DNA of 44,074 nt from IMG/VR virus record IMGVR_UViG_3300037063_000309, positions 1 to 44,074 of that record. The stretch is one strand, 5' to 3'. Within the stretch, counting starts at the first letter, position 1; each line of letters starts with the position of its first letter. This DNA is from a virus. The translations under genes and the position numbers were made by a program. Shown one piece after another: positions 1-44,074 of the stretch. The notes under the pieces were generated by a model. That model was given only the letters and a program-made list of their open reading frames with translations, did not search any database and was not told where the DNA came from.

Positions 1-2
1 CG

Positions 3-305
3 CTGGACACCAGATTGGACGCGGCCAAGACAGTGGTGAACTACCTGTACCCGCGTCTGACGGCACAGCAGGTCAGCGGCCCCGCTGACCGCCCCATTGA
101 AACGGTGACCTTCGATATCACCAAGCTGCTTCAGGACCCAGTTGCGGTTGAAGCGGCCCAGAAGCTGGCGCTGATGATGGCCGCGCAGGACACGGCACAA
201 GCACCGGCCAGAATCTGCGGCCCGGCTGATGAATCCTGCGCGCGGCCCGCTTACGATCCATCGGAAGTGCTCAGAGATCACAACGGCCACTATCTGCCGA
301 AGTGA
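3..305 (+). CDS. Partial phage protein, possibly a small-terminase-like packaging protein (C-terminal part)
   Basis: The reading frame is open from the left edge of the window and ends with TGA at 303-305, so the N-terminus is missing. The visible part starts LDTRLDAAKTVVNYLYPRL and continues with a segment ending in a QKLALMMAAQ helix. The 'AAK..VNYLYPRL...VSG' pattern is what I associate with small DNA-packaging or terminase-small-subunit-like proteins, where it follows an HTH domain. This is recalled similarity, not a database match. Its position just before head genes fits that role. It is separated from the next gene by a GC-rich hairpin. The function remains uncertain because the DNA-binding half lies outside the window. 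Confidence 0.5.
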   Translation: MDTRLDAAKTVVNYLYPRLTAQQVSGPADRPIETVTFDITKLLQDPVAVEAAQKLALMMAAQDTAQAPARICGPADESCARPAYDPSEVLRDHNGHYLPK

Positions 306-328
306 CGTGAAGTGTAAACGGACAACTT

Positions 329-348
329 GGGGCCGGACACCCGGCCCC
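329..348. terminator. Perfect GC hairpin between the first two genes
   Basis: GGGGCCGG and CCGGCCCC form a perfect 8-bp stem around an ACAC loop, 24 bases after the stop of the preceding gene and 20 bases before the next start. There is no T-run after the stem, so it is either a weak terminator, an mRNA-stabilising or attenuating hairpin, or a protein-binding palindrome. Confidence 0.45.
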
Positions 349-368
349 GAACTTCTTGGAGAGAATTC

Positions 369-728
369 ATGAGACGAACCTTTGACCGGTACGGCGTGGA
401 CATTTCGCCCTTCCCTGCCTTCTGTGAACGGTATGCTAACGGCATGCCGTTGCGCCCGCCCATGGCCCAGCGCCCGGCCCGTGCCTCTATCGCCACGATG
501 CCCGCACCCCGCGTGCCGGAACCCGCGCCCGCTGTGGTTTCCTTGGATGTCAGCGATGAAGCAGCCGTGGCGCGTCAGATTCGGACGTGGTTCAGCGCTG
601 GCCGGACGCCCCGCGCCATTGCCGCAAACCTGAACCGCTTGGGCGCGCCCGTCAATCGTGGTTCCCAGTGGTACGCAAGCACGGTGAAAGTCATACTGCT
701 TCATGATCCATGCCCACGGTCTGCATGA
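369..728 (+). CDS. Small protein with a serine-recombinase-type DNA-binding segment
   Basis: This ORF encodes about 119 aa from ATG 369, chosen because GGAGAG lies six bases upstream. An earlier in-frame start at 327 has no such site. The first ~60 residues are proline- and arginine-rich. The C-terminal ~50 residues (VARQIRTWFSAGRTPRAIAANLN...GSQWYASTVKVIL) resemble the helix-turn-helix 'Recombinase' domain of large serine recombinases, in which a 'SPRAIA..LN..G.P...G..W..STV..IL' pattern is typical. The resolvase catalytic domain is absent, so it cannot recombine DNA itself. The end overlaps the start of the truncated portal gene by 26 bases. It may be a small phage DNA-binding protein or a remnant left by a recombination event that also clipped the portal gene. 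Confidence 0.55.
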   Translation: MRRTFDRYGVDISPFPAFCERYANGMPLRPPMAQRPARASIATMPAPRVPEPAPAVVSLDVSDEAAVARQIRTWFSAGRTPRAIAANLNRLGAPVNRGSQWYASTVKVILLHDPCPRSA

Positions 729-2031
729 CCTAAGTTACGTGAAATCAACAGCGCAACTTTTTCTGAAGAAATGGAACCGATGGATCAGGGAATCGGATGT
801 CGAGTACGACCCGAACAACCCGGCATCCGGCCAGACTGACTTCTACGGTCAGCAGATGATCATCGCACGCGAAGTGATGGAGGCTGGCGAGGTGTTCGTC
901 CGGTTCCGCCCGCGCCCACGGAAAGAAGGCCTGGCGGTACCGCTGCAACTGCAGTTGATCGAAGCGGAGCAGTTGCCTCTGTGGCGCATGTCCTCGCAGG
1001 AGATGCCTACGGACAACCGCGTGCGCTCCGGGATCGAGTTCCGGCCGGATGGACGGCGCGCAGCGTATCACTTCTGGCGCGCGCATCCCGGCGAGACGAT
1101 GTTCTTCCCGCTCGAGGCGATGTCCGTCGAGCGTGTGCCAGCGACAGACGTGCTGCACGTTTACAAGCCGATCCGCGCCGGCCAGTTTCGGGGCCAGCCG
1201 TGGCTGACATCGGTGCTCGCGAAGCTCTACGAACTGGAGCAGTACACCGACGCCGAGATCGTCCGCAAGAAAGTCGCGGCGATGATCACCGGGTTCATCA
1301 AGCAGGTCAGCCCGGACAATCCGATCATCCCGCCCGATCAGCAGCAGAACGGTCCAGGACAGACCGACCCGGGCGCGCAGATTTCGAAACTCGAACCAGG
1401 AACGTTCCCTGTTCTGAATCCTGGCGAGGAAGTGGAGTTCGCGGAGGCGCGCGACAGCGGGGATTTCAAGGCGTTCATCCGGACGTGCCTCCAGGCGTTC
1501 GCGAGTGGCGCGGGCCTGGCGGAATACCAGATCAGCGGGGACCTGTCGGGAATCAACTACTCGTCGATCCGCGCGGGCCTGCTGGAGTTTCGCCGCAAGT
1601 GCGAGCAGTTCCAGTATTCGGTTTTCACTTTCCAGGTGTGCCATCCGATTTATCGCCGGTGGCTGCGGGAGGCCATGCTCGCGTTGGTGTTCGGCGTCGA
1701 GTTCCTGACCGCTTACGACAAAGATCCCGAGCCGTTCGAGGAAGTGCAGTGGGTCACGCCGGGCTGGCCGTGGGTCGATCCCGATAAGGACATGAAGGCC
1801 GCCGAACGCGCGATCCGTGACGGTCTTTCGACGCGTTCGATTGAATGTGCCGAGCAGGGGTACGACGCGGCCCTTATCGACTCACAGCAGAAATCCGACA
1901 ACGACCGCGCCGACAAATATGGTCTCTCCTACGACTCCGATGGGCGCAAGATCCTCACCGGGCGCAACGCCGGCATGACTGAGGAAGAGATCGAGAAAGA
2001 CGGAGTGAGCGGAAAGATGGAGGCGCAGTGA
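703..2031 (+). CDS. Phage portal protein, lambda gpB family, apparently N-terminally truncated
   Basis: Portal proteins form the dodecameric ring at one capsid vertex through which DNA enters and leaves. The 442-aa product has the core of the lambda-type family: FYGQQMIIAREVMEAGEVFVRFRP, the clip region after it, and the 'AGLAEYQISGDLSGINYSSIRAG' segment typical of this family. Full-length relatives are about 500 or more residues and begin with a segment of roughly 70-100 residues containing a 'R...RNNPYA..AV..LV.N.VG.GI' motif. That segment is missing here. The ATG at 703 lies inside the preceding recombinase-like ORF and has no clear ribosome-binding site. It is probably a truncated gene or one whose N-terminus was replaced. 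The downstream protease gene overlaps by four bases (GTGA). Confidence 0.85.
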   Translation: MIHAHGLHDLSYVKSTAQLFLKKWNRWIRESDVEYDPNNPASGQTDFYGQQMIIAREVMEAGEVFVRFRPRPRKEGLAVPLQLQLIEAEQLPLWRMSSQEMPTDNRVRSGIEFRPDGRRAAYHFWRAHPGETMFFPLEAMSVERVPATDVLHVYKPIRAGQFRGQPWLTSVLAKLYELEQYTDAEIVRKKVAAMITGFIKQVSPDNPIIPPDQQQNGPGQTDPGAQISKLEPGTFPVLNPGEEVEFAEARDSGDFKAFIRTCLQAFASGAGLAEYQISGDLSGINYSSIRAGLLEFRRKCEQFQYSVFTFQVCHPIYRRWLREAMLALVFGVEFLTAYDKDPEPFEEVQWVTPGWPWVDPDKDMKAAERAIRDGLSTRSIECAEQGYDAALIDSQQKSDNDRADKYGLSYDSDGRKILTGRNAGMTEEEIEKDGVSGKMEAQ

Positions 2032-3623
2032 AGCATCTGGCGCACGTTGCATCGCGGTTTGTGAACTGTCCGCTGATGATTCATCCGCCCAAGCTGGAGG
2101 TGATCATCAAAGCCCTCGCGCCGAGGCTCGGTGTCGACCCCGACATCGTGCTGGCCAGCCGCGCACCGATGGATGCTACCGCCACGTTGATGGCCCGTTA
2201 TGGGGACGCCGGCGAGGAGAGAGATTACGCCGTCATCGATGGGATCGCGGTGATTCCGGTCCAGGGCACGCTGCTCAAGAAGGAATCGTTCATGTCCGCG
2301 TGGAGCGGTGCGACCTCGTATGAGCAGATTCAGCGGCAGGTGGCGAGCGCCATCGATGACGGGGGCGTGCGCGCGATCCTGCTCGATATCGATTCGCCGG
2401 GCGGTGAGACCACCGGCTGTTTCGAACTGTCCGATTACATCTACTCGGTGCGCGCCATCAAGCCGGTATATGCGACCGCGAACGACATTGCATTGTCGGC
2501 GGCCTATGCAATCGCGAGCGCGGCCAGCAAGGTATTTGTGACGCGCACGGGGGCAGTGGGGTCCGTCGGTGTGTATGCGCTGCACGTCGATCAATCCGGG
2601 TTCGACAAGGAACTCGGCGCGAAGTACACCTACGTGTTCGCCGGCGAGAAGAAAGTCGATGGGAACCCCCACGAACCACTGGCTGAGCGCGCCAAGGGCG
2701 ACATCCAGGATGAAGTGGACCGGGAGTACGGGATCTTCACTGAGACCGTGGCGCGGAATCGCAAGGTTGCGAAGAAACAGATCGTCGCGACACAGGCGGG
2801 GTTGCTCTGGGCAGAGAACGCAGTGCCCCTGCTGGCCGACGCAGTGGGGACGATTGACGATGCCATGAATGCGCTCATCGGATCGATGGGTGCGCGCAGT
2901 AGGAGTTCAACCGCGGCGGCAGCCGCAATTCCAACCAAGGGAGAGCATATGACCGAAGATGTGCAAGCCCTCGCCGCGAAGAAGGATGGCGAGGCCACTG
3001 ACAACGAGACCAAGAAGTCGAAGAAGAAACCGGACGAGGCCGACGCCAAAGAATGCGATTCCAAGCCTCCAACCGACGATGACGAAGACGACGAGGACGA
3101 GGAAGACAGCAAGCCGAAGAAGGACGGCAGCAAGAAGAAGGCCGCCGCTTCGACGCTTGCCGCCACGCAGCCGGGCGGCATGCGCGCCGAAAGCGACATC
3201 GAGGCCATCGGGGCGCTGTGCAAGATCGCAGGGTGCCCGGAGCGCGCCGCCGAGTTCCTCACTAAACGGAAAGCCAACGGGCAGTATCTCGGCGTCGCGG
3301 ACGTGAGCGAGTTGCTCACCAATTCCCGCGTTGCGGAAAGCGAGAGTCACATGATCACCTCCCACGTCGATCCGAACAAGAGCGCCACGGCGCGCATGCA
3401 GGATCTCGAAGCCGAGGCCACGGCCTTCGCGCGCCAGAACAAAGGCGCGACGATGGACAACCTCTATGTGCACGGGCAGAGTCGCGGCGTCTCCAAGGAA
3501 CAGGCGGTCGCGCGGGCACTGGAAGCGCACCCGGAAACTTACGCGGCCTATCGGAACCAGCACAACGCCGCTGCGCTGGTCCGCACGCTGCAGAACGCGG
3601 GCCTGCAGATCGTCCAGCGGTAA
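2028..3623 (+). CDS. S49-family capsid maturation protease with C-terminal scaffold domain (lambda gpC-like)
   Basis: This encodes 531 aa from GTG 2028, overlapping the portal stop, with GGAGG nine bases upstream. Residues ~65-290 form a SppA/ClpP-type serine peptidase: the substrate-side strand LLDIDSPGGE (118-127), the nucleophile Ser157 in ALSAAY, and a lysine candidate at 208/209 in GEKKVDGNP, giving the Ser-Lys dyad of S49. The enzyme degrades the scaffold and trims the portal during prohead maturation. From residue ~308 on the protein is charged, with a run of Asp/Glu and Lys (350-375), and ends in a helical segment typical of scaffolds. That part is also made alone from an internal start. 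It is followed after 15 bases by the cement protein. Confidence 0.9.
   Translation: MKHLAHVASRFVNCPLMIHPPKLEVIIKALAPRLGVDPDIVLASRAPMDATATLMARYGDAGEERDYAVIDGIAVIPVQGTLLKKESFMSAWSGATSYEQIQRQVASAIDDGGVRAILLDIDSPGGETTGCFELSDYIYSVRAIKPVYATANDIALSAAYAIASAASKVFVTRTGAVGSVGVYALHVDQSGFDKELGAKYTYVFAGEKKVDGNPHEPLAERAKGDIQDEVDREYGIFTETVARNRKVAKKQIVATQAGLLWAENAVPLLADAVGTIDDAMNALIGSMGARSRSSTAAAAAIPTKGEHMTEDVQALAAKKDGEATDNETKKSKKKPDEADAKECDSKPPTDDDEDDEDEEDSKPKKDGSKKKAAASTLAATQPGGMRAESDIEAIGALCKIAGCPERAAEFLTKRKANGQYLGVADVSELLTNSRVAESESHMITSHVDPNKSATARMQDLEAEATAFARQNKGATMDNLYVHGQSRGVSKEQAVARALEAHPETYAAYRNQHNAAALVRTLQNAGLQIVQR
2949..3623 (+). CDS. Nested in-frame scaffold protein (Nu3-like)
   Basis: Inside the protease gene and in the same frame, an ATG at 2949 is preceded by AAGGGAGAG a few bases upstream, a strong ribosome-binding site that has no other reason to be there. 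The 224-aa product starts MTEDVQALAAKK, has an acidic-basic low-complexity region, and ends with the helical tail QNKGATMDNLYVHG and beyond. In lambda, Nu3 is made in exactly this way from within gene C and acts as the internal scaffold for capsid assembly. The role is inferred from arrangement and composition. Confidence 0.75.
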   Translation: MTEDVQALAAKKDGEATDNETKKSKKKPDEADAKECDSKPPTDDDEDDEDEEDSKPKKDGSKKKAAASTLAATQPGGMRAESDIEAIGALCKIAGCPERAAEFLTKRKANGQYLGVADVSELLTNSRVAESESHMITSHVDPNKSATARMQDLEAEATAFARQNKGATMDNLYVHGQSRGVSKEQAVARALEAHPETYAAYRNQHNAAALVRTLQNAGLQIVQR

Positions 3624-3638
3624 AGGAGAAAACTCAAC

Positions 3639-4007
3639 ATGGCTTACGAACAGACTTTACGAACCATCGGCGCGCCGGCGAGTGCGGACCTGAGTGCATC
3701 TCAGTTCTGCTTCATGACGATTAACTCAAGCGGACAGCTTGCCCTGCCCTCGGCTGGCGGTGACGCTGACGGCATCCTCCAGGACAAACCCAACGGCGTG
3801 GGCGTCGAAGGCGAGCTCGCGGTGCTGGGCATCAGCAAGCTGGTAGTGGGCACTGCCGGTGTCACGTGCGGCGACCTGCTGACCACCGACGCCAACGGCA
3901 AGGCGGTGACCGCCACCACTGGCAACAAGATCCTCGGCCGCGCGCTGGCGACCGGAGCCTCCGGCGTCATCATCCCGGCGCTCATTCAACAGAAGGGCAA
4001 GCTGTAA
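3639..4007 (+). CDS. Capsid cement / head decoration protein (DUF2190-like, gpD position)
   Basis: This is a 122-aa protein preceded by AAGGAG. It has the beta-rich pattern of small capsid stabilisers: a glycine-rich central part (ADGILQDKPNGVGVEGELAV), then 'GDLLTTDANGKAVTAT' and 'ILGRALATGASGVIIPALI'. This is the recognisable DUF2190/cement-protein motif order, in which 'G..L..D..G.A..A..G....G.AL..ag.G..v.v.l' is conserved. The protein binds outside the expanded capsid lattice and resists internal DNA pressure. Its place between protease/scaffold and major capsid gene matches lambda gene D. Confidence 0.85.
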   Translation: MAYEQTLRTIGAPASADLSASQFCFMTINSSGQLALPSAGGDADGILQDKPNGVGVEGELAVLGISKLVVGTAGVTCGDLLTTDANGKAVTATTGNKILGRALATGASGVIIPALIQQKGKL

Positions 4008-4045
4008 TCGTCAGCGGCCCAAACAACGAAAAGGAGAACAAGTAA

Positions 4046-5050
4046 ATGCCTCAACCGACTTTGAGCGATGTACACGTAAATCGCCCGCTGACGAACATCT
4101 CCGTGGCGTATAGCCAGGAGGCGGCTGGCGTCGAGTTCGTCGCGGATCGCGCGTTCCCGCCGATCCCCGTCGAAAACAAAAGCGACCTCTATTGGACCTA
4201 CAAGCGCGGCGACTGGAACCGCGACGAGATGCAAAAACGCGGCCTCTCGATGGAATCCGCGGGCGCCGGGTATGGCCTGGATTCCACGGGCACGTACAAC
4301 TGCGACGTGTGGGCGCTTCACAAGGATGTGGACGACCAGGTACGAGCGAATAGCGACTCGCCGCTCGCGCCCGACCGCGACGCGACCATCTTCCTGACGC
4401 AGAAGGCGCTCATCCGGCGCGAGAATCAGTGGGCCGCGCAGTACTTCAAAACCGGCCTGTGGACCGGCGAAGTGGCCGGCCAGGCGACCTCCGACAGCAC
4501 GCACGTCGTGTACTGGGATTACGCCACGTCCAGCCCGATCACGGATATTCGCCACGCCAAGACCCAGGCGCGGCTGAACTCCGGCGGCTTCGTGCCCAAC
4601 ATCGGCGTCTTCTCGCGCCCGGTGTTCGACAAGCTGGTCGACCACCCCGATTTCATCGACCGCACCAAGTACGGCCAGACTGCGCCGAACCCGGCGATGG
4701 CCACGCGCCGCATCATCGCCGAAATCCTGGAACTGGAAGACGTCCTGGTGATGGACGCCGTGTACAACACCGCGGCGGAAGGCGCCACCGAGTCGAACTC
4801 TTTCATCGGCGGGCTCGCGGCGGGCCTGTTCTATCGTCCGAAGAACGCCGGGCTGATGGTGCCGAGCGCCGGTTACACCTTCAATTGGACCGGCTTGATC
4901 GGCTCCATGGGCGGCGCGGGACTCCGTATCAAAACGTTCCGCATGGAGCACTTGGCCTCCGACCGGGTCGAGATCGACTCGGCCTTCGCCATGGCGCAGG
5001 TCTCCAAGGACTGCGGCTTCTTCTTCAACAACGTGATCACGGCGGTGTAA
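4046..5050 (+). CDS. Major capsid protein (lambda gpE-like, HK97 fold expected)
   Basis: This 334-aa protein starts at ATG 4046, behind AAGGAG with a slightly long spacer. It has the features of the gpE-type family: an N-terminal 'FVADRAFPPIPV' segment, 'YWTYKRGDWNRDEM', a central 'RRENQWAAQYFKTGLW', and the 'NIGVFSRPVFDKLVDHPDF' and 'GQTAPNPAMATRRIIAEILE' stretches that form the A and P domains. It builds the icosahedral shell. The position after cement protein and before small head-completion genes is canonical. The coding signal is clean and no truncation is seen. Confidence 0.93.
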   Translation: MPQPTLSDVHVNRPLTNISVAYSQEAAGVEFVADRAFPPIPVENKSDLYWTYKRGDWNRDEMQKRGLSMESAGAGYGLDSTGTYNCDVWALHKDVDDQVRANSDSPLAPDRDATIFLTQKALIRRENQWAAQYFKTGLWTGEVAGQATSDSTHVVYWDYATSSPITDIRHAKTQARLNSGGFVPNIGVFSRPVFDKLVDHPDFIDRTKYGQTAPNPAMATRRIIAEILELEDVLVMDAVYNTAAEGATESNSFIGGLAAGLFYRPKNAGLMVPSAGYTFNWTGLIGSMGGAGLRIKTFRMEHLASDRVEIDSAFAMAQVSKDCGFFFNNVITAV

Positions 5051-5052
5051 CC

Positions 5053-5334
5053 ATGTTTCTCCGCAAACTTTCGTGGGCGCAACTGACCAAGGGCGGCGTG
5101 CCGCCGCTGTTCGTGCTGCGCCCGTTGCCTGGCGGCTTCACGCCGCCCGAAGTCGGAGCCGAGTATCCGGCACCCGATCCGGTTGACAAGTTCCAGTTGA
5201 CACGGGCCCGGCAGATGTATGAACAGCGGCGGATTGGAACGCGGCTGGAACTCGAGGTGGCGCTCGCCAAGTCGCCACCCGCACCAGCGAAACCGGCGAA
5301 AGCCAGGAAGGAGAAAGGGAATGGTCGAAATTAA
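5053..5334 (+). CDS. Small phage protein in head-tail joining region, unknown function
   Basis: This ORF encodes 93 aa from ATG 5053, two bases after the capsid stop, so it is translationally coupled to it. The protein has an N-terminal 'LTKGGVPPLFVLRPLPGGFTPPEVG' region, a helical middle (LTRARQMYEQRRIGTRLELEVAL) and a lysine-, alanine- and proline-rich tail. The place corresponds to lambda FI, which aids packaging, but no sequence similarity is claimed. It overlaps the next gene by 14 bases. Confidence 0.7.
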   Translation: MFLRKLSWAQLTKGGVPPLFVLRPLPGGFTPPEVGAEYPAPDPVDKFQLTRARQMYEQRRIGTRLELEVALAKSPPAPAKPAKARKEKGNGRN

Positions 5335-5608
5335 GAAGGTCCCGGTCAATGCGCCGGAGTTTCAAAGCAACGGTCCGCACCCGAAGTTGAAGGGCGTGTT
5401 TCTGTCGTTGCAGAAGCTGTTCTTCGCGAGCCAGCAGGCGGGAACCGGATCGAGCCAGAGCATCGCCCATGGCTTGGGCGTGGTGCCAGCCGGTGTGCTC
5501 TGCATCCCGACGGACGGCGGCACCGTCACGTATGGCACTCACACCGCAACCAACGTCGTGGTGACGGTGACGAGTGCGAAGCACTTCGATGTGCTGGCCT
5601 GGCTATGA
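5321..5608 (+). CDS. Small phage protein of unknown function in head completion cluster
   Basis: This ORF encodes 95 aa from ATG 5321, preceded by AGGAAGGAG. It is predicted to be mostly beta: 'QSIAHGLGVVPAGVLCIPTDGGTVTYGTHTAT' split into short strands, ending in 'KHFDVLAWL'. The 'HGLG..P..V' pattern also occurs in phage fibre and virion-surface domains, so it could be a virion accessory protein. The stop overlaps the next ATG (ATGA at 5605-5608), which shows the ORF belongs to the structural operon. No specific role is assignable. Confidence 0.7.
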   Translation: MVEIKKVPVNAPEFQSNGPHPKLKGVFLSLQKLFFASQQAGTGSSQSIAHGLGVVPAGVLCIPTDGGTVTYGTHTATNVVVTVTSAKHFDVLAWL

Positions 5609-5952
5609 CGCCGACTTCCCTGGGGCGGGTCAACGTCGCCACACCCGGTACTCCCGTCCATCTGGCCGCGACTCGCACGCCGTGTTGCCGCATCCGTGTG
5701 CAGGTGATTGCCGGGCTGACGGGCAAGATGTATTTCGGCACTGCCAGCGTCAACAAGAGCACGCTGGCCGGAGTCATCAAAGAACTCTGGCCGAATTCGG
5801 GAGGTGGGGTAGACGACTCCTACGAGGTGTGGTCAGGCACGGACACCGACACCCTTGATCTCTCGGATTACTGGATCGACGCCGCCATCGCGGGCGAGGG
5901 CCTGATCGTGTCCTATTGGAACAAACCCTCGTGGACGTATCCCGCAGGTTAA
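5605..5952 (+). CDS. Small phage protein of unknown function in head completion cluster
   Basis: This ORF encodes 115 aa starting with an ATGA overlap. Beta-rich, it contains 'RIRVQVIAGLTGKMYFGTASVNKST' and an acidic 'SDYWIDAAIAGEGLIVSYW' segment, compatible with a small jelly-roll or immunoglobulin-like accessory subunit of the head or of the head-tail region. Position is the main reason to call it structural. It is followed after three bases by the next gene. Confidence 0.7.
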   Translation: MTPTSLGRVNVATPGTPVHLAATRTPCCRIRVQVIAGLTGKMYFGTASVNKSTLAGVIKELWPNSGGGVDDSYEVWSGTDTDTLDLSDYWIDAAIAGEGLIVSYWNKPSWTYPAG

Positions 5953-5955
5953 CCG

Positions 5956-6273
5956 ATGGCCTGGTCAGATCTCGTCAACACGATGGATGACGCGTGCCTC
6001 TCCACCTTCGGCACACCCGCTACCTTCACGCCGCAGGATGGCTCAGGCGCGCAGCAGATTACAGGCATCATCCAGCATCCGGCGATGGCGGAAGACTACG
6101 TGCCGGGCGGTGTCCAGGGCACGTCCGTAGTACGGCTCTTCGTGCGCTTCGCGAACATCACGCCATCGCCACGACACGGCGACACCGTTGCGATTAACGG
6201 CATCGTTTACGACGTTGTCGATGTGGACGTGGATGCGCAGGGCGGCGCGGTACTGAAGCTGAGGGTCACGTAG
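5956..6273 (+). CDS. Head-tail joining protein (gpFII-like)
   Basis: This is a 105-aa protein. Its layout is an N-terminal 'FGTPATFTPQDGSGAQQITGII', a middle that varies, and a C-terminal 'RHGDTVAINGIVYDVVDVDVDAQGGAVLKLRV'. This matches the small head-tail attachment family (lambda gpFII and relatives), where the 'GD.v.i.g..y.V.dv..D..G...l.L' ending is characteristic. These proteins form the ring between the head-completion protein and the tail terminator. The stop TAG abuts the ATG of the next gene. Confidence 0.8.
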   Translation: MAWSDLVNTMDDACLSTFGTPATFTPQDGSGAQQITGIIQHPAMAEDYVPGGVQGTSVVRLFVRFANITPSPRHGDTVAINGIVYDVVDVDVDAQGGAVLKLRVT

Positions 6274-6738
6274 ATGCTGAATGCCGCACCGATCACGGAT
6301 GCCATCGCGAGCGTGCTCCTATCGATCCCCGAGTTGAGCGCCGCCATGGGAGGCCGGATCAGCGCGTTTCACTTTCGCCTCGGGCAGGAGCATCGCCTCG
6401 CCGAGGCCATCTACAAGATGCCCGCGCCGTCCATGCTCGTGGCATGGGAAGGGACGAAGGGCGGCAACTTCGACGGCCAGACGATTTGGAAGCACCGTTG
6501 GGGCATTTACTACCGGATGGGCAACGCGGCCGGAGTCGCCCAGCCTCTGGGCTATGAGGACTTGTGGTCGATTACCTGTAACCGCCCGCCCGGCGGCAGC
6601 GGCGCGAACATCCGCTATCTGCAGATCTACCCGGGCCTGGACATCATGGACACGCCGAGCATCGACCACGAACTCGATGAAGACCTGATCGACCGTTTCA
6701 AAGGCGTCTTCATCATTCCCGAAATCGGAGACAACTGA
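6274..6738 (+). CDS. Tail terminator / tail completion protein (gpU position)
   Basis: This is a 154-aa protein starting at the base after the previous stop. A helical N-terminus (ITDAIASVLLSIPELSAAMG) is followed by a mixed alpha/beta core (WKHRWGIYYRMG) and an acidic end (SIDHELDEDLIDRFKGVFIIPEIG). This gene lies between the head-tail joining protein and the tail tube, the usual slot of the tail terminator, which caps the tail at its final length. Family membership is inferred from place and fold-like pattern rather than a diagnostic motif. Confidence 0.65.
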   Translation: MLNAAPITDAIASVLLSIPELSAAMGGRISAFHFRLGQEHRLAEAIYKMPAPSMLVAWEGTKGGNFDGQTIWKHRWGIYYRMGNAAGVAQPLGYEDLWSITCNRPPGGSGANIRYLQIYPGLDIMDTPSIDHELDEDLIDRFKGVFIIPEIGDN

Positions 6739-6887
6739 TGGACGACCAAGAGAGCACTCCAACGAAAGAAACCGTGCGGTTGCGCCACCCGCACACCGGC
6801 GATGTCCAGGAAGTGGAGGCGACGCCGGAGAAACTGGTGCCGTTGATGGGCCTGGGGTATGTACAGGTCCGGGAGGTGAGCGAATAA
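6738..6887 (+). CDS. Very small (49-aa) phage protein
   Basis: This short ORF starts with ATG at 6738 inside the TGATG overlap with the preceding stop and ends with TAA at 6885-6887, one base before the tail tube ATG. The product begins MDDQESTPTKETVRLRHP and has a short 'GDVQEVEA..EKLVPLMGLGYVQV' segment, like the small 'position-dependent' proteins that report on residue-pattern 'g....V.....l..l...Gy..v' in phage tail clusters. The tight coupling on both sides and a coding-like composition support it as real. Function unknown. Confidence 0.75.
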   Translation: MDDQESTPTKETVRLRHPHTGDVQEVEATPEKLVPLMGLGYVQVREVSE

Positions 6888-6888
6888 T

Positions 6889-7902
6889 ATGCCCGCAAGA
6901 GTACAGCAGTTAATAATGGGCCTTGGCAAAGGCAAGCAAACAAACATTGCCACGGCCGGCACGACGTTTCTGCGCTTCAAGAAGCTCGACACGGGCCTGA
7001 CGACGCCGAAGCCGATTTTCGAAAACGACGCCGCGGAAATCGGCAAGGGCCACGAGTTCATCACCCAGACGTTCGCTTCCCATTACGAGGTCGCGAATCG
7101 CTTGGAGAAGTACGCGAGCGCGGAGTTCGTGACCTGGGCGCTGGCCTATGGGCTGGGCAACATCGTACAGACTGGCTCGGTGGCGCCGTACACGTACACG
7201 ATCACGCCGCTCAATCCGGGCGTCGCGCTCGAACTGCCGTACTTCTCGCTGGTCGAGCAGGTGGCGGAAGGCGGCGGCAACGCCATCGACAATCTGTACG
7301 TTGGCTGCGCGATCGAGGACTTCACCTACCAGTTCAACTACGGTCCGGGGCGCGCGTCTTCCAAGATGACGGTCAACTGGGTCGGCTCCGGCCTGTTGAC
7401 GACGCCATCGGGGATCACTGTTCCCGCGCTCACCACCGAGAACAACATGCTCGCGGCATCGATGTCGCTCTCGGTCAACGGCGTCGATTACGTAACGACG
7501 AAGCGCATCTTGTCCGGGTCGGTCGGCTGGAAGAACAACCTGCTGCTGAACGCGGGTTTCTATCCCGGCTCCGGGCTGCAGAACGGACTGCAAGTGCGCG
7601 GCCGCATGGAGATCGGCGCGCGCGTGCCGTCGTTCCAGTTCACGGCCCGGCTACTCGCCGGATCGCCCGAATACACCACGCTGGTGAATCAGACCACCGG
7701 GACCGCGACGCTCAGCGTGCAGCACGACGCCAACAACTCGGTGAGTTTCACCTTCCCGCAGATGGCGTTCCAGGTGGCAGAGAACGCCGAGGCCGATGGC
7801 ATTGTTGCGGTGACCGTCACCGGCGCGCCGCAGTACAGTAACGCCCAAAATACCGTGATGTCCGCGAGCACGCTGTGCAGCGTGGCGGGTATCGCTCAAT
7901 AG
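6889..7902 (+). CDS. Major tail tube protein (gpV position)
   Basis: This 337-aa, beta-rich protein begins with 'MGLGKGKQTNIATAGTTFLRFKKL'-type sequence and contains 'TITPLNPGVALELPYFSLVEQV', 'ENNMLAASMSLSVNG' and 'RILSGSVGWKNNLLL'. The C-terminal third has an Ig-like feel (TTGTATLSVQHDANNSVSFTFPQ). The pattern and the place directly before the G/GT chaperones indicate the tail tube subunit that polymerises around the tape measure in a non-contractile tail. There is no sheath gene beside it, so the tail is of siphovirus type. Confidence 0.87.
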   Translation: MPARVQQLIMGLGKGKQTNIATAGTTFLRFKKLDTGLTTPKPIFENDAAEIGKGHEFITQTFASHYEVANRLEKYASAEFVTWALAYGLGNIVQTGSVAPYTYTITPLNPGVALELPYFSLVEQVAEGGGNAIDNLYVGCAIEDFTYQFNYGPGRASSKMTVNWVGSGLLTTPSGITVPALTTENNMLAASMSLSVNGVDYVTTKRILSGSVGWKNNLLLNAGFYPGSGLQNGLQVRGRMEIGARVPSFQFTARLLAGSPEYTTLVNQTTGTATLSVQHDANNSVSFTFPQMAFQVAENAEADGIVAVTVTGAPQYSNAQNTVMSASTLCSVAGIAQ

Positions 7903-7910
7903 GAGGATTC

Positions 7911-8525
7911 ATGTACGGAGACATTCCCGCCGAGGGCATCACCATCAAGGTGCCCAACCCACCAAAGACCGCTTTTCTGCGGTTGCCCACGAGCCAGGAA
8001 CTGCTGGAACGGCTCGACCAGCAGAAGTCCATCCGGCGCACCATCGGACGCCGGAAATCGCAAACGGAGTTCGTGCCCAACCTCAAGGCAGACCTCGACC
8101 TGTTCTGCAAGATCCGGCTGGACAAGGACGGAGCGGAATTCGACGAGTTCGAGGCCGGCAACGCGATCTCGAAGCTGACCTTCTGCGAGGTCACCGATTG
8201 CCAGCGCGCCGGTGACGAATACCGAATCGCGCTGCGAACGCCATTCGGCGAGACCATCCACCAGGTGAAGATCCCGACGCAGCGCGACATCACCGTGTAC
8301 AGGCGCACCGTCGTGTCGTCGACCGACCTTCCGCACGGCCAGGAGGAGTTGCGGTACCGCATCGAGCCTTCCGTTGGCCTCTACGATTCGGTGGTGACCA
8401 AGGTCGAAGGTTACGCCGCGTCGGTTAAGCCTGCCGACGTGCCTCCCCACCACAAATCGTCGGTCGTTGTGGAACTGGTCCAGGCCATCGACGAACTCGA
8501 CCCGGCGCTGGACCCAAACTCCTAG
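7911..8525 (+). CDS. Tail assembly chaperone G-like protein
   Basis: This ORF encodes 204 aa from ATG 7911 with AGGAGG five bases upstream. In tailed phages this slot encodes G and the frameshifted GT, which coat the tape measure during tail assembly and are not in the virion. The protein is mixed alpha/beta and rich in charged residues. Its 3' end carries the heptamer C CCA AAC (8513-8519) directly before the TAG stop, and the -1 frame downstream stays open, so a fraction of ribosomes should make a longer GT protein. No family motif beyond place and frameshift is claimed. Confidence 0.8.
   Translation: MYGDIPAEGITIKVPNPPKTAFLRLPTSQELLERLDQQKSIRRTIGRRKSQTEFVPNLKADLDLFCKIRLDKDGAEFDEFEAGNAISKLTFCEVTDCQRAGDEYRIALRTPFGETIHQVKIPTQRDITVYRRTVVSSTDLPHGQEELRYRIEPSVGLYDSVVTKVEGYAASVKPADVPPHHKSSVVVELVQAIDELDPALDPNS
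8513..8519 (+). promoter_or_regulatory. Programmed -1 ribosomal frameshift site CCCAAAC
   Basis: In the frame of the G-like gene the bases read C CCA AAC, the canonical X XXY YYZ slippery pattern, two codons before the TAG stop at 8523. After a one-base backward slip translation continues CTC CTA GCC... without a stop until 8968. Downstream GC-rich sequence (8526-8560) could fold and stimulate the slip. Confidence 0.8.
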
Positions 8526-8968
8526 CCCCGGACGAGTGGCCCGCGCCGGTCCCTCTCCGGTTGCTGATTTACCGCTCGGTGCGCGCCGCCGAACTGTGTG
8601 ACGGCGACGTTGATGGGCCGCGCGGCTGCCCCGACGCGAATGACGTCACGTGCGGGAAATGCGGCTTCGGACGCACAGTGGGAGACACGAACGCGCCGGG
8701 GCCCTGTCCGCAGTGCGGCGGCTGGCGGTTCACCGTCAATCGCTGCACGCATTGCAAGCTCGACGACCTGGATCATGCGCGGACCCATTCCAATGCCGGC
8801 CGCCTCTTTGAACGGCTTCTGGAACTGGAGTTCGACGCCGGGCACTTCAGCATCCCCTGGAGCGACGTCACCGCCGAGGAAGTCCGCGGTCTCCAGATCC
8901 TGAAGGAGGAACGCGACCGCTATCAGCGAGAGCAGGCCCAGAAGCCGCCCAATGCCTTTCCAAACTAA
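8519..8968 (+). CDS. GT frameshift extension (T-like part) with zinc-ribbon motif
   Basis: This is the -1 frame continuation of the tail chaperone gene. It has no convincing start codon of its own: TTG 8561 lacks a ribosome-binding site and would drop the first conserved stretch (APDEWPAPVPLRLLIYRSV). The ~149-residue part carries a cysteine cluster, CGKCGFG, then CPQCGG, then CTHC. The first two CxxC pairs look like a zinc ribbon, and the third is extra. In lambda the T part binds the tail tube subunit. A metal-binding knuckle here is unusual. The 3' end overlaps the next ORF by 17 bases. Confidence 0.75.
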   Translation, partial: LLAPDEWPAPVPLRLLIYRSVRAAELCDGDVDGPRGCPDANDVTCGKCGFGRTVGDTNAPGPCPQCGGWRFTVNRCTHCKLDDLDHARTHSNAGRLFERLLELEFDAGHFSIPWSDVTAEEVRGLQILKEERDRYQREQAQKPPNAFPN

Positions 8969-9401
8969 GATCACACGCGCCCGCTTCGTGCTGGGGCCCT
9001 TCACCGGCGAGGACATGCAGACCATCGGCAACGTCCTGGTGGACAGTATCTCCACACGCATCCGGAAGGCAATCACCGTGAACGACGTGCCAGCCAAGCC
9101 GCTCAAGCCGGGGCGCAACGGTCGGCGCGGTTATCCCGAATACAAGGCTGCCCGCGGCCTGATGCCGATCCGCGACTGGGTGTGGACCGGGCGCACCATG
9201 CGGTCGCTCAAGGTCAAGAGCGCCAACGAGAACACGGCCACGGTTGGCTTCGTCGATCCGAACGCGGATCGAATTGCGCACGTGAATAATCTGCGCGAGC
9301 GGCAGTTTGGGATTTCCCCGAAGGACCGCAGCGCACTCAACGCGGCTGTGCTGGCGGTGTTGCGTCAGGCGCGAGTCATCCGCATCAAGAGAGCAGCGTA
9401 G
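8952..9401 (+). CDS. Minor virion/tail morphogenesis protein (HK97 gp10 / GpS-like type)
   Basis: This ORF encodes 149 aa from ATG 8952, overlapping the GT extension. It contains 'LVDSISTRIRKAITVND.P.KPLKPGRNGRRGYPEYKAA' in pieces, then 'WTGRTMRSLKVKS' and 'RIAHVNNLRERQFGIS'. The order 'tG.L..S......a..G......a..hn.G....R.f.g' is what I know from virion-morphogenesis/gp10-type tail-completion proteins. In most phages this gene lies before the tail terminator, so its place between GT and tape measure is slightly unusual. Confidence is moderate because the motif is loose. Confidence 0.6.
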   Translation: MPFQTKITRARFVLGPFTGEDMQTIGNVLVDSISTRIRKAITVNDVPAKPLKPGRNGRRGYPEYKAARGLMPIRDWVWTGRTMRSLKVKSANENTATVGFVDPNADRIAHVNNLRERQFGISPKDRSALNAAVLAVLRQARVIRIKRAA

Positions 9402-12400
9402 ATGCCGGACCAGGAATCCATCGTCCTCGAGGTCGATCCGCGCAGCGTCCTCACTGCAATCAAACAGGCCAACCAGGCCGTCGAAGGATGGGAAAAGGGC
9501 ACGGTCGGCGCCGGTGAGCGCATGCAGAAGTCGCTCGAGCGGATGGGCGAAATGCTGCTCAAAGTGAACGACCGCTCGCGCAGTTCGATGGAGCGGCTCA
9601 CCCAGTCCATCGAGAAGCAGGCCGCTGCTTACGGGAAGACGGAGGTTGAGCGGCTCATCGCCGACCGCGACCGGTTCATCAAGAAACTCGGCGACGAGCA
9701 GGGCATGGTCGACCGCGTGACGGCGGCCTACAACAAAATGATCGAGGCCGCAGGCAAGTCCGGCGGCTCCGAGATCAAACAACTTGGGGCAGAAGCTCGT
9801 GAGTCGAAGGCGTCGCTTGCCCTGATGGGCGAGGAGATCGGAGTTCACATCCCGCGCCACATCCGCGGCTTCATCTCCTCCATGCCCGGCGTCGGCGCGG
9901 CACTGAGCGCGGCGTTCAGCGGGATCGCGGTCGTGGTCTTAATCGGGGTCATCGTCGAGGCGATCAAGAAAGTTGTGGAGTTCCACGAAAACCTCGAAAA
10001 ACTGCGCGAGGCGCCGGAACGCATCCAGGCCGAGTTCGCGCGCCTCACCGGCGCAACGAAGGCCGCCAACGACGAAATGCGTGTCGCGAACGACCGGCTG
10101 GAGAACGCCATCGCAAAACTGGAACACAGGCCCCAGAACAACCTGAAGCTCGCCATCGACGAGGCGGCGGTCGCTGCCGATCACCTCTCGGAAAAGATGG
10201 ACAAGGCTCTTCGATCCTTCGCGGATGTGGCCATCAAGAACGCTCCTGGAGTGTTCGCCAACATCATAGGCGGCCAAGCGGGTATCGACGATGTCGTGAA
10301 GCTCGTCCAAGGTAAATCGGGTTACGGCGGCCTCATCGGCGATGTCTACAAGGCCACCTCCGCTGGGGGCGATCCCACCAAAGTGCTCGGGCAGTATCGT
10401 GCCGCCGTCGGAACCATGATCCGGCAGTCCGAAATGGCCGAGGCGTACCAGCAGGGCAAGGGATTTGAGGGCGTCAGCTACGAAGACATCCGCGGTGCGA
10501 TGACCGGCAGAGGCCAGCTGCCGCCCGGACTGCACTTCGAGAACATGCTGGCCGAGCAGGGCCCGAGGTTGGAAACGCTGCGCGCGCTCGATCGGGAGAT
10601 GGACCTGCTGGGCCAGAGCTACGGCCTCGAAAAGAAGAATAGCAGCCTCAGCGGCCAGGAGGACCGGCTCAAGGAAGTTGCGAAATCGAGCGGCGTCACG
10701 GAAGAACTGCGTCAGCAGGTGGCCCGCGCCCAGGAAGGCGAGTTGAACGGCTTGGCCCGTATCAACGCCGCCCATGAGGAGCGGCTACGTCATCTGAGAG
10801 AAGAGGGTCAACTCAATACGGTCAACGTCAAGCTCGCCGGCCAGATCCGAGACGCCGAGATCGCCCGCTTCGAAAAGGACGAGAAACGGAAGACCGCCGC
10901 TGCCGTGTTTGGCACGAACACCTCACTGGGCGAAGCAGGCATTCGATCCAACTACACGATCTTCCAGGCCAACCGAAAGGCCAGTGGCGCGGCGTTCGGC
11001 GAGGCTGATATCAGCGCCGAGTACGACACCGCCATGGCACTCACGCAGAAGCAATTCGATGTTGCTGGCCAACATGTCCGCGAACTGCGCGAAATGAACG
11101 CCACGGACGGAGAGATTCAGCGCGCCCAGATCGAGGCGACGAAGAATTTCGCACTGAGTGCGCTGGACGCGGAGACGAAGAAGCGGGTCGAGTTGATCGA
11201 CCTGGCCAAACAGCAACGGGATGAAGAGTCCAAGACCGCCCGTGCGAACTACGAGAACGCCCGCAGGCTCAGCGACACCGTGGCGGGCGAGCAGGAGCGA
11301 AGGGAGCGCGACGCGCTGCAGCGTCAGATCAAGCTGGCTGAGGCGCTCGGCATGAAGACTTCCGGCGGCCAGGTCGCCACGGCACTCACGGTCGAACAAC
11401 TGCGGATTGCCGCCGCGCAGATGCAACACTCTCAAACCCTCGCGCGAGTCGGCCAGGAGTCTTTCGAAGCCCAGAAGTTGCCCGGCGGCACCCCGGAGGA
11501 GCGGCGCCAGCGGGATTCCGAACTCAACCGGCTCAAGATCGAAGGTCTGAAGGCCGAGGGCGAGTTGCAACGCCAGATCGATGACGCGCACCAGGACCGC
11601 GTTGTGAAGCTAATGGAGCTTCAGAAGCGCGAGATGGAGGAGATCCAGAACAAAGCATCAGGCCTGTTCCACACGCTCTTCACGAAGCCGCAGGAATTTG
11701 GCAAGCAGCTCGCCAGCACGATGAAGGAGGCTGTGCTTAAGCCGATTACGGAGGGCCTGGGAGGTATGGTCGCGGGCGCGATCCATCCTCTTATATACGG
11801 CTCCGATGGGCAGGGCGGGATCGCGGGCGTTTTCAAGGGGATCTTCGGCGGCGGTAAGCAGGACCCCATCAAGGCGGCCACCGATCTGAATACGGCTGTC
11901 ACCGCGCAGAACTCGGTCGCGATTGCGTCGTTGACGGCTGTTTTCGCGGCTGCGATGGGAATGGGTGCGCCTGCAATTGCTGCGCCGTCCGGCATCCCGG
12001 GCGGCATCTCGCTCCCGGTGATTTCGATTCCGGCGGCTGCAGGCGGCTCTGCTTCGGGCGACGTAGGCGGCATTGGAGCGGGGGCGTCCATTCCGATCGG
12101 TATCGGAGGGGCGGGCAGTCCTGGTGCCTCAGGTGTGCCGCCCGCCGACATCTTCAACCTGCCCACCACGCACGCCGGTGCCAGCATGAATCCCCTGGGC
12201 ATGATCTTGGGCGCGAATCAGAAGGGCGGAACGTCGGGATTCTACAGTATGTTCTCGAAAGAAGGCTTCTCGAAGACTCTGCAGAACCTGAAGGGCACCG
12301 TCTGGAACCAGAAGGTCTTTGACGATGCCGGCGGCGGGCTATCGGGAGGAATTCAGGGCGTCGCGAAATCGCCGGCCGCTGGTGCCGCCGGAATGATGCT

Positions 12401-13082
12401 CGCGATGAACGGCCTGGTCGGCTCGCGGCGCGGCACGTGGGGAGGCATCGCGGAAAGCACCGCTGGCGGCGCGCTGATCGGCGAGCAGATTGGCGGCCCG
12501 CTCGGCGCGGCTATCGGGGCGGGCGCGGGCTTCCTGGCTGGTGTCGGGGAAAAGCTGTTTGGCGTCGAGTCTCCGGAGAATGAAGCCAAGCGGCTGGTTA
12601 AGCAGCTTTACTCCATCAGCATCGACAACTCGATGGCGAAGCAGATTGCGGGCATCGCGCAGCAGAAGTATGCCGGCCATGTGAGCATCGCCGTGCGCGA
12701 TCCGGACGTCCGGAAGATGCTGATGCTCTATTCGGAGGCCACGGGGCAGAAGATGCCACTCTCGGCGACGACGCCGCAGTCAGGGAGTTTGGCCGAAATG
12801 GGCGGCAAGCTATACCAGCAGGCGACCTACGTGAACGGCACGCCGTACACGTTTCAGAGCAATCTGCCTGTGGCGGGAGGCTATTCGACGGGCACGTATC
12901 CGGCTCCCGGCCCGATGACGTTGCAGGTAAACGTTGCTGGGCAAGGTGCCGCGCAGTTCGTGGCCGGTCAGGTCGTGACGCCGGAGTTCGTGCAGTCTCA
13001 GTGGTCGAGCGCTGCGGCCGCGAGCAACGGGCGGCTGCAGAACTCGGCGATCATCCAGCAGCCGGGATTGGTGGTAACATAA
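9402..13082 (+). CDS. Tail tape measure protein
   Basis: This is a 1226-aa protein whose ATG is directly behind the previous stop. Long charged heptad-like helices fill residues ~1-150 and ~195-780, separated by a hydrophobic stretch (GIAVVVLIGVIVEAI, about residues 170-190). The C-terminal part is glycine- and alanine-rich with several hydrophobic segments (for example 'GMMLAMNGLVGS' and 'GGPLGAAIGAGAGFLAGVG'). This is the standard tape measure architecture: the length sets tail length, and hydrophobic parts help DNA pass the membrane on ejection. It is by far the longest gene following G/GT, as expected. The 73 bases after it hold the leader of the next gene. Confidence 0.92.
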   Translation: MPDQESIVLEVDPRSVLTAIKQANQAVEGWEKGTVGAGERMQKSLERMGEMLLKVNDRSRSSMERLTQSIEKQAAAYGKTEVERLIADRDRFIKKLGDEQGMVDRVTAAYNKMIEAAGKSGGSEIKQLGAEARESKASLALMGEEIGVHIPRHIRGFISSMPGVGAALSAAFSGIAVVVLIGVIVEAIKKVVEFHENLEKLREAPERIQAEFARLTGATKAANDEMRVANDRLENAIAKLEHRPQNNLKLAIDEAAVAADHLSEKMDKALRSFADVAIKNAPGVFANIIGGQAGIDDVVKLVQGKSGYGGLIGDVYKATSAGGDPTKVLGQYRAAVGTMIRQSEMAEAYQQGKGFEGVSYEDIRGAMTGRGQLPPGLHFENMLAEQGPRLETLRALDREMDLLGQSYGLEKKNSSLSGQEDRLKEVAKSSGVTEELRQQVARAQEGELNGLARINAAHEERLRHLREEGQLNTVNVKLAGQIRDAEIARFEKDEKRKTAAAVFGTNTSLGEAGIRSNYTIFQANRKASGAAFGEADISAEYDTAMALTQKQFDVAGQHVRELREMNATDGEIQRAQIEATKNFALSALDAETKKRVELIDLAKQQRDEESKTARANYENARRLSDTVAGEQERRERDALQRQIKLAEALGMKTSGGQVATALTVEQLRIAAAQMQHSQTLARVGQESFEAQKLPGGTPEERRQRDSELNRLKIEGLKAEGELQRQIDDAHQDRVVKLMELQKREMEEIQNKASGLFHTLFTKPQEFGKQLASTMKEAVLKPITEGLGGMVAGAIHPLIYGSDGQGGIAGVFKGIFGGGKQDPIKAATDLNTAVTAQNSVAIASLTAVFAAAMGMGAPAIAAPSGIPGGISLPVISIPAAAGGSASGDVGGIGAGASIPIGIGGAGSPGASGVPPADIFNLPTTHAGASMNPLGMILGANQKGGTSGFYSMFSKEGFSKTLQNLKGTVWNQKVFDDAGGGLSGGIQGVAKSPAAGAAGMMLAMNGLVGSRRGTWGGIAESTAGGALIGEQIGGPLGAAIGAGAGFLAGVGEKLFGVESPENEAKRLVKQLYSISIDNSMAKQIAGIAQQKYAGHVSIAVRDPDVRKMLMLYSEATGQKMPLSATTPQSGSLAEMGGKLYQQATYVNGTPYTFQSNLPVAGGYSTGTYPAPGPMTLQVNVAGQGAAQFVAGQVVTPEFVQSQWSSAAAASNGRLQNSAIIQQPGLVVT

Positions 13083-13155
13083 TTCGCGATGCGCAACTGG
13101 GCCTGCGCGATCTTGCGCAGTACTGTTCGCTCTCGTTCGCCATCTGGAGGAATAC

Positions 13156-14013
13156 TTGGCTCGATTCGACTCTTGTCCGGACTGCAAAGGGAAGAAGCAG
13201 TTCGAGTGCACTTCGTGCCGGTGCGGCAGATGTAACGCGTCCGGCGTGGTCGCGGTGCGCTGCTCGTCATGTAGCGACGGAGCAGTCCAGTGTTCGACCT
13301 GTAAGGGCAGCGGGAAGATACTCGTAAAGAAGGGGTTCTTCTCCGACACGTATCGAACGTGTTCCAGATGCAACGGGACAGCGCGTCACGCCTGCAACAC
13401 TTGCCAAGGAAAGCGCGAGGTTTCTGGAACCTGCCCGTCGTGTAACGGGTCCAAGAGAAACACCTCTTGCACCAATTGCGGCTCTACTGGGAAGGTCAGT
13501 TGCTCGAAGTGTAGGGGAAACGGGGTGGTCGAAAGCGAATGGAGTCGTTCCTTGCATACCCAGTCCGTCGAGCGGCTGAAACTTGAGCATGAAAAACGCA
13601 GCCAAAAGGTGATCGCGATGGAGCGCCAGATATTCGACCTTCAGGAAGAATATTGGGGCAGGGGCAGAGAGGGCAACATCGACGGGGATCTTTCATATCT
13701 CAGAAGGAACATTTCAGAGATGGAAGGCGAGGTGGCAGCAATCGAAGAAGAGCTGGATCGCAGGGCCGGCGTAGGAGTAGCAGGGGCGGCGCAATCTTTT
13801 GAATCGCAATCAACGGAACGGCTGAAACTGGAGCACCAAAAGCGGCAGCGAGCGGTCCTGGCCCTGGAAAAACGAATGAACGACCTTCAAGAAATGTACT
13901 GGGGTGAGGGCCGGCAGGGAGACATTGAGAACGACCTTTCCTCCTACAGAAGAGAAGTTCGGACATTTAGTGATGAAATGGCTGCGATAGAAAAAGTCCT
14001 CGATCAACGGTGA
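13156..14013 (+). CDS. Cysteine-rich DnaJ-zinc-finger-like protein with two coiled-coil repeats (moron)
   Basis: This ORF encodes 285 aa from TTG 13156, chosen for GGAGG five bases upstream. Residues ~7-130 hold about nine CxxC pairs, many of the DnaJ CxxCxGxG type (CSTCKGSG, CSKCRGNG, CNTCQGKR), but there is no J-domain. Residues ~137-203 and ~219-285 are two copies of the same ~67-aa module (ERLKLEH.KR......LE..., then YWG.GR.G.I..DLS..R) that should form coiled coils. So it is a metal-binding head on a repeated helical stalk. It sits between tape measure and tail-tip genes where phages normally have only structural genes. Base composition looks less GC-rich than its neighbours, suggesting an acquired moron. 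The function could be assembly chaperone, virion component or host-interaction factor. Confidence 0.8.
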   Translation: MARFDSCPDCKGKKQFECTSCRCGRCNASGVVAVRCSSCSDGAVQCSTCKGSGKILVKKGFFSDTYRTCSRCNGTARHACNTCQGKREVSGTCPSCNGSKRNTSCTNCGSTGKVSCSKCRGNGVVESEWSRSLHTQSVERLKLEHEKRSQKVIAMERQIFDLQEEYWGRGREGNIDGDLSYLRRNISEMEGEVAAIEEELDRRAGVGVAGAAQSFESQSTERLKLEHQKRQRAVLALEKRMNDLQEMYWGEGRQGDIENDLSSYRREVRTFSDEMAAIEKVLDQR

Positions 14014-14088
14014 ATCGGAGTCAGCCCGCTTTGAGTATCTCGCTAGACAGTCTTCGCTGAGATCGCCCACCATTCGGAGCAAGTCCCG

Positions 14089-14481
14089 ATGCCTGACAGT
14101 ATCCAGAACGCTGCGCCTAGCGGCGTGATGCCCTACGCGCTCTGCACCGCTTTCTCGGAATCGCGCGAGTTTGCCCAACTCCAGGCGCAATACCATGACG
14201 GAACCACGGAGCGTTCCCAACTCGCCCAGACGTCGCGGAAGGCATTCAAGCTTGCGCAGAGGCTAACCGCCGTGCGCGCCATCGCCCTGAAGACATTCTG
14301 GGACGGCCAGCAGGGTGGCGTCGTGCCGTTCCTGTTCTACAACCTCGCAGAGGGCGCATACGACGCCACCGGCAATTCGACGCAGGGGCGGTACACGGTC
14401 GTGTTCCGCGGCAGTTGGTCACAGACCACCGGATTGCTGCGCACGGACGTCCCGCAAATCGAATTCGTCGAAGTCGCGTAA
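14089..14481 (+). CDS. Minor tail protein (DUF2460-like, tail tip)
   Basis: This ORF encodes 130 aa from ATG 14089. The C-terminal half 'LTAVRAIALKTFWDGQQGG....FLFYNL' and the ending 'IEFVEVA' look like the small tail-tip subunit family (lambda gpM/DUF2460-like) that attaches to the last tail tube ring after the tape measure. The same pattern reappears in the N-terminus of the next, much larger protein. Thirteen bases separate the two genes, so they belong to one operon. Confidence 0.7.
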   Translation: MPDSIQNAAPSGVMPYALCTAFSESREFAQLQAQYHDGTTERSQLAQTSRKAFKLAQRLTAVRAIALKTFWDGQQGGVVPFLFYNLAEGAYDATGNSTQGRYTVVFRGSWSQTTGLLRTDVPQIEFVEVA

Positions 14482-14493
14482 TCCCCAACTTCC

Positions 14494-17400
14494 ATGTCCG
14501 ACACCATCGGCCGCATCAGCGTGCCCGCGCTCGTCGATTCGGGCCTGACGTTCCCGCTGACCAGCGATTTCGGGTACGGCTTTACCCAGGAGCGTCCGGT
14601 CGTCGTGCACCAGTTCGGTGAACTGGATGCCAAGGCAGAACAGCGCTTCGCCGTCGGCATCGGCCCGCGCAAGTTCGCCTTCCGCCGCCAGCATCTCAGC
14701 ATGCGTGACCGCGCGACGCTGGTTTCCTTTTGGGAGAGCCAGCAGGGTGCGTGGAAATCGTTCACATACAGCGTCCCGAACCCCGACCAGACCACCAGCC
14801 CCACCAAGGTCACCTGGGAGTACGCGCCGCTCTCGATCCAGTACTTGGCGAACGCCTGCCAGGTCGGGTTCAACTTCATCGAGGTCCCCAACCCGTCGGC
14901 CGCGCCCAGCTATCCCGTCAATTCCACTTGCCTGCGCTTCCCCTCCAGCACACTTCAAACCGCGCTTCTCTCCCAGGTCCAGCAGATCATTCCCTTGGTC
15001 CACATCCGCGTGCGCGAGCAGGCGGTGCCCGACATCTATCTCTCGGATCGTCGCTGCACTGTCGGCGGCCAGCTCTACTTGCCGCGCGTGCTCGGCCTCG
15101 GTGAACCCGGATCGGACGTCATCATCTCCCAGGACATCAAAGGGACCGCCGACAACGTTCAGTTCACTTTTGGTAATGCCGACCGCGCGATGACTGCGCT
15201 CGCGAACGACACGGACCTGAAGTTCGCCAGCATCGACCTCTCCCTGTACCACGTCAACACGGGCATCCTGCTCCAATTGTGGTCGGGGTTCATCGTCGGT
15301 TTCGTCTCCGATGGCTCGCCGCAATTCACCGTGCGCGCCAGCGATGGTCTGTACCAGATCACGCAGATGTACCCCGCGCGGGCCATCTCGCGGCAATGCT
15401 GGAAGACCTTCAACGATGGCGTGAACTGCCCGTACGCTGCTCACGGCCACGGCGGCGATCCGGCCTCCTGCGACTACTACTTCGATTCCACCAACGGTTG
15501 TCAGGCGCACGGCATGACTGCCTACTTCGGCGGCCATCCCGCCGAGCCGCAGGGCGTGGTTATCAAGGACAACTCGACCGGCCTGTGGGGCTTCGGTCGC
15601 AGCATGGTCACGGCGACCTCGATCATCTCCGACACCATCTGGGGCAACGCGCTCCAGGAAATCTGGTGCAACGACGATGGCGACGCGGGCAAGGCGTTCT
15701 GGGTGAACTGCATGATCGCGGCGGGCCGCGACGAGTCGGACTATTACGACGCCCTCGGCATTGTCGGTGCCGGGCCAATCGGCGCGTACACCGGCATGCT
15801 GGTCTACCAGAATGCCGACGGGTACCGCTACATCATCGCGCCGATGCTTGACGGCCAGCCGCCGCACGGGTTCAAAGTGGATGGCAGCCTCAACGTGATC
15901 TCGGACAACCCGACGATGGGCTTGCGCGAAGTGGCCGGCAACGATCCGCAAGCGAACTCCTTCTCGCTCGGCCAGGGAACGCCGCAAGTCTGGGGACCGG
16001 AGACGGCGGCGGGCACGGCGTTCGTCGAGATCCGGCGCACCGATCAATCGGGGATTCAGCCGACAACAACCGACCAGCACCAGATGCAGGTGCCGATCTC
16101 GCAGGGCCTGACCGGCTGGGCCTGGGACCAGAATGGAAACCGTACTGCGGTCACGGGCATCACGAACCCGTTCTGGATCGCCGTCAATAGCCTGTTGCGC
16201 GCGCTCGGCCTTTCCGGTGTCATTTCGCCATTGCAACTCGGCAGGTTCGTGCTGTCCTCTCTGTTCGTCGGCGACGGCAGCGGCACAGCGGAGATTGCCG
16301 ACGATCTGATCACGCCGATCCTCGGCGCCGGGGTTGAGAAGCAGTTCCGCTTTCAGGGAGTGCTGGCGCAACAGAAGCCATTCCGCGACTGGCTCACCGA
16401 AATCCTGGCGTGCGGCCTGGGCTTCTACACCTGGGAATTCGGCAAGCTGAAGCTCGGCTGCCGGATCAACGCATCCTCGACCGACGCGTTCACCATCGGC
16501 AACTTCCTGTTCCAGAGCCTTCGGCTGGAACCAACCGAGGCTTCCTTCGAGCACCTGATCATCGACTTCGCCGACCAGGCGTATCAGTATCAGGCCAACA
16601 CCGCCGAGTACCAGGACAAGACCCACGCGGCATACTACAGTCGCGCCGGTGCGCCGCTCACGGCCCGGCAGCACATGGTCGGGTGCGCCACTTTGTCGCA
16701 GGCACTGCGACTGGCGGCCGTGCGGACGCGCGAGGAGATCGGTGGCGTCAACCCGGCAGAATGGCGCAATGCCCGGAACGCATCCTGGAAGACGACGATC
16801 CTGGCTCTCGGCACCGAGGTCGGCCAGGTAGTCTCGATTTCGCACCCGGACGTGCCCGGCATGAAGGGGACGTGCTCCGTTACGAGCGGGCAGTGCGGCA
16901 ATCTGACGGGCGATCCGCTCGACACGTTCATCGTCAATAAAGAGGTGCTGATCAACGGTGTTCAATGCACTGTGACGCAGATCTTCACGTCCGCTGACTA
17001 TAAGACGGTCACCGGCTTCGCGGTCTCGCCCGCGCCGGCCAATGCCGTCAACGCGACGTTCCGCTTCATCACGGGCGACTTCCGCATCCAGTCCTGGCGG
17101 CTCAACAAGGACTGGTCCATCAACATCACGGCGCGGACCGTGACGGCGTCGATGTACGATCTCACAGTCGGGCCGAAGCCGTTGGATGTTGCGCCCGCGC
17201 CCTTGCCCGCGCTGTTCTACCCGATCCCGTTCGGCCCGGCGTGGGCGCCGTATCAGATCCAGGCACGGGCAGACGACGCGCTGTTTCCCGGCGAGTGGAC
17301 CTTCGATACCAACCAAAGCTACGCGCAGATGGCCGACGGCAGCATGCTGGCGAGTCTGGTAGTCGCCGGGAAGCTGCCGACGAATACGTTCAGTCCCGGC

Positions 17401-18867
17401 GTAGGCGCGCCGGTCGCGGGGACTGTCGCGGTGAACGCCACGAGTGGCTCCCTGCTGGGCGGGACAACGATTCGCTTCACGCTTTGCGCTCTGGACACGA
17501 ACGGTCTTCCGTCAGTGCCGATGGCGATAGCGATTGTTCCGCTGCCAGTTGGCGGCTCCAGTTACTCGATCACGTTGAGCAATATCGTGTGGCCCGCCGT
17601 CGCAGGGCTCGCCGCGTATGTTATCTTCGCGGCTGCGCAGGACGATCTGATTTGTGCCCAGCAGCTCGGCAACTATGGCGGCGTGGTGGCGAGTGGCGCG
17701 CTTACGCCCACCGGAAACGGCACCACCTACACTCCGGGCACGATCACCTTCGCCGGGCCGCTACAGCGCTCCACCTTCGCTTTGCCGTCTCCTTACGTCG
17801 CCAACCTGCGGCTGAAGGCCAAGCATCTGATCCACGGTGGAATCATCGGAGGGTCGGTGGACACCGTGTCGGCTGGCACGCTGGTGTGTGGGTCTCTGAA
17901 GGGTGCGCCGCCCTCGAGTAATCCATCGTTCACTCCGGTGGGCCGCATCGTCTCGATCATCGGCAGGCCGGAAGCCGCCACCCCGTATTTCAGCGCGAGG
18001 GTCACGTCATGGGACTCCAGCACGGGCACCATCGGCGTCACTCCCGACCCAAACGGCATCCTTGAGGAAGGCGACTGCTTCGTCCTCCGCTTCAATGCCG
18101 ATGCTTCGAATTCCGCAAACCCGATTTCCATCACGGACTCCTGCTGCCAGAACGTTGTCTATCCCAATGGCATGACGCCCGGCGCGGAGGTCGGCAATCT
18201 GGTCCGGGTGATTCAAGGTGTCTCGCGCGGTCTGCCGCCGCGGAAGATCACCGCGAACACGGCGACCACCATCACCTGGGACATCCCCATGGTTATCAAT
18301 CCGGGTGACGTCTGGATTATCGAGGAACCGACCTGGCCCTACACGTGTGACACCACCTCTTTCAGTAACGCCAATCCGCTGGCAGTAGTCACGATGAACA
18401 TGCCGACCGGCAACTTCGTGGACGAAAACCTCCTGATTTCCGGCTTCACGGTGGACGTGAATGGCAACGAATCGCCCGATGGGGATGCGCCGATCCGCGA
18501 GGATTGGGTTTTTGGTGCGGAAGGGCTTTCAAAGGTCGCGGGCCTCGTTTTTCAAATGCAGGGCACGCTCGGCGTGGAATCCAACGCCGCGCAGCCCCTG
18601 TATTTGAATCGTCCGGTGACCGTCGGCGACGTAAAAGCCTATGTGCAGGCCGCGCCCACCGGCTCCGGGATCACATTCACGATCTACGTGGGCGGCACCG
18701 CCTGGCTGGCACTGACCATTCCGGCAGGCCAGACCGTAGTGGTCGCGACGCCGTCTCAGATTGCGGCGCTGACGGAGATCCCGGCGAACACGGCGGTCTC
18801 CATCGGCATCACGGCGGTGGGCTCCACGTTTCCGGGCTCGAACCTCTCCGTCTTCATCTACTCGTAA
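14494..18867 (+). CDS. Large tail tip / baseplate hub protein (DUF2460-like + DUF2163/BR0599-like + hub domains)
   Basis: This 1457-aa protein starts at ATG 14494. Residues ~1-130 repeat the tail-tip module of the preceding gene (ERPVVVHQFGELDAKAEQRF, then LVSFWESQQGA). Residues ~160-400 resemble the DUF2163/BR0599 distal-tail module with four spaced cysteines, C302, C312, C326 and C336, the last ones in a 'C..T..NGCQAHG....FGG.P' context. The remainder (400-1457) has hub-like and repeated beta domains, including one at 930-1120 that looks fibronectin-like (VAVNATSGSLLGGTTIRFTL). In lambda, genes M, L, K, I and J make separate subunits, so this looks like a fusion of several. It should form the tail tip complex that holds the fibre and cell-wall enzyme. 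Confidence 0.8.
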   Translation: MSDTIGRISVPALVDSGLTFPLTSDFGYGFTQERPVVVHQFGELDAKAEQRFAVGIGPRKFAFRRQHLSMRDRATLVSFWESQQGAWKSFTYSVPNPDQTTSPTKVTWEYAPLSIQYLANACQVGFNFIEVPNPSAAPSYPVNSTCLRFPSSTLQTALLSQVQQIIPLVHIRVREQAVPDIYLSDRRCTVGGQLYLPRVLGLGEPGSDVIISQDIKGTADNVQFTFGNADRAMTALANDTDLKFASIDLSLYHVNTGILLQLWSGFIVGFVSDGSPQFTVRASDGLYQITQMYPARAISRQCWKTFNDGVNCPYAAHGHGGDPASCDYYFDSTNGCQAHGMTAYFGGHPAEPQGVVIKDNSTGLWGFGRSMVTATSIISDTIWGNALQEIWCNDDGDAGKAFWVNCMIAAGRDESDYYDALGIVGAGPIGAYTGMLVYQNADGYRYIIAPMLDGQPPHGFKVDGSLNVISDNPTMGLREVAGNDPQANSFSLGQGTPQVWGPETAAGTAFVEIRRTDQSGIQPTTTDQHQMQVPISQGLTGWAWDQNGNRTAVTGITNPFWIAVNSLLRALGLSGVISPLQLGRFVLSSLFVGDGSGTAEIADDLITPILGAGVEKQFRFQGVLAQQKPFRDWLTEILACGLGFYTWEFGKLKLGCRINASSTDAFTIGNFLFQSLRLEPTEASFEHLIIDFADQAYQYQANTAEYQDKTHAAYYSRAGAPLTARQHMVGCATLSQALRLAAVRTREEIGGVNPAEWRNARNASWKTTILALGTEVGQVVSISHPDVPGMKGTCSVTSGQCGNLTGDPLDTFIVNKEVLINGVQCTVTQIFTSADYKTVTGFAVSPAPANAVNATFRFITGDFRIQSWRLNKDWSINITARTVTASMYDLTVGPKPLDVAPAPLPALFYPIPFGPAWAPYQIQARADDALFPGEWTFDTNQSYAQMADGSMLASLVVAGKLPTNTFSPGVGAPVAGTVAVNATSGSLLGGTTIRFTLCALDTNGLPSVPMAIAIVPLPVGGSSYSITLSNIVWPAVAGLAAYVIFAAAQDDLICAQQLGNYGGVVASGALTPTGNGTTYTPGTITFAGPLQRSTFALPSPYVANLRLKAKHLIHGGIIGGSVDTVSAGTLVCGSLKGAPPSSNPSFTPVGRIVSIIGRPEAATPYFSARVTSWDSSTGTIGVTPDPNGILEEGDCFVLRFNADASNSANPISITDSCCQNVVYPNGMTPGAEVGNLVRVIQGVSRGLPPRKITANTATTITWDIPMVINPGDVWIIEEPTWPYTCDTTSFSNANPLAVVTMNMPTGNFVDENLLISGFTVDVNGNESPDGDAPIREDWVFGAEGLSKVAGLVFQMQGTLGVESNAAQPLYLNRPVTVGDVKAYVQAAPTGSGITFTIYVGGTAWLALTIPAGQTVVVATPSQIAALTEIPANTAVSIGITAVGSTFPGSNLSVFIYS

Positions 18868-18872
18868 TTGCC

Positions 18873-21800
18873 GTGGACCAAATCTACAAACTGCAGCCGC
18901 ATCGCACGATGCACCTGCAGGGCTTTGACGACTATGGCGCGGCGGCCGCACTGTGGGGCGCTTCGGACACGGGATTCACCGTCTCCGGCGTCTTCCGCGA
19001 CATGGCCGACTTCGCCGTGCTGGTCCTGTTCCAGAAGGACGATCCCTTCGGGCATCCACTCTTCTCCTACCTGCCGGATGGCGATCTCACCGGTCTCGTT
19101 CTCGATTTCGACGTCACGTGGCAGGGCATTCAATCCTGGGAGTCGCTCAAGAACCCGTGGACCGACTGGGGCTCCCTTGACTACACCATCAACGGAATCG
19201 GCCACACCGACGTGAAGTGGTTCGGCACCACCGGCATCACGGTGACGTGCAACACGACTGGCCGCACTGGCGCTTCAGCCACCTACGTCCTCAATCTGAA
19301 CAGTCCGCAGCCCGGCGACAAGGTCACGCTCTGGTATCAGAACCAGTCCTTCATCAGCCCCGCGATTTCGACGTCGCACACCACCACCGATCAAGCCCTC
19401 TGGTGGCAGGGCAATGCCACATACAACCACTGGGTCAGGATCGGTGCGGCCACCTATTCCTGTCTGGAAGATTCGCTGAATAGTGCGGGCGTGGCGAACA
19501 ACATCGCCGGCCAAATCAACGCGTCCGATCCGAACTGCACAGCCACCACGGGCGGCGCCTACGGCAACGAGATCTTCATCACCTTGAAAACCGGGGTGGC
19601 CGGGCCAGTTGAGGTTTCGAGTTCCGATGGATCAGCAGCGGACACGCTGTCCCAAGTCAGCGCCGCCACGATACTGCAGTCCATCGCCCAGCAGATTAAC
19701 GCCATCAATTGGGTACAGAACGGCCCCGCCGTGCTCAGCGCCGCCGTGGTGTTGCCGAACCAGTTGATGATCACGGCCACGCCGGGCGCCGAGGGCAACA
19801 TGGTGGCGTTCTATCAGACGGACAACAACAGCAGCAGCCGTCTGTACTTCACCGCCGGCAACTGGAACCTGTCCGGTGGCTCATCCGACAACGTATCCTG
19901 GCACGTGCGGATCGATTTCACTGCGCTTGGCTGGAGCAACGTCGACAAGGTCTGGTGGACCATCGCGCCCGCTTTGCCCAACACCCAGGCCTACCAACCG
20001 ACCGAGTGGAAGATGGTGGTCACCAACTGGACGGTCACCAGCAATCCGGCCAGCAAGCGCACGCTCAAGGTGGCCGGGCCCGGGTCGGTCCGGATCGAGG
20101 AAGACAGCACCTGGGTCAGCACGTCGGGATATTGGGAGCCCGCGCCCGGCAACGACCCCGTGAACGGCGCATTCGCTTTCTGGAGCCAGGGGCGGGCGAT
20201 ACGCGCGGCGGCTACCGGGGCCAGCATCACCGTCGAGACGCACTGCCAGCACACCCAGGATATCTTTCTCGGCACGCGCCTCGACACAACCTGCGGAATC
20301 GTAACCGCGATGCTCGACGGAGGCGCGCCGGTGACGCTCGACTGCTACTATCCCGCGGCCACGACCTCACAAACGCGCCGCCTGCTGTTTTCCGGCGTCA
20401 CGGCTGGGCAGCACAAGGTTGTGATCGCGCTCTCGGGCAACAAAAACCCATCGAGCCAGGGCTGGTACTTCTATTTCGATTTCCTCGAATGCGCGGTCAA
20501 AACCGACGTGCCAGATCCCGTCGCGACGACCACGGCAGTTGGCGTGGCCACCGATTTCGATACGGATGCCACGTACAAACTCTCGCCGCAACGGCTGGTC
20601 TGGAATTTTCAGAAGCTCGGGCTGCTGGGCGAGATTGATCACTACTGCGGCGTCTTCTGGTGGAAGCAGGCCGTGGCGTCGAATCCCGTGTACCCATCGT
20701 GCACGGTCACGTTCACTGGCACCTGGAACGATCAAGATGTCGTCTGGCTGCATGTCGGCGGCTCCGCGATCGGTAAGACAGTTTTCGGCGGGCAGGACAC
20801 CAGCAACACCATCGCGCGGCACTTCGCCAATTTCATCAACGCGATCTTCGACGGCGTCTGGGCCACGGCCGCAGGCAACGTTCTCACGATGACGTCGCAC
20901 TCCTTCGGCAGCGTATGGCAGTTCCACGTTTACACGGAACTCCCGGCGTCGAACACCGGCTCCGGCCACGCGGCGGTGACCGGCGATCTGCAAGGTGGCA
21001 CGTATGGCGTGAAGTGGGTCATCGATCCGACGCAGACGCCTGTGCTGAACCGGGCATTTCGCGACTGGAACGCGGATTTCTTCAGCCTGCTCAAGGCGAA
21101 CAACATGAGCGTAGTCTGCTCGTTCTCTCAGGAACTGGTAAACCCACCTGACAATCCGCCATCCTCGGTCTGGGTCCAGCGCTTCCCGGATGGCCAGCCC
21201 GTCGAAACCGCCACCGGCTTCGGCACGCTGAATAGTTCGCAGATCGCCTTCAGTTCCGGGCCGCAGAACTACATGGCGCAAGCCCACGCCGCGATGGCGG
21301 GATTGATGCTGGCGGCGGGACTGACGCCCAAACTCCAGTTCGGCGAGATCCTCTGGTGGTTCCAGGCGAACGCGTCCGGCATGGCGTTCTACGATGCCGA
21401 CACCAAAGCCGCCGCGCAATCGGCGCTCATCCGCGCGCTGGCGACCTTCCACACGCCGAACGACGATCCGTCGATCAACACCTACGCCGACGCGAACTTC
21501 CTCCGGACGCGCCTCTACAACTATGTGGCCGCGATCCAAAGCTACGTCTTATCACAGTTCCCATCGGTCATCTTCGAACTGCTGTGGCCGATGGATGTGA
21601 ACGACCCGGACAACTGCAAGCTGCTGCGGTACATCAACCTGCCCTCTCAATGGACAACACGCGCAGGCTCCGGCTTCGACACGTTCCTCATCGAGGGCTA
21701 CCAGTATCCAGGCATCAACCACAACCTCGACCAGGCCAGCCGGTGCGCGCAGTACCCGTGGAAGGAACTGGCCTGGGACCAGGTGCATTGCCGCTACCTG

Positions 21801-21959
21801 ATGGGCCTCTATTACGGCACGTGGCCGTGGCTGCGGGAATTCGTAAACGTCAACCGTCTCGGGCTGCCGGCCATCAAGCTCTGGGCCTACGACCACGTTT
21901 GCCTGTTCGGCTGGCCGGTCCCGCTGCCCACCGCCGACGACCGTTCGTTCATCTACTGA
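18873..21959 (+). CDS. Large tail fibre/tip protein with probable glycoside-hydrolase-like TIM barrel
   Basis: This ORF encodes 1028 aa from GTG 18873, six bases after the preceding stop; earlier in-frame starts lie inside the previous gene. The first ~600 residues are beta-rich with several domains (for example 'RTLKVAGPGSVRIEEDSTWVS' in parts, 'SITVETHCQHTQDIFLGTR'), resembling carbohydrate-binding modules. The last ~350 residues look like a TIM-barrel glycosidase: FGEILWW places a glutamate at 825, and FLIEGYQYP places another at 941, about where clan-A enzymes have acid/base and nucleophile. This suggests binding and cutting of a surface polysaccharide, i.e. a receptor-binding depolymerase. 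Catalysis is inferred, not shown. No contractile-tail features are seen. Confidence 0.6.
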   Translation: MDQIYKLQPHRTMHLQGFDDYGAAAALWGASDTGFTVSGVFRDMADFAVLVLFQKDDPFGHPLFSYLPDGDLTGLVLDFDVTWQGIQSWESLKNPWTDWGSLDYTINGIGHTDVKWFGTTGITVTCNTTGRTGASATYVLNLNSPQPGDKVTLWYQNQSFISPAISTSHTTTDQALWWQGNATYNHWVRIGAATYSCLEDSLNSAGVANNIAGQINASDPNCTATTGGAYGNEIFITLKTGVAGPVEVSSSDGSAADTLSQVSAATILQSIAQQINAINWVQNGPAVLSAAVVLPNQLMITATPGAEGNMVAFYQTDNNSSSRLYFTAGNWNLSGGSSDNVSWHVRIDFTALGWSNVDKVWWTIAPALPNTQAYQPTEWKMVVTNWTVTSNPASKRTLKVAGPGSVRIEEDSTWVSTSGYWEPAPGNDPVNGAFAFWSQGRAIRAAATGASITVETHCQHTQDIFLGTRLDTTCGIVTAMLDGGAPVTLDCYYPAATTSQTRRLLFSGVTAGQHKVVIALSGNKNPSSQGWYFYFDFLECAVKTDVPDPVATTTAVGVATDFDTDATYKLSPQRLVWNFQKLGLLGEIDHYCGVFWWKQAVASNPVYPSCTVTFTGTWNDQDVVWLHVGGSAIGKTVFGGQDTSNTIARHFANFINAIFDGVWATAAGNVLTMTSHSFGSVWQFHVYTELPASNTGSGHAAVTGDLQGGTYGVKWVIDPTQTPVLNRAFRDWNADFFSLLKANNMSVVCSFSQELVNPPDNPPSSVWVQRFPDGQPVETATGFGTLNSSQIAFSSGPQNYMAQAHAAMAGLMLAAGLTPKLQFGEILWWFQANASGMAFYDADTKAAAQSALIRALATFHTPNDDPSINTYADANFLRTRLYNYVAAIQSYVLSQFPSVIFELLWPMDVNDPDNCKLLRYINLPSQWTTRAGSGFDTFLIEGYQYPGINHNLDQASRCAQYPWKELAWDQVHCRYLMGLYYGTWPWLREFVNVNRLGLPAIKLWAYDHVCLFGWPVPLPTADDRSFIY

Positions 21960-21966
21960 GGACTTT

Positions 21967-22506
21967 ATGGAAACCCTTGAAACCCGCCTCAACGAGGTGG
22001 CGCGGATCGCCGTGCGCCTCGAGCAACAGACCGGCTGCCCAGCCCAACTGCTGATCGCCCAGTGGGCCATCGAATCGAAGTGGGGCGAGAGGCCTGTCGG
22101 CCACGCCAACTACTTCGGCATCAAACGCGCCGAACGCCACGCGCGGTGGTGCACGGTGGCCACGGAGGAAGTCTTCACGCCGGCACAACTGGAGAAATGG
22201 AACCACCAGCACTCTGCCAGTCCCGCCCGGGTCATCACCACGCTGTCCGACGGCCGCCTGCGCGTCGAGATCTACGACGAGTTTGCAGATTACGACTCGC
22301 TGGATGCCTCCTGCCAGGATTACGTCTGGCTGATTACTAAGGGCGAGCCCTACCAACACGCCTGGCAGCAATATCAGGCCGACAGAAGCCTCATGGAACT
22401 GATCGGCGGGGTCGCCCGGATTTATGCGACCGCACCGCAATACGCCGAGCTGGCCCAAGAGATCGCCACTCAACCCAACGTCCTCAACGCAATTGCAGAG
22501 GCATAA
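21967..22506 (+). CDS. GH73-type peptidoglycan hydrolase (endolysin or tail lysin)
   Basis: This ORF encodes 179 aa from ATG 21967, preceded by TGAGGA. It carries the glucosaminidase/FlgJ-type signature: LLIAQWAIESKWGERP with the catalytic Glu36, followed by NYFGIK. A helical C-terminus (ELAQEIATQP) and no signal peptide are seen. The enzyme cuts N-acetylglucosaminyl bonds in peptidoglycan. With its place at the end of the tail genes, it may be the endolysin or a virion lysin. No holin or spanin gene follows, so release by an as yet unseen holin cannot be excluded. Confidence 0.85.
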   Translation: METLETRLNEVARIAVRLEQQTGCPAQLLIAQWAIESKWGERPVGHANYFGIKRAERHARWCTVATEEVFTPAQLEKWNHQHSASPARVITTLSDGRLRVEIYDEFADYDSLDASCQDYVWLITKGEPYQHAWQQYQADRSLMELIGGVARIYATAPQYAELAQEIATQPNVLNAIAEA

Positions 22507-22523
22507 GCCGCGCCAGCTGCGAC

Positions 22524-22578
22524 TACGATGGCGCGGACTTCCAGAGTGCACGCTCAATGGTGTTATTGTGCCATCGTA
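22524..22578. repeat. 9-bp inverted repeat between phage lysin and defence-like operon
   Basis: TACGATGGC at 22524-22532 is matched by GCCATCGTA at 22570-22578, 37 bases apart. This lies in the only gap before the six-gene operon, 20 bases from its first start. It could hold operator half-sites for operon regulation or simply mark the border of an inserted cargo. No clear -35/-10 pair is visible nearby. Confidence 0.4.
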
Positions 22579-22597
22579 AGGGAAACAGCCAAACCGC

Positions 22598-24112
22598 ATG
22601 CCTGCTCCGGCTCCAATACGCCTCTCAAAATCCAAGTTCGTGACCGGCGTCCAGTGCTTGAAGCGGCTCTACTACCAAGTTTGCAAGCCCGAACTCGCCG
22701 AGCAGCCTGACGAGAGTCTGGTAGCGCGGCTTGAGCAAGGAAATGAAGTCGGCCTGCTCGCTCAAAGCCGATTTCCGGGCGGCGTGTTCGTTGGCACTGA
22801 ACAGGGATTGGAGGGTGCCCTGGCGCAGCCGCATTGCTTGTTGGATGATTCGTCTGTTCCTGCAATATTTGAAGCAACGTTCCAGCACCAAGGGGTTTTG
22901 GTCCGCGTAGATATCCTCCAGCGGCGCCCGGGGAACCGATGGCGGCTGATCGAAGTGAAGTCTTCTGTCGACGTGAAGGAATACCACCTCTACGATGTCG
23001 CCATCCAGACTCATGTTCTGGTGGGCTGTGGCCTCGATCTCTCCTCCAGTTGCCTCATGCACCTCAACCGCGATTACGTTTACGATGGGCGACAGTATGA
23101 TCCGGCGGAGCTCTTCACCATTCGGAACCTGACGAGGCAGATCTGGAAACTCGGTGCCGAAGTGCCGAAGTTGCTGAAGTCCGAGCGGAAGGCATTGGCG
23201 CTGGAACACCCGCCTGACATCGCGCCGGGGAGGCACTGCTCCGAACCGGTACCTTGCGAGTTCTATGATTGCTGCAATCCACCTGTGCCAGAACATCACA
23301 TTTCGTTTCTGCCGAGGCTGAGCGACAAGAAAAAAGCGGAACTGCTGGATCAGGGAATAACGCTCATCCAAGAAATCCCGGAGGGTTTCTCCCTCACGGA
23401 GAACCAGCTCCGAGTTTGGACTTCCGTGAAGACTGGACGGCTGTGGGTTAGCAACGACCTCGCCCGAGAATTGTCCCGCTTGAAGTATCCGATCTATTTC
23501 ATGGACTTCGAAACCCTATATCCGGCGATCCCACGGTTTGCTGGAATGCGGCCATACTCGCACATCCCTTTTCAATGGTCCGTTCACCGACAGATGTCTG
23601 CCGGCAGTGGATTGGAACATTTTGAATTCCTTGCTGAGGACGAAAAGGATCCTCGTCGTGCTTTCCTTGATTCGCTGAGCGACGTCCTGGCCAAGCGTGG
23701 GCTGATTGTAGCCTACAACGCTGCTTTTGAATCACAGCGTCTCAGCGATCTGGCCCACTGGATGCCGGAATGCGCCGAAAAGATCGCAAGAATTCAGGCT
23801 CGCCTGTGGGACCTTTGGCCGTTCGTGAAGAAGCACGTCTATCACCCGCAGTTTCAGGGGTCATTCTCTTTAAAAGCCGTCCTTCCGGCACTGGCACCGG
23901 GGTTTAGCTATGAAGGCATGGAGGTGTCACACGGCGACGAGGCAGGGTTGGCGTGGGACCACATGGTTCGCGGAGATCTAGACTTCGTGGTACGGCAACG
24001 TATGAAGTCCGCTCTCCTCGCTTATTGTCGACAGGACACGATGGCTATGGCGACGGTGATCGAGCGCCTAAAGGCCCTGGCTCAGGCTCGCGGCGGGGCG
24101 GGAGAGATCTGA
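22598..24112 (+). CDS. Dual-nuclease protein: RecB/Cas4-like PD-(D/E)XK plus DEDD-type exonuclease (DUF2779)
   Basis: This ORF encodes 504 aa from ATG 22598. The N-terminal ~235 residues have PD-(D/E)XK signs: E92, D105 in VRVDIL, and E119-V-K121 in LIEVKSS. They also show a cysteine set like the Fe-S cluster of Cas4/AddB nucleases, one early (C20) and three late (C214, C220 and C225/226). The C-terminal part is DUF2779-like, an RNase-H-fold exonuclease: D303 and E305 in YFMDFET, then VAYNAAFES (N374, E378) and YCRQD (D480). Two nuclease folds in one chain suggest processing of DNA or RNA ends. It is the first gene of the operon, and the last base of its stop is two bases from the next start. 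The role in defence is inferred from its neighbours. Confidence 0.85.
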   Translation: MPAPAPIRLSKSKFVTGVQCLKRLYYQVCKPELAEQPDESLVARLEQGNEVGLLAQSRFPGGVFVGTEQGLEGALAQPHCLLDDSSVPAIFEATFQHQGVLVRVDILQRRPGNRWRLIEVKSSVDVKEYHLYDVAIQTHVLVGCGLDLSSSCLMHLNRDYVYDGRQYDPAELFTIRNLTRQIWKLGAEVPKLLKSERKALALEHPPDIAPGRHCSEPVPCEFYDCCNPPVPEHHISFLPRLSDKKKAELLDQGITLIQEIPEGFSLTENQLRVWTSVKTGRLWVSNDLARELSRLKYPIYFMDFETLYPAIPRFAGMRPYSHIPFQWSVHRQMSAGSGLEHFEFLAEDEKDPRRAFLDSLSDVLAKRGLIVAYNAAFESQRLSDLAHWMPECAEKIARIQARLWDLWPFVKKHVYHPQFQGSFSLKAVLPALAPGFSYEGMEVSHGDEAGLAWDHMVRGDLDFVVRQRMKSALLAYCRQDTMAMATVIERLKALAQARGGAGEI

Positions 24113-24114
24113 TC

Positions 24115-25434
24115 GTGCTTACCGTCCCGTTTCTCACCGACATCGATCCCCAAGCTGCTGTCAAAGGTTCACGCGATCCACTAGGGCTGCAGACCATCTG
24201 GGCACGTCTGGGACGACATGTCGTCGGCAACCTGACGACCGTCAGTACGTCTGTCAGGGATTTCACCACGCTAGTACTCGGCTACTATTTTGCCGAACGT
24301 GTCGCCAACGAGGTCGGTGGCGACGGCGACCTCGCAGTCTTTCTCAGATGGGAACAGTTGGCAGCCTATTCGCGCGGAGAAATCAACGGGGACTGGAAGT
24401 TCCGCGGCGTCGACCGAGTCAAGAAGAACCTGCAGGAGGGCTCCCGCATTCGGCTTGGTACGGACTCGACCGCTCAGATCCTCAGCAATCAGAAAACCTA
24501 TGGCATTTGGGGTCTGTACACTGTACCCGCGCGGTCTTCTGGCTTGGTGGAAGGCGACCCAACTAGGCTCACTGCGGCTGGCCGTGATCTCGTCGAGACG
24601 CTATATTTACCCATCTTTTCCAAAGGCGGCCTTCGGAATGCAGACGCCGTCGTCTCGAGGCTCGCAAGGGCGAAGACGGAGCTCGATTGGCAGACGGCAG
24701 ACCGCAAGCTCCTTGAGACGGTCGCTGCAGTGTTGAATAGACGCCTGAGCACAGCTGAACGCGAGGTGTACAGGAATCATCTTCTCTTGGGTGGCCCTCA
24801 AGACAAGACTGCGGGTGGTCAAGCAATTCTCGCCAAGGCAATGGAATCAACGTTGGATGACGACGGGTGGACGCTAACGCCGGGCCACGTTCGGCACCTG
24901 GCTAAGCGATGCCGCGCAGATCCTGACAAGGGAGCAGTTGTTGCCGATCAATTGGAGCGCATCCGAACCGCCGAGCAATTATTGGCACCAGCCGCGGCCC
25001 TTTTCAGCTTGGTCCTTGCCAGCGATGATCAGACGATCGCTGACGTGTCTCGCGTGGTCAGGCGTCAGTGGGGAAACTCAGTTCGAATGATCGACGTGGA
25101 CGCAACCACTTCGCTCGAAACGGAATTGCGGGATTCTACAGGCGACGCCGAAACTGGCCGGCGATGGATTCAGGTGGCTCGCACACTGGCTTCCGGCGAA
25201 TTCGAGCGCACACTCGGCTTGCTCCTGGATCAGAACCGCGCTGTCATGAACATCCGCGCGAGTGCTGCTCCGTGGGCCGACGTTACCAACGGACGGCTTC
25301 GCGTTCGGTTCCACGATGATGATGGAGGAGATCTTCCAACGCGGTCAGAATTACCTGAGTTCTGGCGTCACTCTTACTTTCTCGATTCGTTGCGGGCTAT
25401 TGCCCTCGCCCTCAGGAGCGCGAGTCGTGCCTGA
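24115..25434 (+). CDS. Unrecognised ~439-aa protein of the defence-like operon
   Basis: The start is GTG 24115, two bases after the previous stop; the longer in-frame extension from 23953 lies wholly inside gene 1. I do not recognise the family. Residues ~35-60 (VGNLTTVSTSVRDFTTLVL) are hydrophobic-helical. Residues ~60-165 look winged-helix-like, ending in YGIWGLYTVPARSSGL and LTAAGRDLVE, with a basic patch (KFRGVDRVKKN). Residues ~190-420 are helical. No nuclease or ATPase motif is seen. It could be a DNA-sensing or adaptor subunit for the helicase and PLD protein. Its 3' end overlaps the PLD gene by eight bases. Confidence 0.75.
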   Translation: MLTVPFLTDIDPQAAVKGSRDPLGLQTIWARLGRHVVGNLTTVSTSVRDFTTLVLGYYFAERVANEVGGDGDLAVFLRWEQLAAYSRGEINGDWKFRGVDRVKKNLQEGSRIRLGTDSTAQILSNQKTYGIWGLYTVPARSSGLVEGDPTRLTAAGRDLVETLYLPIFSKGGLRNADAVVSRLARAKTELDWQTADRKLLETVAAVLNRRLSTAEREVYRNHLLLGGPQDKTAGGQAILAKAMESTLDDDGWTLTPGHVRHLAKRCRADPDKGAVVADQLERIRTAEQLLAPAAALFSLVLASDDQTIADVSRVVRRQWGNSVRMIDVDATTSLETELRDSTGDAETGRRWIQVARTLASGEFERTLGLLLDQNRAVMNIRASAAPWADVTNGRLRVRFHDDDGGDLPTRSELPEFWRHSYFLDSLRAIALALRSASRA

Positions 25435-27475
25435 ACTCCCTCCTCACGCCGTACTTTCGGAACAGATGGAAGACAGGTTACGAGGACGTCGCCTGGTCGC
25501 GGCAGTGTTCCTTACATTCCGATTCGACCCCGAGTTTTTCGAACAGGAGATTCTGCCCGTTTTTCTCGACGTGCCCCTGAGCCACGCATCCGCAATCAAA
25601 CTAGTACAACTCGAAGATGCGATGCGCTCTGTTCCGGTTGGCGTGGCCGTGTACTTCGACCAGAATGGTCTCGTGCCTGAAGCCGGCCCCTCCAAGCTTG
25701 ATGTGAAGCGCATCGCGGTTCGCCACCGAACCGGCATTTTTCACCCCAAGAACGTGTTTGCGCTCGTCGAAGACAATGATCCCGACGATGAGGGTCACAG
25801 GGCCAGGACGCTGATCGTATCTTGCCTGTCAGCTAATCTCACGCGCGCTGGTTGGTGGGAGAACGTTGAGGTGTGCCACACCGAGGAAATCATCGAAGGT
25901 GACTTCACGCGGTTGGGCGACGATTTGGTTAGGTTCCTTGAAGGACTGGAACGCCGCGTCGGAGAAAAGGATTCGGACGGCCACGAACCGCTCCGGGCGA
26001 TCCGGGATTTCGTTCGGAACACCTACCAGCGCGAGCGGCGTTCGGGGAACGGCATTCTTTACCCACATTTCTTCGAAGGGCGCACGTCTGTAACGGAATT
26101 TCTTCGTTCGGTTGCCGACCGTTCGCTCGATGGCATGAACTTGGAGATTATCTCGCCATACTTCGATGGCGGGCCCACGTCTGTACCACTTAATGACCTA
26201 ATCAACGAGTTCAGGCCGCGAGAAGTGCGGGTCTTCCTGCCGAGGGCCCACACCGGCGAGGCACTTTGTTCGCCCGAGATCTACGAGTCGGTCCGAGGCC
26301 TGCCGAATGTCAGCTGGGGCCGCATGCCTCAGGAACTGTTGCGCAGTGGAAGTGGTGAGAGCGCACGCCAGCGGATGGTTCATGCTAAGGTCTATCGATT
26401 CTTTACACCGCAACCCAAGTCCGAAGTGCTGTTCATCGGCTCGGTCAATCTCACGGCCCCGGCTCATCGGCCTGGTGGCAATCTTGAAACAGGCTTTCTC
26501 GTGGAACTGTCTCCAGCTCGACGACCCGACTGGTGGTTGATTGCTGATGCCTCGCGTCCACGGGAGTACAAACCGAGTCTCGAAGACGAAGGCAATGCCA
26601 CTGCCGGTGGCTCCAAGCTGTCGGTGAGGTTTTGGTGGAACAAGACGACGGCTGAAACGTACTGGGATGACTCGTCGGCGTCGCCGAAGCTTAACATCAC
26701 CTCGCAGGGCATCGAGATATTCTCGGTGGATGGCCTGCCACCGAAAGCATGGTGCCCCCTCCCCGCTGAGGCATACACAGAGTTGCAGCGAGTTCTTCGC
26801 TCGACATCCATCCTTACGGTTGTCGGTGATGGGAAGGAGCCTGGCTTGATTCTAGTGCAAGAGGAGGGCATGTCTCACCGTCCTTCACTTATGTTTGATC
26901 TGTCCCCAGCGGAGATTCTCCGCTATTGGTCACTACTCACAACGGCTCAGCGAGCCGCGTTCCTCGAGGCTCGGGCACCGGAGTTCGCATTGATGGGTGA
27001 AGGAGCCGCTTTGGTGTCGCGGTATGCGCCTCTCGCACAGACGCAGACGTTCTTCGAACGATTTGCGGGCATCTTTCTGGCATTCGGAAATGTTGAACGA
27101 AGCGTCCGTTCCGCCCTCCGCGAGGGCCGTGGGCGTGAGGCCACGTATCGACTGTTCGGGCAGAAGTACGATTCGCTCGGCAGCCTCCTGAAGAGAGTCC
27201 TCAAAGACAGCACGGCCGGGGAGGGCGACCTCGTCGATCACTACGTGATCGTTATGTGCGCTCAGCAACTTGTACAGGAGCTCCGCCGGGAGCAGTGTGA
27301 GTTTTGGCGGGAGCATGCATCGGACGGGAAGTGCTTGCAGGAGCAACTCGGCGTCGCTGCATCCTTGCGTGAACGCCTAATTGCCAGTGATCGTGCTGAG
27401 ATGCCGGCTTTTCTAGATTGGTTCGACCGATGGTTCTTGCAGCGGGCAACGCCCGTCGTGACGGAGGCCCGTTGA
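25427..27475 (+). CDS. Phospholipase-D-superfamily protein, putative nuclease of the defence-like operon
   Basis: This ORF encodes 682 aa from GTG 25427, preceded by AGGAG nine bases upstream; a longer frame from 25262 overlaps gene 2 too deeply. Two PLD half-sites are visible: FHPK (His106) followed by SANLT (~135-139), and MVHAKVY (His319) followed by GSVNLT (338-343). The downstream Asp of the classic HKD motif is not evident, and the layout with Asn instead recalls the HKN motif of Tdp1. This fits a single-chain enzyme with both active-site halves. PLD nucleases pair with helicases in DISARM (DrmC) and other defence systems. The C-terminal ~330 residues match nothing I know and may contact the helicase. 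The gene ends in a TTGA overlap with the helicase gene. Confidence 0.85.
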   Translation: MPELPPHAVLSEQMEDRLRGRRLVAAVFLTFRFDPEFFEQEILPVFLDVPLSHASAIKLVQLEDAMRSVPVGVAVYFDQNGLVPEAGPSKLDVKRIAVRHRTGIFHPKNVFALVEDNDPDDEGHRARTLIVSCLSANLTRAGWWENVEVCHTEEIIEGDFTRLGDDLVRFLEGLERRVGEKDSDGHEPLRAIRDFVRNTYQRERRSGNGILYPHFFEGRTSVTEFLRSVADRSLDGMNLEIISPYFDGGPTSVPLNDLINEFRPREVRVFLPRAHTGEALCSPEIYESVRGLPNVSWGRMPQELLRSGSGESARQRMVHAKVYRFFTPQPKSEVLFIGSVNLTAPAHRPGGNLETGFLVELSPARRPDWWLIADASRPREYKPSLEDEGNATAGGSKLSVRFWWNKTTAETYWDDSSASPKLNITSQGIEIFSVDGLPPKAWCPLPAEAYTELQRVLRSTSILTVVGDGKEPGLILVQEEGMSHRPSLMFDLSPAEILRYWSLLTTAQRAAFLEARAPEFALMGEGAALVSRYAPLAQTQTFFERFAGIFLAFGNVERSVRSALREGRGREATYRLFGQKYDSLGSLLKRVLKDSTAGEGDLVDHYVIVMCAQQLVQELRREQCEFWREHASDGKCLQEQLGVAASLRERLIASDRAEMPAFLDWFDRWFLQRATPVVTEAR

Positions 27476-30366
27476 TCGACTTGACCGCTGCTCGCCAGTT
27501 GCTCGACTTTGGCGCCCGCATTGGGCAAGGTCCTCGCGCGGAGGAACAGCTCGAGGGAGCCGTGGCAATCCATAACATTTTGGAGAAACAAAGAGTTGCG
27601 TACCTCGCCGACGAGGTTGGCATGGGCAAGACCTACGTGGCACTTGGTGCCCTGGCACTGTTTCGCCACTTTCAACCCAACTTTCGGGCGCTTGTAATTG
27701 CCCCAAAGGAGAATATCCAGCGCAAATGGATGAAGGAGTTCCGAAACTTCGTCGCATACAATATCAAGTTTCCCGATCTCCGGGTGGCCACAATCGATCG
27801 GCAGCCCGCGCGGCCGCTCGTAGCCTGCGACAACTTGATGGCGTTCGTCCGTGAGGTGGTGGTTGATCCAAAACGCGATTTTTTTCTACGGCTGAGTTCG
27901 TTCAGCTTGGCTCTTGGAGACGACGCGGAGCGACGAGGTTGGAAACGGGTTCGCGACGAGCTGCGACAGGAAGTGCCATGGCTAGCCGATGCAACGCTCG
28001 ATCTTCGGAGCAATAAGGATCTTTTCAAGGATAATTTCGCGAGGGCCGTCTGTTGTGCGCTACCGGTATTCGACCTGGTTATCGTGGATGAAGGGCACAA
28101 CCTCAAACACGGTTTCAAGGTCGGTGTCGCGGCCAGGAACCGGGTTCTAGCCTTAGCGTTCGGCCATCCCTCCGAGCACGAGGCCAAACGCGAGCTTCCT
28201 GGATACGGACCACGTGCCAACCGTGTGCTGTTTTTGTCGGCGACACCGCTCGAGGAGACCTACACGCACGTCTGGAACCAGCTAGATGTTTTTGGATTAG
28301 GCGGGAATTTTGACGGGTTGCGGGACGAGAAGTTAAGCGAGGATCAGAGGAAGCAGGCTGCAGCAAAGTTCATTGTTCGTCGTGTGACCACGATGCGTGT
28401 CGGCGGCGAGGACCTGACGAAGAATCAGTACCGCCGCGAGTGGCGGCATGGAGGCGTTCACAAATACGACGAGCCTATCGGCAGGGGCGATGATCGTCAG
28501 CGCCTGGTCGTGGCGCTTGTTCAGAAGAAAGTGGCCGAACTCCTCGGATCAGAGAAGTTCGGTATGTCGTTCCAGATCGGAATGCTCGCCTCGTTCGAAA
28601 GTTTCTTGGAGACGACTCGCCTGAAGCGAGCCGTCGACGATGGTGCTAACTTCGATGACGCGGACCAGACGGCTGACGTGAAGGACGAAACTCTCCGGAT
28701 GGCCGCGCGGGAGGGCATTGATGTGCGTGACGTCAATCGCTTGGCCCGAAACTACAGAGACATTTTCGGAAAAGAAATGCCGCACCCGAAGATGGATGCC
28801 CTTGTTGAGTCCCTCAAGAACGCCTGGACGACTGGGAAGAAGGCCCTCATCTTCGTTCGGCGTGTTAAGTCTGTTGAGGAGCTAAAACGCAAGCTCGATG
28901 GTGAGTACAACTCCTGGCTGATTGGAACTCTGCGAGAACGGCTCCCGCAAAGCGCCAATGCGCGTTTCGATGAAGTTGTAAAGACGTACCAGGAGGAAAA
29001 GAGAGAGGCTGAGGCAGCACGACGGGTGCGCTCGACAGCCGCCCAGACGGCGGGCACTTCGGAAGGTGATCTGGACATTGATGATCGCGGTGGCACCGAT
29101 ACCTTCTTCGCTTGGTTTTTCCGCGGTGAAGGTCCAAAGGGCGTAGTCAGCGGTGCAAACGTTCAACGGCGCTTTATCCAAAAAGGGACTGTGTACTCGA
29201 CCTTTTTTGAAGACAACTACGTCATGGATCTCCTGGGTGCCAGACCAGGTGGCGTGACGGACGCCTTGGGCAAGACGCTTCGGTTGGAGTCTCACCAGTT
29301 GCGGAACGAGCTTAGCCGGCGTGCTGCGAAGTACATAGGTCGCGCGAAACGGCTTCAGCGAGCAGATCGTATGGAGGCTGCTCAAGCGGCTGCTCTCGAG
29401 CTGCTGAGAGAGCGGCAAGACGTCTTGGGAGAGAGAGCGCGAATTATCTGGCACGAGCGGTTCGAGAACTCGATTCGAAGGGGCTCTGTGAGCGAAGCCC
29501 CGGACGTTTCTGAAGGGCTCGAACATGCGACGTTCTTTACGGAGTTGAGGAGGGCAGATCGTTCAGAGCTGCGGAACGCACTTTGGCCAGCCCCTCGTCC
29601 CGGGTCCGTGCGTGAGCAATTTCGCGAGCAACAGCAGCGAGCTCAGATGCTGGAAACGGCGGCGCGCCTTGGACACTCGCTCATTGATCTCTACATCCTG
29701 ACGATCCACCGGATCGGAAGCCTCGAGCAGCGAACCCTCGAAGTCGAGAGCGGTGAAGAGAGTGCTGTCCTGGAACGCCGCCGCATTGACGAATATCTCG
29801 ACGTCCTGGAGAAACAGCGCGCTACACCTCTTGGCGACCGAAGCTGGGCGGCCTTCGACGAACTCGAACAGATAGCTGCGAACTTCGATTTGATCCTCGA
29901 TGTGAATGCCCCAGATGTTCGGACTCAGAAACTCGCGGAGAGCAGGCGCGACCTTGGATCGATTCTCGGCGAACAGCAGCCGGTGGGTGGGATGTCCGGC
30001 CAGGTGAACCGAAGACTAGTCCAACAGTTCCGTATGCCAGGCTATCCGTTCGTTCTGGTCACGACAGATCTTTTGCAGGAAGGAGAGGATCTGCATACGT
30101 TTTGCTCTGCCGTACACCATTACGGCATCGCCTGGACGCCGTCGTCCATGGAGCAGCGTATAGGACGAATCGACCGTGTGCGTTCACTGTCAGACAGGCG
30201 TTTGTCCGGCACGGAAGCTATTCGAGATGGTGCAGATCTTCTCCAGGTTTACTACCCATATCTCGATGACACTGTGGAGGTCCTTCAGGTACAGCTCGCT
30301 CTCGAACGGATGAACACGTTCCCACGAGGGTCTGTCCGTTCCGAAGGGCGATCATCGCCGAGTTGA
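27472..30366 (+). CDS. SNF2-family helicase/ATPase of the defence-like operon
   Basis: This ORF encodes 964 aa from TTG 27472. This start overlaps the PLD stop (TTGA) and has GGAGG just upstream; ATG 27430 is the alternative. Motifs are clear: Walker A GMGKT (about residues 50-54), DEGH (206-209), LSATP (255-259), and the late-lobe set LLQEGEDLH then QRIGRIDR (895-902). The lobes are separated by a long helical insertion (~480-800) and a large spacer after motif III, as in SNF2/RapA-type translocases. It probably moves along DNA and feeds or positions the nucleases of the operon. DrmD of DISARM is also a SNF2-like enzyme with similar motif spacing, but its partners differ. The reading frame of the next gene overlaps the end. 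Confidence 0.88.
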   Translation: MIDLTAARQLLDFGARIGQGPRAEEQLEGAVAIHNILEKQRVAYLADEVGMGKTYVALGALALFRHFQPNFRALVIAPKENIQRKWMKEFRNFVAYNIKFPDLRVATIDRQPARPLVACDNLMAFVREVVVDPKRDFFLRLSSFSLALGDDAERRGWKRVRDELRQEVPWLADATLDLRSNKDLFKDNFARAVCCALPVFDLVIVDEGHNLKHGFKVGVAARNRVLALAFGHPSEHEAKRELPGYGPRANRVLFLSATPLEETYTHVWNQLDVFGLGGNFDGLRDEKLSEDQRKQAAAKFIVRRVTTMRVGGEDLTKNQYRREWRHGGVHKYDEPIGRGDDRQRLVVALVQKKVAELLGSEKFGMSFQIGMLASFESFLETTRLKRAVDDGANFDDADQTADVKDETLRMAAREGIDVRDVNRLARNYRDIFGKEMPHPKMDALVESLKNAWTTGKKALIFVRRVKSVEELKRKLDGEYNSWLIGTLRERLPQSANARFDEVVKTYQEEKREAEAARRVRSTAAQTAGTSEGDLDIDDRGGTDTFFAWFFRGEGPKGVVSGANVQRRFIQKGTVYSTFFEDNYVMDLLGARPGGVTDALGKTLRLESHQLRNELSRRAAKYIGRAKRLQRADRMEAAQAAALELLRERQDVLGERARIIWHERFENSIRRGSVSEAPDVSEGLEHATFFTELRRADRSELRNALWPAPRPGSVREQFREQQQRAQMLETAARLGHSLIDLYILTIHRIGSLEQRTLEVESGEESAVLERRRIDEYLDVLEKQRATPLGDRSWAAFDELEQIAANFDLILDVNAPDVRTQKLAESRRDLGSILGEQQPVGGMSGQVNRRLVQQFRMPGYPFVLVTTDLLQEGEDLHTFCSAVHHYGIAWTPSSMEQRIGRIDRVRSLSDRRLSGTEAIRDGADLLQVYYPYLDDTVEVLQVQLALERMNTFPRGSVRSEGRSSPS

Positions 30367-30493
30367 CGTCAGTCGCGAACTGGTCGATGGCCGTCGAACG
30401 GTCGAAGCAATTCGCGGGCGGCTCCAAAGTGCGTTTCCGATACCCGGTTGGGCGCTTCACGGAGAACGGCAGTCGCTGGCGACTGACGCCGAC

Positions 30494-30982
30494 ATGGTGG
30501 CAGCCGTGCTCGATCGGTTCGAAAGGCTGTCAGTGTCTGAATACTCTGGGCTGCCAATTGAATGGGAGCCATACTCGCGGAACGGCACCTTGCTGGGCAC
30601 AGTGACGCTTGCAACCGGCCGCATCCAACCTTTTGCCCTCCTGCTAAAATCCGATGGCGAACGCCTGGTTGTCAGGTGTGTGAGCCCCATCGGGCGTGTG
30701 GAACCCGAATCGACGATGGCGGCCGTTGAGGAAAGCGCAAGGATGCGCCGGGTGAGACTCGGAGCAATTCTCGGGCGAGACGAGGCCCTTTACGATCTCA
30801 CCGTCGAGGATGACGTATTGCTGACGGACCCGTCTCAAGACATCGCACGAATAACGGTCCTCTTGAACCGTGTCGTTGAGCAATCCGACATGCTTGAGCA
30901 AATTCATCTTCCGATGCTAGACCAGCCGATGGCTACTTTCGAATCGGATCTCGAGCGGGAAGGAGACGCCGACCGTGGCTGA
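30494..30982 (+). CDS. Small YbjN-like protein; real start uncertain
   Basis: The coding frame is open from 30314, but its first ATG is 30494, 127 bases after the helicase stop. The 60 codons before contain no ATG, GTG or TTG, yet read like protein (RELVDGRRTVEAIRGRLQ, then FPIPGWALHGERQ). I annotate the minimal 162-aa form. TTG 30363, overlapping the helicase TGA, is in another frame, so one lost or added base early in the gene would explain the picture. The part from ~30590 on, 'IQPFALLLKSDGERLVVRCVSPIGRVEP', and the helix 'ARITVLLNRVVEQSDMLEQIH' resemble the YbjN/type III secretion chaperone-like fold, which often acts as an adaptor. It overlaps the next gene by eight bases. Confidence 0.6.
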   Translation: MVAAVLDRFERLSVSEYSGLPIEWEPYSRNGTLLGTVTLATGRIQPFALLLKSDGERLVVRCVSPIGRVEPESTMAAVEESARMRRVRLGAILGRDEALYDLTVEDDVLLTDPSQDIARITVLLNRVVEQSDMLEQIHLPMLDQPMATFESDLEREGDADRG

Positions 30983-31349
30983 TTGGAGGCAATTCTGCCG
31001 TGGCGAGGAAGGAATATCCATCGATGGGGACGCAGTCGAAGTTGTTACGACCGCAGAACGGCATCAACGCATCGCAGTTCGTGAGTCCACCGAAACGTTT
31101 GAACTAACCGGCATCGTTGCCCGTCCATCTGCGATCGACGGTATTACAAACGTTGCGCTCCGAGTCTGGCGTCGCAACCGGGCGATGCAACTAGTGGGGT
31201 TTAGGCTCGACCAGAAAGGTCGGCTTGTCGGCGAAGCATGGGTACCAAAGGCGGGCCTGACCCGGGACGAGTTCCTGCTCTATGTCAAGCGCGTCGCAGA
31301 CGAGTGCGACCTCTTCGAGTATCATTTGACGGGTAAAGACCGAGAGTAG
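30975..31349 (+). CDS. Small YbjN-like protein, last gene of defence-like operon
   Basis: This ORF encodes 124 aa from GTG 30975, inside the end of the previous gene, with GGGAAGGAGA nearby. The second half, LVGFRLDQKGRLVGEAWVP and then LLYVKRVADECDLFEYHLTG, has the beta-hairpin plus long-helix pattern of YbjN-like/type III chaperone-like proteins, as in the preceding ORF. Residues 1-40 are an acidic lead-in. The two neighbours probably form a dimer or pair that binds a partner in the operon. No enzymatic motif is present. A 540-base stretch without a convincing gene follows. Confidence 0.65.
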   Translation: MADWRQFCRGEEGISIDGDAVEVVTTAERHQRIAVRESTETFELTGIVARPSAIDGITNVALRVWRRNRAMQLVGFRLDQKGRLVGEAWVPKAGLTRDEFLLYVKRVADECDLFEYHLTGKDRE

Positions 31350-31888
31350 GCTGCAGCCGAGACTCTCAGCCCGCGTCGATGTACTGACATTGTATTGTCC
31401 ATGCTGGGGCAAACCACCAATTTGAGTAGCCCATTTAGAATCAATGTTTTTGCCAGTGTCTCTCGACCGTCAAATACCCTTTGTTTCACTTGGGGAGCCA
31501 ATTCTTCCCACCCCGGAATTCAAGTCCCCTGTTGTTAACAGCATCGCCGTTCCTACGCCCGCCACTCGGCGTCGCGTTTTCCTCAACATAGCCATGGGTT
31601 TGCGGTGAATGCCGCCTCTCTGCGGCAGGCCTCGGAGATTCTCCGTTTGCGCCCCGGTGAGTCCACGGGCGCGAGTTTCCTGCCGACCTCTCCTCTTCTC
31701 CGCAGGGTGCCCCGCCTTATTTAACAGCCCGGTTCGTCTCGACCGACGTGGGTGTGTACAACTTTCGGAATTCTTGCGTATGTTTACAGCGGGAGAAGCG
31801 CACGCTGATCCCATATCCCACCGGACAGCGGAACGACCGCCAGGCGGACAACGCTGTGGGTGCCAAATCCACAGCGAGGTGATCCGTC
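31350..31888. other. Non-coding spacer before the recombinase module
   Basis: No convincing gene is seen here. ORFs on both strands (31609-31986 plus, 31470-32003 minus) have arginine/proline-rich translations, no ribosome-binding site, and overlap each other. The stretch has two short hairpins: TGCCGC-CTCTCT-GCGGCA at 31610-31627 and CGGAG-ATT-CTCCG at 31633-31645. The second is followed by TTTG and might weakly terminate the upstream operon. A promoter for the recombinase module likely lies before 31870, but none is clear. Confidence 0.5.
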
Positions 31889-32077
31889 TTGGCTGTTCCG
31901 AGCGAAGAACTGCAATCCATCGCCAGCATCCTGGCCGCCGGCTACCTGCGATACCGCCGCAGAATCCGGCGCGAAGAACCACTTGATAACCCGGCCACTT
32001 CAAGCCCTCATGGACACGAGGTTAACGGTCCAGAGAAAGGAGAAGGCCTTGGAGACCACGGTCCGAAAAGAGATTGA
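31889..32077 (+). CDS. Small protein leading the recombinase module
   Basis: This ORF encodes 62 aa from TTG 31889, supported by GAGGTGAT five bases upstream, the best ribosome-binding site in this stretch. It starts MAVPSEELQSIASILAAGYLRYRRRI and ends hydrophilic (SSPHGHEVNGPEKG). Such short ORFs with an 'AGYLR' helix occur before DUF2924 genes in Acidobacteriota as far as I recall. This is a weak recollection. The end overlaps the DUF2924 start by 29 bases, suggesting coupling. Confidence 0.6.
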   Translation: MAVPSEELQSIASILAAGYLRYRRRIRREEPLDNPATSSPHGHEVNGPEKGEGLGDHGPKRD

Positions 32078-32567
32078 AGCATTGCGCCACATGACGTTGG
32101 GCCAACTGAAAGAGAAGTACGCCGAGGCGTTCGGCGAGGAGACGCGCTCCCACCACAAGCACTTCCTGTTCCGCCGCGTTGCCTGGAGGATTCAGGCGCT
32201 GGCAGAGGGCGGTCTGTCGGAACGGGCGCGCCGCCGCGCCCTGGAGATCGCCAACGACGCCGACCTGCGCGTCCGTGCGCCGAAAACGACGTTCCAGCAA
32301 GACTTCAGCCTGTCGTCCGCCAGCGCAGTGAAGGGGCGCGTGACCGCCGAAGCTGATCCGCGATTGCCCGCGACCGGCGGTACTGTTGAACGCCGCTACA
32401 AGGGCCGGGACATCGTCGTGAACGTCCGGGATGAGGGCTTCGAGTACGACGGGAAGCTCTACAAATCGTTGAGCGCGATTGCCCTCGAGGTGACCGGCAC
32501 CAAGTGGAATGGCTTCCTCTTCTTCGGGTGCGCGGCGGACAACGGGGGAACGAATGAAGAACGGTAG
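32049..32567 (+). CDS. DUF2924 protein
   Basis: This ORF encodes 172 aa from TTG 32049, preceded by AAAGGAG at six bases. ATG 32010 is an alternative but lacks a site. It contains 'MTLGQLKEKYAEAFGEETRSHHKHFLFRRVAWRIQALAEGG' in pieces, the mark of DUF2924 (N-terminal ~90 residues), and then a basic, less conserved half ending in 'GTKWNGFLFFG'. The latter 'G.......G......S.LA..VTGT.WNGF.FFG' piece is a typical DNA-related RAMA-like tail, with 'YDGKLYKSLSAIALEVTG'. DUF2924 genes are regularly found directly before large serine recombinases. The stop overlaps the recombinase start by 14 bases. The likely job is a DNA-binding partner of the recombinase. Confidence 0.88.
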   Translation: METTVRKEIEALRHMTLGQLKEKYAEAFGEETRSHHKHFLFRRVAWRIQALAEGGLSERARRRALEIANDADLRVRAPKTTFQQDFSLSSASAVKGRVTAEADPRLPATGGTVERRYKGRDIVVNVRDEGFEYDGKLYKSLSAIALEVTGTKWNGFLFFGCAADNGGTNEER

Positions 32568-34140
32568 CGGCAGGCGCGCGCCGGCGGCCGCGCCGGAACC
32601 TGCGTCGGACAAGGTGATCCGGTGCGCGATCTACACGCGGAAGTCCACAGAGGAAGGCCTCCAGCAGGACTTCAGCTCATTGGACGCGCAGCGGGAGGCC
32701 GGCGAGGCCTTCATCGCGAGCCAGCGGAATGAGGGATGGCAGTTGGTGCCGGAGCGGTTCGACGATGGCGGCTTCACCGGCGGCAATATGGACCGACCAG
32801 CCCTAAAGCGCCTTCTCGCAGCCATTGAGGCTGGTCGCGTGAACTGCGTGGTCGTCTACAAGGTGGACCGGCTGAGCCGATCCCTGATGGACTTCGCCCG
32901 GATGATGGAGTTGTTCGACCGCTGCGGTGCCAGCTTCGTCTCGGTCACGCAGCAGTTCAACACGATCAACTCCCTGGGCCGGTTGACGCTCAACATCCTG
33001 CTTTCATTCGCTCAGTTCGAACGGGAACTGATCTCGAAGCGGACCCGCGACAAGATGTGTGCCGCGCGCAGGAAGGGCAAGTGGATCGGCGGGCACCCGG
33101 TGCTCGGCTACGACATCGACACCAAGGCGCGCCGCCTCGTCGTGAATCCGGATGAAGCGCACCAGGTGCGGACCATCTTCGATCAATACCTCGAACTTGG
33201 TGCCATGTTGCCTGTCCTGCAGGACTTGGACGGGCGCGGCTGGCAAACGAAACGGTGGACAACCGAGGCTGGCCAGACACGGGGTGGTAAGGCCTTCACC
33301 AAGAGTCTGCTGTACGGGGTCCTCACGAACGCCATCTACACCGGCCAGGTGAATCACAAAGGCACTCTCTTTCCCGGCGAGCACGAGGCGATCATCGAAC
33401 GCGCCACATGGGAACGGGCTCAGGACATGCTCGACAGCAACGGCCGCACGAACGGTGGCGGTGCCAAAAACAAGTACGGCGCTCTCCTGCGCGGACTGCT
33501 TTTCTGCGTGCCATGCGGCACCGCGATGGTGCACACCTACTCGGTCAGAGGTTCCAAGCGTTACCGTTACTACGTCTGTTACAACGCCCAGCAACGCGGT
33601 TGGAAAAACTGCAAGACGAAATCCGTGTCCGCCCAGGCCGTCGAGAACGTGGTGCTGGCCGCCATCCGGGGGCTTGGCTCTGAACAGCTGTGGGCGGCGG
33701 AAGTGGTGCGCCAGGCGCGTGAGCACCTGGCGCACCGTCGGGAGGAGCACGGTAGGGACGTCGCCGTCGCCGAGGCCGCGCTCCGACGTCTGAACGCCGA
33801 GGTCACGGCGCTTGCCGGCGACGCCGTGATCAGTTCCACCGCACGCGTGGACCGGTTGTTGGATCTGCAGGGACAGATTCAGGCTGCCGAGCACCGACTG
33901 GCCGATCTCATCACAGAAGGGCGGGAACTCGAGGCCGACCAGTTCGACGATGCCGACGCCGTGCGTGCGCTCGCGGAATTTGACCCGGTGTGGGCGTCAC
34001 TGACCACGCGCGAGCAGATCCGGCTGGTCCAGTTGCTGGTCGCCAAGGTTGGCCTTGACGGCCGCACCGGCAAGGTGACGGTGGACTTCCGCTCAGCAGG
34101 GATCAGGGACCTGTGCAACGGGGCAACACCGAAAGCCTGA
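32554..34140 (+). CDS. Large serine recombinase (integrase-type)
   Basis: This ORF encodes 528 aa from ATG 32554; an in-frame upstream extension to 32509 lies in DUF2924. The N-terminal resolvase domain has YTRKSTEEG with Ser31 as nucleophile and the 'VVYKVDRLSRSL' and 'QFERELISKRTRDKM' parts. The 'Recombinase' domain follows (~210-290: 'AIYTGQVNHKG'), then a zinc ribbon (LLFCVPCG then YYVCYN..QRGWKNC) and a coiled coil (~400-460) with an 'AVRALAEFDPVWASLTTREQIRLV' ending. It is a member of the enzymes that insert or excise phages and islands. It could have integrated this prophage or be part of the DUF2924-type module. The next gene overlaps by one base. Confidence 0.93.
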   Translation: MKNGSGRRAPAAAPEPASDKVIRCAIYTRKSTEEGLQQDFSSLDAQREAGEAFIASQRNEGWQLVPERFDDGGFTGGNMDRPALKRLLAAIEAGRVNCVVVYKVDRLSRSLMDFARMMELFDRCGASFVSVTQQFNTINSLGRLTLNILLSFAQFERELISKRTRDKMCAARRKGKWIGGHPVLGYDIDTKARRLVVNPDEAHQVRTIFDQYLELGAMLPVLQDLDGRGWQTKRWTTEAGQTRGGKAFTKSLLYGVLTNAIYTGQVNHKGTLFPGEHEAIIERATWERAQDMLDSNGRTNGGGAKNKYGALLRGLLFCVPCGTAMVHTYSVRGSKRYRYYVCYNAQQRGWKNCKTKSVSAQAVENVVLAAIRGLGSEQLWAAEVVRQAREHLAHRREEHGRDVAVAEAALRRLNAEVTALAGDAVISSTARVDRLLDLQGQIQAAEHRLADLITEGRELEADQFDDADAVRALAEFDPVWASLTTREQIRLVQLLVAKVGLDGRTGKVTVDFRSAGIRDLCNGATPKA

Positions 34141-34568
34141 TGATGACTATGCAAACGAAAGACGGAGAATTACACGCAGCCCAGGTCGAAATGATGCTAT
34201 CGGGCTGGACTCCGCGGGTGCGGGAACAAACCGACCCTTCGCGGACCCCGCCGCCCGCTCGACTGCCCCGGATCACCCGCCTGATGGCTCTCGCTATCAA
34301 GTTCCAGGATATGGTGGACCGTGGCGAGGTCCGCGACTACGCCGACATCGCGCGCCTTGGGTACGTGACCAGAGCCAGAATCACTCAAATTATGAACCTG
34401 CTTCATTTGGCGCCGGAGGTTCAAGAGGAGATACTGTTCCTCAAGAGCGCTCCGTCAGAGCGATCGCTGCGTCCGCTGACTGTCCAACCCTTTTGGGACC
34501 AACAGATCCGGCTTTGGCGTCGATTCACACAGCAAACACCTTCAGAACCTCGTCGCCGTAGTGGTTGA
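34140..34568 (+). CDS. Small helix-turn-helix protein behind recombinase
   Basis: The 142-aa form starts at ATG 34140, in a TGATG overlap with the recombinase stop. The middle contains 'YADIARLGYVTRARITQIMNLLHLAPEVQEEILFL', an HTH of the type found in ParB/KorB-like proteins, and the tail is basic. This slot after recombinases of the DUF2924 type often encodes such a protein, which may direct the recombinase or regulate it. The last 44 bases overlap the end of the convergent methyltransferase gene. Confidence 0.75.
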   Translation: MMTMQTKDGELHAAQVEMMLSGWTPRVREQTDPSRTPPPARLPRITRLMALAIKFQDMVDRGEVRDYADIARLGYVTRARITQIMNLLHLAPEVQEEILFLKSAPSERSLRPLTVQPFWDQQIRLWRRFTQQTPSEPRRRSG

Positions 34569-37305
34569 TGACCTTGACCGCGATCTTGCCCGTCTTCGGC
34601 TTGGGAAAGGGGCGGCTGGTGGTTGAGTAGATCGCGGACCAGGCGGCCTCGTCCACGTCAGCCTTTAACGCGCGCTTCAGCTTTTCGTACGGCTGGTCGG
34701 CGCCTGTAAAGTAGGCGTGGCGGACGAAGAAGCTCTCACCGTTGTACTGGGTGTCGATGAACCAGCAGGCGATGTCGTCGGTCGAGTGGCTGCGGATCTG
34801 CTGAGTTGTCGGATCGTAGACGTCGACGCCGCGGACGGTCACCTGGATCGCGCCATCCTTCAGATGCTTCAGGTCGACGTCCGGCTCGCCGAACACCATG
34901 AAGAGGTTCCCAGTGCCCGTCTTCTTAAGGAGCTCATCGCCCATCAGGAGGTCCGGATTCATCTTGGCTGGCAAGACCTGGAGCCGTCCGTAGCGCTTCA
35001 CCTCTTCGGACACGTGCGGATCGAAGGCGAACCCGCACACCACCAGGACATCGTGGCCGAGCCCCTGGACGGCTTCTTTGGCTGCCTCTTTGACCAGGTC
35101 CGGGCCCACGGTTCCGTACTGCGGACCGATGCAGACCGCCACCCGCAGGCATTTGCCGTCCGGTCCGGTGAACTCGCCGGCCGCGTGCAGATAGACTCCG
35201 GCAAAGGGATCGAGCCGGTCGAACTTGAGGCGTTCGTTCTTGACCGTGTTCTGGACGCCGGCCTTCCGCAAGTTGTCCAGAATCACGTTGACGAACTGCC
35301 CGGCGTTGTCTTCCCGCTCGCCGGAGGCCTCGGACTGCGGCCGATCCTCGTCCGTCGATAGCACGCGGTGCGGCGACAGGCTCTCCACTGTGAACGGCCC
35401 ACTCACGCGGATTCGTTTGGAATCCTCATAGGGCTGATCGTAGAGAAACTCCCTTTCCGCCCGGCGTGTGATCGAGTCGTCAATATCCTTCTGGCGCGTG
35501 CGCCTAAGTTGCCGCCACTCTTCGTGGGCCTTTCGCGCCTGCGCGGTCCAGGAGGGATCGGCGTCGCGCGGCACTTCCCAGTCTTGCCAGTCGCGCTTCG
35601 TGAGCCGGTTCAGGTTCGCACGCAATGCCTCGAGTTGTCCCTGATAGCGCGCTTGGATGGCGTCGATCTCTCCGTTTTGCGCGATCGACTTCAGTGTGAT
35701 ATGCGGAACACGCTTGAAGACGAAGCCTTTGCGGACATCATTCTGCGGGCTGGAAGCGGTGTGCGGCGGTATGCCGGTAACCTCAGCTTCTTTCTGTATG
35801 CCGTCGGCTGAGTCGGCGAGTACGTAATAAGAGTACTTGGCCGCCATGATCCTCGTGCGAGCGAGCGCGAGTGCGACTCGACTGGTGTCGGTCGTGATCC
35901 AGCGGCGCCCCCATTGCTCCGCGACATATGCGGTTGTGCCGGATCCGCATGTTGGGTCCAGCACCAGGTCGCCGGGATCGGTAGCCATCAATAGGCAGCG
36001 CTGAACTATCGACGATGCGGTCTGCACAACGTAGTTCTTGTCAGCGGCTCCACCAACATCAGACCAGAGATTGGCCAGTGGAAATGCAGGAAAGTCTTCA
36101 AAGAACCTGACGTAGCGGGGCGTCTTCCCGACGAGTGCAATACGGTTGGCCACAAGCAGTCGCTGGATGCCGTCTCCGTTTGTTTTCCATTCACCCGTAC
36201 CGGGCAGATACTGCGATCCGTGGATGAGGATCGGGAAATAGCCGGTCCTGGCTTCGCGAACTCTAGACGAGGTCAGGCCGCCAGTCCCGAATGCCCGTGC
36301 TCCTTCCGGAAGGTTCTCTCCGCCCAATTCCTCACGCGTCATGACCCTTCGGATGCCATCCTGCAATTCAACTTGAGTGTAAAGGGCGCCGCCTGCGCCG
36401 CCAACCTCCTTTTGGCGAAACAATTGACGGTACTTCACGGCCTCTTTGACTTTGGCAAACCACAGCAAGTAGTCGCAGGTGCCGGGGAGAAAGGCCCCAG
36501 TTGTGCCCGTTGTCGTCGAAAATGCGATCTGGGCCATGAAGTTCTCACTGCCGAACACTTCGTCCAAGACGTTCCTCGCGAGGTGCACATTCTCATCACC
36601 AATCTGGACAAAAACGCTACCGCTGTCGGTTAGCAGATCGCGGGCTGCAACCAAGCGATCCCGCAAATAGGCGAGGTAGGAGTGAATGCCCAGTTCCCAG
36701 GTATCACGGAACGCCCGGATCTGTTCTGGTTGGCGTGTGAGGTCCTCCAATTTGCCGTCTTTGACATCGCGTCTTCTCGTCGATACCTGCCAGTTGGAGC
36801 CGAACCTGATTCCGTAAGGGGGGTCCATATAGATCATCTGGACCTTGCCCTTCAATCCTTCCTTCTCCGCGAGGGATGCCATGACCAGCAGTGAGTCGCC
36901 GAGAATCATCCGGTTCGACCAGTTTTGGCCGTGGTGGTAGAACTCGATGTAATCCTCGAACTTGATCCCGTTGAAGTCTGCGAAGAGCGATGCCTGCGCC
37001 TCGGCCTTGTTCCCTGCGGCATGGGCGCGCAGGTCTTCGATCAGCGCCTGCGGGTGGATCTTCTCCTGGATGTAGATCGGGACCACGGGGACGGTCAGGT
37101 CCTCGGCATCCTGTTCGTCCTTGCCTTTCCAGACCAGTTGCGGATCGAGCGACGGGTCACGCGGATACAGCATCGTCTTCGGTGCCTTTTCATCGGAAGC
37201 CACGAAGTCGCGCAGTTCCTCGGTCGGAATATTCGACCGCTGGTCCTTGTGGCGGATCGAATCCACCGATGCTGTTTCCTTTGCCTTCTTTGTTTTCGTC
37301 GCCAT
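34525..37305 (-). CDS. mod: DNA adenine methyltransferase, type III-like Mod subunit
   Basis: This ORF encodes 926 aa. Motif IV DPPY is at ~161-164 (IYMDPPYGIRF) and motif I 'LDPTCGSGTTAY' is later, the order of beta-class N6-adenine/N4-cytosine methyltransferases, to which type III Mod proteins belong. A ~400-residue C-terminal part (after ~550) carries alternating beta/alpha elements (GKCLRVAVCIGPQYG, HDVLVVCGFAFDPHV) that recall a nucleotide- or target-recognition domain. Such long Mod versions pair with Res-like helicases. This one is the fourth gene of an operon with Res, TcmP and DUF5131. It is transcribed towards the recombinase module, overlapping its last gene at the tail. Confidence 0.88.
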   Translation of the reverse strand: MATKTKKAKETASVDSIRHKDQRSNIPTEELRDFVASDEKAPKTMLYPRDPSLDPQLVWKGKDEQDAEDLTVPVVPIYIQEKIHPQALIEDLRAHAAGNKAEAQASLFADFNGIKFEDYIEFYHHGQNWSNRMILGDSLLVMASLAEKEGLKGKVQMIYMDPPYGIRFGSNWQVSTRRRDVKDGKLEDLTRQPEQIRAFRDTWELGIHSYLAYLRDRLVAARDLLTDSGSVFVQIGDENVHLARNVLDEVFGSENFMAQIAFSTTTGTTGAFLPGTCDYLLWFAKVKEAVKYRQLFRQKEVGGAGGALYTQVELQDGIRRVMTREELGGENLPEGARAFGTGGLTSSRVREARTGYFPILIHGSQYLPGTGEWKTNGDGIQRLLVANRIALVGKTPRYVRFFEDFPAFPLANLWSDVGGAADKNYVVQTASSIVQRCLLMATDPGDLVLDPTCGSGTTAYVAEQWGRRWITTDTSRVALALARTRIMAAKYSYYVLADSADGIQKEAEVTGIPPHTASSPQNDVRKGFVFKRVPHITLKSIAQNGEIDAIQARYQGQLEALRANLNRLTKRDWQDWEVPRDADPSWTAQARKAHEEWRQLRRTRQKDIDDSITRRAEREFLYDQPYEDSKRIRVSGPFTVESLSPHRVLSTDEDRPQSEASGEREDNAGQFVNVILDNLRKAGVQNTVKNERLKFDRLDPFAGVYLHAAGEFTGPDGKCLRVAVCIGPQYGTVGPDLVKEAAKEAVQGLGHDVLVVCGFAFDPHVSEEVKRYGRLQVLPAKMNPDLLMGDELLKKTGTGNLFMVFGEPDVDLKHLKDGAIQVTVRGVDVYDPTTQQIRSHSTDDIACWFIDTQYNGESFFVRHAYFTGADQPYEKLKRALKADVDEAAWSAIYSTTSRPFPKPKTGKIAVKVINHYGDEVLKVFAV

Positions 37306-37311
37306 GCTGTT

Positions 37312-38070
37312 TCACCCGCACGCTGTTTCGAGGATCGGGAAGTCCTCGACCGAAGGCGTGTTACCTCGCGGCATTTCATCCCATGTGCGGCCATCCAGAA
37401 TACGGCCCGTGCGGCTCTTGAGGACACCGCCCCACTGCTTGAAGAAAAACGGAACGCGCGCACGCAGGCACTGGTCGCGGATCTCTCGCACCCATTGCGG
37501 GTCCATGGGGCGGGCACCAGGCCCGGACTCTCCCCCCACAATCACCCAATCGATACCGCGCAGATTGAGCTTGCGTATCGAACCCAACAGCGGCTCGATC
37601 GATAGGAACTTCACGTGTGCCGCCGTGCGCCTCAGGTGGTCGATTCGGAAAACGTAGTCGTCGTTTTCCACGCTGACGCCCATCCAGATGTGCGGCCGCC
37701 ACGCGAGAAACGGGCTCAGTTGCAGCAGCCGTTCGGATCGCTTCGTCAGCAACTGGTACTGGTGCCAGTCGGCGCGCCCCATCACGTCAAAGACCTGCTG
37801 GACGTAGCTGAGGGGCACGTCCTCGTGGAAAAGGTCGCTCATGGAATTCACGAAGACCCGATTCGGGCGCTTCCACTTCAAGGGCAGTTCCAGCATGTGC
37901 GGCTGAAGCGTGAGCCGGAAGCCGTTAACGTAGTTCCGCTGTCCCATGGCTTGCAGACGCTTCGCCAGCCGCTCGGCGTAGCAGTGCTTGCAGGCCGGGC
38001 TGATCTTAGTGCATCCGGTGACAGGATTCCAAGTGGCATCCGTCCATTCGATGTGAGAGTTGCCGGCCAT
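37312..38070 (-). CDS. DUF5131 / phage Gp37-Gp68-like three-Cys protein
   Basis: This ORF encodes 252 aa. A cluster C20-X6-C27-X2-C30 ([18 protein letters not shown]) looks like a radical-SAM-type metal site with the 'CKHCYA' core. The middle has '[16 protein letters not shown]' and '[14 protein letters not shown]', and the end '[14 protein letters not shown]', all hallmarks of the Gp37/Gp68 family. Family members are found in phages and beside TcmP proteins, hence the name 'three-Cys motif partner'. Chemistry is unknown. The start overlaps the TcmP stop by one base, six bases separate it from Mod. Confidence 0.9.
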
Positions 38071-38894
38071 TACGCAGCCCCCTTATTCCGGTATTTGTTG
38101 AAGATGTATTCGACGATTTTGTGGCCCGTCGCATTCGGCGACGCGAAGAAGAGGTAGTAGATCGTCCGCCCGATGCTGTTCTTCATTGGAACCGGGACGG
38201 GAACGAACTTGAACCCGGCGACTTCCCGCAGGCGCTTTCGGTAAGCCTCCGCCAGCACTTCATTGCCGGCTACCTTCTCGTCCCAGCCGAAGAGATTGCC
38301 GGTGTTGTCGTACATGACGTTGCGCCAGGACTCGTCGCCCCAGAAGCGGTTCATGCGAGCGATTTGAACCGGGTCCACGCTACCTGGGTCGTGGCGCAGG
38401 ACATTCATGTTGATGTCCATGATCATGAAATTGAGAAAGATCTCGATGGTTCCCATCTTGCCGGCTTGAACGACAACGTCCCAGGAGAGGTCGATGTTGT
38501 ATGGGTCCAGGAGGCACAGCGCGCGCCCATACTTGGCCCATGTCGCGCGAGGAAAGACTTGGGACGGCAGGACCGTGTTGCAGTCGCCTTCGTAGGTAAA
38601 GACGTCGGCGCGATCGCCCGCGAGCTCGCGGATCTGCTCCGTACGACTGCCGTTCAGGTCGATGAAGTGGTACTCCTTGAACGGCGGATCTACCATCAAT
38701 GCGTTCAATGGGCTGCCCGGAATGAACTCGCCCGTGGTCCGCGACAAGTGGATTCCCGCGCCGGCGAAGGCATCGATATAAATGTGCGTCAACCGCTGTT
38801 TGGACATGATCCTGGAGTATTCCGTCGCGTAGTCACGCTCGATCTCCAGTTTCATTTCGGACCACAGGCCGACCTCGTCGTAATCGGGTTTCAT
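38070..38894 (-). CDS. tcmP: Three-Cys-motif partner protein TcmP
   Basis: This ORF encodes 274 aa from the ATG at 38894, in an ATGA overlap with the Res stop and with GGAGGT upstream. A start further out at 38981 would read inside Res. It contains '[11 protein letters not shown]' near the start, a motif I-like Rossmann piece, and '[15 protein letters not shown]', suggestive of a methyltransferase-like fold. The genes of this family are named for their adjacency to three-Cys proteins such as DUF5131, as here. The job in the restriction operon is not known; a modification or maturation role for the DUF5131 partner is a reasonable guess. Confidence 0.88.
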
Positions 38895-41866
38895 GCGACC
38901 TCCACCACTGCCGTGGCATTGGCGGCCGCCAGAATTGGCGATTTCGCGTCCCAGGGGTCGGCAATCTCGACGAACGCCCAACGACCGAACCCGCCATGGT
39001 TGTTCACGGCAGGCACCCAGAGGGTTCGCGCGGTCGCGACTTTAGCTTCCTTGTCGGCCCGCATTTCGCCTGTCACCTCTACGATCAGATTGACCTCGCC
39101 GGCAGACGTCCGGAGTTTCACCACAAAATCGGGGACGTAGTTCCGCTCCTGCCCGTTCAGTGTGTAGGGAATCGTGAATCCGACGTTGTGATTCTTGAAG
39201 TAGCTTGCCACCTGGTCCATGCTCTCCAGGGTCTGCGCCAGCTTCTGCTCCCAGGAGTCCGTGTCGGCGACGACGTGGGAGATGTGACAACGGTCTTCCC
39301 GCGTAGCGTACACGGCGCGGCTGGTGTCGAAATCGACGAAGCGTGTGCTGCCCTCGGTATCGTATGGATATAGGATCGGCTTCAGAACCTTTTCGCCGGC
39401 AGTCGCATCAACGATCGACCGGTAGATTCGGTTCGCCGCTTCGAGCGCGAACTGAATCCAGAGCAGCATCTGCGGGAAGGTGTCGTCCTTCAGACTGAGG
39501 CATTCCTGCCGCCACCGTTTGGTGATCGCGAGCAGTTGCGGGAACAGCCACGGCTTCAAGTTGCCCTGGTCATCGCGGAAGAAGCTCTCCAGCAGGCACT
39601 GCGCGACGCGAAAATCCACCTCCTGCTCACGGCGGCTCTGCAGATCCGCAAGCGTGTGGGTGCTGGCCTCGCCGACGATGGGGGCGTTGTAGGTTTCCGT
39701 TGGGACATCCGCGGTGCTCAGCACATAGCGCGAGTCGCCAGTGAACTTGGCGGCGAGCTTCTCCGGAGGCAAATCGTAGCGGTAACCCTGAAGCCGGGGA
39801 AACCGCATCTCCAGCGCGGACCGCTCGTCGAGAGCGCGGACCCGCGTCACGGGCTTCGGTGGAGTGGGCTTCGCGGAACCACTGGTCGGGATGAAGGAGA
39901 ATGGGACGCCGTACACCTCGGCATACTCCGGCTCAAAATGCCCATCGCTATTCAACGCCCAATTGGTGCGCCGCAGGCCTCGGCCCACGACCTGCTCGCA
40001 GAGTAGTTGCGTCCCGAACGCCCGGATCCCCAGGATGTGGGTGACCGTGTTGGCGTCCCATCCCTCGGTAAGCATGGACACTGAGACGACGCACTTGATC
40101 TGCTCGCCCAGTTTGCCTGGCTTGCCGACGGTGTTCATGACCTCGCGCAGCAAATCCTCTTCGGAGATCTTGTTGACATCGCGCTCGGGAAAGCGCGATC
40201 GATACTCTTCCTTGAATTCATCGATCTCGGTCCTGGCGATCTTGCGGAACTCATCGCTCATCGCCTCGCCGGATTCGAGCTGTTCGGAATCTACCAGGAT
40301 CGTGTTCGGCCGCGGGAGCCATCGGCTGTCTTCAACGTTGCTGAAGAGCCCGAGTTTCCCCGGCACCAGAACCGCGGAGCCATCGGCCAGGGTCTTCTCC
40401 CAGCCGGAGATGTAGTCGAAGACCAGCTTGGAAACGTTGGTGTTGTTGCAGACGACGATGAACACCGGCGGCGTCTGGCCGCGCAGGCGCGCTTCGGTGT
40501 TGTCTTCCCAGAGCTTGAAGTACTGCTTGTAGTTGTTGTACAGGCTCTCCAGGGCGCCCTCGAGTTCTGCCGGCAACTTCGGTTCGCCGGCCAGCGCCTC
40601 GGTCCCGCGCCCCTTCTTGGGGAGGTGCTCCCGAATGCGATACCAGAGATCTCGATAGGTGGGCTGCTCGCCCGTCATCGAATTGTCCGCGACTGGAACA
40701 CGGGGCACCTTGACGATCCCTGCCTCGATGGCATCGATGAGGGAGAAGTCGGACACCACCCAGGGAAATAGCGTGCCTTCCGGATAGCCGGAACCCCGCA
40801 AGAAGAACGGCGTTGCCGAGAGATCATAGACCGCGCGCACGCCAAGCTTCCGCTTTACCGACTCCAGGCCGTTGATCCAGATTCGCGCCTCCTGATCGCG
40901 CTTTTCGGCTTCCTTGCGCTCATCGCCGACCAATTTCACCGGCTCCGGTTCCGGCTTGCCGCGGTAACAGTGGTGGGCTTCGTCATTGATGACGAGGACG
41001 TTCTTCTTGGCACCGAACCCACGGCAGACGCGACGAACCATTTCATCAGGCGTTTCGGTGAAAGCGGAAGTCCCGCCGGTCCCCAGCACCTGCTTGGTCA
41101 ACTTGCCGACGGCGACCTTTTCGCGCAAGAGAAACGTATGGAAGTTGGTGATGATGATCTTGGAGCGCGTTAGCTGCTCACGGAGAATTTCGGGCACAAC
41201 GTCGAGTTTGCGGTAGTAGTTGTCTGGATCATTTGGCAGGAGTACGCGCAAGCGATCGCGGATGGTGATGCCGGGCGTGACGATCAGAAAGGAATCGGAA
41301 AAGCGGTTGTCCTGCGGCCGCGCCAGCTTGTTGAGGGCCTGCCAGGCAATCAACATCGCCATCACGACGGTCTTGCCGCTACCGGTGGCCATCTTGAACG
41401 CAATGCGGGCCAGTAACGGGTTGGTGTCCTGATTCGCGAGTTTCAGATCGCGAAGAATCCAGGCGCCGTCCTGCCGATCCGCGACCTCGGCCAGATAGAT
41501 GGCGGTTTCCATCGCCTCGATCTGGCAGTAGTACAGTCGCTTATCCCGCTCCGGCCGCCGCCAATACTCCAGTAGTTGCCGCGTCGTGCTGGTGACGCCA
41601 TCGTAGTTGCTGAGCCGCCACTTACTGATGATGTGACGGACGTCATTGATGAACTTGTTCTCTTCGATCCGATCCTTGGTCCACTCAGTATCGAGTTCGA
41701 GCTGCTTCCCCTTCTTCTTAGGCTTGGCGATTGGAATGAAGTAACTGGACAGGCGGCGGGATGCTACGACCTTGTCAGTGATGCCATCCTCATCGAAGTA
41801 GAAGTGGCGCGACGGCTCTTCGTATGGCGAATTCAGTACCGGGTTTTCGATGACGATCTGGGGCAT
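38891..41866 (-). CDS. res: Type III-like restriction enzyme Res (DEAD-type helicase with PD-(D/E)XK nuclease)
   Basis: This ORF encodes 991 aa. Helicase motifs: TGSGKT (161-166), NDEAHHCY, LSATPFF and 'VVGRGLRRTNW'. The C-terminal nuclease contains YVPDFVVKL then NLIVEVTGEMRADKEAK, in which E-V-T-G replaces the E-V-K-G of many members. To my knowledge relatives in this branch have the same, and the later lysines may serve. The ending 'ARTLWVPAVNNHGGFGRWAFVEI' is family-typical. It cuts DNA after ATP-driven movement from unmethylated sites together with Mod. First gene of the operon. An imperfect 18-bp palindrome with a nearby -10-like box lies before the start. Confidence 0.9.
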   Translation of the reverse strand: MPQIVIENPVLNSPYEEPSRHFYFDEDGITDKVVASRRLSSYFIPIAKPKKKGKQLELDTEWTKDRIEENKFINDVRHIISKWRLSNYDGVTSTTRQLLEYWRRPERDKRLYYCQIEAMETAIYLAEVADRQDGAWILRDLKLANQDTNPLLARIAFKMATGSGKTVVMAMLIAWQALNKLARPQDNRFSDSFLIVTPGITIRDRLRVLLPNDPDNYYRKLDVVPEILREQLTRSKIIITNFHTFLLREKVAVGKLTKQVLGTGGTSAFTETPDEMVRRVCRGFGAKKNVLVINDEAHHCYRGKPEPEPVKLVGDERKEAEKRDQEARIWINGLESVKRKLGVRAVYDLSATPFFLRGSGYPEGTLFPWVVSDFSLIDAIEAGIVKVPRVPVADNSMTGEQPTYRDLWYRIREHLPKKGRGTEALAGEPKLPAELEGALESLYNNYKQYFKLWEDNTEARLRGQTPPVFIVVCNNTNVSKLVFDYISGWEKTLADGSAVLVPGKLGLFSNVEDSRWLPRPNTILVDSEQLESGEAMSDEFRKIARTEIDEFKEEYRSRFPERDVNKISEEDLLREVMNTVGKPGKLGEQIKCVVSVSMLTEGWDANTVTHILGIRAFGTQLLCEQVVGRGLRRTNWALNSDGHFEPEYAEVYGVPFSFIPTSGSAKPTPPKPVTRVRALDERSALEMRFPRLQGYRYDLPPEKLAAKFTGDSRYVLSTADVPTETYNAPIVGEASTHTLADLQSRREQEVDFRVAQCLLESFFRDDQGNLKPWLFPQLLAITKRWRQECLSLKDDTFPQMLLWIQFALEAANRIYRSIVDATAGEKVLKPILYPYDTEGSTRFVDFDTSRAVYATREDRCHISHVVADTDSWEQKLAQTLESMDQVASYFKNHNVGFTIPYTLNGQERNYVPDFVVKLRTSAGEVNLIVEVTGEMRADKEAKVATARTLWVPAVNNHGGFGRWAFVEIADPWDAKSPILAAANATAVVEVA

Positions 41867-41894
41867 GATCTGCCTTTGGCCGAGGCGCAGAATT

Positions 41895-41912
41895 CAGGGG
41901 CTTAAGCTCCTG
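41895..41912. promoter_or_regulatory. Palindromic operator-like site before Res operon
   Basis: CAGGGGCTT/AAGCTCCTG is an 18-bp palindrome with a single mismatched pair. On the minus strand it follows TTATACAAT (41913-41921 complement), a plausible -10 region, 29 bases or more before the Res start codon. Such a placement is typical of a repressor site. No matching -35 is clear. Confidence 0.45.
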
Positions 41913-42004
41913 ATTGTATAAGCATTCGCGTTGCGCCGTTCTCCGCTCGGGCCTGTCCACCTATCGGGCCCACTTGATCGAACCTTTTGACCACTCTATT
42001 CTAT

Positions 42005-42023
42005 AGCGAACAAAAAGCGAACA
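42005..42023. repeat. Tandem AGCGAACA repeats between Fic and Res genes
   Basis: Two exact AGCGAACA copies, 42005-42012 and 42016-42023, are 11 bp apart start-to-start, one helical turn. They lie in the gap between the Fic stop and the Res start (41867-42059). TTGATC (41974) and TATTCT (41997), 17 bases apart, form a weak plus-strand promoter-like pair before them. The function is unknown. Confidence 0.35.
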
Positions 42024-42059
42024 CAAGGCGTGGGCGACCTGACTGACCTGACGGCTTCC

Positions 42060-43232
42060 TTACCTCGGCAACGGCTCCGTCCCCTGGTTCAGGATATCCA
42101 TGTACCGGTGGTAGACGAACAACCGGTGCCGCTGCTTCCCCGTGATCTCGCGCAACATGCCCAGCTGCCGCATGTGCTCAATGGATTTTGCCACTGTGGG
42201 CGCCGAAATCGAAAGCTTCCCGGCGGCCGCCGGAATGGAGATGATCGGGTTCGCCTGCAGGAAGCGGTGAACGCGGAGCATCGACGCCGCCGGTCTGCCC
42301 ACCTTTTCAATCTCCCGGCGGTCCGCCTCGATCAGCGCCAGGATCTGGCGGGCGGTGTCGGCAGCCTGGCTGGATGTGTCACGCACGCCGGTCAGGAAGA
42401 ACTCCACCCAGGTCTCCCAGTCGCCGGCAGTTCGGACGCGGTCGAGCAACTCGTAATACCGCTGCCGGTGTGCCTTGAAGTAGAGGCTCAGATAGAGGAT
42501 GGGCTCGCGCAGTACGCCGGCCGCGCAGAGAAGGAACGTGATCAGGAGCCGCCCAAGCCGGCCATTGCCGTCGAGGAAGGGATGGACCGTTTCGAACTGG
42601 ACATGGACCAACGCGGCCCTCACAAGTACCGGGATGTCAGGCCTGTCCGCATGGAGGAACAGCTCGAGGGCGCCCATGCATTCCATGACCTTCTCCGGTG
42701 GCGGTGGCACGAACGCGGCGTTGCCAGGGCGCGTGCCGCCAATCCAGTTCTGGCTCGTTCGAAACTCGCCCGGCTGCTTCTCGCTGCCGCGCCCCCTGGC
42801 GAGCAGGACCTCGTGAATCTCGCGGAGCAGCCGAAGGGATAGGGGGAAACCTTCACGGAGGCGCCGCAAACCGTGATCGAGCGCGGCCACGTAGCTCGAA
42901 ACTTCCCGAACGTCGTCGACGGGAACGCCGGGGGCCTCCTCACTTTCAAAAAGCAGCAGGTCGGATAAGGATGACTGTGTCCCTTCGATCTGGGATGAGA
43001 GCACCGCCTCTTTCCGGACGTACATGTAGATGAGCAGCGACAGATCCGGAAGGACCGATGCCAAGCCATCGAGCCTGCCAAGCGCCTGAGTGGCTTGCTC
43101 CAGGAGACTCTGTAGCGGACTGAGTTGCACCGGCGGCTCCGGTGGCAGTGGCGGCGGAACAAAAGCCCGCACGCGTTCGTCGCGGGTCGTCGTTACGACA
43201 TAGGTCCCGAGGCGTTTAGACCGGTCAGCCAT
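42060..43232 (-). CDS. Fic-family protein with inhibitory helix and winged-helix tail
   Basis: This ORF encodes 390 aa from the ATG at 43232; a longer frame reaches 43349, but the conserved region and the operator-like repeats upstream favour this start. The core is HPFLDGNGRLGR (217-228), the canonical Fic active site, which moves AMP or a similar group onto a protein hydroxyl. SSQIEG (79-84) is the inhibitory helix with glutamate 83 in the N-terminal (class II) place, so activity is self-restrained. The final ~80 residues form a winged helix (KLSISAPTVAKSIEHMRQLG), which suggests DNA binding and autoregulation. It sits upstream of the restriction operon on the same strand and could regulate it. 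Confidence 0.9.
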   Translation of the reverse strand: MADRSKRLGTYVVTTTRDERVRAFVPPPLPPEPPVQLSPLQSLLEQATQALGRLDGLASVLPDLSLLIYMYVRKEAVLSSQIEGTQSSLSDLLLFESEEAPGVPVDDVREVSSYVAALDHGLRRLREGFPLSLRLLREIHEVLLARGRGSEKQPGEFRTSQNWIGGTRPGNAAFVPPPPEKVMECMGALELFLHADRPDIPVLVRAALVHVQFETVHPFLDGNGRLGRLLITFLLCAAGVLREPILYLSLYFKAHRQRYYELLDRVRTAGDWETWVEFFLTGVRDTSSQAADTARQILALIEADRREIEKVGRPAASMLRVHRFLQANPIISIPAAAGKLSISAPTVAKSIEHMRQLGMLREITGKQRHRLFVYHRYMDILNQGTEPLPR

Positions 43233-43245
43233 CGTAACGCACGGA

Positions 43246-43300
43246 TCCTTTCGTTGCGCAACCCATAACAAAACTATACACCACTTTCCTTTCGTTACGC
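43246..43300. promoter_or_regulatory. Pair of 14-bp direct repeats flanking the Fic promoter region
   Basis: TCCTTTCGTTGCGC at 43246-43259 and TCCTTTCGTTACGC at 43287-43300 differ at one base and are 41 bp apart, about four helical turns. Between them, the minus strand has TATAGT and TTGTTAT, promoter-like AT-rich pieces in a GC-rich background. The winged helix of the Fic protein is the obvious candidate ligand. This is inferred, not shown. Confidence 0.5.
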
Positions 43301-43570
43301 CTGAGCTGTGGATGGCGTGATGTCGCAGGTAGTCGCCCGGAGGCGTCACCCGATGCTGCTAGGTCTTAACGGTTTAGTGCCGCATCGATTTCCACACCAA
43401 TCCACAGCATTTCTTGGCAAGAACTCAATTTATATCGTTTTCAATGAGTTGGCCTGTGATCTGTTTTCGCCTTGTCTTCGCCATGATAGACTCCAGAGTT
43501 GTGCTCCGGGCCACTCGGGTCCCCACGGCCTGCCGCCACAGCTAAATCGCACTTGGAGGTGGCCGTCACC

Positions 43571-44074
43571 ATGGTTCGCTTCAATCCGAAAGGCCATTCG
43601 CAACCGGACCGGTTGAAAACGATTCAGCCCCGCAACCTCATCCGCATGCTGGAACCCAGCCGGGAGTACCTGGAGACCCGCGGCTTGCCCTTGCCGCGAG
43701 AGGATGAGTTGGAAATCGACTACATGAAACTGGCAGGCATCCTTGCCGTGCCCGACGAGTGGATGGACACCAGCGTCATAGAAGGACTCCACCTTGTCGG
43801 GAATCTCGGCACGGACGAGAACTTCGACCAGTTGCTCGACGTCGCACGCCGGAACTTCATTGAAGTGGACGTGGAGTCCACCGCCGCGGACTTGGCCGCC
43901 AGGATCTGGCTGGAGGCGCCGCAAGCGCTGGAACTGAAAGAGCGCGAAGCGGGTTCGCAACGCCGCCGGAAGTTCGAGAGTTTCCGCGCCCGAGAACCGG
44001 GGAATGTCCTGCGGCCCGAGCAGTTGCCGATGCAGTTTGACGAACTGGAGGTGGACATGGAAGGTTGGTTCATG
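43571..44074 (+). CDS. Partial gene of unknown function at right edge
   Basis: From ATG 43571 the frame stays open to the last base (168 codons, no stop), so the gene continues outside the window. GGAGGT lies ten bases before the ATG. The product starts MVRFNPKGHSQPDRLKTIQ and has a hydrophilic, mixed profile: 'EPSREYLETRGLPLPREDELEIDYMKLAGIL', 'LVGNLGTDENFDQLLDVARR', and a basic middle 'REAGSQRRRKFESFRA'. Opposite-strand ORFs at 43430-43960 and 43720-44073 are its shadows. No family recognised. The 270 bases before (43301-43570) contain no gene that I can support. Confidence 0.6.
   Translation, partial: MVRFNPKGHSQPDRLKTIQPRNLIRMLEPSREYLETRGLPLPREDELEIDYMKLAGILAVPDEWMDTSVIEGLHLVGNLGTDENFDQLLDVARRNFIEVDVESTAADLAARIWLEAPQALELKEREAGSQRRRKFESFRAREPGNVLRPEQLPMQFDELEVDMEGWFM

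What the first reader, a model, noticed from the sequence alone, without database searches (positions are those of the whole stretch)
22598..31349. Candidate undescribed multi-nuclease defence system: DUF2779/RecB nuclease, unknown protein, PLD, SNF2 helicase and two YbjN-like proteins
Six plus-strand genes overlap or abut (2-base gap, 8-base overlap, TTGA overlap, a blurred junction, 8-base overlap). The set has three nuclease active sites (PD-(D/E)XK, DEDD, PLD), one SNF2 motor, one unknown winged-helix-like protein and two small adaptor-like proteins. PLD plus SNF2 also occurs in DISARM, but here no methylase or DUF1998 gene is present in this operon, so self DNA would have to be recognised in another way. 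I do not know a named system with this gene set. Neighbouring defence genes and recombinase fit a defence island or prophage cargo.
Basis: partly seen in the sequence, partly recalled or inferred. Interest (0 to 1): 0.92.

Follow-up and report, generated by a model that had tools for sequence, protein, structure and literature searches.

The report
PLD–SNF2 defence operon, PDC-M27/Azaca-like variant
A prophage of a bog acidobacterium carries an operon coding for a DNA motor and a nuclease that is a divergent relative of an already catalogued candidate anti-phage system; it is a variant with extra chaperone-like parts rather than a wholly new six-gene system, and the copy in this window has a broken helicase gene.

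Summary
The operon is real, but the gene list needs correcting. The core is three genes: an all-helical protein of unknown fold (24115-25434), a bilobed PLD nuclease (25427-27475) and a SNF2 helicase (from 27472). All three hit PADLOC's candidate system PDC-M27 (A 8e-19, B 1e-9, C 7e-78); B and C also hit Azaca (ZacB, ZacC). Gene 6 is real: a YbjN-like protein present after the helicase in all seven Acidobacteriota relatives read to that end, fused to it in one. The helicase tail is also predicted to have the YbjN/type-III-secretion-chaperone fold. The DUF2779 nuclease is not core: it is absent beside nine of ten related loci checked and usually solitary, though it sits near two other PLD-SNF2 loci. 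I read the operon as a divergent PDC-M27/Azaca-like, methylase-free motor-plus-nuclease defence system with added chaperone-fold domains, carried between the lysin and integrase of a prophage. Defence function is inferred, not tested. New variant of a known kind; moderate interest.

The parts
22598..24112 (+). Gene 1: DUF2779 nuclease, 504 aa: Cas4/RecB-like PD-(D/E)XK domain with four invariant Cys plus RNase H-like DEDD-type exonuclease domain. Optional neighbour, not core.
   Evidence: Pfam DUF2779 6.6e-41 and RNase_H_2; Cas4 model 7e-5; catalytic residues invariant in 11 homologues; absent beside relatives of the core; 84% identical paralogue at another locus of the same genome
24115..25434 (+). 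Gene 2 (A): 439-aa mostly alpha-helical protein of unknown fold; PDC-M27A relative
   Evidence: PADLOC PDC-M27A 7.9e-19, all 6 homologues match; AF2 mean pLDDT 80.6; no PDB or viral fold match with E<=0.001
25427..27475 (+). Gene 3 (B): 682-aa bilobed PLD-superfamily nuclease; ZacB/PDC-M27B relative
   Evidence: PADLOC ZacB 2.7e-14, PDC-M27B 1.4e-9; both H-x-K half-sites invariant
27472..30366 (+). Gene 4 (C): SNF2/RapA-like helicase, truncated here by the frameshift to 964 aa with an out-of-frame tail; 1173 aa in two near-identical copies
   Evidence: PDC-M27C 6.9e-78, ZacC 7.9e-20; intact ORF in L001/L002
30322..30323 (.). Site of the 11-bp deletion in the window relative to IMGVR 3300048823_000350 and the Bryobacterales MAG
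30494..30982 (+).
   Evidence: one frame with the helicase in L001/L002 and in every relative; alpha-beta3-alpha-beta2-alpha model; YbjN, AmyR, DR_1245, ExsC and SigE among the top PDB folds
30975..31349 (+). Gene 6 (D): 124-aa YbjN-like protein, constant partner of this subfamily
   Evidence: present 3' of the helicase in L016-L019 and L036-L038, fused in L016; Pfam YbjN in 5 of 8 members, best 6.4e-7, 0.00098 for this one (below the Pfam cut-off)
32509..34140 (+). Large serine integrase of the prophage; the cargo lies between the lysin (21967-22506) and this gene
   Evidence: PHROG integrase 2.7e-113; endolysin 1.4e-24; portal, head protease, major head protein

Best explanation
This is a divergent, chaperone-domain-bearing relative of the three-gene candidate defence system PDC-M27 (itself related to Azaca), carried as cargo by a prophage of an acidobacterium (Bryobacterales). 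I think it works as a methylase-free motor-plus-nuclease complex. The SNF2 helicase engages or translocates on DNA. The PLD protein, with two half-sites forming one active site, is the cleaving effector. The alpha-helical A protein is a regulatory, DNA-binding or sensing subunit. The YbjN/T3SS-chaperone-fold domains (helicase tail and D) bind a protein or peptide, either a phage product or the nuclease held inactive, and set when the nuclease is released. Shown: gene content, homology, conserved catalytic residues, purifying selection, constant A-B-C-D order in Acidobacteriota, prophage location, and the frameshift in this copy. Inferred: defence function, complex formation, DNA as target, the sensor role of the chaperone-fold parts, and that self is spared by a trigger rather than by methylation. 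The DUF2779 nuclease is most likely an independently mobile defence-island nuclease that landed upstream.
For: PADLOC hits for all three core proteins. The conserved block A-B-C(-D) recurs in Acidobacteriota genomes (L016, L017, L018, L019, L036, L037; L038 with a shortened A) at 33-76% identity with the same order and short junctions; a more distant A-B-C is in MT835507. Authentic PDC-M27 loci on Rhodoferax and Vibrio plasmids align to all three proteins at about 22-36% identity over parts of their length. Catalytic motifs invariant. dN/dS about 0.1. Chaperone-fold prediction and YbjN hits. Prophage context: portal, protease, capsid, lysin and integrase in the window, and host genes such as leuB beyond the prophage in the MAG contig (the host-gene names there are read from sequence, not searched). 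Other defence genes next door: type III-like R-M with TcmP/DUF5131, and SoFic.
Against: No paper on PDC-M27 was found in the library I could search, so no phage-resistance data are known to me, and nothing was assayed here. The similarity to PDC-M27B and ZacB is partial (about half of the protein). No ZacA model was hit. A has no recognisable fold, so its role is a guess. The PLD half-sites lack the usual Asp, and nuclease activity is untested. YbjN fold matches are modest (Foldseek E about 0.005-0.02, TM about 0.4-0.6).
Confidence: 0.72

Rival explanations
1. One reading: a new six-gene (really five-gene) multi-nuclease system in which the DUF2779 nuclease is an integral third effector.
For: Gene 1 ends 2 bases before gene 2 on the same strand. 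DUF2779 also lies one WYL gene upstream of an authentic PDC-M27 on a Rhodoferax plasmid, and an 84% identical copy in the same genome lies tail to tail with another PLD-SNF2 operon.
Against: No DUF2779 beside the core in L003, L016-L019, L036, L038, MT835507 or the Vibrio plasmid. Homologues in the order are mostly solitary (19 of 257 genomes have one; the nine neighbourhoods read show no core genes). On a Diaphorobacter plasmid it sits with an ATPase and a WYL regulator and no PDC-M27, so the Rhodoferax case may be two adjacent cassettes.
Confidence: 0.15
2. A DNA-repair or anti-plasmid/genome-maintenance module rather than anti-phage defence: a RapA-like SNF2 motor plus a PLD enzyme and YbjN-like partner (DR_1245 of Deinococcus, a YbjN relative, partners the ssDNA-binding protein DdrB).
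For: The helicase's only solved relatives by sequence are RapA. The DR_1245 fold is among the top matches. The DdrB partnership is stated in the title of a paper cited in PMC9503650.
Against: Sparse occurrence (5 of 396 and 5 of 399 genomes), location on a prophage next to R-M and SoFic genes, and relatives on plasmids next to other defence genes speak for accessory defence, not housekeeping.
Confidence: 0.1
3. A decaying cargo: the copy in the window is a non-functional allele (compatible with the best explanation for the intact copies).
For: 11-bp deletion splitting the helicase; A is cut short in the nearest relative L038 and broken in L003, as expected for costly or self-toxic defence genes.
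Against: Two near-identical copies are intact. The deletion could be an assembly artefact, since the deleted form is found in no other viral contig. The cut falls at a domain boundary, so the motor is intact and the tail domain could in principle be made separately, although no clear ribosome-binding site precedes ATG 30494.
Confidence: 0.35

Closest known systems
PDC-M27 (PADLOC-DB 2.0 multi-gene phage defence candidate 27)
   Same: Three genes A-B-C in the same order; all three proteins hit the models; PLD second, SNF2 helicase third
   Different: Only about 22-36% identical, over parts of the length, to authentic members; helicase about 1170 aa instead of about 870, with a C-terminal chaperone-fold domain that matches no PADLOC model; extra gene D
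Azaca (ZacA-ZacB-ZacC)
   Same: B and C hit the ZacB (2.7e-14) and ZacC (7.9e-20) models; Azaca is listed with a PLD-like domain (PMC10952713) and a ZacC helicase (PMC12278908)
   Different: A does not hit any ZacA model; helicase scores PDC-M27C far higher
DISARM
   Same: SNF2 helicase (DrmD-like, 2e-14) and PLD protein (DrmC-like, 0.014)
   Different: Scores far below the NCBIfam equivalog cut-offs (53 of 610 and 18 of 133 bits); no DrmA/DrmB-type proteins or methylase in the operon
Dpd / BREX helicases (DpdE, BrxH)
   Same: Shared RapA/SNF2 helicase core
   Different: No 7-deazaguanine or BREX core proteins among the operon proteins scanned; distant scores only
DUF2779 nucleases (RNase H-like family F.17)
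   Same: PD-(D/E)XK plus RNase H-like domains, predicted 3'-5' exonuclease (PMC3985635)
   Different: Here directly upstream of a PLD-SNF2 module; usually solitary or with an ATPase and WYL gene

Membership tests
PDC-M27 | A protein matching PDC-M27A | tested here: met
   7.9e-19; 6 of 6 homologues
PDC-M27 | B protein (PLD) matching PDC-M27B | tested here: met
   1.4e-9, partial coverage 17-311/635; 6 of 6 homologues
PDC-M27 | C protein (SNF2 helicase) matching PDC-M27C | tested here: met
   6.9e-78; 6 of 6 homologues
PDC-M27 | PADLOC's system rule and score/coverage thresholds satisfied | not testable with these tools
   rules and thresholds not available; scores are far below those of authentic members such as Rhodoferax
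Azaca | ZacA present | tested here: not met
   no ZacA hit for any of 6 A homologues at E<=1
Azaca | ZacB and ZacC present | tested here: inconclusive
   significant but partial hits
DISARM | DrmD and DrmC at curated cut-offs | tested here: not met
   53.5 of 610 and 18.2 of 133 bits
DISARM | DrmA and DrmB (DUF1998) and a DNA methylase in the operon | tested here: not met
   none among the operon proteins scanned; the methylase at 34525-37305 belongs to a type III-like R-M set on the other strand
Anti-phage defence system | protects a host from phage | not testable with these tools
   needs a plaque assay

The most novel reading that the evidence does not exclude
The operon founds a distinct defence type in which a SNF2 motor carries a type-III-secretion-chaperone-fold (YbjN-like) domain, plus a second one as a separate subunit, that senses a phage protein or holds the PLD nuclease inactive. 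This would be a trigger-based, methylation-independent way to tell self from phage DNA.
Probability: 0.3. Interest if true: 0.65.

Novelty: new variant of a known kind. Interest (0 to 1): 0.42.

Why it matters
It widens a catalogued but, as far as I could find, mechanistically uncharacterised family of PLD-SNF2 candidate systems, shows one carried by a prophage in soil Acidobacteriota, and points to a testable idea: chaperone-fold domains attached to a DNA motor as the infection sensor in systems that lack a protecting methylase. It also warns that a 'gene' in a metagenomic window can be a frameshift product.

Tried and rejected
Six-gene system: rejected because gene 5 is the helicase tail and gene 1 is absent from relatives. 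Winged-helix protein: AF2 gave a mainly helical model (pLDDT 80.6) with no match in PDB or BFVD with E<=0.001. DISARM: far below cut-offs. Sequence-level relation between the helicase tail and gene 6: hhalign found nothing (probability 1.4%), so their likeness is at predicted fold level only. Relatives in viral contigs: only one near-identical contig. Plasmid search with A or PLD: no match; with the helicase: Rhodoferax, Vibrio and a fragment in Komagataeibacter. PDC-M27 in the literature: no paper found. Promoter scan: no excess and no plus-strand site, uninformative for this host. The L035 PLD-SNF2 operon was tested as a member of this family: its 442-aa first protein is unrelated to A.
Full report
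What the window is. The window is an IMG/VR virus record. It is identical to IMG/VR contig 3300048823_000350 over 32,871 bases apart from one 11-bp deletion, and nearly identical to a contig of a Bryobacterales (Acidobacteriota) bog MAG. Portal, head protease, major head protein, lysin and a large serine integrase are recognisable. Beyond the window's left end the MAG contig runs through a phage primase into what read as ordinary host genes, so this is most likely an integrated prophage. The operon lies between the lysin (21967-22506) and the integrase (32509-34140).

Checking the operon. The window lacks 11 bp after base 30322. No other viral contig has the deleted form, one has the intact form. 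Whether this is a real variant or an assembly error cannot be settled without reads. The motor domain is complete in the window, and the cut falls between the motor and the tail domain.

What the core is. Gene 2 hits PDC-M27A (7.9e-19), gene 3 hits ZacB (2.7e-14) and PDC-M27B (1.4e-9), gene 4 hits PDC-M27C (6.9e-78) and ZacC (7.9e-20). All six homologues scanned give the same picture. Authentic PDC-M27 operons on Rhodoferax and Vibrio plasmids score 1e-172 to 0 on the same models. They are only about 22-36% identical to this one over parts of the proteins, and their helicases stop at about 870 aa. The window's operon therefore belongs to a separate, divergent branch. Its helicase tail and gene D match no PADLOC model.

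How constant the gene set is. Searches of about 400 genomes each in the phylum and in the class found the A gene in five genomes per search, including the MAG itself. Where the DNA could be read, A-B-C-D is in that order in L016, L017, L018, L019 and L036; L037 starts inside A at a contig edge; L038, the closest, has A cut to about 125 aa. D follows the helicase in all seven and is fused to it in L016 (1408-aa ORF). In MT835507 (L006) the 1253-aa helicase also ends in a D-like stretch. Selection is purifying. DUF2779 is next to none of these. Within the order 19 of 257 genomes have a DUF2779 homologue, and nine neighbourhoods read show no core genes. Two things keep the association alive: an 84% identical paralogue in the same genome sits tail to tail with another PLD-SNF2 operon, and on the Rhodoferax plasmid DUF2779 lies one WYL gene upstream of PDC-M27. 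On a Diaphorobacter plasmid the ATPase-DUF2779-WYL set occurs without PDC-M27, so I treat DUF2779 as an independent defence-island nuclease.

Protein by protein. The DUF2779 protein has a PD-(D/E)XK site, four invariant Cys (as in the iron-sulphur Cas4/AddB nucleases, from general knowledge) and a DEDD-type site; the family is predicted to be a 3'-5' exonuclease (PMC3985635). A is helical, conserved at its N-terminal KGSxDPLG and QILSNQK-type motifs, and has no structural match. B has two H-x-K...S-x-N half-sites. C is RapA-like. The C tail is modelled as alpha-beta3-alpha-beta2-alpha at mean pLDDT 71.6, and YbjN, AmyR, DR_1245, ExsC and SigE are among its best PDB matches; the E-values are modest. 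D hits Pfam YbjN, best 6.4e-7 in a homologue. Related chaperone-fold proteins have been proposed as peptide-binding parts of other conflict systems (TY-chaperones, PMC9503650).

How it probably works. A SNF2 motor next to a PLD nuclease and no methylase suggests restriction triggered by an infection cue and not by missing methylation. The chaperone-fold parts are the natural candidates for binding that cue or for restraining the nuclease. This is inference; only the anatomy is shown.

Verdict. What is new is the chaperone-fold tail, the D subunit, and the prophage carriage in Acidobacteriota.

Noticed in passing
window 34525-41866 (-): A type III-like restriction-modification set: MTase (PADLOC MTase_III, E=0), BPTD_3080-family endonuclease (1202.7 bits), with TcmP and DUF5131 proteins between them that match PADLOC candidate PDC-M41.
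   Followed up: partly
window 42060-43349 (-): SoFic-type Fic protein (PADLOC 9e-122), another defence-associated gene beyond the integrase.
   Followed up: no
L035 3345-9309 (same genome, contig C149): A second, different PLD-SNF2 operon (442-aa protein unrelated to A, 631-aa PLD protein, 933-aa helicase) tail to tail with an 84% identical DUF2779 gene; it fits no single PADLOC system clearly.
   Followed up: partly
L066 3736-8350, L069 5733-10467, L070 5495-9476: DUF2779 repeatedly next to an ATP-binding protein (IetA-like, 2.6e-40, in L066) and a WYL-domain gene on plasmids: a possible separate defence cassette.
   Followed up: partly
L038 5148-5531; L003 1790-2487: The A gene is cut short in the closest relative (about 125 aa, PLD following at once) and frameshifted in another, so the A gene is lost or broken more than once.
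   Followed up: partly
L006 (MT835507): Deposited as 'Bacteriophage sp.', but the stretch reads like a bacterial defence island (recombination nuclease-like, Sir2, WYL, AAA genes, MotA/OmpA-like pair); probably a mislabelled bacterial contig.
   Followed up: no
window 31860-32567: 235-aa protein of PHROG 11806 (unknown function, 9.6e-37) overlapping the start of the serine integrase ORF.
   Followed up: no
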